From NCBI GenBank assembly GCA_003170475.1, contig PMZI01000046.1:51756-98389 (forward strand): 46,634 bases of DNA. The letters are read 5' to 3'. Below are positions 1-46,634 of this stretch, one piece after another. Both the position numbers and the translations under genes were made by a program. Numbering within the stretch: position 1 is the first letter of the stretch; each line of letters starts with the position of its first letter. Below the pieces are notes generated by a model that did not search any database, was not told the DNA's origin, and saw only the letters and a list, made by a program, of their open reading frames with translations. This DNA comes from Ignavibacteriota bacterium. Lineage in GTDB: Bacteria; Bacteroidota; Ignavibacteria; UBA10030.

Positions 1-79
1 ATACCCCGATGATCGTCAAATATGCTCTCTCAGCGATCTGTCCCCTTTTTCTTGGGTCCGGCGATTCTTGAAATCACTT

Positions 80-1594
80 TTATTGAATCAGCGCAACGAC
101 GTATCCCTTGACCTCTTCAATCGTCAGGCAGCGGAATGCCAGAAGTAACATGAAATACACTGCCGTTCCCATGGCCAACGAAAGAAAGAGATTCACTGGA
201 AACAGCAGAAGAACTCCCCCCATGAGGAGACCCGCGAGCAGGGGCTTCACCGTCATCCTCACAATGTGCATCAGACGAATGAACTTACACGAAGAGATAA
301 AGTAGGACAACAACGCGAATTCAGACACCATGCCCACGATCGATGGTGCCACAAGCCCCAACACGGGAACCAGGATCAGATTACCCACGACTGTCAAAGC
401 ACCCGCCAGCACATATCCCACCATATAACTGCGTTGACTGCTTGAGGCCACGAGCGCGTTCTCAAATACCACGCGATAAATGACGAACACCACTGACCAG
501 ATGGAAAGCTGAAACACGATCACCGCTTTCTGGTACTCCGGCGCAAAGAGAAGACCGACAATCCGGGAGCCAAGGATGGTTCCGCCGATCCCCATCGGAA
601 TCGCGATGAGAACGAACAGACGAAAAAGCCTCTTTAAAGAATTGCCGAATTCGGTCATGGACTCCTTGTAAGATCGCGCCAAGAGTGGAAGAACAGCGTT
701 CGACGCAGCAACGACGGCAAATGCCCAGATGAACAATACGATTTTGTACGACGCGGAGAAAAGCCCCACCATCTCATCCGTCATGAAAAGACCCAGGGCG
801 ATGGTTCCGAAGTTGTAGTTAATCTGGGTAATCAATGATCCGGCAGCCAACGGAACGGCAGCCACGAGAATCGTCTTCAATCCCGGGCGACTCAGGCTTC
901 CCCAGAATCCTCCAAACTTCCGCACATACACAACAAGAAGAATACTACTGGCCGCAAGGATGCCTGCAACGTAGAATGCGGCCGCAGAGACCAGATGTTC
1001 TGTCCCCCTGAGGAACACGAACACCAGTCCGGCGAACACTATCCCCTTGAGTACTCTTCCCAACCCCACGTACTCCATTTCCTCAATACCTTGAAACACC
1101 CACTCGAGAAGGACAGCTGAGGGGAACAATGCGATGCCGAAGACTATGATAAGCAGTTGGACATCGGGTGACTTTCGAAGCACCAGAGCGAAGATCAGGA
1201 GCAGGATGAAGCTTCCGAATGCCAACAGAACCCTGAGAAAGGTGATATTCCGCACGTGAGCGGAGATGTCACCACGCGCTTGCGCAACAGTCCGGGTCCC
1301 AAGAGTCTGAAGACCAAAGTCTGCCAGGTAAAGGAAATAGAGCCCAACGACCTGTGCGAAAGCGAACTTGCCAAAACCTTCCGGCCCGAACAAGGAGGCA
1401 ATGCGCACGAACGCAAGCAGAATAAACGCCTGACCGATGACGTTCGAGAGAAACAGAGAAAAGAAGTTCTTCGTGATTTTCTTTGAGATCAAAGCGAGTA
1501 GCCCTTTGAGGGACGAATTCGTTCTTGCCTTTGTCCTGAGAATCCGGACAGGTCCGGCAATACTCAGAAACAGCAGGCGAACGGTAACAGACAT
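80..1594 (-). CDS. Wzx-like polysaccharide flippase (MOP superfamily)
   Basis: Predicted inner-membrane flippase that moves lipid-linked polysaccharide units to the periplasm. The protein of about 504 residues is almost entirely hydrophobic, with roughly 12-14 membrane helices. After a basic leader of about 40 residues it shows the family-typical stretch LFGPEGFGKFAFAQ. It is the last gene of the minus-strand polysaccharide operon, 66 bp after the polymerase-like gene. The open frame extends upstream to a TTG at 1606, but the ATG at 1594 is preferred. Neither has a convincing ribosome binding site, and a start closer to the first helix is possible. The family is clear; the sugar substrate cannot be read from sequence. 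Confidence 0.85.
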   Translation of the reverse strand: MSVTVRLLFLSIAGPVRILRTKARTNSSLKGLLALISKKITKNFFSLFLSNVIGQAFILLAFVRIASLFGPEGFGKFAFAQVVGLYFLYLADFGLQTLGTRTVAQARGDISAHVRNITFLRVLLAFGSFILLLIFALVLRKSPDVQLLIIVFGIALFPSAVLLEWVFQGIEEMEYVGLGRVLKGIVFAGLVFVFLRGTEHLVSAAAFYVAGILAASSILLVVYVRKFGGFWGSLSRPGLKTILVAAVPLAAGSLITQINYNFGTIALGLFMTDEMVGLFSASYKIVLFIWAFAVVAASNAVLPLLARSYKESMTEFGNSLKRLFRLFVLIAIPMGIGGTILGSRIVGLLFAPEYQKAVIVFQLSIWSVVFVIYRVVFENALVASSSQRSYMVGYVLAGALTVVGNLILVPVLGLVAPSIVGMVSEFALLSYFISSCKFIRLMHIVRMTVKPLLAGLLMGGVLLLFPVNLFLSLAMGTAVYFMLLLAFRCLTIEEVKGYVVALIQ

Positions 1595-1660
1595 TCGCAG
1601 ACGCAAAAGAGAACGTCAGGATCCGGTGACAACAACGCTTCTCCTGGAGTTCAACTGTTG

Positions 1661-3019
1661 TCAGGCAAAAGCCAGCTTCTCCTGCGGTCGCGGCGATGAT
1701 GAGAAGAGGCCGTTGGAGAGCACCACAAGCATTGCGACATCAAACCAGAACATTTCAAGATACCAGAAATCATCTGTCGAGAGCAGCAACAAGAAGCTCA
1801 CGGTACTCCAAAGGTAGACGCGGACGAGAGGATTTCTGTCGATTCGCTTCTTCGCGCGGCCCAAGATGTTCTTCAGGAAGAACAAAAACGGGATGATGCC
1901 GAAAATGCCGATATCCGTCAGGAACGTGAGCCATACATTCAATGGAGTTGCCATCACAAACTTGTCGACGCCGCCGTGGATCGGGTAGAGAAATGAATAG
2001 AACCCGGGTCCGACACCGATCAGCGGAGATGATAGCACAACAAGCAATCCAACGTAGACTCTGAACAGGCGATCAAGCGTGGAGACATCGCCTAGCCGAA
2101 AAACACGATCGACTCGGCCAATAAGCAGACTCCCCACGGGAGTCAGAAGGATAAGGCCGGAGCAGAGGAGAGTGAATACTGTGATCCAGAGGAGCGTCCG
2201 CGAACCGGCGAAGGTTGTGCCGAACAGGATCATCATGAGTATCGCAATGGAAAAGATCGCCGTCAACGAAAGATTAAAGAGGATCGCCAGAACGAAGATC
2301 CCGAGCAGCGTCAAGTGGATTTTTTTGCTTACGATGATAGCATTCTGCATGTACGAGAGCACGACCTTGATGAACAGCGGAACGAGGAAGAACCCAAACG
2401 CTGAAGGTTCCGAAAAAATTGCGGCAGCACGATACACCCGCGAGCTGCCGAGACGCAAAAAACTGGAACCCATCTTGAACGTCTCATTCGTCCCCTCAAT
2501 ACCAACGAATCCTCCCCATGAGAAAAATGTCGCCGTGACGTACTGTGCAATACCAAAAAGAGCGATAACGGTGCCGATCGCGATCTGCGCCACGAAAATA
2601 CGTTTGAGCATTTTGCTGTCGGCGTCAGCAAGAAAGTTGATGAACAATCCATAGACGATGACAATGTAGATGACCCGGACGAGAGTCGTGACGGCCCGTT
2701 CCGGAGGCGTGCGGCCAAGCAAAGTCATCGGTAGGTCGGCGAAAAGAATAATCATTGTCCCTATAACATACGCAGCCAAAAAGAACAGAAGAGAATAACT
2801 TGAGCTGTCGAGCCAGAACCGGAATCCGCTGTGTAAGAACTGAACGATAAAAAGAAGCAACATGATCCCCACTATCCAGAGCGCCGGCCAGTCGCGAGTG
2901 GTGACAAGCGCGAACATGTAAAACGGACTCACCAGGAGGTAGAGATACACCATCCACTCTTTGAGAGGCAGATCGAAGAGTGAGGACTCCGGTTGATATG
3001 TTCGAGTCGCCGAGGTCAT
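1661..3019 (-). CDS. O-antigen ligase/polymerase-like membrane protein (Wzy/WaaL family)
   Basis: Polytopic membrane protein of 452 residues with about 10-12 predicted helices. A long periplasmic loop lies in the second half, around the motif GVGPGFYSFLYP. This is the layout of O-antigen polymerases and ligases, which join polysaccharide repeat units on the periplasmic face. FSEPSAFGFFLVP near residue 205 also resembles this family. It lies between the Wzz-like and Wzx-like genes, which favours a Wzy (polymerase) role over a ligase. The start ATG at 3019 has an AGGA about 20 nt upstream, so translation may be coupled to the preceding gene, whose stop lies 21 bp away. Confidence 0.75.
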   Translation of the reverse strand: MTSATRTYQPESSLFDLPLKEWMVYLYLLVSPFYMFALVTTRDWPALWIVGIMLLLFIVQFLHSGFRFWLDSSSYSLLFFLAAYVIGTMIILFADLPMTLLGRTPPERAVTTLVRVIYIVIVYGLFINFLADADSKMLKRIFVAQIAIGTVIALFGIAQYVTATFFSWGGFVGIEGTNETFKMGSSFLRLGSSRVYRAAAIFSEPSAFGFFLVPLFIKVVLSYMQNAIIVSKKIHLTLLGIFVLAILFNLSLTAIFSIAILMMILFGTTFAGSRTLLWITVFTLLCSGLILLTPVGSLLIGRVDRVFRLGDVSTLDRLFRVYVGLLVVLSSPLIGVGPGFYSFLYPIHGGVDKFVMATPLNVWLTFLTDIGIFGIIPFLFFLKNILGRAKKRIDRNPLVRVYLWSTVSFLLLLSTDDFWYLEMFWFDVAMLVVLSNGLFSSSPRPQEKLAFA

Positions 3020-3040
3020 GGCGTGTCGCCGATCCGATTC

Positions 3041-4285
3041 CTACTTAAACCAATTGCGGGGATTCAAGGACGTCCGGATTTCGCGGATCTTCTCGCGATC
3101 CTCCTCCAGGGCTCCCTGCTTTGCCCGCTCCAGATAATCGACGAAAAACGTGAGCACTGTTCCGATGATGATGCTCACGAGGAACACGATAGCAGTGACA
3201 AGAAGCCTCCGTGGTTTGGATGCCTTTTCTGGCGGAGTGGCACGGTCAAGAATCAGCATCGAAGGAGTATCCCGCTGTTCTTCGATCTTTGCCTGTTCAT
3301 ACAGTGGGAGCATCAGCTCCATGATTTTCCCCTGAAGTTCAACCTGTCGGAAGAATCGGAAATACTGCACGCCGAGCTCGGGAGCTCTGTCGAACGGCGG
3401 GAATATCTGAAACTGACCTTTTGCCCTGTCATCTCCCACCTGAAGAGTAGACATCTGTTGCCGCAAGGCGCTCACTTCCAACATCATCCGCTCCCGGAGT
3501 TCATTGTTCGGGGTTGTCGTCTTCGAAAGAATGCCGAGCTGGACCTCTCGCAATGCGATTTGCGATTGAACGTCGGCTGCCGCCTCGATGCCCGCCTTGA
3601 GTTGTTCGGGGATAGAATAAATCCCTGTCCGTTTCTGAAACACCTTGAGACTATCCTCCGCATTGCGGAGGTCCACGATATTTTGCATATACCGGTGCTC
3701 AAGAAACTCACGGTTGCTTTTTGCTTCTGCGGTGGACATTTCGATATGGATCTTGTCGAGCATTTCGACGAAGTAGTTCGCCATATCCGCAGCGCGCTGC
3801 CGATCGGTATCATACATCGTAATCTCAAGAGACACTTCCTCTTTGCCGAGGGCGATCGTCATGTTGTCGTCGAGTTCCTTGACAGCATCGTACTTCGTTG
3901 AAGCGCTATAGACATGCATGAGGTCAAACCGATCAATCACCGCGTCCATGCAACGCCGACTTTTGAGAATCGCCTGATACTGCAATAGTTCATCAGACAC
4001 CTGCCCCCCGAGACCCAGGCTTCTCAGGGAAGAAGTGGCGCCGGAACGAAGCACAGAACTTAACATGCCAAGTGAATTCTGTTGTTTCGGTGGCATGATC
4101 ACCGTCGTTGCTTTGAACCACTTCGACATGACCAGGAACAACAAGATCGCAGCCACGAGCACGCAAATCGCGACAAATTGAAATATGAACTTCCTATGCT
4201 TCGTGATCACGACCAGATAATCGAGGACATTCACGGTTTTCAGGCCAGTCGGTTCCTGGTTGTGTGGTTTCTCACTCATCGTCAT
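3041..4285 (-). CDS. Wzz/Gnv-type chain-length determinant (polysaccharide co-polymerase)
   Basis: Inner-membrane protein of 414 residues with the polysaccharide co-polymerase layout. One membrane helix lies near residues 34-53 and one near 358-378, with a long periplasmic coiled-coil-rich domain between them. A proline-rich stretch (RATPPEKASKPRR) precedes the second helix, as is typical of Wzz and GumC proteins. No Walker motifs or tyrosine-kinase domain are present, so this is a chain-length regulator rather than a BY-kinase. AGGAGA sits 7 nt before the ATG. It is followed by the Wzy-like and Wzx-like genes, so it probably controls the chain length of the polymer they make. Confidence 0.88.
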   Translation of the reverse strand: MTMSEKPHNQEPTGLKTVNVLDYLVVITKHRKFIFQFVAICVLVAAILLFLVMSKWFKATTVIMPPKQQNSLGMLSSVLRSGATSSLRSLGLGGQVSDELLQYQAILKSRRCMDAVIDRFDLMHVYSASTKYDAVKELDDNMTIALGKEEVSLEITMYDTDRQRAADMANYFVEMLDKIHIEMSTAEAKSNREFLEHRYMQNIVDLRNAEDSLKVFQKRTGIYSIPEQLKAGIEAAADVQSQIALREVQLGILSKTTTPNNELRERMMLEVSALRQQMSTLQVGDDRAKGQFQIFPPFDRAPELGVQYFRFFRQVELQGKIMELMLPLYEQAKIEEQRDTPSMLILDRATPPEKASKPRRLLVTAIVFLVSIIIGTVLTFFVDYLERAKQGALEEDREKIREIRTSLNPRNWFK

Positions 4286-4391
4286 TTAGGATTCTCCTTA
4301 GAATCTCACAAGCGGTCAGCGCCCTCCAGGCAAGTCTGCCCGGCGTGGTCGTTAGCGATTCCCCTGTAGCGCAATTTTGGGGATATCATTC

Positions 4392-5153
4392 CTAGGGTTT
4401 AACATATTTGGCTAGAAAATCTGCCGGAAGTTCCATATTCGGGACCACTGGTTCAAATTCGTATCCTAGCGGACCAAGAAAAGCGATACAAGCCGCTAGC
4501 AATTCCTCCGAGTGTATCTCTATAAGGATTATCGGCCTTGATTTTCGGAGCGTGTCTAATGCTCCCTTCAGGACAGAAAGTTCTGCACCTTCAACGTCGA
4601 TTTTTAACACGTCTGGTTGAAGACGGAGTCGTTCTGCAACAGCATCGATCGTAACAGTCGGTACGACAGAGACATATTCGTTGATGGCTGGTTCAGACAC
4701 GGTGCCGGATAGGATATGTCCTTCGGCGCAATTCTTGCCCGACGAAAAGGCCGCAAGAGATTCTGAATCCGAACATGCCGCCGAAATTATGGTGACATTA
4801 TTCGCTTTGTTTAAACTAACGTGTTGATACAGATATGCTAAATTCCTCATTGCAGGCTCAAGCGCTATGACTTTGCCGGTTGAGCCCACACATCGAGACC
4901 CGAGAATCGTGAAGTATCCAACGTTCGCACCCACATCAAAGCACACTTGCCCGTTCTTCAAGATGTTGATGAAGGACGTTGTCTTCTCGGGCTCGACCAA
5001 ATTCAGATAGACTGAACTCCCCCCGCCTTCACCGGCCAAGGATCCGAGTATGAATCGGGCACCCCTGAGAGGTCCTCGCACGACGGGATAGGGCCACCGA
5101 GGGAGCAATTTCCCAACAACAAAACGAATGCTTAACCTCAGCATGTTTCCCAT
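4392..5153 (-). CDS. FkbM-family SAM-dependent methyltransferase
   Basis: A 253-residue protein with the FkbM methyltransferase signature: the SAM-binding motif DVGANVGYFT near residue 73, an acidic LEP motif about 25 residues later, and the KIDVEGAE motif near residue 184. Such enzymes often O-methylate sugars in exported polysaccharides, which fits this operon. It follows the SLBB gene remnant and precedes the chain-length gene by 106 bp. By eye the coding sequence is more AT-rich than its neighbours, so it may have entered the locus separately. The acceptor sugar is unknown. Confidence 0.87.
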   Translation of the reverse strand: MGNMLRLSIRFVVGKLLPRWPYPVVRGPLRGARFILGSLAGEGGGSSVYLNLVEPEKTTSFINILKNGQVCFDVGANVGYFTILGSRCVGSTGKVIALEPAMRNLAYLYQHVSLNKANNVTIISAACSDSESLAAFSSGKNCAEGHILSGTVSEPAINEYVSVVPTVTIDAVAERLRLQPDVLKIDVEGAELSVLKGALDTLRKSRPIILIEIHSEELLAACIAFLGPLGYEFEPVVPNMELPADFLAKYVKP

Positions 5154-5241
5154 GAATCTTTCTCTCTGAGCTGTCCTGTGATATGGGTTTCACTCGCGAG
5201 CGCCGCCGACCACGGAACCAACGGCCTGGTATCTTACATGC

Positions 5242-5480
5242 TTACTTAAACACCTGGATACCGATCAGGATCGTCGTCGCGACCGATGCGGCCACCGCTA
5301 TGATATCCCGAATAACCGGCCAGGACTGTCGGGGATCCTTGATGTACTCTTTGGGGACCCAAATCTGATCGCCCGGCTCAAGAACGGTGTCGCTTGGGTC
5401 GTTTCAGAACGTAATGCGTCCGGTTCCCCTCAGTACGTTCGTCTTGGTTGTGACTGTGCACAACCTCTCACTTCAGTATC
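5242..5480 (-). pseudogene. Decayed 3' end of a second SLBB polysaccharide-export gene
   Basis: On the minus strand this stretch encodes a C-terminal tail from DPSDTVLEPGDQIWVP to a final VFK and stop at 5242. That tail matches the last 52 residues of the intact gene next to it with 10 differences, mostly conservative. Upstream of the tail the frame continues as SERLCTVTTKTNVLRGTGRI and is then broken by TGA at 5404-5406, where related proteins would plausibly have Trp. The similarity ends at the stop codon of the intact gene. There is no start codon or N-terminal region. It is best read as the remnant of a second, diverged SLBB paralogue that once followed the intact copy. Confidence 0.8.
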
Positions 5481-5482
5481 TA

Positions 5483-7228
5483 TTACTTAGTCACCTGAAT
5501 GGCAATCAAGATCGTCGTCGCCACCGAGGCGGCAACGCCTATGATATCGCGCACCAACGGCCACGTTTGCCGTGAGTCCTTGATGAAATCTTTTGGGACC
5601 CATATCTGGTCTCCCGGCTCGATCACGGTGTCACTCGGGTCAACCCATTCAAGCGTCGCTTTCTTAATTATTTTCGTGTCGCCCGAAAGCGCAAGCTCCG
5701 AAAACCCTCCCGCCTTCTCGACATAGTATTTGTACCGCATGCCCTGCACAAACGGTGTGTAACCCGGCTTCTGTACCTGACCATGAACAAGGACAGTCTG
5801 GTTATTGGAAGGGACATAGATGATGTCTTCGTTTCTCAGAATCACATCCTGCGTCGAATCGCCTTTCTGAATCAGTTTTGCAAAATCAACGATAACAGGA
5901 TGGTGTGAGGTTCTCATGTCCATGTAGAAATAGGCGCTGTCGCTAGCCGTCAGTTGCTGAGACCGATAGTTCCTCAGGAGCGAAACCTGCGGACCAAACA
6001 AATCCTGTCCTTCATCGTCCCGACGAAGGATGAAGGAACCACTCAGCAGGGCATCATCCTTGAACCCACCAACGAGGTTAAGCATCTGGGAGAGTTTTGT
6101 ACTTCCCCGAAGAATAGGGTACATTCCCGGCCTGTTGACCTCGCCGGACACCGTCACTGCATACACCCCCCTGTTGTCCGGCCTCAGAGGAACAACGATC
6201 CGATCCCCTCGCTGGAGCAGGACATCAGGTTGTGAACCATTCTGAATACTCAACAGATTGACCTGCAACTCGCTCACCTTCTCCCCCTGATCATTGACAC
6301 GCTGGAGCGTCACATGCTCGAGGTCCGATCCTTTCACCGCTCCCTGAGCTATCTGAACCAGGGAAAGGAGATTATCGCCATCAACCCACTCGTATTGACC
6401 GGGAGCATTCACAGCACCATACACACCGACAGAATTCATAGATATCATGCGCTGGGGAACGAGGACTATGTCGCCGTCGACCAGGAAAGGATTGCAGACA
6501 TCCTCACCTGTCGCGTAGAACTTGAGAATATCGACCCTCAGGGTATCTCCGTTCTTCCGCATCAAGAGAATATTCCGCAGCGAGGCACGGCTGTAAATTT
6601 CTTCCACCTGGACGACCTTTGGTGCCTTGATGTACTCCTCCTTCAAGGCCTCCGTCGATACCTGCAGCGATGGTTGGACAGCCAGATTAGGACGCGACGT
6701 CTCGACATTGGCACCCAGCGACAGCAGCTTTTCCACTCTGTCAACGGATGTAACGATATATTGGCCCTGACGAAGGACTGACCCTCGAAGCGTGACGACA
6801 ATCGACCGAGGCTTCAAGAGGGTGAAGGTGACGTCACCGGTGGAATACTTGGTCCGCACCTTTTGCAGTATTCGGTTCTTCGCCTCAGATAGTTTTATGC
6901 CAGCGACAGAGACTTCACCAACCGTGGGTATGATGACCGTACCCTCCGGCGTCACGGTCACTGGATAGGTGGCGCTGAACGGCCCCCAAAGTCCCAGTTG
7001 AAATATGTCCGATGGCCCCACGATGTATCGATCAGGACGAATGGGTCCCTCCATCGGGATGGCAGAGATCCGAGCCGAGAGATCTTCTTTCGTCAAGGCA
7101 CTCGCGTTTTGCTGTAGATCCAAGACCTTTTCCCGCGTCGTCGGAGTCGTTTCCTTCACTTGACCAAGTGTAACGACGCAACCGACCAGCGTGATCAATG
7201 TCAAGTTCCGCATATGCACATGCATCAT
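5483..7228 (-). CDS. SLBB-domain polysaccharide export protein (Wza-like)
   Basis: A 581-residue secreted protein, the probable outer-membrane or periplasmic channel for the polysaccharide. The N-terminus (MRNLTLITLVGCVVTLG) is a signal sequence with a possible lipobox Cys. A polysaccharide export domain follows near residues 65-150 (YIVGPSDIFQLGLWG, VTVTPEGTVIIPTVGEV). Several SLBB repeats come next, recognisable by GAVNAPGQYEW, SGEVNRPGMYPIL and HGQVQKPGYTPFV. A membrane-spanning hydrophobic tail lies at the C-terminus. AGGAGA is 7 nt before the ATG. It lies 12 bp after wecB. A decayed copy of its tail lies immediately downstream. Confidence 0.92.
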   Translation of the reverse strand: MMHVHMRNLTLITLVGCVVTLGQVKETTPTTREKVLDLQQNASALTKEDLSARISAIPMEGPIRPDRYIVGPSDIFQLGLWGPFSATYPVTVTPEGTVIIPTVGEVSVAGIKLSEAKNRILQKVRTKYSTGDVTFTLLKPRSIVVTLRGSVLRQGQYIVTSVDRVEKLLSLGANVETSRPNLAVQPSLQVSTEALKEEYIKAPKVVQVEEIYSRASLRNILLMRKNGDTLRVDILKFYATGEDVCNPFLVDGDIVLVPQRMISMNSVGVYGAVNAPGQYEWVDGDNLLSLVQIAQGAVKGSDLEHVTLQRVNDQGEKVSELQVNLLSIQNGSQPDVLLQRGDRIVVPLRPDNRGVYAVTVSGEVNRPGMYPILRGSTKLSQMLNLVGGFKDDALLSGSFILRRDDEGQDLFGPQVSLLRNYRSQQLTASDSAYFYMDMRTSHHPVIVDFAKLIQKGDSTQDVILRNEDIIYVPSNNQTVLVHGQVQKPGYTPFVQGMRYKYYVEKAGGFSELALSGDTKIIKKATLEWVDPSDTVIEPGDQIWVPKDFIKDSRQTWPLVRDIIGVAASVATTILIAIQVTK

Positions 7229-7240
7229 GATTGAATCTCC

Positions 7241-8338
7241 TTAGATCTTGCTGATAAGCACTTCAACAATTCGTTTGGCTGAATTTCCATCCCAGAGTTC
7301 AGGAATGCGTCCCCTTTTTTGGGTTCCCAGAAAAATCGCTTCACTTCGGGCCACCACCTTTTCAACATCGAGCCCACAGAGATCATTCGTACCAATATCG
7401 CACGTAATCGGTCGCTCAGTATTCTCGCGAAGGGTAAGACACGGTATGCCCAGGAACGTGGTCTCTTCCTGAATTCCACCAGAATCTGTAAGCACGAGTT
7501 GAGCGTTATCCACCAAGTTCAGGAAATCGAGATAGCCGATAGGATCGAGAAGTCTAAGGCTCGGGATCGCCTTTGCACGCGCGCCCAACCCATGCTGAGC
7601 GAGCATCTTCGTGGTCCGCGGGTGAACGGGAAAAACAATTTCCGTGTGTGCTGCGATCCGTTCAAAAATCGTGAGGATTTTCCCTAACCCTTCTTCGGTG
7701 TCCACATTGCTTGGGCGGTGGAGCGTTACGAGAGTGAACTGCTTCGGCTTCACGCCGAGGGTCTCTATGATCGTGGATTGCTTCGCCTTTTCGCGATAAT
7801 GCATCAGTGAATCGATCATGACATTTCCTACCAGATGAATCTTCTTTTCCTCAACTCCCTCCTTGCGCAGATTGGCAACTCCGCTCGCTTCTGTCACAAA
7901 GAGATCGTCAGCGATTGCATCGGTCAGGAGGCGATTGATCTCTTCCGGCATGGTGCGGTCACCGCTTCTCAATCCTGCCTCAACGTGTGCAACGGGAATC
8001 CCCAGCTTGACACTGACGAGGCTGCAAGCAACGGTGGAATTCACATCGCCCACCACAATCACCAAATCGGGATGGACCTGTTCGAGTACTTTCTCAAACT
8101 CCACCATGATCTTGGCGGTCTGTTGAGCATGCGTTCCTGAGCCAACACCAAGATAGAAATCGGGCTGCGGCAACTCCAGATCTCCGAAGAAGACCTTGGA
8201 CATCGCTTCGTCGTAATGCTGCCCCGTATGCACGATCAGGTGCCGTACGCTGCCAGCATGCTTCTGAAATGCTTTATGGAGCGGGGCAACCTTCATGAAA
8301 TTCGGTCTGGCCCCAACGACGCTGATGATGGTCTTCAA
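7241..8338 (-). CDS. wecB: UDP-N-acetylglucosamine 2-epimerase
   Basis: Interconverts UDP-GlcNAc and UDP-ManNAc in the cytoplasm, supplying a sugar nucleotide for the surface polymer. The 365-residue length is usual for the non-hydrolysing family. Characteristic stretches are VVGARPNFMKVAPL at the N-terminus, HVEAGLRSGDRTMPEEINR near residue 120, HPRT, and TDSGGIQEE near residue 287 in the UDP-binding half. The only possible start that keeps the family N-terminus is a TTG at 8338, with no obvious ribosome binding site. No wecC-like dehydrogenase is seen in the window. It lies between rmlB, across a heptamer-repeat spacer, and the SLBB gene. Confidence 0.92.
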   Translation of the reverse strand: MKTIISVVGARPNFMKVAPLHKAFQKHAGSVRHLIVHTGQHYDEAMSKVFFGDLELPQPDFYLGVGSGTHAQQTAKIMVEFEKVLEQVHPDLVIVVGDVNSTVACSLVSVKLGIPVAHVEAGLRSGDRTMPEEINRLLTDAIADDLFVTEASGVANLRKEGVEEKKIHLVGNVMIDSLMHYREKAKQSTIIETLGVKPKQFTLVTLHRPSNVDTEEGLGKILTIFERIAAHTEIVFPVHPRTTKMLAQHGLGARAKAIPSLRLLDPIGYLDFLNLVDNAQLVLTDSGGIQEETTFLGIPCLTLRENTERPITCDIGTNDLCGLDVEKVVARSEAIFLGTQKRGRIPELWDGNSAKRIVEVLISKI

Positions 8339-8375
8339 GCTGGTTAACGAGTTAATTGGTTAATTCAGTAATTCC

Positions 8376-8453
8376 GAGTTCTGAGTTTTGGGTTCTGATT
8401 CCTGAATTCTGCATTCTTCCAGACACAAATCGTAAATCGCGAATCGACAATCG
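8376..8453. repeat. Two abutting degenerate heptamer tandem arrays
   Basis: The rmlB-wecB spacer holds two runs of 7-bp units. Positions 8376-8417 contain six units of the form gagttct, gagtttt, gggttct, gattcct, gaattct, gcattct. Positions 8426-8453 contain four units of the form caaatcg, taaatcg, cgaatcg, acaatcg. Each array keeps its 7-bp period although the units have diverged. The layout resembles the short tandemly repeated heptamers known from cyanobacteria, but the unit sequences are not ones I can name. Confidence 0.7.
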
Positions 8454-8462
8454 AAAATGTAC

Positions 8463-9473
8463 CTACCTTCCTTCGTACATTGCCTTATAGTAATCCTTGT
8501 ATTCCCCGTTCACGATCCGTTGCCACCAGTCTGCGTGTTGCTGGTACCACGAAATCGTCTCGACCAGACCTTCTTCGAAGCTCATGCGCGGACGCCATCT
8601 GAGTTCATCCTCTATCTTCGAAGAATCCATGGCGTAGCGGCGATCATGCCCGGGGCGGTCCTTTACAAAAGCAAGGAGTGATTCCGGCTTTGCAAGCGAT
8701 TGCAGGATCCGCTTCGCCACATCCAGGTTCTTTCGCTCCGAATTCCCGCCTATGTTGTACACGGAGCCGATTCTTCCCGTGTGAAGCACAGTGTCGATTG
8801 CGGCACAATGGTCAAGCACATGGATCCAGTCGCGCACATTGCTTCCATCTCCGTACACCGGCAGCGGCTTGTCGTTCAGCGCGTTGACAATCATCAGCGG
8901 GATGAACTTCTCAGGAAACTGATATGGTCCGTAGTTGTTCGAACACCGTGTCACGACGACCGGCAACCCAAACGTGTGATGATACGCCAGGACTAGTAAA
9001 TCCGCTGATGCTTTGCTCGCTGCGTACGGACTGTTGGGATGCAGCGGAGTCGATTCGGAGAACCGTCCTTCCGACCCCAGCGATCCATAGACTTCATCCG
9101 TTGAGACATGGATAAATTTCGTTAGCTTGGACTCCTTCGCGGCTTCGAGAAGCACACTCGTTCCCAAAACATTTGTCCGAACGCACTCCGAGGCTCCCAT
9201 GATGCTTCTGTCGACATGAGACTCCGCAGCAAAGTGGACCACGATGTCAATTTCATTCCTCTTCAGTGACGCTTGCACCATCGCTGCGTCACAGATGTCG
9301 CCGTGAACAAACTGGTACCGCGGGTGAGCAGCGACATCCTTCAGGTTTTCCAGATTCCCGGCGTAGGTGAGCTTGTCAAGGTTCACCATCCGGTCATCAG
9401 GGTACCGCTCCAGCATGTACCGGATGAAATTGCTGCCGATAAAACCTGCTCCGCCGGTGACAAGGATGTTCAT
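8463..9473 (-). CDS. rmlB: dTDP-glucose 4,6-dehydratase
   Basis: Short-chain dehydrogenase/reductase enzyme that converts dTDP-glucose to dTDP-4-keto-6-deoxyglucose for deoxysugar synthesis. The 336-residue protein opens with the NAD-binding motif TGGAGFIGSN. It has the catalytic STDEVYGS segment near residue 124 and YAASKASAD near residue 152 (Tyr-x3-Lys). RCSNNYGPYQFPEKFIP and GDGSNVRDWIHV are diagnostic of RmlB. It starts at ATG 9473, with a repeat-containing spacer separating it from the RmlC-like gene. RmlA and RmlD are not in the window, so the full pathway must be encoded elsewhere or a different deoxysugar is made. Confidence 0.95.
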   Translation of the reverse strand: MNILVTGGAGFIGSNFIRYMLERYPDDRMVNLDKLTYAGNLENLKDVAAHPRYQFVHGDICDAAMVQASLKRNEIDIVVHFAAESHVDRSIMGASECVRTNVLGTSVLLEAAKESKLTKFIHVSTDEVYGSLGSEGRFSESTPLHPNSPYAASKASADLLVLAYHHTFGLPVVVTRCSNNYGPYQFPEKFIPLMIVNALNDKPLPVYGDGSNVRDWIHVLDHCAAIDTVLHTGRIGSVYNIGGNSERKNLDVAKRILQSLAKPESLLAFVKDRPGHDRRYAMDSSKIEDELRWRPRMSFEEGLVETISWYQQHADWWQRIVNGEYKDYYKAMYEGR

Positions 9474-9551
9474 ATCTTGTTCGTGCCACTTCTTATGAGA
9501 GATCTTTTGGTAACTATCTCAAAAAACCAATACGAAGGAAGAAGAAACTCT

Positions 9552-9618
9552 CGCAAAGACGCAAAGTCGCCAAGAACATTCATCTCTTCGTTTTGCTCTG
9601 CGTCTTTGCGCCTTTGCG
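9552..9618. repeat. Inverted repeat of the cgcaaagacgcaaag type
   Basis: Two copies of a 23-bp unit face each other: 9552-9574 (cgcaaagacgcaaagtcgcc...) and 9596-9618, whose reverse complement starts cgcaaaggcgcaaagacgc. They are separated by 21 bp and could form a long imperfect hairpin in the spacer between the RmlC-like gene and rmlB. The unit itself has an internal 8-bp period (cgcaaagN). It looks like an interspersed element rather than an operon-specific site. Confidence 0.7.
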
Positions 9619-9638
9619 TGACATTTTCCAATGAAGCG

Positions 9639-10115
9639 CTAGTCGAGCTTGAACATCGTGTTCGGATCGTTCTCGTGCCGGATTTCGTCAACTTCTTCCT
9701 TTCGCCCCTCTCCTGCGTAGAGGCGGTTCGACAGGTTGAAGACCCATCCCGCGGTCGTTCCGATGTTCCGGTAAGCATGAACCACTCCCGGGGGAATGAT
9801 CATCGATTTCGGCTGCTCCGCTCCTGCTTCAAGAACACTTGTAATCCCGAACGTCGCGGATCCCCTGCGGTTATCCCAAAGGTAGATCCGAAAGGTCGAC
9901 GGACCAACGAAACAGAAATGGTCGGACTGTTCACGGTGTTCGTGCGGGCCGCGCACAACTCCCGGCTCAGTGGACGAAACGTAGCCCATAACAGGCAGCA
10001 TTTCGTGCGGCGTCTCATCCGAACGAAACAACTCCGCCAGCCATCCACGGTCATCCGAGTGCCTCGAGAGTTCTCGTATGACCACACCGTCGATTTCTCC
10101 GGAACGAAAAGACAC
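9639..10115 (-). CDS. RmlC-like cupin sugar epimerase/isomerase
   Basis: A 158-residue single-domain cupin related to dTDP-4-dehydrorhamnose 3,5-epimerases. The core motif VVRGPHEHREQSDHF (near residue 53) matches the VLRGLHxQ region of RmlC but differs after the His. SATFG and IPPGVVHAYRN also fit. It is shorter than classical RmlC (about 180 residues) and could equally be a 3,4-ketoisomerase-type cupin. The start is GTG at 10115, preceded by AAAGGGTG. It is the first gene of the operon, and rmlB follows, which supports an activity on a 4-keto-6-deoxy sugar nucleotide. Confidence 0.8.
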   Translation of the reverse strand: MSFRSGEIDGVVIRELSRHSDDRGWLAELFRSDETPHEMLPVMGYVSSTEPGVVRGPHEHREQSDHFCFVGPSTFRIYLWDNRRGSATFGITSVLEAGAEQPKSMIIPPGVVHAYRNIGTTAGWVFNLSNRLYAGEGRKEEVDEIRHENDPNTMFKLD

Positions 10116-10151
10116 AATTCACCCTTTAAAATCTGCTCAATTTACAAAAGA

Positions 10152-10190
10152 ATGCGCGAACATAAAAGACAGAAGAACGCCATCGCGCAT
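10152..10190 (-). promoter_or_regulatory. Inverted repeat in the leader of the polysaccharide operon
   Basis: Perfect 8-bp arms (atgcgcga at 10152-10159 and tcgcgcat at 10183-10190) flank a 23-nt loop. They lie about 37-75 nt upstream of the GTG start, inside the predicted 180-nt leader. They could be an RNA hairpin or a regulator site. No T-tract follows, so it is not an intrinsic terminator. Confidence 0.4.
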
Positions 10191-10302
10191 CGACAATGAA
10201 CACGACTAGAGAGTTGTGGAACGAATCGAACCGATTGGATCAGAATGCAGTAGCAAGAGGAAGGTGCGGGAGACCTCAGTGTGTTGGTATCAGTGCCAGA
10301 GT

Positions 10303-10331
10303 AATCTAGCAAAAAATCGGGCGTGTGTCAA
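10303..10331 (-). promoter_or_regulatory. Sigma-70-like promoter of the polysaccharide operon
   Basis: On the minus strand TTGACA (10326-10331) and TAGATT (10303-10308) are 17 bp apart, right after the argS stop codon. The predicted transcript would carry a leader of about 180 nt before the first start at 10115. Confidence 0.7.
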
Positions 10332-10347
10332 CGACGGAAATGCCCTG

Positions 10348-12006
10348 TTACATGCGCTCGGGAGCGGAAATCCCTAGTATTTTACAGCCATTTGCGAGTA
10401 CAGTCTTCGATGCCTGACAAAGGGCGAGCCGGGCAATCGAAAGATCGCGCTCCGGCGTAATGACCCGGTGTTCGTGGTAGAATTTGTGAAACGCCGTGGC
10501 CACTTCATGCAGATAGGTGGTGATCCTCTGCGGCTCAAATCCAAAGCATGCGGAGTCGACGATCTCCGGGAAGTCCAACAGCATCTTGACGAGCGCGATT
10601 TCTTCGGGTTGCACAAGGAGGCCAAGATCAGCTGCGCCCGGTTTCACGAGTGCACCGGGTGAGAGTAATCCCTGGCTCTCGGCGTGCCGGAGGATGCTTG
10701 CAATGCGAGCATGAGCATATTGAACATAGTAGACCGGATTCTTGTCCGACTGCTCAAGAGCAAGGTTCAAGTCAAACTCGAGATGTGTCGAGACTCCCCG
10801 CATAAGGAAGAAGAATCGCACCGCGTCAGCGCCAACTTCTTCAATCAATTCATCGAGCGTGACAAAATTGGCCGACCGCTTCGACATCTTTACCTGCTGA
10901 CCATCCCTCATCAATGTGACAAACTGATGGATGACCACTTTCACTTTTTCGGGATCATATCCGAGGGCCTTGATGCCGGCGAGCACATCGGGAATGGTGG
11001 CAATGTGATCGGCCCCGAAGACATCAACGACAAGTTCAAACCCGCGTCGGAATTTTTCCCGGTGATAGGCAATGTCCGGCAGTCGGTAGGTCGGTTCTCC
11101 GGTGCTCTTGACAATCACCCGATCCTGATCAAGACCGAGCGCCGTTGCTTTCAGCCAGACGGCCCCATCTTGATCGTAGGCAATCCCCAAAGTGCGGAAT
11201 TCTTCAATAACCTCACGGATCTTGCCGCTGGAATAGAGGGAATCCTCATTGAAGAAGACGTCGAAATGCACCCCCATACGGCCGAGCACAGCCTTGATTG
11301 CATCAAAAAGTGTTCCTTCCGCAAATGCTTTGCACTGCTCGATCGCTTTCTCCGCCTCCATGGAGCAAAGGGCATCCCCTTTTTCCTCCTTGAGCCGTTG
11401 AGCGATCTCCCGGATATAATCCCCTTGATACCCGTCTTCAGGAAAAGGAAACGAGGCATCAAACAGCTGACGGTACCGTGCATACGTTGAATCCGCCAGC
11501 ATCCTCATCTGCCTGCCGGCATTGTTATAGTAGTATTCCCGCGTAACGACGTGGCCGGTCCATTCAAGCAAGTTCGCGAGGGTGTCTCCGATCGCCGCTT
11601 GCCGTCCATGGCCGACACTTAATGGGCCCGTCGGATTCGCGCTGACGAATTCTACTTGCGTCTTCTTCTTCCCGCCGGCGTTTGAACTGCCGAACGCGTC
11701 ACCCTGCTCGAGGATCGAATCGACTTGTTTGTTGAAAAACCTTTGTGTGAATCTGAAGTTGATGAATCCCGGTCCGGCAATTTCTACCGCCGAAACAAAC
11801 TCGGGTTCAACCTTCAGGGTGTTCACCAGTTCCTGTGCAATCGCTCGAGGGTTTTTTCCCAGAGATTTCCCCAGAAGCATCGCGATGTTTGTTGTCAGAT
11901 CACCGTGAGCTTCTACGCGCGGCTTTTCGAAGGTCAGCTTTGAGACATTCGTGTACTTCAGCGCAGCGATTGCTTCAGAGAGTTTTTCATTCAGGTAACG
12001 CTTCAT
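10348..12006 (-). CDS. argS: Arginyl-tRNA synthetase
   Basis: Class I aminoacyl-tRNA synthetase that charges tRNA-Arg with arginine. The 552-residue length is usual. The N-terminal Arg-tRNA synthetase domain spans about residues 1-90. The HIGH-type signature is SANPTGPLSVGHGR near residue 120, and KMSKRSANFVTLDEL near residue 373 is the KMSKS loop. The C-terminal anticodon-binding (DALR) domain ends in ANGCKILGISAPERM, the usual ending. The start is ATG at 12006, 15 bp after rsfS, so the two are probably cotranscribed. Confidence 0.97.
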   Translation of the reverse strand: MKRYLNEKLSEAIAALKYTNVSKLTFEKPRVEAHGDLTTNIAMLLGKSLGKNPRAIAQELVNTLKVEPEFVSAVEIAGPGFINFRFTQRFFNKQVDSILEQGDAFGSSNAGGKKKTQVEFVSANPTGPLSVGHGRQAAIGDTLANLLEWTGHVVTREYYYNNAGRQMRMLADSTYARYRQLFDASFPFPEDGYQGDYIREIAQRLKEEKGDALCSMEAEKAIEQCKAFAEGTLFDAIKAVLGRMGVHFDVFFNEDSLYSSGKIREVIEEFRTLGIAYDQDGAVWLKATALGLDQDRVIVKSTGEPTYRLPDIAYHREKFRRGFELVVDVFGADHIATIPDVLAGIKALGYDPEKVKVVIHQFVTLMRDGQQVKMSKRSANFVTLDELIEEVGADAVRFFFLMRGVSTHLEFDLNLALEQSDKNPVYYVQYAHARIASILRHAESQGLLSPGALVKPGAADLGLLVQPEEIALVKMLLDFPEIVDSACFGFEPQRITTYLHEVATAFHKFYHEHRVITPERDLSIARLALCQASKTVLANGCKILGISAPERM

Positions 12007-12021
12007 TTTCTTTCACCGAAG

Positions 12022-12453
12022 TTACAGAAGAGCTTTCTTGGTGCGACGTCGGGTCTTTGGGCGAGCTGTCGCTGACCGCGAGGATTTGGCCTTTTTGGAG
12101 ACAGGCAGCTTGTCCTCTACAGGAATAACGTTTGCATCCCCCCAGAGACGTTCCAGGTTGTAGTAGTGGCGAACATCCTTCTTGAACACATGAACGACCA
12201 CATCGAAGTAGTCGAGCAGCACCCAGGAAAGAGCCCGAAATCCTTCCGAGCGCAGAAGCACAACCCCGATCTCTTCCGCACCATCGCGAACCGCCTGTGC
12301 AATAGCCTTCGCGTGAGTGTCTGAATCAGCAGAGCACAGTACGAAGAAATCGGCCGGAGCGTTGAGCTTCCGAAGGTCCATCAGAACAACATCAGACGCC
12401 TTCTTGGAAAGGGCGAACACGGCAGTTTTCTTTGCAAACGTTCTCGAGGTCAA
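12022..12453 (-). CDS. rsfS: Ribosomal silencing factor RsfS (DUF143)
   Basis: Binds ribosomal protein L14 and blocks subunit joining under starvation. The 143-residue protein carries the RsfS core: DFFVLCSADSDTHAKAIAQ near residue 35 and SWVLLDYFDVVVHVF near residue 82. A basic tail rich in Lys, Arg and Ser extends about 25 residues past the usual end. The start is TTG at 12453, with GGAGGG 7 nt upstream. It lies between the LytR_C gene (19 bp) and argS (15 bp). Confidence 0.93.
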   Translation of the reverse strand: MTSRTFAKKTAVFALSKKASDVVLMDLRKLNAPADFFVLCSADSDTHAKAIAQAVRDGAEEIGVVLLRSEGFRALSWVLLDYFDVVVHVFKKDVRHYYNLERLWGDANVIPVEDKLPVSKKAKSSRSATARPKTRRRTKKALL

Positions 12454-12472
12454 GAGAGAACCCTCCGTCTTG

Positions 12473-13003
12473 TTATTTGAGGGGTTTCAGGGATTTGAAA
12501 TCCTTTCCAATCACTACGGATACATCAAGATACGCATTTTTGTCCAATTGCTGGACGACCCGTTCTTTCGGCACACCGAGAGCTTCTGCAACTTGCCGCG
12601 CGGCAGTCAGGTCACCGACGCGATCAATCACGCGCGTGAACTCCACACCTGATTCCTTGAAGTTCCCCATCTCGACCACATCAAATCCACGCGCTCGCAA
12701 GTAATCCGTGAATCGCTGACCGAGTCTGGGAGTACCTGACCCGTTCAGTACATCCAGTTGGATGATGTGCGTTTTTCCGCCGCTGTTCGTCTCAACATTG
12801 ACCGGCGGATCGATGAACATTCTATCAATAAACGAGTAGACCAGAACAATGACGATGAGTCCAAAGAGGACGAACAATCCGTTCGTGCTCATGCTCTTCC
12901 ACTGGAACGGCTTTTTCCGGGCGCGTGGCCGCGAGACGATCGGCGGCGGCGTGGGCCCGGCGTTCTGCTCGGGAGTCTCTTTGGGTTGTTGTTCTTCTTC
13001 CAT
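12473..13003 (-). CDS. Single-pass membrane protein with LytR_C domain
   Basis: A 176-residue protein. A proline-rich cytoplasmic N-terminus (about residues 1-40) is followed by one membrane helix (about 42-59) and a periplasmic LytR_C-type domain. The domain is recognised by the IQLDVLNGSGTPRLG motif near residue 81 and the VVQQLDKNAYLDVSVVIGKDF ending. LytR_C domains accompany cell-envelope proteins, but this protein lacks the LytR-CpsA-Psr catalytic domain, so its role is unclear. A pairing with RsfS is often seen with larger LytR proteins. Its start lies only about 20 bp beyond the terminator of the upstream gene. Confidence 0.78.
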   Translation of the reverse strand: MEEEQQPKETPEQNAGPTPPPIVSRPRARKKPFQWKSMSTNGLFVLFGLIVIVLVYSFIDRMFIDPPVNVETNSGGKTHIIQLDVLNGSGTPRLGQRFTDYLRARGFDVVEMGNFKESGVEFTRVIDRVGDLTAARQVAEALGVPKERVVQQLDKNAYLDVSVVIGKDFKSLKPLK

Positions 13004-13022
13004 TCCTGCTCAATGATGGACA

Positions 13023-13079
13023 CAAAAAAACCGAGCGTCGATCCGACAAGCGGACCCACCACGCTCGGTATCAGAAGAG
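13023..13079 (-). terminator. Intrinsic terminator after the small secreted protein gene
   Basis: Perfect 9-bp stem (accgagcgt 13030-13038, acgctcggt 13071-13079). On the minus strand it is followed by a run of seven to eight T (13023-13030). It ends 20 bp before the LytR_C gene start. Confidence 0.85.
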
Positions 13080-13102
13080 AAGCAAAAGTTCAAGGATCGT
13101 GA

Positions 13103-13624
13103 CTAATGAATGTCGTCCTGGTATCGGCCAACCCCGAAGAATGGGCTCATCCCCCCCATGCCGTATCCATATCCGGACCCAAGCCAGTACGCTGAAGGCA
13201 TTTGCCGGTACGAAATCTGAAGCAGGGTGTTCTTCCAGGGCCGGTAATTCAATTCGGCGTTGTTGAGAAACAATCCGCTCAGACTGCTTTGCGCATCCTT
13301 ACCCAGCGTATTGAAAGGGGAGGTCATCAAACTGATATCCGTCCGAACATCGAGTTGATCGGAAAATTTGTACTGCATGCTGTTCGTATAGACGCCGAGA
13401 GACAATCCCTGTCCGGCGAATGAAGCATACGAAAGCGAAAAACTGTGATGCATATTGAATTTGCTCGGATCCAGCAAGCCGGACAAGAAATCGCCGTCGC
13501 CGGTCCGCAGAATAGACTCTGTCACCGACGGACGCGGATCAATTGTCGACTTATACTGGGCCGATGCTGTCGAGACGCAGAGCGTCACAGCAAACAGACT
13601 TAACACAATCGTTATCTTCTTCAC
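13103..13624 (-). CDS. Small secreted protein, possibly outer-membrane associated
   Basis: A 173-residue protein I do not recognise. A clear signal peptide (MKKITIVLSLFAVTLCVSTASAQ, cleavage after ASA) precedes a mature part with alternating polar and aromatic residues, such as HHSFSLSYASFAGQGLSLG and LNYRPWKNTLLQISYRQ. This fits a small beta-rich outer-membrane or periplasmic protein. A Gly/Tyr-rich stretch (GSGYGYGMGGM) lies near the C-terminus. The start is GTG at 13624 with AGGAGG 6 nt upstream. Near-consensus promoter, strong ribosome binding site and its own terminator suggest high, independent expression. Confidence 0.75.
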   Translation of the reverse strand: MKKITIVLSLFAVTLCVSTASAQYKSTIDPRPSVTESILRTGDGDFLSGLLDPSKFNMHHSFSLSYASFAGQGLSLGVYTNSMQYKFSDQLDVRTDISLMTSPFNTLGKDAQSSLSGLFLNNAELNYRPWKNTLLQISYRQMPSAYWLGSGYGYGMGGMSPFFGVGRYQDDIH

Positions 13625-13660
13625 GATTTCCTCCTGGTGGTGCTTCCCATTTCACACAGA

Positions 13661-13689
13661 ATGATACTCAAATGTGAATTGATTGTCAA
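13661..13689 (-). promoter_or_regulatory. Near-consensus sigma-70 promoter
   Basis: Minus strand TTGACA (13684-13689) and TATCAT (13661-13666) with a 17-bp spacer. The predicted transcription start lies about 30 nt before the GTG of the small secreted protein. Confidence 0.75.
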
Positions 13690-13706
13690 GATTCCCCTCC
13701 CGACCG

Positions 13707-14483
13707 TCACGACCTCAGCTGACTGGCGAAGCGGGATTCCATGACAACGCGAGCTTGGTCGAGCTGATCGACGGTGTTAATGCCCTGGATCTCATATTCA
13801 TCCTCGGCGACCATCGCCGAAACCGTCCATTGGTGTTGCCAAAAATAACCGAACACATCCGTTAGATAGTACTCGTTTTGAGAGTTGTTTGTCGTGAGGT
13901 GTTCCAAACCGTCGAACAGGTTCTCTTTCTCAAACACATAAATCCCGGAATTAATTTCCTTTACTCTCCGCTCCGCTTCTGTTGCGTCCCGATGTTCCAC
14001 AATGCGTTTGACGGAACCGTCGGCGTTGCGGATGATGCGGCCGTATCCCGTGGGATCTGACATATTAGACGTGAGGATCGTCGCAACGGCACCAGTTTCA
14101 GAATGATGGTTGAGAAGCCTCAGCATCGTCGCTTCTGTCAGCAGAGGCACGTCGCCGGAGAGCACCAAAACATGTCCTGAAAACGATCTGAGGGCTTCTT
14201 TCGACTGCATGACAGCGTGCCCTGTTCCCAATTGCGGATCCTGGACGGCACAGATAATCGTAGGATGGCTTTTCCGGAGGTAGTCCATGACGATCTGTCG
14301 CTGATGACCGACAATGACGACAATGCGTGATGCTCCCAGCGCCATAGCAAGGTCAGCCACATAATGGATCATCGGGCGGCCGTTGAGTTCGTACATCACC
14401 TTCGCGCGGGAGGGATCGTTCATTCGCTTTCCCTGTCCCGCCGCCATGATGACCGCCGCGAGTGCATGCTGAGAGTTCTTCAT
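13707..14483 (-). CDS. GlmU-like UDP-GlcNAc pyrophosphorylase domain protein
   Basis: Predicted uridylyltransferase that makes UDP-GlcNAc from GlcNAc-1-phosphate. The 258-residue protein covers only the N-terminal half of classical GlmU (about 455 residues). Motifs present are MAAGQGKRM, QLGTGHAV, SGDVPLL (metal-binding Asp), NEYYLTDV and GINTVDQL, all matching GlmU. The left-handed beta-helix acetyltransferase domain is absent, so acetylation of GlcN-1-phosphate must come from another protein. The start is ATG at 14483, 10 bp after the accD stop, so it is probably the last gene of the porX-tsaE-tsaB-accD string. Confidence 0.87.
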   Translation of the reverse strand: MKNSQHALAAVIMAAGQGKRMNDPSRAKVMYELNGRPMIHYVADLAMALGASRIVVIVGHQRQIVMDYLRKSHPTIICAVQDPQLGTGHAVMQSKEALRSFSGHVLVLSGDVPLLTEATMLRLLNHHSETGAVATILTSNMSDPTGYGRIIRNADGSVKRIVEHRDATEAERRVKEINSGIYVFEKENLFDGLEHLTTNNSQNEYYLTDVFGYFWQHQWTVSAMVAEDEYEIQGINTVDQLDQARVVMESRFASQLRS

Positions 14484-14493
14484 CGGGTTTCGA

Positions 14494-15336
14494 CTAATCG
14501 TGCAAGAGTTTCAAGATCTTTGAGATCGTCTCTTTGAGCTCTTTACGATGGAGCACCACGTCAACAAATCCTTTTTCCTGGAGGAATTCGGCCCGTTGAA
14601 ATCCTTTCGGCAAGTCTCGTCCAATCGTTTGCTTGATGACGCGCGGGCCGGCAAATCCGATCAGTGCACCCTGCTCGGCAATATGCACGTCCCCCAACAT
14701 CGCGTAGCTCGCCGTGACGCCGCCCGTGGTCGGATCCGTCATGACGGAGATATACGGAATGCCGGCATCAGAGAGTTGGGCGAGTTTGGCACTCGTCTTT
14801 GCCAGCTGCATGAGCGAGTACGCCGCCTCCATCATCCTTGCGCCCCCACTCGAAGAGATGATGATCAGGGGGTCTTTTTTCTTGAGCGCAAGATCGATGG
14901 CACGGGCGATTTTTTCTCCGACGACCGAGCCCATACTCCCACCGATAAAGGAAAAATCCATGCACGCGATGACGATGGGCATACCATTGATCTTCGCCGT
15001 ACCGGTACGCACGGCTTCATTGAGTCCGCTCTTCCGCATCGACTCCTTGAGCCGGTCGGAGTACTTCTTCGTGTCGACAAAAGTCAGCGGATCGATGGAC
15101 CTGATTTTTGTATCGATCTCCTTGAACGTTTTCTCGTCGAGGAGAATCTCGAAGTACTCCTTGCTGCCGATCCGGAAGTGGTACCCGCACTTCTGGCATG
15201 TGAAGAAATTCTGCTCGAGCTGCTTCTTGTGAACCATCTCGCCGCAGCCGTCACACTTCGTCCACTGGCCATCGGGGATGTCTTTCTTCGGCCCCTCCGA
15301 TGTGATGTTCTCTTTGGAACGTCTGAACCATGGCAT
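14494..15336 (-). CDS. accD: Acetyl-CoA carboxylase carboxyltransferase subunit beta
   Basis: Beta subunit of the carboxyltransferase that makes malonyl-CoA for fatty-acid synthesis. The start is ATG at 15336, with AGGAGA 5 nt upstream. The frame is open a further 53 codons, but that extension overlaps tsaB and does not look like AccD. The resulting 280 residues are standard. A four-Cys zinc ribbon lies near residues 28-50 (CDGCGE, CQKCGYHF). The crotonase-like core includes SSSGGARMMEAAYSLMQ and DPTTGGVTASYAMLGD. The alpha subunit (accA) is not in the window. Confidence 0.96.
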   Translation of the reverse strand: MPWFRRSKENITSEGPKKDIPDGQWTKCDGCGEMVHKKQLEQNFFTCQKCGYHFRIGSKEYFEILLDEKTFKEIDTKIRSIDPLTFVDTKKYSDRLKESMRKSGLNEAVRTGTAKINGMPIVIACMDFSFIGGSMGSVVGEKIARAIDLALKKKDPLIIISSSGGARMMEAAYSLMQLAKTSAKLAQLSDAGIPYISVMTDPTTGGVTASYAMLGDVHIAEQGALIGFAGPRVIKQTIGRDLPKGFQRAEFLQEKGFVDVVLHRKELKETISKILKLLHD

Positions 15337-15365
15337 AGGAATCTCCTTGTGTTGTGCCCGAGCTG

Positions 15366-16049
15366 TTATAAAACAGAGGCTGCTGAACGAACGATAAAAT
15401 CTTTCAGATACGCCGGCTCCAGTGCTGCGACATCCGAAAACTCTTTCTTCACAAGCTTTCGATATCCAAGAAGAGCGATGATGTTGCCGCGACAAAACGA
15501 GAGCGCGTCTTCCACCGTCACGGTTTCTTTCAGTTGCTTTCTCACGATTTCGATTCTGTCGGAAAGGACGAGCGACGGAGCGGCCTTCACGGTGGAGAGC
15601 GCATCGGCAAGAGGCTTGATTTCCACACCCCCCGAAGCTAGGACCATCCCCCCTTCCACATGAAACTCACCGACGTACCATTCATCCTTCTTCGCATCGA
15701 TTACAACAACAACGGATGATACCTCGGGATGTTTCTGCCGCCCTGCTTCAGCCATCGCCTCAAACGTCGGCACTGCGATCACCGGCTTGTCGAGAGCGAA
15801 AGACAACCCTTTTGCCGTGCTTAACCCGATGCGCAGTCCTGTGAACGAACCCGGACCGATCGAGACGGCGATGGCATCCAGCTGGTCGAGCGACGTCTCT
15901 CCCGAACGAAGAACATCCTGTACAAGCGTCAGAAGCTTCTCAGAGTGAATGTGGGACTCACGGAGAGATATCTCTATATCGGGCCTCTTCTCGCGAAAGA
16001 GACCAACGGAGCAGACTGCAGTCGATGTCTCCAGGCCGAGAATCGTCAT
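15366..16049 (-). CDS. tsaB: tRNA threonylcarbamoyladenosine biosynthesis protein TsaB
   Basis: Partner of TsaD and TsaE in making t6A at position 37 of ANN-decoding tRNAs. The 227 residues form the ASKHA fold: LGLETSTAVCSVGLF at the N-terminus and the diagnostic SIGPGSFTGLRIGLSTAKGL near residue 65. The ATG at 16049 overlaps the tsaE stop codon by 4 bases, so the two are translationally coupled. TsaD and TsaC are elsewhere. Confidence 0.95.
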   Translation of the reverse strand: MTILGLETSTAVCSVGLFREKRPDIEISLRESHIHSEKLLTLVQDVLRSGETSLDQLDAIAVSIGPGSFTGLRIGLSTAKGLSFALDKPVIAVPTFEAMAEAGRQKHPEVSSVVVVIDAKKDEWYVGEFHVEGGMVLASGGVEIKPLADALSTVKAAPSLVLSDRIEIVRKQLKETVTVEDALSFCRGNIIALLGYRKLVKKEFSDVAALEPAYLKDFIVRSAASVL

Positions 16050-16543
16050 GGCGTCCCTCTGCTCTTCCCCGCGATCACCGGTTCCTTGGGAGAAATCATC
16101 GACTCAATGGTTATCCGGCGGCGAGAATCAGATTCGCCATAGGTCAGATGGACGTCGTACCGTTTCGCGGGCAGAAGTTCTCCGAGTTGCTCAGCCCACT
16201 CAATAAGGGTAATCCCATCGCCGTAGAAGAATTCCTCATAGCCGAGATCATAAATCTCGTCGAGCGACCGTACCCGGTACAGATCCAGATGATAGATCAA
16301 CAATTCGCGATCGTTCCGGTCTTTCCCTTCGTACCGGTTCAGAATGACGAAACTTGGACTCGAGACGTGCGCCAGTGCCCCGAATGTCTCGCAAATTCCC
16401 TTCACGAACACCGTCTTTCCAGTGCCAAGTTCTCCCCGTAGAGCGACAACATCGCCACGATGCAGCTGCAAAGCGAACGACCGCGCAAGTGCCAGCGTGT
16501 CCTGTTCAGAAGATGTCCAATGTTCTTCGCCCACCTGAGTCAA
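16046..16543 (-). CDS. tsaE: tRNA threonylcarbamoyladenosine biosynthesis ATPase TsaE
   Basis: P-loop ATPase of the t6A pathway. Walker A is GELGTGKT near residue 37, followed by SSPSFVILNRYEG and YHLDLYR, typical of TsaE (YjeE). The length of 165 residues is normal. The longest frame starts at TTG 16543. A GTG at 16534 has better spacing from AGGA and is a good alternative. It follows porX by 3 bp; from what I know of Bacteroidota, porX and tsaE are commonly adjacent. Confidence 0.94.
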   Translation of the reverse strand: MTQVGEEHWTSSEQDTLALARSFALQLHRGDVVALRGELGTGKTVFVKGICETFGALAHVSSPSFVILNRYEGKDRNDRELLIYHLDLYRVRSLDEIYDLGYEEFFYGDGITLIEWAEQLGELLPAKRYDVHLTYGESDSRRRITIESMISPKEPVIAGKSRGTP

Positions 16544-16546
16544 GTC

Positions 16547-18112
16547 CTATTGCTTCGGTGTGAGTTTGACGACCGGCAGCATGATCTCCTCCATGGAGAT
16601 GCCGCCATGCTGGAAGCTGTCGCGGTACTGCTGAAGGTACTTGTGATAGTCCGTCGGATACACAAAGTAGTAGTCTTCCTTCGCCAGGATGTAGTTTGTT
16701 GTGACGCTCGCCCTCGGCAGCTTGTAGTCGGCAGGATGCTTTACGAAAACGGCCTGCCGTTCGTCGACTTTCAGATTCCGACCGAACTTGTAGCGCAAAT
16801 TCGTCGACGCTTCACGGTCACCGACAACTTTTGAGCCTCGCAAACACCGGACGCTGCCGTGATCGGATGTCAGAAGAATCGTCACATTTTTCTGCGTCGA
16901 GAGAGTCTTGAGCATCCCGAAGAGCGCCGAATGCTGAAACCAGGAGCGCGTCAGCGATCGATAGGCGGCCTCATCGGGTGCAATCTCCTTCAACAGCGGA
17001 GAATCCGACCTCCCGTGAGCGAGCATATCCACAAAGTTGACAACGACGGCAGTCAGTTTACTTTTTGTGTAGGAGAGGATATTTCCTTCCACTTGTCTTC
17101 CGAACTCCGCGTCGAGGATCTTGATATACTTCAATTCCGGTTTCAGAGAGATTTTCCTGCGTTCCAGCAGCTTGTCCAGAAGCAGATGTTCATCACGGTT
17201 GCGGCTGTTTTCGTCGTCATCACCGGGTCCCCAAATCTCCGGAAACCGCTGTTCCAATTCTATCGGAAAGAGACCACTGAAGATCGCGTTTCGGGAGTAC
17301 GGCGTAGCTGTGGGCAAGATACTGAACTGGAACGACCTCTCGACGGAAAAATAGCTCGAGAGAAGTTTCTCCATCATCATCCACTGGTCCAACCGAAGGC
17401 AGTCGATAATGAAAAGAAACACCGAACCGCTTTTGTCGAGTTCGGGAATGACAAACTGATCGACGATCTGCGTCGAAAGCACCGGCCGGTCCGTCGTCTG
17501 CGAGATCCATTTCGGATAGTTTCGTTCGATGTACTTGCCAAACTCGGCGTTGCATTCCCGCTTCTGATCCAGCAGTGTCTGACGCAGGCCGAGCTCCGGA
17601 TGTTCATCCAGCTCAAGATCCCAATTCGTGAGCTTCTGATAAAGCTCGAACCAATCGTTGTAGTCCAGAGGAGTCGTCAGGGCCATCGAGATCTGGGAAA
17701 ACTCCGCTGAGTAGTCTCGAGAAACGTACTCGCCGGCGATCTTTTGGGATTCAAGAATTTTCTTGCACGCAAGCAACACCTGACTTGGATTGACCGGCTT
17801 CGTGAGGTAGTCGCTGATCTTCCCTCCGATGGCCTCTTCCATCAGGCTTTCCGCCTCGTTTTTCGTCACCATCACGATCGGCAGGTTCGGCTGCATGTCT
17901 TTCATCTTGGAAAGAGTTTGCAGTCCCCCCATCCCCGGCATCATTTCATCGAGGAAGACCAGGTCATATCCTTTTACGCGAGCCATCTCAACGGCGTCTT
18001 CGCCATTGGCTGCTATGTCGACACTATACCCTTTTTCTTCCAGAAGGCGCACATGAGCCCTCAGAAGATCAATTTCATCATCAACCCACAATATCTTCTT
18101 CGTCATTGTCAT
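16547..18112 (-). CDS. porX: PorX: response regulator with PglZ phosphatase domain, T9SS regulator
   Basis: A 521-residue two-domain regulator that matches PorX, which controls type IX secretion in Bacteroidota. The receiver domain (about residues 5-120) has the acidic pair D11/D12, phospho-acceptor D55 (LVFLDEMMPG) and K105 (LTKP). The C-terminal PglZ/alkaline-phosphatase-like domain (about 210-510) shows IIDCLRLDQW (metal ligand D237), PTATPYSR with the nucleophile-type T270, FVDMLAHGRSD, and SDHGS. All expected metal-binding positions seem kept, so the phosphodiesterase should be active. A second ATG at 18106 has the better ribosome binding site (AAGG). It lies 83 bp downstream of the small gene that follows sprA. 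Confidence 0.93.
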   Translation of the reverse strand: MTMTKKILWVDDEIDLLRAHVRLLEEKGYSVDIAANGEDAVEMARVKGYDLVFLDEMMPGMGGLQTLSKMKDMQPNLPIVMVTKNEAESLMEEAIGGKISDYLTKPVNPSQVLLACKKILESQKIAGEYVSRDYSAEFSQISMALTTPLDYNDWFELYQKLTNWDLELDEHPELGLRQTLLDQKRECNAEFGKYIERNYPKWISQTTDRPVLSTQIVDQFVIPELDKSGSVFLFIIDCLRLDQWMMMEKLLSSYFSVERSFQFSILPTATPYSRNAIFSGLFPIELEQRFPEIWGPGDDDENSRNRDEHLLLDKLLERRKISLKPELKYIKILDAEFGRQVEGNILSYTKSKLTAVVVNFVDMLAHGRSDSPLLKEIAPDEAAYRSLTRSWFQHSALFGMLKTLSTQKNVTILLTSDHGSVRCLRGSKVVGDREASTNLRYKFGRNLKVDERQAVFVKHPADYKLPRASVTTNYILAKEDYYFVYPTDYHKYLQQYRDSFQHGGISMEEIMLPVVKLTPKQ

Positions 18113-18194
18113 CCTTTTCGAAAATACCTATTAAAGCCTAGAGAATCAACGAAACGACAGACGCGGTTTCGGCTTTCGACGCCGCGTCGGCGCC

Positions 18195-18737
18195 TCAACG
18201 CCTGAAGTGCCTTTGATAGAGCTCATCTGCAATTTCATCCAGCCGCTCAAAGAGATGCGACTTCGCCACGATGACCAGTTTGTGATCGAGCGGTTGCATG
18301 TACTGATAGAGAAAATCTTCGCTGAGGGACTCCCTCACCCATTTCCCCTCTTTTGGAAGCGCTGCCTTCTGCTTGGCAGACGTGCTGGAATACAGGACCT
18401 CCGCCTTTTTCCCCAGCTCGATCACCCTCGCCGGCAATGTCTGACCAACTCCAACGCTGAGAACAACGTTATTGGAGTCCGGTCCATCAAACGTGTAGAC
18501 ATCGCACCAGAATATCCGGTTGGCTTTGTCCGCGACCTGTATGCCTCTCGTCCGCAGCCACTGAGCGAGATGTGCTGTGCTTTCGTGTTGAAGAGGGGTC
18601 GGCAGCGTCCAGGGAGATTGCAGCCATCGGATCTCGACCTTCGCTATGGAATCGGCGGGGACACCGCCACTGCTTGTACAGAGAATGGAGAAACACAGGC
18701 AGACAATCAGCCCAAGCCTGGGAACGACGGTACGCAT
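18195..18737 (-). CDS. Secreted protein of unknown function between sprA and porX
   Basis: A 180-residue protein I cannot assign to a family. It has a signal peptide (LGLIVCLCFSILCTSSGG), possibly with a lipobox-like Cys. The mature region is soluble and mixed, containing WLQSPWTLPTPLQHEST and RVIELGKKAEVLYSST. It ends in a helical, charged segment (LFERLDEIADELYQRHFRR). The start is ATG at 18737 with GGAGG 5 nt upstream. Its place between sprA and porX, same strand, suggests a link to type IX secretion or the cell envelope; this is inference. Confidence 0.7.
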   Translation of the reverse strand: MRTVVPRLGLIVCLCFSILCTSSGGVPADSIAKVEIRWLQSPWTLPTPLQHESTAHLAQWLRTRGIQVADKANRIFWCDVYTFDGPDSNNVVLSVGVGQTLPARVIELGKKAEVLYSSTSAKQKAALPKEGKWVRESLSEDFLYQYMQPLDHKLVIVAKSHLFERLDEIADELYQRHFRR

Positions 18738-18835
18738 GAAGACCTCCAGAACGATGTGTTCACTGATCTGTGAATGAGAAACGCAGGAACAAGTTCTGTG
18801 GGGTCCTCCGGGAAGAATACTGAGAAATGATAGTG

Positions 18836-21800
18836 TTATGGCTGAATGGCAACACGGATATCCAATCCCCCTTCATTCGTCGTCGAACCGGGAATGCGGG
18901 AGCCTCCTTGATCCGGGGCCAGTTTCGTGTACTTATAGTAGACGGTGGCCGTCACCCGTGAGCTCAGGATGTACCTGATGCGCGGTTCGATGCGAGTCTG
19001 GTTCTGCCCCTCAAGGGGAGTACCGGAGGGATTAAATGGATCAGCCTTCAAGTCGTAGACACGCCGGGCGTCCTTCGTGTATCCGTAGGTAACAGAGACA
19101 TCGATATCGTTCGAAAGTGCCAGCCCAAAGAAGGGGATCTCAAATCCCTGGCGCGTGTATTGAGCAGAAAGCGAGATTTCCGTTCGGTCTGCCTGCACGA
19201 TGTTCTGGTTCGACGGAGTCAGGTCGTAGCTCGTCGTAAGACCATAGCGGAACGATGCCGTGAAATTCCCTTTCGCCATCTGTTTAAACGTAATATTGAG
19301 GCCGATCAGCGGAGCGAATCCGTACGTCGCCTGCTGGCTTTCCGTCACCTGCGTGCCTGATGGATCGGTATGCCATCGCATTTTGTATCCGGAGGAATAG
19401 CTGTGATCGAACGAAATGCGGCTGGCGAATGAGCTGAAGAGCCACAGCTTTTCAATTCCATCCCATCGAAGCGTCCAGTTGGGTCGGGGAAAGATATCGC
19501 CGAAGATCTTCTTCCCAAACGGCAGAGCCTCCAGACCGCTCTCAAAAGCGTCGGCGATTTTCGCGTCATCGGTGCGTACATCATCCGGGTTGTCGCGCGC
19601 CATCGCATATCGCCGCTGCACCTCAACAATACTTGTGTTGAGGAACTTGAAGATTGGAAACGCCGGGAACGAAAGGAACGAACGGTCGATGTCTCCACTC
19701 ACCACTTTGTTGCTTTCCGTAGTAAATCCGAGACTATCGGATTGAATCGTCCGGTTGACATTGTACGACCATCCGAGATTCCAGTTGATCTCCAGGTTGG
19801 CACCTTCCCACAACGGACGCGACGTCCTCATCGTAAGCCTATTGCTTTGCGAGTACATGTCCGTCAGATTGCCGTTTGGTGCACGAATTCCCGGGGTCGA
19901 AAATCCTTCAAAGAACGGGAACCCGGGTTTCGCTTTCATGATCACATCGCCACTGGGGTCCGATGAGAGACCAAGCTGATACATCAATGAGGGACCGTTT
20001 TCCGGCAAGGAACTCTGAAAGAACGGAACACGCCCAAAGATGTTGGCGAAACCGGGACGGCCGATGACACCGCTGTTCTGACTTCTGTTCGATTGTGTGA
20101 AGGAAATCCCCAGCTTCTCGAAATCGAAGAATGGGATCTTGAACACGTACCGCGTGACGAGGTCTATATTCTCCCAGACGTTGAATGGTCGTCCGGTGTG
20201 AGTCGTATCGGGCGGCGCCGCGGACTGAGACATTGGGTTCGACGACCAGATCTCGTTTCCGATATTCCGGAGATTGATGTCGAACGTCCCGGTAAGGTTT
20301 CCGGAATTGCCTGCATTTTTGCCGAGCTCACCGGCCTGGAGATTGTTCTGCCAGTCGTACCTCGCCGAGTAGCGCAGGCTTATCCCCACCATCCTGTCCA
20401 GCTTGTATGTCGCGGGTACTAAGATGCGCGGATTGAAGTTGATCGTCTGTCCGTACGCAAGATCTGTTCCGAAATCGATGAGCTTGGCTTTCCCCAGCAT
20501 TTCTGAAATGATCTCTGTGAACGTGCGCTGTCGTCCGAACTGATCCAGCTCAAAGTCCAGTAACGTACTTTGGACATCCAGCGCGTACTCAGTCCCCAGA
20601 TTCAGAAGTCCACCGTCGACAAATTGCCAGTTGAAGTTCATCGATCGCGTGGCAACGAAGTTCCGAACGGTCGGCTTCGGGTCGATTTGGTCCCGGGACT
20701 GCTCCATGGTTTGCCCCCTGGAGATAGTCGACGATACGCTGAACGCCCGGGGAGTGAAATAGATTTTCAGATCCTTCCACGGCCGGAAGAGGAAGAAATC
20801 TCCGATCCATGCCATCGGAGAGATATAGTTTTTATCACTGAAGTTAAGCGCATATCCCAGCCTTGCGTTCCATTGCCACTGGTCAAACATCTCGGTGACC
20901 GGACTTCGCCTCGTTGTCTGCGTGAACGAATAGGCAAACTGCAACTTGTTGATCGTTTCCGTTATCAACCACGAATTGACCGGAATCAGCAGCCTCACAT
21001 TCGGCAACGAATAGGTCTCCGTGACGTTGAGCGTTTGACTGCTCAGGGTGACATCCTGTCCGGCCTTCTGAGCTTCTGCTGCCGACACACCAGCCTGCTG
21101 CTGCAGGTCAACGGTTCGCTGCGCTGCCTGAGTCACCAGGATGTCCGTGCCCGGGAGATACTTTGGACTTTGTATCTGCTCCGACCGGGAGTACGAGAAC
21201 GCAAGGCTGGATCCGTTCCAGCTTTGAGGCAAGAATCGTTCGAAATTGACGTTGGCGGCCAGGGACCAATTGCGGTCCTGCATTCTCGTACCAAACCGGT
21301 CCTCCAACGAATGGAAATTCGGATCGCGCTGTGTCAAATTGAACGAGACATTGGCCACGTCTGCAAGCTTGATCTGTGCATCCACACGATAGGCCCAGCC
21401 GGGCGTGTTGTCCACGTCTGTCAAACGAAGCTCATCAACCCAGACATCGCTCGTAACGACCGTTGCTCCTTTTCTTTCCGGGTTCACAACACCAACGACA
21501 ATCATCCCGATATTGGTGAGTGTCGGCTGTCCAACGACCTGATAGGTCGAACCGGGCGGACCGTTTGAGGTCGGCACACGGGCACTCACCCCTGTGCTGT
21601 CCCGGCCCAGCTTGATCGCCGTGATCTCACCGAAAATGATGTTGATGTTGTTTGGATCCCATCCCGGGTGGATCGGTGCCCGGTATTCGTAGTAGTTGAG
21701 AGAATCGATTCCAAACCGGAGGAAGAGTTCCAGGTCGTAGTTTGTCGTATCGACGTAGTGAATCTGTGTTCCGAGACGCTCATCGCCATGAACAAACATT

Positions 21801-24800
21801 CTCAATTCACGATAGCTGAACAAATCCAACGGCCGGGTGGGGAACCGCTTGATGGCCTGACGCGATTGCCCGTCTTTGAGGCCATTGATGTTCAGATTCA
21901 GCGATTGTTCGTTGAGAAGAATCACCTGATCCGGTTGATTGGGGTCGCGCAACCGGGGAAGCGGCGAGATGTAGTCGGGGTTGTCTTCAATATTTACGAC
22001 GCTGATGCGGAATGTGCTGTCGTTTTTGACTAATTCTTCCCACTGATTGCCGACAAGATTGAACTCCGCAATCCGCAACATCGTTTCGTCCTGCGCTCCC
22101 GACACCCACACGCGCATTGCTTCCACGGTGCCGAATGTTGGATCTCCGACCGTCCGTTTGTATTCATTGAGAGGAATGCGAATTTGAAACCATCCCTTGT
22201 TTCCGCCCACCAGGTAGTGCCGGAAGTCCAAGCTCATCGTATCAAGCGAAAACTCATACTCGAAGTAACTGTTCGCCCGGTCAAGCACGTTGTTGCGATT
22301 CAGATCCTCGGTGTCAGGGAACCGGCCGACATCGCTCGCCGCGTTTCCTTCAGTGCCGTTGATCGAGTTATAATCAGACCATGTCAACGAAGTGGTCGAT
22401 GGGCGTGACCAGTCGTCCCCTGCCGGGTCAGCTGAATACTGAGGATACTTCAGAACAAAATCCGCATGCGCCTGTCGCTCCTGGTCATCCGAGAGACCAT
22501 CGAGGCCGACATCTTCCCCCTGACGCAGAATTCCATTGACAATGCCGCCATCGAGGCCGTCTTCCGTGTTAAGCTTGTTATCAGGGACCACGTCTTCACT
22601 AATGAGCCCGAGGTCAATAGTGAATTTGGCCGTTGGTTGCACTTTTGGTAGATTGATCCACAATTCAATGAAATTGATATTCTCGTCGAGCAGATTAGAG
22701 GCAGTGGAACCAATCAGTCGCTGGATTCCGGACCAGGCGTTTTGCGGATGCGACCAGAGTTTGCCTTCGAGATCCAGAGAATAGTTATACGGCGCCCGCT
22801 CCTTCGGCCTGAACCACAAATTCATGACTGTCACCGCCTCATTTCCCGCCGCCACTTGCTTCTTTGGCCAGATGTCGGTCACAACAACATCTCCCGGAGG
22901 GAAGTTGAACCAGACAAGTTTTGCCTTGTACTCCATCTTGTCGAGAGCCGTCAGCTTGAAAGGATCATCCAATCCGGCGATGTAATCGGGTACGCTGGCG
23001 TTACTCCATCCGCCGTAATTCACACCAAGAGGTATGGTGCGACGCGCTCCTTCGAAATCATCGATATACGCGACCGACGCTCCCGCGTCGATAGGGATGG
23101 GACTCGTTCTCGTGTTGGGATTCGGAGACATGTACGCAGCTTCGCCTTTGACCATGATGCTCGAGGGAACGTTCGTCTGTATGCCCGGCAGCCAGTTGAG
23201 AGCCCGAGTCACAAAATCAAGATTCTGCGTCGTACCGCCGTCGATGCCATAGATGGTATTACTGATCGGCTCTTCCCCAAGCCGGATCTTGTCGCTCAAC
23301 GATTGCTGACTCAGGTTCATAAGAGTCAGGCCGAGGGACGAGTTCTTCCCCAGATCGATCTCCGCCCGGGCGCCGAGCAGTGACTTGGATGCTAATTGCA
23401 GCAGGTCATTCGCCTCGTATTCAATAGAGAGGTTCCTCCCCGGAGCGAGCAGAGCCTGGTTCTTGACCGTCACCTGGCCGGAGATGTAGTCCACGGAATA
23501 GTCTGTGTTGAGCTGCGCAGGATTGCCGTCAACCACTACCTTGACGCTTCCCTCAACAACGTTGAATCCGATAGAGTACGTCGAGGCGATCGAGGATGTG
23601 ATCGATCCGCGGATAATGAATTTGTTCCGCTGGCTGTTGGAGGCGCCATTGAACGTCGTGTCGTACACCTCCGCGAAGATGAACGAATCGGCGTCTGCTA
23701 TCGTCCGGCCCTTGGAAAGGAAATACCGACGGATACCCTCACGGAACGGCTCCGTCCGAGGGAAGATGAGTTCACCGCGGGACTCGTCGATCGTCAGCCC
23801 TGGGGAGTAATCGAACTTGCCGTCAGGAGGAGATCCGGATGTTTCCCCAAACCGATCGAGGCTGAGCATCTCCAAAAGATTGAATGCGCCGAGGATGTTG
23901 TCCTGAGGATCTTTTCCCGGCACTTCGTACAGGATTTTCAGATCGAAGCCGTCCTTCTTGATCCCTCGCCCTCCTAGGGGATAGATATTTTTGAGCATCA
24001 TCCGCCATGCTGCGGAAAACTGTGGCCCCAGTTTCTGAGGACGGACGAGTTTCATCACGAGTTTGAGTGACCGCGAAGTGTCGCGCGAACCGAAATTCCC
24101 GATATCCATCGGTTTCCGGGGATCGATCGTGTCAGGCACGGTGTAGGCAACAGCGATGGCCTGTTCCGGTTGAAGCGACCGGTTCAAGGTGATGTAGCCG
24201 GCGTAGGCGTGATAGGTGTAGTCCATTGCTGGATCCAACCGGATGAAACGCCCCACCTCCACTTCTCCGGGAACCATATCATAGTCCCGCGCGCGGGCAG
24301 ACTGATCTATCTGTGTGTGGAGCACCCGGTTCTGATCGAGAAAGGCCACAACGTCGCGCTCGTTCGGATCCTCGTTGCCGATACGAGTAACCCAAACCTC
24401 CATGTCCCTTATTTGTTTGCTGCTGTTTACTTTGGGAGGGTTGTAGAGAAACGACGAATCGAACCACGCAATGTACGTGGTATCGATGAAATAGTGATCG
24501 TGTGAATAGTCCGTCGCCCGTTTCTCGAATGGCGATGGACGTCCGCCGCCGGAGACCGCGAGCGCTTTGATCTGGCCTTTCTTCTGGGAAGCAACCGTTG
24601 TCAGTTTCAAAGGACCGAACTGAAATCCCGCCTTGACGCCAAAGAGCGCCGAACTGCTGGAGATGAATGATGAATTCGTCACAAGAGAGACGTTTCCAGC
24701 TTCCACACTCTGAATAATATCGTCGTCATAGCCCTTGTAGTTCACCTTGAGCTGGTTTTCGTACTCAAATGTCCGCTGTGTATTCCAGTCAGCGTTGATG

Positions 24801-25708
24801 TTGAGTTTGTCTCCGATCGTCCCTTTGACGTTGACCTGCACTTCCTGGCTGAAATCAGGCTCACTGCGGCTCTGACCCAGAGGATTGTTCACAAACAGAT
24901 CGGACGTTGTATTTCGAAATGCTCCATGAATGTTGACGGCACCGTTGATACTGAGAAGGATCTTGTTCGGTCCAAAGATGCTGAAGAGTGGGTTCTTGGG
25001 AACAGGTATTTCGATATTCGTGACCGACCCAAAGAGGTCCCCAAGGCCTTTCTTCTTATCCGATCCCAGTTGATAGGCATGCGCTGCGTCCTCCCAATTC
25101 TTCTGAAGATACTGCTTCAGCCGAACTTTGCGGTACTCGTCGAGTGACAGATCGAGCGGAACCCGCGTGTCGGATGTGCCGAGAAGCCTTCGGACATGAT
25201 AGACAAACCTTGTAGAGTCGAGGGTCTGCTGGGTGCGAACGGTGTAGGGATCCGGCAGGTACATCGGATGTGTCGGCTCCTGCGAAAGATCCACCGTAGG
25301 AGCATCGCGACGCACATGGCCGAAGTGGAGCAAACGGGCAGATGAGTCGCGCGGCAATGCTTTGATGGCCTCAAGGATTTTTGCCGCGGACTTTACGGTC
25401 GAAGTGTCGACAGTGGCCCGCTTCTGCAAAAGGGCCCGCGCCCGTCGGGAAAGAACTCCTGTTGAAAGTCGCTTGGTCGTATCCTGAAATGCAATGAGGT
25501 CTGAGAATGGCGAGTTGGGTTTCCCCTCATCGACGACGCGGCCTTCCGAAGGCTCGGAGAGCGAGAAATCCCCTGCGCCGGGGCTTGGCTCGGCGAATGA
25601 ACGATCTTTGGGGAATAGGAACGAGACGAGAAAGGCAAAGCAGAAGAAGATGGCCGCTGTTGCGCCCACCACTCTCCCTATGGCCGAACTACGCCCTTTC
25701 GACGTCAT
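18836..25708 (-). CDS. sprA: SprA/Sov: T9SS outer-membrane translocon
   Basis: Giant outer-membrane beta-barrel that forms the channel of the type IX secretion system. About 2290 residues is typical (roughly 2400 in Flavobacterium). A hydrophobic N-terminal signal segment (AAIFFCFAFLVSFLF) is followed by periplasmic plug-like regions and many amphipathic strands. Family-like stretches include NINADWNTQRTFEYENQLK, SIEYEANDLLQLASKSLLG, and YIDDFEGARRTIPLG near residue 925. The C-terminus is strand-rich. The frame is open to a GTG at 25738, but ATG 25708 has GGAG at the right distance. The porX gene lies on the same strand, two genes downstream, so the locus pairs channel and regulator. Confidence 0.93.
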   Translation of the reverse strand: MTSKGRSSAIGRVVGATAAIFFCFAFLVSFLFPKDRSFAEPSPGAGDFSLSEPSEGRVVDEGKPNSPFSDLIAFQDTTKRLSTGVLSRRARALLQKRATVDTSTVKSAAKILEAIKALPRDSSARLLHFGHVRRDAPTVDLSQEPTHPMYLPDPYTVRTQQTLDSTRFVYHVRRLLGTSDTRVPLDLSLDEYRKVRLKQYLQKNWEDAAHAYQLGSDKKKGLGDLFGSVTNIEIPVPKNPLFSIFGPNKILLSINGAVNIHGAFRNTTSDLFVNNPLGQSRSEPDFSQEVQVNVKGTIGDKLNINADWNTQRTFEYENQLKVNYKGYDDDIIQSVEAGNVSLVTNSSFISSSSALFGVKAGFQFGPLKLTTVASQKKGQIKALAVSGGGRPSPFEKRATDYSHDHYFIDTTYIAWFDSSFLYNPPKVNSSKQIRDMEVWVTRIGNEDPNERDVVAFLDQNRVLHTQIDQSARARDYDMVPGEVEVGRFIRLDPAMDYTYHAYAGYITLNRSLQPEQAIAVAYTVPDTIDPRKPMDIGNFGSRDTSRSLKLVMKLVRPQKLGPQFSAAWRMMLKNIYPLGGRGIKKDGFDLKILYEVPGKDPQDNILGAFNLLEMLSLDRFGETSGSPPDGKFDYSPGLTIDESRGELIFPRTEPFREGIRRYFLSKGRTIADADSFIFAEVYDTTFNGASNSQRNKFIIRGSITSSIASTYSIGFNVVEGSVKVVVDGNPAQLNTDYSVDYISGQVTVKNQALLAPGRNLSIEYEANDLLQLASKSLLGARAEIDLGKNSSLGLTLMNLSQQSLSDKIRLGEEPISNTIYGIDGGTTQNLDFVTRALNWLPGIQTNVPSSIMVKGEAAYMSPNPNTRTSPIPIDAGASVAYIDDFEGARRTIPLGVNYGGWSNASVPDYIAGLDDPFKLTALDKMEYKAKLVWFNFPPGDVVVTDIWPKKQVAAGNEAVTVMNLWFRPKERAPYNYSLDLEGKLWSHPQNAWSGIQRLIGSTASNLLDENINFIELWINLPKVQPTAKFTIDLGLISEDVVPDNKLNTEDGLDGGIVNGILRQGEDVGLDGLSDDQERQAHADFVLKYPQYSADPAGDDWSRPSTTSLTWSDYNSINGTEGNAASDVGRFPDTEDLNRNNVLDRANSYFEYEFSLDTMSLDFRHYLVGGNKGWFQIRIPLNEYKRTVGDPTFGTVEAMRVWVSGAQDETMLRIAEFNLVGNQWEELVKNDSTFRISVVNIEDNPDYISPLPRLRDPNQPDQVILLNEQSLNLNINGLKDGQSRQAIKRFPTRPLDLFSYRELRMFVHGDERLGTQIHYVDTTNYDLELFLRFGIDSLNYYEYRAPIHPGWDPNNINIIFGEITAIKLGRDSTGVSARVPTSNGPPGSTYQVVGQPTLTNIGMIVVGVVNPERKGATVVTSDVWVDELRLTDVDNTPGWAYRVDAQIKLADVANVSFNLTQRDPNFHSLEDRFGTRMQDRNWSLAANVNFERFLPQSWNGSSLAFSYSRSEQIQSPKYLPGTDILVTQAAQRTVDLQQQAGVSAAEAQKAGQDVTLSSQTLNVTETYSLPNVRLLIPVNSWLITETINKLQFAYSFTQTTRRSPVTEMFDQWQWNARLGYALNFSDKNYISPMAWIGDFFLFRPWKDLKIYFTPRAFSVSSTISRGQTMEQSRDQIDPKPTVRNFVATRSMNFNWQFVDGGLLNLGTEYALDVQSTLLDFELDQFGRQRTFTEIISEMLGKAKLIDFGTDLAYGQTINFNPRILVPATYKLDRMVGISLRYSARYDWQNNLQAGELGKNAGNSGNLTGTFDINLRNIGNEIWSSNPMSQSAAPPDTTHTGRPFNVWENIDLVTRYVFKIPFFDFEKLGISFTQSNRSQNSGVIGRPGFANIFGRVPFFQSSLPENGPSLMYQLGLSSDPSGDVIMKAKPGFPFFEGFSTPGIRAPNGNLTDMYSQSNRLTMRTSRPLWEGANLEINWNLGWSYNVNRTIQSDSLGFTTESNKVVSGDIDRSFLSFPAFPIFKFLNTSIVEVQRRYAMARDNPDDVRTDDAKIADAFESGLEALPFGKKIFGDIFPRPNWTLRWDGIEKLWLFSSFASRISFDHSYSSGYKMRWHTDPSGTQVTESQQATYGFAPLIGLNITFKQMAKGNFTASFRYGLTTSYDLTPSNQNIVQADRTEISLSAQYTRQGFEIPFFGLALSNDIDVSVTYGYTKDARRVYDLKADPFNPSGTPLEGQNQTRIEPRIRYILSSRVTATVYYKYTKLAPDQGGSRIPGSTTNEGGLDIRVAIQP

Positions 25709-25870
25709 CGAACTCCGTAACTCGCTACCGTGTTTCACGCCGCTCTACGAGATGTCACTGTTTAAGAAACCGAGAACCCATTCTCGAGGAATCAATGCAT
25801 TGGTATGGTAGCGAATTGCTCGATAACGCTCCGGCAGTTGAGAGATATGTTGAAACGAACAGCTTCAAAA

Positions 25871-25899
25871 AACATAGGGAAAATGAAGAACAATAGCAA
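25871..25899 (-). promoter_or_regulatory. Candidate promoter of sprA
   Basis: Minus strand TTGCTA (25894-25899) and TATGTT (25871-25876), 17 bp apart, in the spacer between the kinase gene and sprA. It implies a leader of about 155 nt. The -35 match is moderate. Confidence 0.45.
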
Positions 25900-25924
25900 G
25901 AATCTTCTGACGAGGGATGCACGC

Positions 25925-28900
25925 TCACGTTTTGCCGCTCTGTTCGCCTGCGACGAAGTTGTTGATCGCGTCACCGATGCGACCAAGAATGACATTGGGA
26001 ACATACGGCTTTTGGACAAAGTCTACCGCCCCTTCATTCACCATCTGAAGACGCAGGTCCGGGTCGAAATACCCACTTGCCAGGATGCAGCGTACTTTCG
26101 GATTCATCTCCTTCATTTGCCGGAATACCTCCCAGCCGCCGAGTTTTGGCAATCCCATGTCCGACAACACGATACTGATTCCGTCTCCGAATTGTCTGTA
26201 AATGTCCACCGCTTCCTGGCCGTCATGTGCGGTTAATACTCTATAGCCATGTTCCTGCAACAGTGTCTCAAGAAGATCGAGGAGCATCTCTTCGTCCTCA
26301 ACCAAGAGGACGGTCTGTCCTGCGCCACGAGCCGGTTCCTTCTGTGATCTGTCCAGCTCAACCGGTTCGTCGACCGGTTGCACGGGGAAATAGAGTGAGA
26401 TGGATGTCCCTTTGCCGCGGGCGCTCTCAACATCGACAAAACCCTGATGTCCATTGACCACGCCGTAGACAACAGCGAGCCCGAGCCCGGTCCCTTTGCC
26501 TTGAGGCTTTGTGGTGAAGAATGGTTCAAAGATTCGCCCCTTCGTCGACTCATCCATTCCTGTTCCCGTGTCACGCACACAAATCAGGACATAGTGATTC
26601 TCTTTCGCATTGGGGAAGCGCTCAAGCAAATCATCTCCGGCAACGACATGCGACTCGATAGTGACCGTGCCCCCGACTCTTTCAAAGGTCTCCTGTTCTG
26701 CAATCGCGTCGCGTGCATTGATGCAGAGGTTCAGCACAGCCTGCTGCAGCTGTCCAACGTCAGCGAGGAGAAGCGGAAGATTGTCGCTCAGGATGAGTTC
26801 AAAACGAATATTCGGCGGAAATGTCTCAGAGAGAAGCTTCGTGAATTCCCGAAGCACATCATTCACCCTGACCGCTTCGAACACGCCGCTCGTCTTCCTG
26901 GCAAATGTCAGCAATTGCTGAACCAGCCCCGTCCCACGCGCAAGAGCCTTTCGGATCGAATCCACCGTATGGGCCTTAACCTCATGCGAAACCTCAGGAC
27001 CTTCCAATCGAGCGAGATAGCCTACGGCGATGGAGAGAATATTATTGAAGTCATGAGCGATTCCACCGGCAAGCGTCCCGACACTCTCCATCCTTTGAAC
27101 CTGTCGCAACTGATCTTCGAGTCGGCGCTGCTCGGTGACATCCCGCAGTATACCTCGATAGGCAATGACTTCCCCTACCATACCCCGAACAGCCGTTGTG
27201 GTCTCGAGGACGACCAACGCACGACCGTCCTTGGTCCTGGCAATGGTCTGGTAGTCTTTAATATAGCCTTCCTGATCAAGTAATCGGTGGGCCTTTTCCC
27301 GATCCGAAGGATCGGCGTAGAGTTCGCTGGAAATTTCAGCGCTCAGAAGCTCTTCTTTGCTCGAATAGCCGAAGAGATCGACGCCCGCCTGATTGATATC
27401 AAGGAACCTTCCGCTGGGCGTACTGATGAAGACCACATCCTTGGATTCTTCAAAGAGGGTCCTGTACTTCTCCTCGGACGCGCGAATGCGCTCCTCGGAT
27501 CTGACACGCTGTGTGGCATCGAGAAACGCCCATACTTTTCCAACGGTCTTTCCGCCGACACGCTGCGGTTTCGAATACCGCTCGATCACCCTCCCGTCGG
27601 TCAGTCTGACGACGTCAAAACTCTCGACCTCGGGCTGGGCATAGGCTCTTTTGATGGTGGCCAGAAATGACTCTCTGTCTTCAACCTCCTCTACCATGAA
27701 GTTGACAACCTCCTTCTCACCGCGAGCCATGAGGAGTTCCTGCGGTATGCCCCACATGTTCACGACCCGCTGATTGTAGTTCAGCAATCTTCCGTTCAGA
27801 TCGACAACCATGATCGATGACGGTGTCGCCTCGAAGGTCGCACGCAAGACTGAAAGAGATTGTTCCAGTTCTTCTTCTCCCCGCTTGCGGGCGGTGATAT
27901 CCTCCACAATGCGCAAACCGTACAACGGAGCGCCGTCAGCCTCTCTCACCACAGACGCCGTCAGGAGGCCCCAGATGACATCTCCTCTCTTCGTCATGAA
28001 CCGTTTCTCCGTACGGTAGGTGGCGATCTCGCCGCTGAGCAGCAACTGCAAGCGTTCAATGTCCTTCCGAACGTCTTCAGGATGCGTCACTCCGTCGATG
28101 GTGAGGCGACGCAATTCTGTCTCGGGATATCCCACCATTGCACAAAACGCGTTGTTCACCTTGATGATCTCGCCATGCAAGGTCACCATCATCATTCCGA
28201 CAGGTCCCTCTTCAAAAACCTTTCGGAATTGCTCAACACTGGTGCGAAGCGTTTGCTCAACCCGCACGCGCTCAGACTCGTCAATGACGAATCCCTGGAT
28301 CTGGATCAGTTCGTCCTGCTCGTTGAATTCGGCGCTGATATTGCCCACAACGTACACCGGCGCGTCGTCTTTTCGCCTCATCACCATCTGATAATTGCTG
28401 AGGCTCCGATGCATTCGAAGGATCTCCAGGAAATTCTCGTACGCCCGCTCACTTTCGTAGAGACGAAGGCCGTCAGAATTCATGATCTCGAACACTGAGG
28501 TGTACCCGAACATTTTTGCGAAGGAAGGATTGCAGGCAAGGACGCGTCCATCGGGAGTGGCAATGAAATCACCGGCAAGATCTTCTTCAAAGAACTTCCG
28601 GTACCTTTTTTCGCTGTCCTCCAACGCCTGGGTGATGATGCGTTGCTCATCCTCAATGCGTTGCCGTTCCGTGATATCGATAACCACGCGGTTGACGCGG
28701 TAGAACCCGAAGAGGAGCAGGACGAGTCCTACGATCTGGCCGACATAGCTGGCGACAAGACTGATAAACGCGGTGGTGCTGTCTGAGGATGTCTCGAAGA
28801 GAAATCCGCTTCCGAAAAACGATCGAAGGATCAAGTCGATCATGAAGAGCGAAAATCCGGTACCGATGAGTACCAGCGCGGGGAGCAAAATGCCCTTCAG

Positions 28901-28975
28901 GCGTCTTGCAGTGTAGAAGAATGCAATGATCGCGAGCGCAAGAAGCAGTAGTCTCGCAGTGCCAAAGAGGTCCAC
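25925..28975 (-). CDS. Membrane hybrid histidine kinase with four PAS domains and a receiver
   Basis: A 1016-residue sensor kinase. Three hydrophobic helices (about residues 4-22, 28-50, 69-93) are followed by four tandem PAS/PAC units (about 124-235, 249-365, 378-490, 506-624). The HisKA domain carries the phospho-His in GGIAHDFNNIL. The ATPase domain has N-box NLCINARDAI, DTGTGMDEST and GKGTGLGLAVVYG. A C-terminal receiver (about 888-1010) has VEDEE, phospho-Asp in VLSDMGLPKLGG, and QKPY. The HDFNN phosphobox type is common in hybrid kinases. The start is GTG at 28975 with AGGA 7 nt upstream. The sensed signal is unknown. It precedes sprA by about 216 bp. Confidence 0.93.
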   Translation of the reverse strand: MDLFGTARLLLLALAIIAFFYTARRLKGILLPALVLIGTGFSLFMIDLILRSFFGSGFLFETSSDSTTAFISLVASYVGQIVGLVLLLFGFYRVNRVVIDITERQRIEDEQRIITQALEDSEKRYRKFFEEDLAGDFIATPDGRVLACNPSFAKMFGYTSVFEIMNSDGLRLYESERAYENFLEILRMHRSLSNYQMVMRRKDDAPVYVVGNISAEFNEQDELIQIQGFVIDESERVRVEQTLRTSVEQFRKVFEEGPVGMMMVTLHGEIIKVNNAFCAMVGYPETELRRLTIDGVTHPEDVRKDIERLQLLLSGEIATYRTEKRFMTKRGDVIWGLLTASVVREADGAPLYGLRIVEDITARKRGEEELEQSLSVLRATFEATPSSIMVVDLNGRLLNYNQRVVNMWGIPQELLMARGEKEVVNFMVEEVEDRESFLATIKRAYAQPEVESFDVVRLTDGRVIERYSKPQRVGGKTVGKVWAFLDATQRVRSEERIRASEEKYRTLFEESKDVVFISTPSGRFLDINQAGVDLFGYSSKEELLSAEISSELYADPSDREKAHRLLDQEGYIKDYQTIARTKDGRALVVLETTTAVRGMVGEVIAYRGILRDVTEQRRLEDQLRQVQRMESVGTLAGGIAHDFNNILSIAVGYLARLEGPEVSHEVKAHTVDSIRKALARGTGLVQQLLTFARKTSGVFEAVRVNDVLREFTKLLSETFPPNIRFELILSDNLPLLLADVGQLQQAVLNLCINARDAIAEQETFERVGGTVTIESHVVAGDDLLERFPNAKENHYVLICVRDTGTGMDESTKGRIFEPFFTTKPQGKGTGLGLAVVYGVVNGHQGFVDVESARGKGTSISLYFPVQPVDEPVELDRSQKEPARGAGQTVLLVEDEEMLLDLLETLLQEHGYRVLTAHDGQEAVDIYRQFGDGISIVLSDMGLPKLGGWEVFRQMKEMNPKVRCILASGYFDPDLRLQMVNEGAVDFVQKPYVPNVILGRIGDAINNFVAGEQSGKT

Positions 28976-29025
28976 GTTCAGATCCTGATGATCACGTCAA
29001 TATGACTTTGGGTATTTTCTCATCG

Positions 29026-29673
29026 TCACGGGGAAAGGCGTTCAATGTGCCAAACCCCACCCTGGAGCATGTACCGGACACGATCGTGGAGACGGTTCTC
29101 ACGACCCTGCCAGAATTCGAAGACCTGCGGCTGAATCCGAAAACCTCCCCAAAATGGAGGGGGAGGAATCTCCTGATTTCCATAACGGCTTTTCAAATCC
29201 GACATCTTCTGTTCGAGAAAACTCCGGCTGGGAATGACCGAACTCTGCTTTGATGCCCAGGCACTGAGCCGGCTTTCGAGCGGACGCGTCTTGAAATACT
29301 CTTCAGATTCCAGCTTCGACGTTTTTTCAACCGTTCCCTCGATCCGGACCTGGCGTTCGAGCTCGACCCAGAAGAACAGTGCTGCAGCCTGAGGGTTCGA
29401 CGCCAACTCGGCTGATTTTCTTCCGTCGTAGTTCGTGAAGAACACCAGCCCACGTTCGTCGAATCCCTTCAAGAGCACAACGCGGGCCGAAGGCTTGCCA
29501 TCAGAATTCGCTGTCGCCAAAACCATGGCATTCGGTTCGGGCAGTACGGCTTTCAATGCCTCTTGAAACCAACGATGAAACTGCACGAACGGATTGAGGT
29601 CGACTTCCAGCTCATCCAGAGAATGGCGGGAGTAGTCTTTGCGAACGCGCGCCAGGTCGTCAGAACTCATCAT
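29026..29673 (-). CDS. pdxH: Pyridoxamine 5'-phosphate oxidase
   Basis: FMN-dependent enzyme that oxidises pyridoxine or pyridoxamine 5'-phosphate to pyridoxal phosphate. About 215 residues is normal. FMN- and substrate-binding signatures are visible: [21 protein letters not shown] near residue 48, [23 protein letters not shown], and the C-terminal [18 protein letters not shown] plus RENRLHDRV. The frame begins with TTG-ATG-ATG; one of the two ATGs (29673 or 29670) is the likely start. Its PLP product is the cofactor of the lysine 2,3-aminomutase encoded nearby, though no operon link exists. Confidence 0.96.
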
Positions 29674-29728
29674 CAAACGGACATCCGTTTTCTTCGTTGA
29701 GGTTTCTCAGGTCACCATTGCTCGGGGT

Positions 29729-29757
29729 AAGATACACAATGACCAGACTCAAATCAA
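29729..29757 (-). promoter_or_regulatory. Promoter of pdxH
   Basis: Minus strand TTGATT (29752-29757) and TATCTT (29729-29734) with a 17-bp spacer, in the divergent spacer shared with the LptF/LptG pair. Predicted leader about 50 nt. Confidence 0.6.
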
Positions 29758-29827
29758 CAAATGCACGGGCGCCGTTCAGGCGCTCCCTTCATCGGATATT
29801 CTTGTGAGGAGAAGAATTCGACGTCAC

Positions 29828-29856
29828 TTGTAATCAGCACGCATTCTCAGTATATT
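29828..29856 (+). promoter_or_regulatory. Promoter of the LptF/LptG pair, predicting a leaderless mRNA
   Basis: Plus strand TTGTAA (29828-29833) and TATATT (29851-29856) with a 17-bp spacer. The -10 ends only 9 bp before the ATG at 29866, so transcription should start at or next to the start codon. Confidence 0.55.
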
Positions 29857-29865
29857 CTCACCGGC

Positions 29866-31248
29866 ATGATCATTCTCTCGCGCCATATCCTGCAGCGGCA
29901 TTTAACACCATTCCTGTTTTCCGTGCTGGTCCTTGTCTTTGTGTTCCTCCTTCAGTTCGTCATGCAGAAGATGGACCAGTTGGTGGGCAAGGGACTCAGC
30001 GCCGGTGTCATCGCCGAACTCATCGCTCTGAACATCGCCTGGATGCTCATCCTCGCCGTTCCGATGGCCGTGCTTGTCGCTACACTCATGGCATTCGGAA
30101 ATCTCTCATCGACCAACGAAATCACTGCGATGCGAGCGAGCGGCGTGAGCCTCTATCGAATGGTCGCACCGGTCCTTCTCGCTTCGTTCGTTCTCTGCTA
30201 CGGAATGATCCTCTTTAATAACCGGGTCTTGCCAGACGCGAATCACCAGGCGAAGATCCTGATGACGGACATATTCCGGAAGAAGCCCACGTTTGCGCTC
30301 CAACCCGGCATGTTCTCCGATCCGAAAGATATTCAGGGCTACAGCATCCTCGTCCGAAAGACATTCCAAACCGAGAACCGGCTCAACGACCTCGAAGGGG
30401 TCACCATTTTCGACTACACAAACCCTGCTGTCATCACTACCGTGACCGCAGAACATGGGACAGTATCGTTTTCTGAGGACCTGACAAAACTCATCATGGA
30501 TCTCTACGACGGCGAGATTCATGAATTGAGCACTACCGATTTCAACCGGTACCGAAAAATCCGGTTCACCAAACATCGGATCGCGATGAACGCGGAAGGG
30601 TTCGACTTTCAACGCTCACAGGAAAGCGCGTTCTCCCGAGGCGACAGGGAATTGAGCGCCCAGGCAATGAGTACCATGGTCGACAGCCTTCGGGTACTCA
30701 TGGATTCCTCGAACGCGCAAATCGCGCTCCTCGTACAGAAGGATGTGTTCTCTCTCTTCCATCCGATAAAACAGCCGGCCATGGTTCCACCGAATTCGAT
30801 TGATCCGCGCACCGCGGCCGACGCTCACGTCTCAACGGCGAGCATGATCCTGGACGGAGAGTTCTCACGGGCGACCTATTATGCCCGCAGGATCCATGAG
30901 TATTCTGTGGAGATTGACAAGAAGTATGCGATACCGTTTGCCTGCATTGTGTTTGTTCTCATCGGAGCACCGCTTGGCATCATGGCGCGGCGGGGCACAT
31001 TCGGTGTCGCGGCGAGCCTCAGCCTCGGCTTCTTTCTGATGTACTGGGCCTGCCTCATCGGCGGAGAGAAGCTTGCCGACCGGGGATTTATCGATCCGTG
31101 GTTTGGCATGTGGTCGGCAAATATCATTCTCGGTCTGATGGGAATGTATCTGACATTCCGGACAGCACGCGAAAACCTCGCCATTGACTGGTCGTTCCTG
31201 CGAAAACTGACACCGAAGGGCTGGCGGGTCGAGGAAGAGGCCGAATGA
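29866..31248 (+). CDS. LptF/LptG (YjgP/YjgQ) family permease, first copy
   Basis: Inner-membrane permease of the Lpt machine that extracts lipopolysaccharide and passes it to the periplasmic bridge. About 460 residues, longer than the usual 360-370. Three N-terminal helices carry the family motif GNLSSTNEITAMRASGVSLYR. A periplasmic beta-jellyroll follows, then three C-terminal helices starting near IPFACIVFVLIGAPLGIMARRG. The extra length lies in the region just before these helices (SMSTMVDSLRVLMDSSNAQ onward). The preferred start is ATG 29866; the 35 codons upstream in frame do not resemble the family. The stop overlaps the next start by 4 bases. LptB is not in the window. Confidence 0.9.
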   Translation: MIILSRHILQRHLTPFLFSVLVLVFVFLLQFVMQKMDQLVGKGLSAGVIAELIALNIAWMLILAVPMAVLVATLMAFGNLSSTNEITAMRASGVSLYRMVAPVLLASFVLCYGMILFNNRVLPDANHQAKILMTDIFRKKPTFALQPGMFSDPKDIQGYSILVRKTFQTENRLNDLEGVTIFDYTNPAVITTVTAEHGTVSFSEDLTKLIMDLYDGEIHELSTTDFNRYRKIRFTKHRIAMNAEGFDFQRSQESAFSRGDRELSAQAMSTMVDSLRVLMDSSNAQIALLVQKDVFSLFHPIKQPAMVPPNSIDPRTAADAHVSTASMILDGEFSRATYYARRIHEYSVEIDKKYAIPFACIVFVLIGAPLGIMARRGTFGVAASLSLGFFLMYWACLIGGEKLADRGFIDPWFGMWSANIILGLMGMYLTFRTARENLAIDWSFLRKLTPKGWRVEEEAE

Positions 31249-32354
31249 CAATTCTCGATCGATACATTGTTCGACAGTTGCTTTCGGTATTCCTTTTCGG
31301 ACTTCTGACGTTTCTGTTGATCTTCGTTGTCATCAACTTGATGGAACGGCTCGACGATTTCATCGATGCCAACACGCCGATCATGGTTGTCTTCCAGTAC
31401 TACCTCGCTTTCACACCCGAGATTATCAAGCTGATGACTCCGGTCGCGATGCTTCTGGGCGCTTTGTTCGTTGTCGGACGAATGGCAAACCAGAACGAAC
31501 TCTCTGCGATGAAGTCGAGCGGGCTCAGCCTTTATCGATTCCTCCTTCCTTTTGTCATCGTCGCCCTGGTGGTCAGCGTCGCATCGATCTACTTTAATGG
31601 CTGGGTCGTGCCGTACGCAAACGCTCAAAAAGCCTTCATCGAGCGAACGCACCTGCACCCCGTGCAGGGCAACCGCAGTTCGCTTCCCCTCTTCTTTCAG
31701 GACGGCCGAACCCGGCTCGTTTCCGTCAATTATTATGAGAGTGTGAGCCGAATCGGCTATCGCGTCAGCATCGAAGAATTGGCAGACACCAATTTGACAG
31801 TCTTGCATCGCCGCTATGACGCCCGGCAAATGGACTGGGGACGGCTTCGGAACACTCCGGGGGATACTGTGAGCGAGGGATGGATTCTCATGAACGGAAC
31901 ATTGAGGGAATTCAGCGGCGAGGCACAGCGACTCACAACGTTTGAGCGTCTGCCGCTCGGAAAGCTCAGCATTACACCGACAGATATCGAGGAGAAACAG
32001 CGCAAACCGGACGAGATGAACTATGTCGAATTGCGGGAGTTCATCAGGAATCAGGAGCGGGCAGGGCAGGATATTTCACGATGGATGGTCGACTTTCACA
32101 ACAAGATCGCATTTCCTTTTGCCAGCGTTATCGTCGTGCTCTTCGGAGCGCCGTTCGCTTCCATCAAACGGCGGGGGGGACTTGCCATCGACTTCGGAGT
32201 ATGCGTTGCTGTGACGTTTCTGTACCTTGGATTCATGAAAACGAGCCAGGTGTTTGGCTACAACGGGGATCTGAACCCGTTGCTCACCGCCTGGCTCGCT
32301 AATATCATCTTCTTTCTTCTTGCCGTCATCAATATTATGCGGGTGCAAAAGTAG
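31245..32354 (+). CDS. LptF/LptG (YjgP/YjgQ) family permease, second copy
   Basis: Second half of the heterodimeric LPS permease. It has 369 residues, the standard length. N-terminal helices include LLIFVVINLMERLDDFIDAN and the motif GRMANQNELSAMKSSGLSLYR. The C-terminal helices follow IAFPFASVIVVLFGAPFAS. The ATG at 31245 overlaps the upstream stop (ATGA), indicating translational coupling and a 1:1 product ratio. I cannot say which of the two is LptF and which LptG. The gene ends 6 bp before the stop of the convergent peptidase gene. Confidence 0.92.
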   Translation: MTILDRYIVRQLLSVFLFGLLTFLLIFVVINLMERLDDFIDANTPIMVVFQYYLAFTPEIIKLMTPVAMLLGALFVVGRMANQNELSAMKSSGLSLYRFLLPFVIVALVVSVASIYFNGWVVPYANAQKAFIERTHLHPVQGNRSSLPLFFQDGRTRLVSVNYYESVSRIGYRVSIEELADTNLTVLHRRYDARQMDWGRLRNTPGDTVSEGWILMNGTLREFSGEAQRLTTFERLPLGKLSITPTDIEEKQRKPDEMNYVELREFIRNQERAGQDISRWMVDFHNKIAFPFASVIVVLFGAPFASIKRRGGLAIDFGVCVAVTFLYLGFMKTSQVFGYNGDLNPLLTAWLANIIFFLLAVINIMRVQK

Positions 32355-32360
32355 CCGACA

Positions 32361-33563
32361 TCAGGCCAGTATTGCGATGACCTTGTCCTGGAGAGGCTGC
32401 CCCGGCACAATGACCTCCTTGTTCTTCGAAATGTAGACATCGATCTCGCTTCTCACGCCGAACTTGCCGGGCAGATAGATTCCCGGTTCGATCGAGAACG
32501 AAGTCCGCGGGATAATCCTGCGTTCATCGCGTGTTTCGAGATTGTCGATGTTGGCTCCGTTGCCATGGATCTCTTCGCCGATGGAATGTCCGGTACGATG
32601 CACAAAGTACTGGTCGTATCCTTTGTCCTTGAAGAAATTTCGCGCAGCGTCGTCAATCTGGTATCCGCAGATCTCTTTGCCCGCCTTAAACGCCTCCTGC
32701 ACATAACGAAGCGCCGCATCGCGTCCGCCTTTTACGATTTCGAAGATTTTCGTGTACTCCTCTGGTACCGTCTCGCCAATGAATCCGGTCCAGGTAATAT
32801 CCCCGTACACCGAATGCGGTTTGTCCGTCTTTGCCCAAAGGTCCAGCAGGACAAAATCCCCCTTCTTCAGCGGGCTATGGATTTCTTTTGTCGGCTCGTA
32901 ATGTGGATTGGCGCTATTGGCGTTCACCGAACAGTTGGGGTCGCTCTCTGTTGTGATGCTGCGCTTCTTGAACTCAGAAAGCATGAACTGCTGGACATCG
33001 TATTCATGGAGCGGCGTATTCGAGAGAATGTGCTGTTTGATGAATCCAAAGGTGAGGTCGACAATCTGGCGAAGATGTTTCGCCGTCACCATGTTGTCTT
33101 CCGCCTGCTCATCGTTCCATGTCGCTTCGAAACGCGAGACGAGGTTTGCAGAGGAAACTACTTCCAGCCCCTGGCTCCGGACGAGCTCAATCGTTCCACC
33201 ATCGACGTTGGACACATACGGGATGTTGCTCATCGGGGAATATTCCATCGCCACTTTTTTTGCGCCGCCGACAATCTTCTTCACTCCTTCGCGCAAAGAT
33301 TGCCAACTGACATACAGCGTCTTCTCACCCGGCAGGCTGTCGAGATTCCATTGCTCGATATTATGGACGAGCTTCTGGGCAGTCCCCTGTGCCGGAATGT
33401 AGTAGAAATACCGGCGAGTCTGCATGATGTGCGTAGGAAGGTTCAGGATGCGCGTTGCAAAAACGTTGGAGCCTCGAAAATTGTAGAAGAGCCATCCGTC
33501 GATGTGTTCTTCCCGCAGTGCTTCCTGAATCATCTGGATTGTTTCTGGTCCGAGCGTTGCCAT
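32361..33563 (-). CDS. M24-family metallopeptidase (Xaa-Pro aminopeptidase-like)
   Basis: Probable cytoplasmic aminopeptidase of 400 residues with a creatinase N-terminal domain (about 1-160) and a pita-bread M24 domain (about 170-395). The five metal ligands are visible: Asp in LLDLWAK, Asp in YGDITWTG, His in HRTGHSIGEEIHG, Glu in SIEPGIYLPG, and Glu in GVRSEIDV. No signal peptide is seen. The start is ATG at 33563, with GGAGATG upstream. It lies beyond the terminator of the aminomutase operon, so it is transcribed separately. Its true substrate is unknown. Confidence 0.88.
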   Translation of the reverse strand: MATLGPETIQMIQEALREEHIDGWLFYNFRGSNVFATRILNLPTHIMQTRRYFYYIPAQGTAQKLVHNIEQWNLDSLPGEKTLYVSWQSLREGVKKIVGGAKKVAMEYSPMSNIPYVSNVDGGTIELVRSQGLEVVSSANLVSRFEATWNDEQAEDNMVTAKHLRQIVDLTFGFIKQHILSNTPLHEYDVQQFMLSEFKKRSITTESDPNCSVNANSANPHYEPTKEIHSPLKKGDFVLLDLWAKTDKPHSVYGDITWTGFIGETVPEEYTKIFEIVKGGRDAALRYVQEAFKAGKEICGYQIDDAARNFFKDKGYDQYFVHRTGHSIGEEIHGNGANIDNLETRDERRIIPRTSFSIEPGIYLPGKFGVRSEIDVYISKNKEVIVPGQPLQDKVIAILA

Positions 33564-33630
33564 GAAGTCATCTCCGTACGATAGGTTGATCCGTGTCCTG
33601 TCTGAAAGTTGGCGTGTCTTCTAATAAACG

Positions 33631-33666
33631 AAAAAAGCCCGCAGCTCTCAAGCGCGGGCTTTTTTT
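33631..33666 (-). terminator. Intrinsic terminator of the ATP-grasp/aminomutase operon
   Basis: Stem aaaaaagcccgc (33631-33642) against gcgggctttttt (33655-33666, approximate by one base) with a T-run on the minus strand, just after the aminomutase stop. The flanking A and T runs make it potentially bidirectional. Confidence 0.9.
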
Positions 33667-33683
33667 ACGTGAGTACAGCGCTG

Positions 33684-34844
33684 CTATTTGCCGACCGGCT
33701 CGAGTTCCCGTTTGGCGGGCTCGTTTGGAACCACCTTCTTTTCGGTCATCTTGCGGCGGCGCCGGTATTTCGTCTCGACGACCAGCTGTGGTTCGGGCTG
33801 TTCTTCTTCGACGTCCGGATAGGTGAAGATCTCATATTTGTAGTTGCGAAGGATAATATCTTTCCCGTTTCGTCCAAGGACGTACTGGGGCAGCAAAGGA
33901 ATCTTTCCCCCTCCTCCCGGCGCGTCGATAACGTAGTAGGGAATGGCAAGACCGGAGGTATGGCCGCGCAACTTATCCATGATCTCCAGCCCCTTGCTGA
34001 CCGGTGTGCGGAAGTGGTTTGTTCCTTTCGTCAAATCCGCCTGGTAAATATAGTACGGCCGAACACGCATCTTAAGAAGTTTGCGATGCAGGTCGAGCAT
34101 AATGTCGGCATCGTCGTTCACACCTTTCATCAACACAGCCTGATTGCCCACCGGGCAGCCGGCGTCTGCAAGCATCGCACACGCCTTTTCGGCCTCAGGA
34201 GTGCATTCCCATGGATGATTGAAGTGCGTGTTGACATAGATTGGATGGTACTTCTTCAGCATCTTGCAGAGCTTTGGCGTGATGCGTTGCGGAAGCACGC
34301 AGGGCATCTTGGTACCGAGCCGGATAATCTCAACGTGCGGAATCGCCCGCAGGCTTGCCAGAACGCGCTCCAAGACATAGTCGGTCACCATCAAGGGATC
34401 GCCGCCGGAGAGGACGACATCGCGTACCTCCGGATGTGCAGCGATATAGTCAACGCCGTCCTGAATCCACTTTGAGTTGATTTTCGTGGAGTCACTCACC
34501 TTGCGTTTCCGCGTACAGAACCGACAGTACATCGAGCACTGGCTCGTCACGAGGAACAAGACGCGATCCGGGTAGCGATGGGTGATGCTTGGCACCGGAC
34601 TGTCGGACTCTTCATTCAGCGGATCTTCGGGAGCATTGTGGTCTTCCAGCTCCACCGCATCAGGAATACACTGCAGCCAGATGGGATCGTTCGGGTAACG
34701 GATCAGGCTCAGGTAATACGGATTCACACGAATGTGAAAGAGCTTGTTGAGTTTTTCAGCCTGTTCTTTTTCGAATCCGAAGCGCTCAATGAGATCTTTG
34801 GCGCTATCCACACTCTGCCGCAACATCTCTTGCCAGAGTTCCAT
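33684..34844 (-). CDS. kamA: Lysine 2,3-aminomutase (radical SAM, PLP)
   Basis: Converts L-lysine to L-beta-lysine using a [4Fe-4S] cluster, SAM and PLP. The 386-residue protein has the radical-SAM motif CSMYCRFC (C103, C107, C110), the SGGDPL motif near residue 146 and the PLP lysine K314 in DAPGGGGK. The two Asp residues that hold the lysine side amine in the clostridial enzyme align with D270 and D307. This favours lysine over glutamate as substrate. The basic C-terminal tail is longer than usual. EpmB-type enzymes are shorter, and no EpmA is near. It is the last gene of the operon, 17 bp after the GNAT gene, and precedes the terminator. Confidence 0.93.
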   Translation of the reverse strand: MELWQEMLRQSVDSAKDLIERFGFEKEQAEKLNKLFHIRVNPYYLSLIRYPNDPIWLQCIPDAVELEDHNAPEDPLNEESDSPVPSITHRYPDRVLFLVTSQCSMYCRFCTRKRKVSDSTKINSKWIQDGVDYIAAHPEVRDVVLSGGDPLMVTDYVLERVLASLRAIPHVEIIRLGTKMPCVLPQRITPKLCKMLKKYHPIYVNTHFNHPWECTPEAEKACAMLADAGCPVGNQAVLMKGVNDDADIMLDLHRKLLKMRVRPYYIYQADLTKGTNHFRTPVSKGLEIMDKLRGHTSGLAIPYYVIDAPGGGGKIPLLPQYVLGRNGKDIILRNYKYEIFTYPDVEEEQPEPQLVVETKYRRRRKMTEKKVVPNEPAKRELEPVGK

Positions 34845-34861
34845 ACAGGTTGTTGTTCCTC

Positions 34862-35344
34862 CTAGATGTATTTGAAGTAGACAACGAGGCCGTCTCCCGG
34901 AGCGTAGTAATCTTCGATCCGTGATGCCTCGGTGTAGTGATGATGCTCGTAGAACAAACGCGTCTTGTTGTATTTCTCCATCGACGATGTTTCCGCGATG
35001 ATCAGTTTGCCTCCCTGTTGCCGAACGTATTCTTCACAGTGATGGAGCAACTGTTTCCCAACTCCCTTGCCATGGACTTGAGGATCGACCGCAATCCAGT
35101 ATAAATCATAGGTCGTTTCCGTCATCGGCGTATGCCCGACACAGTAGTACCCTCGGACCGTATTCTTCTCGTCGACATACGTCGCGATCACATAATCCTT
35201 CTGGTCTTCAACCTCAGCAACAATTTCCATCAGCTCACGAGCAACGGCAACTTCTTCTTCCCGAAACACCTGTGTCGCTTCTACCAGCGCAACCAGAGAT
35301 TGCAGATCCTCTTTTTGGAACGGTCGAATCGCCATAGCGCTCAT
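34862..35344 (-). CDS. GNAT-family N-acetyltransferase
   Basis: A 160-residue single-domain acyl-CoA transferase. The acetyl-CoA loop is VDPQVHGKGVGKQLL near residue 90, and ETSSMEKYNKTRLFYEHHHY gives the usual C-terminal motif B region. The ATG at 35344 overlaps the stop codon of the upstream ATP-grasp gene (TGATG), implying translational coupling. It is much shorter than AblB-type beta-lysine acetyltransferases and is not obviously one. Its position between the ATP-grasp genes and the aminomutase suggests it acylates an intermediate or product of this pathway (inference). Confidence 0.88.
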   Translation of the reverse strand: MSAMAIRPFQKEDLQSLVALVEATQVFREEEVAVARELMEIVAEVEDQKDYVIATYVDEKNTVRGYYCVGHTPMTETTYDLYWIAVDPQVHGKGVGKQLLHHCEEYVRQQGGKLIIAETSSMEKYNKTRLFYEHHHYTEASRIEDYYAPGDGLVVYFKYI

Positions 35345-36438
35345 CAGGGAGTACGCTCGAGAGCGTACTCGACAATTTTGTTGATGATCTGGTCGAACGT
35401 GAAGCCGTAGGCCCGGGCTGATCGGGCGAAGCCCGCATCATCGCTGATATCGGGATTCGGGTTAACTTCGATGACATAAAGATTATTGTTCTTGTCGAGC
35501 CGCATGTCGACGCGAGCATAGTCGCGGCATCCCATGATGCGGTAGCATTTGAGAGCGATCTCTTTCGCCTGCCGCTCGATCTCCTGTGGCACCGGTGCCG
35601 GACAGACTCCGACGGTACCCTTGTATTCGGTCGTCGCTTCCATCCACTTCGCGTTGTACGTTACGATGTGCGGGTAGTCTGCCGGCAATCCCGAGAAGTC
35701 TATCTCGGAAATGGGCAGTGGAATCGGACGCCGGTTTCCGATCACGGCGACATTGAGTTCGCGCCCTTCGATGTACTCGTCAACAATAGCAGGTTGATCG
35801 TAGCTCTGAAAAATTGTCCGCACGCGCTTCCGAAGTGCAGGAATGCTGTCCACAATCGAGCCATTGTCGATCCCTACGCTCGCATCTTCGAGAGATGGCT
35901 TGACGATGACCGGGAATCGAAGGTCGAATTCCTCCTCGTTGACTTCATTGGCGTTCTTATAAAGAGCGAATTTCGGGACCCGTATCTTGTGGAAACTCAG
36001 CACCTGCTTCGTTCTCGCCTTGTTCTGGCACATGCCAAGCGAAAACGCGCCGGCCCCCGTATAAGGAACTCCCAGCAACTCGTAAAGACCGGCCACAAAC
36101 ATTTCGTGCGTCGATTCATCTCCGACAGATTCGCACAGATTGAAAATCAGGTCCGGCTCTTTTTCCTCGATAAACTGAATCAGCCGCTTGATATCACTAT
36201 TCATATTGAACAGCGAAGTCTTGTACCCGTTCTTCTGCAAAGCTTCCGCTACGTGCGTTCGCTCTTCAAGCACTCCGACTTCTGAAAGATCCACCGCCGA
36301 GGGTTGAGTTCCCGAAATCACCTGGGCGCGCGTCACACCGGCTTCGATCTTCCCCGTTTCGGAGATGAACTTTCTGCCGGTCGTCGTCTCAACCGTCGGT
36401 TCGTTAAACACTACAGCAACATGGATCTTCTTGGCCAT
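35344..36438 (-). CDS. D-Ala-D-Ala-ligase-like ATP-grasp enzyme (second in operon)
   Basis: A 364-residue ligase-like enzyme that should activate a carboxylate as an acyl-phosphate and join it to an amine. The ATP-grasp core shows FNLCESVGDESTHE, GVPYTGAGAFSLGMCQNKARTK, PVIVKPSLEDASVG, VDEYIEGRELNVAV and the metal site YARVDMRLDKNN...VIEVNPNPDIS. Compared with Ddl the serine loop reads EDASVG rather than EGSS, and a long insertion of about 25 residues follows the first strand. These differences argue against a housekeeping Ddl. The start is ATG 36438 with GAGGAG upstream. It follows the first ATP-grasp gene by 12 bp. Confidence 0.88.
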   Translation of the reverse strand: MAKKIHVAVVFNEPTVETTTGRKFISETGKIEAGVTRAQVISGTQPSAVDLSEVGVLEERTHVAEALQKNGYKTSLFNMNSDIKRLIQFIEEKEPDLIFNLCESVGDESTHEMFVAGLYELLGVPYTGAGAFSLGMCQNKARTKQVLSFHKIRVPKFALYKNANEVNEEEFDLRFPVIVKPSLEDASVGIDNGSIVDSIPALRKRVRTIFQSYDQPAIVDEYIEGRELNVAVIGNRRPIPLPISEIDFSGLPADYPHIVTYNAKWMEATTEYKGTVGVCPAPVPQEIERQAKEIALKCYRIMGCRDYARVDMRLDKNNNLYVIEVNPNPDISDDAGFARSARAYGFTFDQIINKIVEYALERTP

Positions 36439-36450
36439 ACACTCCTCGCC

Positions 36451-37587
36451 CTAATGAACTCCGCCTGAAGCCTTCGCGCTCCCCGACTTACCGTTGTGCA
36501 TCCCGTACCGAAGAATCGCTTCATCCAATACGGCGTTCAGCATTGCGTTGTATGAGAGTCCAGCTCCGCGTGCTGCCATCGGAAAACTGGAATGATCATC
36601 CGGATTAGGCAAAATCCCCGGAAGTGGATTCAGCTCAATCACATTCGGGATACCGTTCTCGTCGAGTCGCAAATCGATCCGGCACCAATCGCGGCATCTC
36701 AAGACGCGAAATACATTTAGAGACGTCTCCTTGATGAGGCGTTCGAGATCGTGGTCAGTTTTCGCAGGACAGTCATACATTTCGACCGGATGTTCTATCT
36801 GATCCCACACCCATTTCGCTTCATAAGAATAGATGGGGTTGACTCCCGGTGGAAGTCTGTCCAGGCGAATTTCCACTATTGGGAACACCCTCAATGTCGG
36901 CCCATTTCCGAGAAGTGCAACGGTGAATTCTCGGCCGGGCAGGAACTTTTCAACAAGCGCAGGTTCGTTGTAGTCGGTGAGAACACGCTGCACCTGCTCA
37001 GTGAGTTCTGCCTGCGTACGAACAATCGACGAATTCAGAACCCCTTTGCTGGAGCCTTCATGCAGTGGCTTCACAACGGAGGGAAATGAAATGACGCGAC
37101 GATTCATTTCCTCGATGGAAGAGATCACATGAAATTCAGGGGTTGGAATTTTGTAATAGGAGAGAATTTCTTTCGCGCGCGCCTTATCAAGACAAATTCC
37201 GAGAGTCACAGGGTCGGAACCTGTGTACGGAATGCCAAGCATTTCCAGAACGGCAGGAATCTGCGCTTCTCGGGAGGGTCCTCTCAATCCTTCCGCGATA
37301 TTGAACACAATATCGGGTTGAACTTCGAGTAGCTGGTGGGGAGCGTGATCAGTCGCTTCGATCATCGTCACGCTGTGTCGCTCCGCCAGGGCCGCCTTCA
37401 CGGCGAGAATGGTTGCTTCACTATCCCATTCTGCGTATGTGTCGTGTCTCGTCTCTTGAAGTTTCGTTCGAGATGCTACTGCTACTCCACTCTCTTCAGT
37501 CTCTTCACTCCGAGGATGATTGGAAACATCATCCGCGTTTTCCTTCTTCATGTTATAGACGAGCGCGACATGCAATCGCGGTAACAA
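36451..37587 (-). CDS. D-Ala-D-Ala-ligase-like ATP-grasp enzyme (first in operon)
   Basis: A 378-residue ATP-grasp enzyme, paralogous to but clearly diverged from the next gene. Key stretches are HVALVYN at the N-terminus, DIVFNIAEGLRG, GIPYTGSDPVTLGICLDKARAK, SVVKPLHEGSSKGV, VEKFLPGREFTVALLG and CRIDLRLDENGIPNVIELNPLPG. It keeps the EGSS loop and the NPLPG metal site, so it should be active. The frame begins with TTG at 37587. A stop codon lies four codons upstream and no ATG precedes the conserved HVALVYN, so the start is TTG at 37587 or 37575. It is the first gene of the operon. Confidence 0.87.
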   Translation of the reverse strand: MLPRLHVALVYNMKKENADDVSNHPRSEETEESGVAVASRTKLQETRHDTYAEWDSEATILAVKAALAERHSVTMIEATDHAPHQLLEVQPDIVFNIAEGLRGPSREAQIPAVLEMLGIPYTGSDPVTLGICLDKARAKEILSYYKIPTPEFHVISSIEEMNRRVISFPSVVKPLHEGSSKGVLNSSIVRTQAELTEQVQRVLTDYNEPALVEKFLPGREFTVALLGNGPTLRVFPIVEIRLDRLPPGVNPIYSYEAKWVWDQIEHPVEMYDCPAKTDHDLERLIKETSLNVFRVLRCRDWCRIDLRLDENGIPNVIELNPLPGILPNPDDHSSFPMAARGAGLSYNAMLNAVLDEAILRYGMHNGKSGSAKASGGVH

Positions 37588-37891
37588 GCAGGTTGCTCAA
37601 CCTTTCAATTGTGGGAGGACGACCTATCAATGAACATCAAACGCTGATACAAATATAATGTTTTAATCGTCGTTGTCAAGTCTGAGAGCCTCTTTTCGCT
37701 CATCTTTCGCGTGTCATGACTTGACACGACTCGCGATCGGACGAGGGTGAGAGTGTCACCGCGAGGTCGCGCCGCGTCGCGGGAAGAACTTCAGAGGACA
37801 TTTCCGGAACACGTGACGATCGTCGGACAAAACGAACGAGAGGAACGAGCGACTGATGAAGGGGAAGGTCAACGACGACGGAAGATGCGAA
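37588..37891. other. Spacer of 304 bp between recG and the ATP-grasp operon
   Basis: The left part holds the promoter and about 55-nt leader of the ATP-grasp operon (37588-37679). The rest (37680-37891) lies beyond the recG stop and contains no supported gene. There are several GC-rich short repeats such as cgaggtcgcgccgcgtcgcg near 37760, but no clear terminator for recG. Confidence 0.6.
37650..37679 (-). promoter_or_regulatory. Promoter of the ATP-grasp/GNAT/aminomutase operon
   Basis: Minus strand TTGACA (37674-37679) and TATATT (37652-37657) with a 16-bp spacer. The -10 region also reads TATATTTG (37650-37657), which fits the Bacteroidetes -7 motif TAnnTTTG. Either reading starts transcription about 55 nt before the TTG start codon. 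Confidence 0.75.
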
Positions 37892-40108
37892 TCATCCAAC
37901 GCTACCAAGCGCGAACGCATCCTTGTAGCGTTGTTCGAAGTGTCGCCGCAGCGATTGATGGGCGACAGAGCGCAGCTGGGGATCACCATCGACGAGGTGA
38001 AAGGCCTCCGTTCGGGCAAGGACGATGAGCTCACCGTCCTCGAGGATGTTCGCAATCCTGAATTCCGGGATGCCGCTCTGCCGGACTCCAAAGAACTCAC
38101 CGGGTCCGCGCAACCGGAGGTCAACTTCTGCGATCTTGAACCCGTCCGCCGTCTGCACCATGGTCTCCAGACGGGTCCGGGCATTGAGCTTTTCCTTCTT
38201 CACTTCGCCGGACTCAAGCCCTTTGTGGTGTTCGTCGAACCAGCCATAGTTCGCAATCAGAATGCAGTAGGATTGATCAGCTCCACGGCCTACCCTCCCC
38301 CGCAATTGGTGAAGCTGTGAGAGTCCGAACCGTTCCGCGTTTTCGATGATCATGATTGCCGCATTGGGGACATCGATTCCAACCTCGATCACGGTCGTGG
38401 AGACGAGTATCTGAATCTCGCCCGCTTTGAAACGCGCCATGATTTCATCCTTCTCTTCGGACTTCATTCGCCCATGGAGAAGGCCCAATTGGTATTCGGG
38501 AAAAGTCGACGACCGCAGTTGCTCGAATTCCACCGTCGCTGCTTTTAAGTCAACTTTTTCCGATTCGTCAATCAGCGGAAAAACGATGTACACTTGCCGG
38601 CCGCGAGCGACCTCTTCCCTGACAAACTGATAGACCTTTCCCTTGTCAGCTTCCGTCCGCAATCCGGTCTTAATGGGTTTGCGGTTCGCCGGCATTTCAT
38701 CGATGACCGATACATCGAGATCGCCATAGACGGTAAGCGAGAGCGTGCGCGGGATTGGCGTCGCCGTCATGACGAGGACATCCGGATTAAATCCTTTCTC
38801 TCGCAGCGTAGCGCGCTGCAGAACGCCGAACCGGTGCTGTTCGTCAATCACCACGAAGCCCAATTTGCCGAAGGTGACGTTCTCTTCGATCAGCGCGTGC
38901 GTGCCAACAACGATGTTCGCCCGACCGTTGTGGATGTCCCCGAGGATGTCTTCGCGCAATTTCTTTTTCTGTCCGCCGATAAGAAGCCGAACGGTGACGG
39001 GCAGGTCTTTCAGATAGCCGTCCAACGTCCGAAAATGCTGCTCAGCGAGAATTTCCGTCGGGGCCATGAACGCCACTTGATACCCGTTGTCGATCGCAAC
39101 AAGCATCGCAAGCAGCGCGACGATCGTTTTTCCGCTGCCGACATCGCCCTGGAGAAGGCGATTCATCGGTTTCGACAATTTCATGTCACCGGCGATTTCG
39201 TTGACGACGCGACGTTGAGCCTTCGTCAAATCAAACGGCAAACGTTCGACCAGCGTTCGGGCTAAGGAGCTTTCGATGGAGTAGGTGATGCCTTTTTGTT
39301 CCTGGCCAATGCGACGTTTTCGATAGGCGAGCATCAACTGCAGAAAAAAGAGTTCATCAAATTTCAGACGCTTTCGGGCAGCGGCAAGATTTTCGCCGTG
39401 TAGCGGGAAATGGATCTGATCGAGCGCTGCGCCGAGCGGAAGCAGACCACAGCGCGATCGAATTTCCTCAGGAAGAATCTCTTCCACGCTGTTGAGATGA
39501 CTCTTCAACGCGTTTCGTATCACGCGCCGGAAACCGCGGCTGTCCAATCCCACATTTGTGAGGTCAGCGGAAGAGGAATACTTTGGAATAATCGCTCCCG
39601 TGTTGAAGAGCTTTCCCCAGTCGGGCTCATCCTCTTCTTCCGCTCCCTTCAGACGATCGAACTCCGGATGGGTGAACTGGATACGACCGAGCTTGTCAAA
39701 GTCGGGATACGCGGAGACGGCGAGCAATTCACCCTGCTCGAACGCATTTTTGTACCACTGGACACCCTGGAAAAAAACGCATGTCACGCTCCCCGTCTCA
39801 TCTTTGAGGGTCAGGAAAAACACCAGGCGGTTGGATCGTCGCGATCGACGCAGTTCCTGCCGGAAGACCTCTCCGATCACGGTGACGGGCTTCTCGGCGT
39901 CGACGTGCTTGCGGAGATCATGGATCTTCACAATACTGCTGCGATCGAGATAGTCGAAAGGGAAATAGTGTAACAATTCCTGGACGGAGTGGATGCCAAT
40001 CTGCTCGAGGGCGGCCGCCCGCTTGGGCCCGATACCCTTTACATATTGAAGAGGCGATCCTGCCTGAGGAGGGTTGCTCACAGATTTGGATGGTGGTTTT
40101 CGGTTCAC
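37892..40108 (-). CDS. recG: ATP-dependent DNA helicase RecG
   Basis: Helicase that remodels stalled forks and Holliday junctions. The 738-residue protein has the usual layout. An N-terminal HhH-like start (GIGPKRAAALEQIGI) precedes the OB wedge domain near residues 55-170. Helicase domain 1 has Walker A GDVGSGKT and the DEQHRFG box, followed by MTATPIPRTL. Helicase domain 2 has STTVIEVGIDVPNA and QLRGRVGRG. The C-terminus contains GPGEFFGVRQSG. The start is GTG at 40108. It follows the ABC membrane protein gene by 13 bp. Confidence 0.97.
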   Translation of the reverse strand: MNRKPPSKSVSNPPQAGSPLQYVKGIGPKRAAALEQIGIHSVQELLHYFPFDYLDRSSIVKIHDLRKHVDAEKPVTVIGEVFRQELRRSRRSNRLVFFLTLKDETGSVTCVFFQGVQWYKNAFEQGELLAVSAYPDFDKLGRIQFTHPEFDRLKGAEEEDEPDWGKLFNTGAIIPKYSSSADLTNVGLDSRGFRRVIRNALKSHLNSVEEILPEEIRSRCGLLPLGAALDQIHFPLHGENLAAARKRLKFDELFFLQLMLAYRKRRIGQEQKGITYSIESSLARTLVERLPFDLTKAQRRVVNEIAGDMKLSKPMNRLLQGDVGSGKTIVALLAMLVAIDNGYQVAFMAPTEILAEQHFRTLDGYLKDLPVTVRLLIGGQKKKLREDILGDIHNGRANIVVGTHALIEENVTFGKLGFVVIDEQHRFGVLQRATLREKGFNPDVLVMTATPIPRTLSLTVYGDLDVSVIDEMPANRKPIKTGLRTEADKGKVYQFVREEVARGRQVYIVFPLIDESEKVDLKAATVEFEQLRSSTFPEYQLGLLHGRMKSEEKDEIMARFKAGEIQILVSTTVIEVGIDVPNAAIMIIENAERFGLSQLHQLRGRVGRGADQSYCILIANYGWFDEHHKGLESGEVKKEKLNARTRLETMVQTADGFKIAEVDLRLRGPGEFFGVRQSGIPEFRIANILEDGELIVLARTEAFHLVDGDPQLRSVAHQSLRRHFEQRYKDAFALGSVG

Positions 40109-40121
40109 GTGCTCACGAGTA

Positions 40122-41048
40122 CTACGGTGTGCTCAATTTGGTAGATGGCAACGTTTCTTTCTCCGGTTCTTCGGTGCTTTCTTTGAGTCTTTGGGAGATA
40201 TCCTCGAGCGACGTCCAATTCTCCATCAGCTGCGGCATGTATTCGGATGTTGAAATGAACGTCCAGATGTAGGCAACGATGGAATAGATGGCCCCGGTGC
40301 TGAAATCGTCCAGGTCGATGGCAATGAACAGGACTGCAACGAAAATCGCGAGCAGCGCCACCCGCATGACACCAAAATTCAGCGCCCCCCAGTTCGCGAT
40401 TTTCTGTTTGAGAACCGTCGCCCTGCCATAGTAGGCCTTTACCTCGTCTTGACTCTGCCGGGCGAAGACGTCAAATGTTGTTTCGTAGTTGTCATGATAC
40501 TCTTTTTGCAGAGAACTGACTTTTCTGGTGTAGACGCGGGCGATTTGCACGAGGGGGAGTATAATCGTCAAGCAAGCCACGGAAATTCGCCAGTCGAATG
40601 CCGCGAGCGCAATCACGGCGCCGCCGATCGAAATAATCTGTTCGACAATCTCCGGCATGCTGTATTGAAGAAAACTGATGTACTGCTCGGACAGCTGCGC
40701 TCGCGCGACCGTCTTGGAGACCGCGGTCTTTCTCTTCCGGCCACTGGAGGCAATCCCTGTAGCAATCTCTGAATAGATGCGAAGATAGATTCGCTCGTCG
40801 ACGATACGACGAACTACTCCTGTACCGGAGTTGACCAAAAAGACGAGAATCCAAAGGAACAATGGAAACACATCAAGCGATTTCAGGCTGGGACCGTCTG
40901 AACTCACTCGTTCGATGAGCGCGTCGATCACCTTTCCGAACACTGCCGGCTCGATGATCCATGCCACCTGTTCGAGAACGACCAGCGAAAGGGCGATGAG
41001 GATCCCCTTCCGGTACCGAGCCGCCAGTTCGAACAATTTGATCTTCAT
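40122..41048 (-). CDS. ABC-exporter-type transmembrane domain without an ATPase
   Basis: A 308-residue protein with the six-helix fold of ABC type I exporters (ABC_membrane). Recognisable parts are the long helices around FGKVIDALIERV, the intracellular-loop stretch VRRIVDERIYLRIYSEIATG, SIGGAVIALAAFDWRISVACL, and QDEVKAYYGR. Normally a nucleotide-binding domain follows this, but here the protein ends about 30 residues after the last helix with a charged tail (SQRLKESTEEPEKE). No Walker A, signature or Walker B motif exists in the gene or adjacent DNA. It may pair with a separate ATPase or act without one. GAGGTG precedes the ATG. Confidence 0.8.
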   Translation of the reverse strand: MKIKLFELAARYRKGILIALSLVVLEQVAWIIEPAVFGKVIDALIERVSSDGPSLKSLDVFPLFLWILVFLVNSGTGVVRRIVDERIYLRIYSEIATGIASSGRKRKTAVSKTVARAQLSEQYISFLQYSMPEIVEQIISIGGAVIALAAFDWRISVACLTIILPLVQIARVYTRKVSSLQKEYHDNYETTFDVFARQSQDEVKAYYGRATVLKQKIANWGALNFGVMRVALLAIFVAVLFIAIDLDDFSTGAIYSIVAYIWTFISTSEYMPQLMENWTSLEDISQRLKESTEEPEKETLPSTKLSTP

Positions 41049-41114
41049 CTAATACTCACCTCATCGACCTCGTCTCTGATGATCTAAGTACGCCGGCCCA
41101 CACCAAACATCGAT

Positions 41115-41188
41115 GTCACTCCCGAATGTTCTAGTCGGGAGTCCAGGACGCGCTGTCTGGATTCCCGTTAAAAACATGCGGGAATGAC
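41115..41188. repeat. 74-bp imperfect palindrome (gtcattcccg family)
   Basis: Two arms of about 32 bp, starting gtcactcccgaatgtt and ending aacatgcgggaatgac, meet around a short centre (gacgcgctgt). About seven mismatches separate the arms. It lies between the ABC membrane gene and the amidohydrolase stop. It has the look of an interspersed palindromic element (REP-like); a T-rich run follows on the plus strand. Confidence 0.8.
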
Positions 41189-41212
41189 TTTTTCTCTTTT
41201 TTGAGATCGCAG

Positions 41213-42868
41213 TTATTTATCGTAGACGATTTTTCCGCCGACCACCGTCAGTTCAACTCCCACTGACTCGATCTTCACGGGGTCAATGGAAAGAATGTCT
41301 TCGGAGAGAACGATGAGATCGGCCATCTTGCCGGGGGTGACGGATCCTTTTTCGTTTTCTTCGAAGACTGCATATGCGCAGTTGATCGTGTACGCCTCGA
41401 TCGCTTCCTTCACCGTAATCCTCTGCTCGGGGAACCAGCCGTTTGGGTTCGCACCGTCTGTCGTGCGGCGTGTCACGGCAGCGTAGATACCCAGGATCGG
41501 ATTCAACGGGGCAACCGTCCAGTCGCTCCCGAAGCACATCTTCACGCCGTTGTCGAGAAATGTTCTGAACGGATATGTCGTCTTGCACCGGTCATGACCG
41601 ATCCGCTTCTCCGCCCATCGTCCGTCGTCGATCGCGTGGTACGGTTGGACGGATGCAATCACGCCAAGTTTCGCGAACCTCTGGAAATCCTGCGGACGAA
41701 TGTGCTGCGCGTGCTCGATCCGAAATCTTCGGTCCCACGCCGGATTTTCCTTCGTGATTTTCTCAAACAGATCCAGCGTCAGACTATTTGCGCTGTCGCC
41801 GATGGCATGGATAGAGAGTTGAAGGCCCGCGCGATCAGCAGCAAGCGACCACTTTTCGAATCTGCCGTCGAGGACGACATCCATAGCAAGGCCACGGGTT
41901 CCGGGATCGGACGTAAACGGTTCAAAGAAGAGTGCCGTCGACGAACCGAGCGATCCGTCCGCGAATTCTTTCAGCGATCCAAGCCGCACCCATTCATCAC
42001 CAAAGGGAACTCTGATACCTGAAGCAGCCAGGTGTTGCCACTGGCTCAGAGGCAGTCGGCAGTGAAACCGGGAAGTGAGTTCTCCCTTGTCACGGAGCAT
42101 TTGATAGATCCGTACGTCCGCGCCCGAGGAAACGTCTTGTATGCTCGTGACTCCGTATTTTCGCGCTTCAGCAAGCCCCAGCCTCGCTGCTTCAAGCATC
42201 TCCTGCTCGCTCGGGTCCGGCACTTTGGCGTAGACGAGACTCATGGCCGCATCTTTGAGCACTCCTGTGGGCTCGCCGGTTTTTTTGTCGTGGACGATGG
42301 TCCCCCCTTGCGGATCGGGGGTATGCTTGTCGATACCCGCAAGCTTCAGTGCCTTCGAATTTGCGAGGGCCATGTGACCGTCATAGCGGTTGACGAAGAC
42401 GGGCGTGGAGGTCGTAAACTGATCGATGAGTTCTTTCACCGGCAGGTTCCCGCCGGGCCAATTGTCGTGATCCCAATCTCCACCCGTGATCCATCGGTCA
42501 GGATGCTTCTCCGCCCGCTGCCTTATCACGTTCGCGAATTCCGCTTCATTCTTCGTGTAACGGAGATCCACACTCTGAAGCTGAAAACCACCGCTCATGA
42601 AATGAGCGTGGTTATCGATGAATCCCGGAAGCATGCGCTTCCCTTTCAAATCGATCACTCTTGTTTTTGGACCGATGCATTTCTTGAGCTCCGCAGTTGA
42701 ACCGACAGAGAGAATGCGTCCGCCAAGGACAGCAACTGCTTCAGCTTCCGGTTTCGCTCTGTCAACGGTCCATATTTTTCCATTCACAAAAACGATGTCA
42801 GCAATTTGAGATTGACTCAGGGCAATGGTTACCGTCAGGAGCGCACAGGTGATCAAAAACGTTCGCAT
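41213..42868 (-). CDS. Secreted amidohydrolase (YtcJ-like)
   Basis: A 551-residue metal-dependent hydrolase of the amidohydrolase superfamily, YtcJ/NfdA subgroup. A signal peptide (MRTFLITCALLTVTIALSQSQ) sends it to the periplasm or beyond. Metal-binding and family stretches include LPGFIDNHAHFMSGG near residue 78, SIHAIGDSANSLTLD, RIEHAQHIRPQD, and FGSDWTVAPLNP. YtcJ-type enzymes hydrolyse amide or formamide bonds of small molecules; the substrate here is unknown. The last strand (ELTVVGGKIVYDK) gives the usual ending. The start is ATG 42868. The gene has its own promoter and a palindromic repeat downstream. Confidence 0.9.
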   Translation of the reverse strand: MRTFLITCALLTVTIALSQSQIADIVFVNGKIWTVDRAKPEAEAVAVLGGRILSVGSTAELKKCIGPKTRVIDLKGKRMLPGFIDNHAHFMSGGFQLQSVDLRYTKNEAEFANVIRQRAEKHPDRWITGGDWDHDNWPGGNLPVKELIDQFTTSTPVFVNRYDGHMALANSKALKLAGIDKHTPDPQGGTIVHDKKTGEPTGVLKDAAMSLVYAKVPDPSEQEMLEAARLGLAEARKYGVTSIQDVSSGADVRIYQMLRDKGELTSRFHCRLPLSQWQHLAASGIRVPFGDEWVRLGSLKEFADGSLGSSTALFFEPFTSDPGTRGLAMDVVLDGRFEKWSLAADRAGLQLSIHAIGDSANSLTLDLFEKITKENPAWDRRFRIEHAQHIRPQDFQRFAKLGVIASVQPYHAIDDGRWAEKRIGHDRCKTTYPFRTFLDNGVKMCFGSDWTVAPLNPILGIYAAVTRRTTDGANPNGWFPEQRITVKEAIEAYTINCAYAVFEENEKGSVTPGKMADLIVLSEDILSIDPVKIESVGVELTVVGGKIVYDK

Positions 42869-42918
42869 GGGTTCCTCTTTCTTTGAGGGTCGAGGCGTGG
42901 GTAAACAGGCGTGGGCAA

Positions 42919-42947
42919 AAGATAGCCAAAGACGCAGTGAAATTCAA
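42919..42947 (-). promoter_or_regulatory. Promoter of the amidohydrolase gene
   Basis: Minus strand TTGAAT (42942-42947) and TATCTT (42919-42924), 17-bp spacer. It is back to back with a plus-strand promoter; 26 bp separate the two -35 elements. Confidence 0.6.
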
Positions 42948-42973
42948 CGTTTCACGAGGCGGGGGAACGGGAG

Positions 42974-43002
42974 TTGACTTTCCACTCCCAAGTCTCTAAT
43001 TT
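42974..43002 (+). promoter_or_regulatory. Promoter of the small coiled-coil membrane protein gene
   Basis: Plus strand TTGACT (42974-42979) and TAATTT (42997-43002), 17-bp spacer, predicted leader about 45-50 nt. Confidence 0.6.
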
Positions 43003-43055
43003 GAGGAACACCGAAAATGCATTGCTGACCTTTACCCACTGCACCGGAGGATCTC

Positions 43056-43493
43056 ATGAGTCACTTCAAACCGTATCAGGTCTTCGTATTCCTGTTGTTT
43101 CTTGCCGTCGGCTTGACATGTGCAGCCTCGGGTCAGACGACAGCCAATATGGGTCTCGGTCAGAAGGATTCGTCGGTGCAGGAGATCGCAAAACGCGTCG
43201 ACAGCCTCCAATTCATCGTGATCTACAATGCCGAACTTCTCAGGAGAGATCTTGATGCAAAGATGATACTGATCTACGTCATGCTTGGCATCATCACCAT
43301 CGCGGCTCTGTTGATGTACGCTCTGCTCAGGCAATACCAGCGACAGCGAAAGGAATTGGAAGAAAATCTGTTCCACCAGCTCTCCATGTCTGTTGCGGAC
43401 TTGGAAGCGAAGATCAAGATTGTTCAGGCCGGACTCGCGCCTCCTGCGAAGCCGGCAGTGAAAAAGGCAGCCCCGAAAAAGAAGGGAAAATGA
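43056..43493 (+). CDS. Small membrane protein with coiled coil and Lys/Ala/Pro-rich tail
   Basis: A 145-residue protein I do not recognise. An N-terminal signal sequence (VFVFLLFLAVGLTCAASG) is followed by a short periplasmic segment. One membrane helix (MILIYVMLGIITIAALLMYALL, split here only for description) comes next, then a charged, coiled-coil-like stretch (RQRKELEENLFHQ onward). The tail is Pro-Ala-Lys rich (KKAAPKKKGK), which might bind nucleic acid or an acidic partner. GGAGG lies 6 nt before the ATG. It has its own promoter and terminator, so it is monocistronic. Confidence 0.8.
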   Translation: MSHFKPYQVFVFLLFLAVGLTCAASGQTTANMGLGQKDSSVQEIAKRVDSLQFIVIYNAELLRRDLDAKMILIYVMLGIITIAALLMYALLRQYQRQRKELEENLFHQLSMSVADLEAKIKIVQAGLAPPAKPAVKKAAPKKKGK

Positions 43494-43524
43494 TTCCCGC
43501 TTTATCCTATTGCCTATTGAAACG

Positions 43525-43560
43525 AAAAAAGGCGACCCCTCTGGAGGTCGCCTTTTTTTT
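43525..43560 (+). terminator. Bidirectional intrinsic terminator
   Basis: Stem ggcgacc (43531-43537) and ggtcgcc (43546-43552), flanked by six A before and eight T after. It can serve both the plus-strand small membrane protein gene and the convergent minus-strand T9SS substrate remnant. Confidence 0.92.
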
Positions 43561-43635
43561 GCTGCGGATGTTCTGACATGGTAAAAGCCGGTCTTCTGTG
43601 TAGAATACTTATACGGAGGTCGGAGATCGAACAGA

Positions 43636-44174
43636 CTATTTCATTAAAACCAGCTTCCCTGATTGTGTGAATGCCTTTTCCCCGCCGATCGGAGTTGCCG
43701 TGAACCGATAGAGATACATTCCGCTTGAGACTTGGCTACCGTTTTCGTCTCTTCCATTCCAGACAACATTGTGATAGCCTGCCGACCTGCTTTCATCTAC
43801 CAGACTCCTCACTTTCCTTCCGGCGACATCGTATATATCGAGTTTGACGGATGAATTCTCCGGAACCGAGTATGAGATTGTTGTGCTTGGATTGAACGGA
43901 TTCGGATAACTCCCTATGGAGAACACTGTCGGCTCCGCTGCAACTCTTTTCTCGGCAGTCAAGTTTGTGCCGTCGCACACATCAACCTCCTGGCCGAACT
44001 GATTGACGGTCGCTTCATATCCCTCGTTTGAAGTCTGATTGTCAATGCCGCACACATAGTACATGTATTCGGGACCATCCTTCGGAGCTTTTACGATGAT
44101 GTCATTATCAGTCCAGGATTGCACGAGGCAACAAAAGAAAAGATCAGTGCGCTGAGCAGAGTACATCGACGCAC
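43636..44174 (-). pseudogene. Frameshifted T9SS substrate: lipoprotein signal split from type A sorting domain
   Basis: The 3' part encodes a type IX sorting domain: YPNPFNPSTTISYSVPE, GRKVRSLVDE, GMYLYRF and the final KLVLMK. A fibronectin-III-like fragment (YMYYVCGIDNQTSNEGYEA) precedes it. In that frame the only start (ATG 44166) gives no signal peptide and has no ribosome binding site. In another frame, GTG at 44174 (AGAGAGG upstream) reads RRCTLLSALIFSFVASCN, a lipoprotein signal, and then stops at 44091. Joining the two requires one frameshift near 44120. It is therefore a broken gene or a sequencing error. Even repaired, the mature protein would be only about 150 residues, so an internal deletion is also likely. 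Confidence 0.75.
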
Positions 44175-44210
44175 TGATCCGAACCTCTCTCTTTTGTCTG
44201 CGATTTGGCT

Positions 44211-44237
44211 TGAGGCGGTGCTAGACCCACCGCCTCA
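44211..44237 (-). terminator. Strong hairpin after the first propeller lipoprotein gene
   Basis: Perfect 10-bp stem (tgaggcggtg 44211-44220, caccgcctca 44228-44237) with a 7-nt loop, 38 bp past the stop codon. It lacks a T-tract on either strand, so it may stabilise the transcript end rather than act as a classical terminator. Confidence 0.4.
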
Positions 44238-44275
44238 GCTTATTGAACGGAACACTTGATTATCCTGCCTTTTCA

Positions 44276-45337
44276 TCACCTCCCATGGTAGACAACCGTG
44301 TTCTTGTAATCGTTACCAACGATAAATACCTCGGTCCCATCTGTCCAGACATCAGACAATTCAATGCCCTGAATGTGCAGATCCTTAAACTCAAACAGAT
44401 CTTTGCCATTCCAATGATAGATCGACGATCCTATCGCAAAGAAGTTATCTTCTGCAACACCACAGATGCGGTAGATCGCTGGTGCGTAAAACAGCCTGTT
44501 CCAAGTACCATCCTGTAGCACATCCACACCCGTGGTTCCGCGATACATCTTCCCCCATGGAGCAGACCACAAACAACTGATCGTCTGACCGTACGTGGAG
44601 TCCACGCGACTCCAAGTACTGTTATGGCGTCTGAAAATATGACATCGATACCCATTCGAACCTGGAATAGCCGCAAGCAACGCAGCGTACGTCTCATTTG
44701 GCGTCGAACTTGCTCCGCTGAAGAACTGCGATGCCGGGTCGATGGATCTCGCAAGTGTCATCATTGCCGAATCTGGGGTAATTGACATTCCGTCATAGTG
44801 GAGCAGTGTTCCATCGAGTCCCCCCATCCAAACATCGGAGGAAGAACTTCCCCATATCGACTCCAGCATGCTCACGTTCCCCGCGGACATTTCGTACCAC
44901 CTCGATCCATTGTAGCGAACTACCACCGCTGATCGCGAGGGATCGGGATAAACGTCTTTTTGGCCAACGACCCAGACATCATTCGCCCCAAATCCAAACA
45001 CACCGGTCAGGCTGAGTATCCTGAATGGCGTGCTCACCGGTTGCCATGACGATCCGTCGTAGTGGTACACGAACCCGTAGGCCGACCAGTTATGTCCAGC
45101 CGCATACACATTTTTCGGGCTGCTTCCCCATACACTCAACATCAGAGTCTGAAAGCTCCCCGGATAGGAAAGTGTGTCGATCGTCCATGTGTATTCGCGC
45201 GGTTTTTTGGATTCTGGTTCGGTTGGCCCGGGTGTGCAGCCAAACTGAATCAAGATGCAAACTGCAATCACTCCCCAAATGGCAAGTGTTGATTTGCCGG
45301 TGCAGTATCGTACGATTCTGTCACTTCCCTCTTTCAC
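44276..45337 (-). CDS. Propeller-like lipoprotein, first tandem copy
   Basis: A lipoprotein of about 353 residues. A lipobox IQFGC (Cys 34) ends a signal sequence, then come repeats of the type WGSSxxDVWxxG (VWGSSPKNVYAAG, IWGSSSSDVWMGG). These alternate with YHYDGSSW-type strands, suggesting a beta-propeller related to Ycf48 or WD/kelch-like sensors. Function unknown. An in-frame ATG exists at 45352, but the GTG at 45337 has GGAGGA six bases upstream and matches the paralogue's GTG exactly. It is paralogous to the gene upstream; similarity is highest at the N-terminus and upstream DNA. Confidence 0.82.
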   Translation of the reverse strand: MKEGSDRIVRYCTGKSTLAIWGVIAVCILIQFGCTPGPTEPESKKPREYTWTIDTLSYPGSFQTLMLSVWGSSPKNVYAAGHNWSAYGFVYHYDGSSWQPVSTPFRILSLTGVFGFGANDVWVVGQKDVYPDPSRSAVVVRYNGSRWYEMSAGNVSMLESIWGSSSSDVWMGGLDGTLLHYDGMSITPDSAMMTLARSIDPASQFFSGASSTPNETYAALLAAIPGSNGYRCHIFRRHNSTWSRVDSTYGQTISCLWSAPWGKMYRGTTGVDVLQDGTWNRLFYAPAIYRICGVAEDNFFAIGSSIYHWNGKDLFEFKDLHIQGIELSDVWTDGTEVFIVGNDYKNTVVYHGR

Positions 45338-45401
45338 TTTGATTCCTCCCATATCGTGATGATACCCAACGTACTCCTGGCCTTACGACCGAGGTAAGCA
45401 G
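45223..45401. repeat. Direct repeat unit (copy 1), 5' ends of the tandem lipoprotein genes
   Basis: This segment matches 46443-46634 (offset about 1233 bp near the window end). It covers the start of each gene, the ribosome binding site and about 65 bp upstream, including ccttacgaccgaggt. The match runs into the window edge. Confidence 0.8.
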
Positions 45402-45426
45402 CCTCAACCTTTTGCTTGCGACAAGA

Positions 45427-45460
45427 GGGATGGTGGTCGCACACCATCCCTTATTTTTTT
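45427..45460 (+). terminator. Plus-strand terminator-like hairpin with no plus-strand gene
   Basis: Perfect 9-bp stem (gggatggtg 45427-45435, caccatccc 45442-45450) followed on the plus strand by ttattttttt. Both neighbouring genes are on the minus strand, where the T-run is missing and an A-run precedes the stem. It may end an antisense or small RNA, or be a poor minus-strand terminator. Confidence 0.6.
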
Positions 45461-45487
45461 GCTTTGAGGATCCCCCGTTTGATGAGT

Positions 45488-46570
45488 CTATCGTCCGTGC
45501 AGCACGAGAGTTCTGTCTGTTTGCAGATCGTTGCTGCCAACAATGAACGCATCGGTGGCGGTGGCCCATGCGCCTCTTAGCGAGTGTCCCGATCCGACAA
45601 CGTTCGTCAGTTGCTCCCAACTCTGACCGTCAAAGTAGTAGATAAGCGAGCCCTGTCCGACGGCGAAAGCAGTGGACTGAGAAGAAGCATACAGCCACTG
45701 AATCGCGTAGTCTGTATTAAGCACCTTTTGCCATCCATCGCTGTGCATCGCGTAAATACCGTACCCTACTGAGTAGAGAGTCCCTCCGATGTAGCCCAGC
45801 TTAGCTTCGCCAAACCTGGTACCAAATTGCGATGACGCTACACTCATCGAGTCAATGATCCGCCACTTCGCTCCATCATAATGATAGAGTACTGTGTAGT
45901 TGAGATAATAGTTGACGTCATCGTTGACATGGGTTCCCAAAAGGTAGATATCGTTTGATGCCATGCCGGAAATGGACTTGACATCAAGTCGCGGATCAAC
46001 TGTGACCCTCGACCAAGTCGCACCATCGGAATGAAACAAGGTGCCTGCGTGCCCTCCTGTCCACACGTCGCTGGGTGAACTGCCCCACACTGAGAGAAGG
46101 GCCCTTCCGTTTGTCACGTGTTGTTCAACCCACTGACTGCGGCCAAAGTGCATAATGACGCTGGAGTCCGTGCCAGTATCGAATCGTGCTCCCACGGTAT
46201 ATATATCATTAGGCCCGAAACCGGTCATGGCGAAGATGTTCCCAAAATCGTATACCGTGGCGAATGTCACCGGTGTCCAAGAATTGCCGTCATAGTGAAA
46301 CAGTGAGGCGATGGACCAGGTTGATCTATTTCCTCCAATGTAGATGTCTGCCGGCGAACTGCCCCAAATGCAGTTCATCGAGATCACCTCCCCGGGTATT
46401 GCTACAGTATCAATTTGCCACCGATAGTTACGCGGTTCCGTGATTCCAGGTTCGGTTGGGCCGCGCGTGCAGCCAAATTGAAACGACATGCAAACTGCAA
46501 TCACTCCCCAAATGGCAAGTGTTGCTTTGCTGGTGCAGTATCGTACGATTCTGTCACTTCCCTCTTTCAC
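45488..46570 (-). CDS. Propeller-like lipoprotein, second tandem copy
   Basis: A 360-residue paralogue of the downstream gene. The lipobox is FQFGC (Cys 34), and the N-terminal 34 residues differ from the other copy at only six positions. Repeat motifs include IWGSSPADIYIGG, VWGSSPSDVWTGG and FHYDGNSWTPV. The body has diverged strongly. The start is GTG at 46570 with GGAGG upstream. About 195 bp of DNA around the start and upstream is close to 90 percent identical to the first copy, up to the window edge, so more copies may follow outside. Predicted outer-membrane or surface lipoprotein of unknown role. Confidence 0.82.
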   Translation of the reverse strand: MKEGSDRIVRYCTSKATLAIWGVIAVCMSFQFGCTRGPTEPGITEPRNYRWQIDTVAIPGEVISMNCIWGSSPADIYIGGNRSTWSIASLFHYDGNSWTPVTFATVYDFGNIFAMTGFGPNDIYTVGARFDTGTDSSVIMHFGRSQWVEQHVTNGRALLSVWGSSPSDVWTGGHAGTLFHSDGATWSRVTVDPRLDVKSISGMASNDIYLLGTHVNDDVNYYLNYTVLYHYDGAKWRIIDSMSVASSQFGTRFGEAKLGYIGGTLYSVGYGIYAMHSDGWQKVLNTDYAIQWLYASSQSTAFAVGQGSLIYYFDGQSWEQLTNVVGSGHSLRGAWATATDAFIVGSNDLQTDRTLVLHGR

Positions 46571-46634
46571 TTTGACTCCTCCCGTATCATGATGATACCC
46601 GACGTGGTCCAGGCCTTACGACCGAGGTGAGCAG
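46443..46634. repeat. Direct repeat unit (copy 2), truncated by the window edge
   Basis: Partner of 45223-45401: the 5' end of the second lipoprotein gene with its upstream region. The differences are scattered single bases, so the copies arose by duplication and not by a mobile element with defined ends. Confidence 0.8.

Follow-up and report, generated by a model that had tools for sequence, protein, structure and literature searches.

What could a cell make with two ATP-grasp ligases, a GNAT N-acetyltransferase and a radical SAM lysine 2,3-aminomutase that are encoded side by side? The question is raised by a locus of an Ignavibacteriota bacterium, which was analysed within a stretch of 46,634 nucleotides of contig PMZI01000046.1 (hereafter the window). 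The main known settings of beta-lysine are acetyl-beta-lysine osmolytes, the modification of EF-P, lysine fermentation and some antibiotics. The operon described here looks like an undescribed assembly line in which lysine would be turned into beta-lysine and then built into a small acetylated peptide-like molecule.

The four genes form a block at positions 33684-37587 on the minus strand, in the order LigA-LigB-GNAT-KamA (Table 1). All four open reading frames lay where the first-pass annotation had placed them, with a gap of 12 bp between LigA and LigB, a spacing of -1 bp (TGATG) between LigB and GNAT and a gap of 17 bp between GNAT and KamA, and the sequences AGGAG and AGGAGG were read by eye 5' of LigB and KamA, respectively. 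The same annotation had described the block as bounded by a good promoter and a strong terminator. The promoter-like site is indeed present and close to the consensus, but taken alone it is weak evidence, because the scan detected 5 such sites where shuffled sequences gave 2.6 on average. The region 33625-33690 folds into a hairpin of -25.5 kcal/mol (z -3.2), which was matched on both strands by the terminator scan, at 33653-33637 (-) and 33643-33660 (+), but the region-wide scan revealed no excess of terminators (5 against 4.7). Repeats in the region were short and chance-like, and nothing in the base composition pointed to a recent insert. Upstream of RecG, the window and three more loci of its cluster encode an ABC-transporter membrane-domain protein.

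Table 1. Features of the four-gene locus, in coordinates of the window.
Feature	Position	Strand	Remarks
LigA	36451..37587	-	TTG start; D-Ala-D-Ala-ligase-type ATP-grasp ligase
LigB	35344..36438	-	second, diverged ATP-grasp ligase
GNAT N-acetyltransferase	34862..35344	-	1-bp overlap with LigB
KamA	33684..34844	-	radical SAM lysine 2,3-aminomutase
Sigma-70-like promoter TTGACA-16-TATATT	37652..37679	-	11/12 consensus matches
Intrinsic terminator hairpin with U-tract	33631..33666	-	fold energy and terminator scan

Other genomes of the class carry the block with its gene order unchanged, which points to more than chance. KamA followed downstream in 72 of the 73 LigA-LigB loci that had enough downstream sequence, and GNAT was found in 69 of the 73, while in three loci it was not found within 1,200 bp. 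When 245 class genomes were sampled, LigA and KamA were both present in 162 and both absent from 71; LigA occurred without KamA in a single genome and KamA without LigA in 11, including G542 (1e-148), and three of the genomes counted as being without the genes (G389, G063 and G432) have weaker LigA/LigB-like matches. Since the genomes share ancestry, these counts overstate the number of independent events. An early tally of homologues gave 57 of 61 with E below 1e-80, and a count of 59 of 61 includes true Ddl matches. The scan of named genomes comprised the best 80 loci, with titles of the Ignavibacteria, Kryptonia, Melioribacter, Bacteroidetes/Bacteroidota and "uncultured bacterium" types, and phyla beyond this one were covered through the plasmid collection only.

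In a related lineage of the same phylum (genomes of f40, f25 and f52) the genes are scattered yet retained. There, GNAT was present in all 14 genomes that were credited with both ligases, and in none of the 18 others; the survey of scattered genes counted 21 genomes without LigB. The conserved order, the joint presence and absence of the genes and their retention when unlinked support the reading of the four genes as one functional unit, in line with the self-contained operon proposed earlier, and the alternative that the genes would not be conserved together in relatives failed. Because of this joint presence and absence, the functional link is strong enough to act on, and a four-gene unit is small and open to testing in E. 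coli. If beta-lysine does have this further use, the distribution of LigA and KamA would imply that a widespread metabolite has so far been missed.

The family assignments of all four genes were upheld by Pfam and NCBIfam models and by PDB matches. Both ligases belong to Pfam PF07478 (E 6.9e-34 for LigA and 1.3e-35 for LigB), with the signatures EGSS and ENPLPG in LigA and EDAS and NPNPD in LigB. Structures predicted by AF2 (pLDDT 85.1 and 88.3) placed Ddl/Van-type ligases as the top 50 solved folds for LigA and Ddl enzymes as the nearest folds for LigB. Still, neither protein reached the cut-off of any Ddl/Van model compared: against TIGR01205 (Ddl) they scored 142.9 and 142.7 bits, where the cut-off is 245.65, whereas a separate gene elsewhere in the genome (C25) passes this model with 305.9 bits.

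Substrate residues were mapped in alignments of 52 LigA and 51 LigB sequences, using the numbering of DdlB, in which we take Ser150, Tyr216, Arg255, Gly276 and Ser281 to be the Ddl substrate residues. LigA retains four of the five, with Tyr216 replaced by Trp in 52/52 sequences; the position of Leu282 is mostly Cys, and four extra residues lie beside the acceptor-carboxylate serine. In LigB, Arg255 is retained and Ser occurs at 281 in 5/51 sequences. Gly149 and Gly276 are both replaced by Asp in 51/51, Ser150 by Ala in 49/51 and Leu282 by Gly, and Tyr216 is Trp as in LigA. The ATP/metal site is kept in LigA and intact in LigB. Ddl Glu15 was placed by reasoning from predicted helices only, as the alignment is unreliable there. 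The EDAS and NPNPD motifs are also found in six scattered LigB proteins; two solo class LigB copies (f15) carry NPNPN instead of NPNPD, and the LigB of a variant operon (L183) does not keep both aspartates. The two aspartates are no proof of a basic substrate. In locus L098, LigA and LigB look fused, but an assembly gap lies within the apparent fusion, which was left out of account. In the ligase tree, the six scattered LigB proteins fell within the LigB clade (100/95), and E. coli DdlB, whose branch is very long, fell on the LigA side; thus, LigA and Ddl are not resolved from each other by the tree.

Judged by their signatures, substrate residues and tree positions, the two ligases are unlike each other, as had been noted at first, and neither appears to be the Ddl of the cell. 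One alternative is that they serve peptidoglycan synthesis as accessory D-Ala-D-Ala or D-Ala-X ligases, with KamA and GNAT forming a separate lysine side pathway that merely happens to lie in the operon. The Ddl fold and Pfam domain of both proteins and the Ddl substrate residues kept in LigA would fit this explanation, but it is highly improbable in view of the separate Ddl gene (C25), the sub-cut-off scores of the operon ligases and the tendency of the ligases, GNAT and KamA to co-occur or be jointly absent even when unlinked. Ordinary Ddl paralogues, offered as a counter-explanation from the start, are not borne out at the level of sequence.

KamA matched PDB 2a5h at E 3.6e-124, and of the aminomutase models the lysine model fitted it best, the glutamate, arginine and EpmB models fitting less well. 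In the alignment to 2a5h it keeps the radical SAM motif CxxxCxxC (CSMYCRFC) and the sequence DAPGGGGK, the lysine of which is presumably the PLP lysine. In lysine 2,3-aminomutase we take Asp293 and Asp330 to be the aspartates to which the side chain of lysine binds; the claim that KamA keeps both held for the window protein and for every operon KamA in which the positions were readable. KamA homologues at two loci (L185, its sequence taken from a tblastn frame, and L186) have Gln at the first of these positions. Family and residues suggest that KamA would rearrange L-lysine to beta-lysine. Its score against the AblA equivalog model TIGR03820 (476.9 bits) was under the cut-off of 525.4, and in the tree the operon KamA proteins were separate from the four AblA rows compared and formed one clade with the scattered KamA proteins (100/98). 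Lysine fermentation via beta-lysine was rejected as a role: a search of the genome at E 0.001 for its BKACE step (3-keto-5-aminohexanoate cleavage, PF05853) gave no match.

GNAT matched Pfam Acetyltransf_7 and _1, and its profile matched PDB 2r7h ("Putative D-alanine N-acetyltransferase") at E 1.2e-44, the second best match being 1.9e-7. The possibility that it is AblB was rejected: neither GNAT itself nor any other protein of the genome (96.29% complete) matched TIGR03827 at E 0.001. Look-alikes of GNAT occurred in seven plasmid records, and in the four examined there were no homologues of LigA, LigB or KamA at E 1e-4. None of the four operon proteins matched PADLOC models at E 1e-5, so a role in anti-phage defence was discarded. 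The variant operon L183 consists of KamA, LigA and LigB, together with a protein that unites a GNAT and a histone-deacetylase domain, and a further GNAT. This union of acetyltransferase and deacetylase in one unit would suit a scheme in which the acetyl group is a temporary protecting group, GNAT blocking one amine of lysine to direct the ligases to the right nitrogen, with later removal of the group by a deacetylase; such a scheme is unlikely, since among the neighbours annotated a deacetylase was seen in one locus.

We consider it probable that the four genes constitute a single pathway leading to an N-acetylated beta-lysine pseudopeptide in the cytosol. With beta-lysine supplied by KamA, LigA would couple two amino-acid units via an acyl phosphate, LigB would form a second amide bond, its basic substrate probably being the beta-lysine unit or some other amine derived from lysine, and GNAT would acetylate an amine on an intermediate or on the product. 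The latter would be small and soluble, would arise in the cytosol and probably stay there, and may act as a solute or a cofactor-like compound; no secretion or envelope context was seen among the annotated neighbours of the loci. We infer the substrates, the order of the steps, the product and the role of the pathway. It is quite possible, if more tentative, that the class as a whole and the related lineage use two dedicated ATP-grasp ligases to make an undescribed beta-lysine small molecule, a metabolite that would be core, cofactor-like or generally protective, and that the pathway is old enough for its genes to have been scattered and still retained in one lineage.

An osmolyte variant of the scheme, in which KamA and GNAT would make acetyl-beta-lysine and the ligases would extend it to a di- or tripeptide compatible solute, much as Ngg forms N-acetylglutaminylglutamine amide, is possible but doubtful. 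It has precedents in acetyl-beta-lysine made by AblA/AblB and in the dipeptide osmoprotectant NAGGN, as presented in excerpts of PMC12776343 and PMC8070244, and the enzyme families are of soluble types. However, GNAT is not AblB and scored 14.6 bits against 569 for the Ngg model TIGR03103; known Na+ riboswitches are absent from 33000-38500, since the Rfam search of this region returned no RNA family at gathering score; and the isolate names in the titles suggest that the samples came from lakes, groundwater, fen and soil, which would poorly fit a salt-only role.

Very unlikely, in our estimation, is protein modification, in which a protein would receive beta-lysine or a beta-lysyl peptide from the ATP-grasp enzymes, in the manner of EpmA/EpmB on EF-P or of RimK on S6. 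KamA would provide a building block of the kind that EpmB makes, and LigB matched the RimK ATP-grasp model over its cut-off (E 5.9e-12), although far more weakly than Ddl, and Ddl enzymes were the closest folds to both ligases. In this genome the EF-P tip carries Asn (TPGNLRAF) rather than Lys, and the best genX/EpmA match, under the cut-off, is a lysyl-tRNA synthetase; EF-P beta-lysylation is thus not supported. The tip residue also did not track the operon, being Lys in 4/16 genomes with it and 4/14 without it (tips read by alignment, with the second EF-P copies of G055, G248 and G340 left out).

As had been stated in the first-pass annotation, no named pathway was found that combines KamA, two ATP-grasp ligases and a GNAT in the literature searched, which did not cover the 2009 amidoligase catalogue. 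The preferred pseudopeptide pathway shares with AblA/AblB, which make N-epsilon-acetyl-beta-lysine, the pairing of a lysine 2,3-aminomutase with a GNAT and the same lysine-binding residues, but differs in the placement and score of KamA, in the identity of GNAT and in the two added ligases; within the class itself, one genome (G389, locus L184) has a canonical AblA/AblB pair. The NAGGN pathway (Ngg, AsnO and a peptidase) is similar in N-acetylation and in ATP-dependent peptide bonds on free amino acids, whereas the operon has separate genes, two Ddl-type ligases, an enzyme supplying a beta-amino acid and no Ngg-level match. With Ddl, both ligases have the fold and the ATP/metal site in common, and LigA also most substrate residues, the differences being the substitutions and sub-cut-off scores given above. 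On the plasmid pTHIMO01 of Thioflavicoccus mobilis a Lig-like ATP-grasp gene adjoins a KamA gene, as in the operon, but this cluster has one ligase, genes for 2,3-diaminopropionate and diaminobutyrate and no annotated GNAT nearby, and its KamA lies outside the operon clade. The 2009 catalogue of Iyer, Aravind and colleagues reportedly describes ATP-grasp enzymes beside GNATs that are predicted to make peptide-like metabolites, and it is ATP-grasp and GNAT pseudopeptide pathways as a kind that the operon appears to resemble, in its families and in the linkage of its genes.

The aminomutase KamA, the Ddl (D-Ala-D-Ala ligase)-like ATP-grasp ligases LigA and LigB and the N-acetyltransferase GNAT almost certainly constitute one functional unit. 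Related named contigs bear Ignavibacteria, Ignavibacteriales, Kryptonia, Melioribacter or Bacteroidetes titles, which suggest that the window comes from this class. A LigB match at E < 1e-80 was found in 57 of 61 relatives, or in 59 if weaker Ddl matches are counted as LigB; three of the four relatives lacking a match at this limit are less than 85% complete. A script detected 79 LigA-LigB tandem pairs in loci L057-L187, from which two identical copies were removed, and four of the remaining 77 were excluded as having less than 1,200 bp downstream. In the 73 loci scored, among which the same species may enter twice if its copies differ slightly between collections, KamA was located 3' of LigA-LigB and in the same orientation in 72, GNAT in 69. 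The order deviates in L183, with KamA upstream and GNAT farther downstream, and no GNAT was found within the 1,200 bp searched in L061, L062 and L064. These three loci (L061: 7521-9735) encode a protein with weak DUF3109/CxxCxxCC matches; in addition, a GyrI-like small-molecule-binding protein lies within the gene block of L061 and was assigned by position in L062.

Features of the window around the four-gene block
Feature	Position	Strand	Remarks
2300-aa ORF	18836-25738	minus	very long
1016-aa ORF	25925-28975	minus	adjoins the 2300-aa ORF
M24 peptidase	32361-33563		downstream of the block, past the terminator
Hairpin terminator	3' of the block	minus	hairpin
LigA, LigB, GNAT, KamA	33684-37587	minus	spacings 12, -1, 17 bp
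TTGACA-16-TATATT site	5' of the block	minus	promoter-like
RecG	37892-40108	minus	upstream of the block
ABC_membrane_3 protein, 308 aa	40122-41048	minus	ABC transporter membrane domain; no match to an ATPase domain

A RecG-type ORF was present in 49 of 118 loci, upstream of the operon in many of them, and clustering placed proteins similar to the 308-aa membrane protein 5' of RecG in three further loci. Pfam names cover part of the neighbour clusters; the GpsA-, PlsY-, IspD- and DnaG-like ones were named by eye.

When 245 genomes of the Ignavibacteria-type class with completeness of at least 90% were scored with LigA and KamA profiles at a limit of E 1e-105, LigA was detected in 163 and KamA in 173: both occurred in 162 genomes, LigA alone in one (G105), KamA alone in 11 and neither in 71. 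Six of the 11 KamA-only genomes are members of family f57 whose matches score close to 1e-120. G389 carries canonical AblA with AblB (the acetyl-beta-lysine pathway) adjoining, G429 carries the L183 variant operon, and the assemblies of G513 and G519 are split into about 630 and 470 contigs, leaving G542 (match 1e-148) as the remaining exception. Among genomes of the class or order chosen by hand, 21 lacked LigB, and none of these contained KamA at 1e-100; weaker matches occurred in G248 (1e-45) and G123 (1e-22).

The genes are also retained where they are unlinked: three families of this phylum (f40, f25, f52) carry them apart, with KamA proteins that are 56-64% identical, and in G178 the four genes are on four contigs. 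The KamA search in such genomes covered those other than G318, G382 and G434, and scattered LigA rests on direct reading in three genomes (L151, L153, L180) and mostly on two LigB-profile matches in the others. Among 32 genomes picked by hand, the GNAT profile at E 1e-10 detected all 14 taken as two-ligase and none of the other 18, which include G209 (solo LigB paralogue), G063 and G432 (LigA-KamA variants) and G389, where two weaker ligase matches (best 7.2e-59) were found. Operon and scattered KamA formed one clade (100/98), with four AblA rows outside, and LigB, its solo paralogue LigC and six scattered LigB formed another (100/95). Operon LigA (93/66) and scattered LigA (100/99) were placed together to one side of a weakly supported branch (79/92); this side is shared by the very long branch of E. 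coli DdlB, and therefore the ligase tree is no test of LigA versus Ddl. LigC, a third ligase nested within the LigB clade and present at loci such as L119:7056-9065, L113, L115 and L137, is divergent to an adjoining protein of 279 aa that matches peptidase C39 weakly and whose cluster spans 27 loci; proteins with an isochorismatase domain form a cluster seen in 16 loci.

KamA was aligned over 347 residues with 2a5h, the solved enzyme of C. subterminale. The cluster motif, the carboxylate arginine, both lysine aspartates and the PLP lysine are retained. KamA is the sole match to the lysine aminomutase model in the genome, and this model scored best, but below its cut-off. At two other loci (L185:6780-8715, L186:6511-8575) a LigA-like gene is followed directly by a KamA with Gln in place of the first lysine aspartate, and the top model for the L186 KamA is arginine 2,3-aminomutase, below cut-off; these pairs possibly make another beta-amino-acid conjugate.

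The nearest solved folds to the AF2 models of both ligases, confident except for the N-terminal loop and some shorter stretches, were Ddl enzymes. At Ddl positions, all 52 LigA rows retain Lys97, Lys144, Glu148-Ser151, Glu180, Glu187, Lys215, Arg255, Asp257, Glu270, Asn272, Gly276 and Ser281; Tyr210 is kept in 50, Tyr216 is replaced by Trp in all and Leu282 by Cys in 48. The stretch between the Gly276 and Ser281 equivalents is eight residues long in the window LigA, the family consensus and three scattered LigA, compared with four in DdlB. LigB retains the ATP and metal residues, and its 51 rows (named-contig scan plus the window) show Gly149Asp and Gly276Asp throughout, Ser150Ala in 49 and Ser281 in only five, together with Tyr210Val/Ile, Tyr216Trp and Leu282Gly. 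The two new conserved aspartates at substrate-site positions would fit a basic substrate. The Glu15 column of the alignment is unreliable, and predicted helices suggest Glu53 as its equivalent in both ligases. The NPNPD motif was retained in 22 of 22 operon LigB rows, other families included, and in six scattered LigB, where the preceding metal residue is Asp, not Glu; it is not kept in LigB of L183 or in two f15 copies that stand alone.

The GNAT family has one close solved relative, 2r7h, a Desulfovibrio protein named a putative D-alanine N-acetyltransferase. The variant locus L183:4257-9795 (G429, the one genome of this kind, family f7) reads KamA, LigA, LigB, a GNAT fused to a histone-deacetylase domain and then a GNAT, with the LigA reading stopping at an assembly gap; this fusion raised the idea that the acetyl is a protecting group. 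On the conjugative plasmid pTHIMO01 of Thioflavicoccus mobilis, L190:3557-9038 combines an ATP-grasp ligase with diaminobutyrate transaminase, SbnA and an ornithine cyclodeaminase-type gene, KamA being oriented divergently; this is likely a diamino-acid metabolite cluster.

With an enzyme that supplies beta-lysine, a pair of amide ligases and an acetyltransferase, the unit would most likely synthesize an acetylated beta-lysine pseudopeptide in the cytosol, and we consider an acetylated beta-lysine conjugate somewhat more probable than not as the product. EF-P modification as the role of the operon, lysine fermentation of the BKACE (3-keto-5-aminohexanoate cleavage enzyme) type, GNAT as AblB and the ligases as the cell's own Ddl were tested and found unsupported. 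No description of the four-gene unit was found in the open-access papers searched. The chemistry of the operon is a combination of known enzyme families, with precedents in AblA/AblB (PMC12776343) and in N-acetylglutaminylglutamine amide (PMC8070244).
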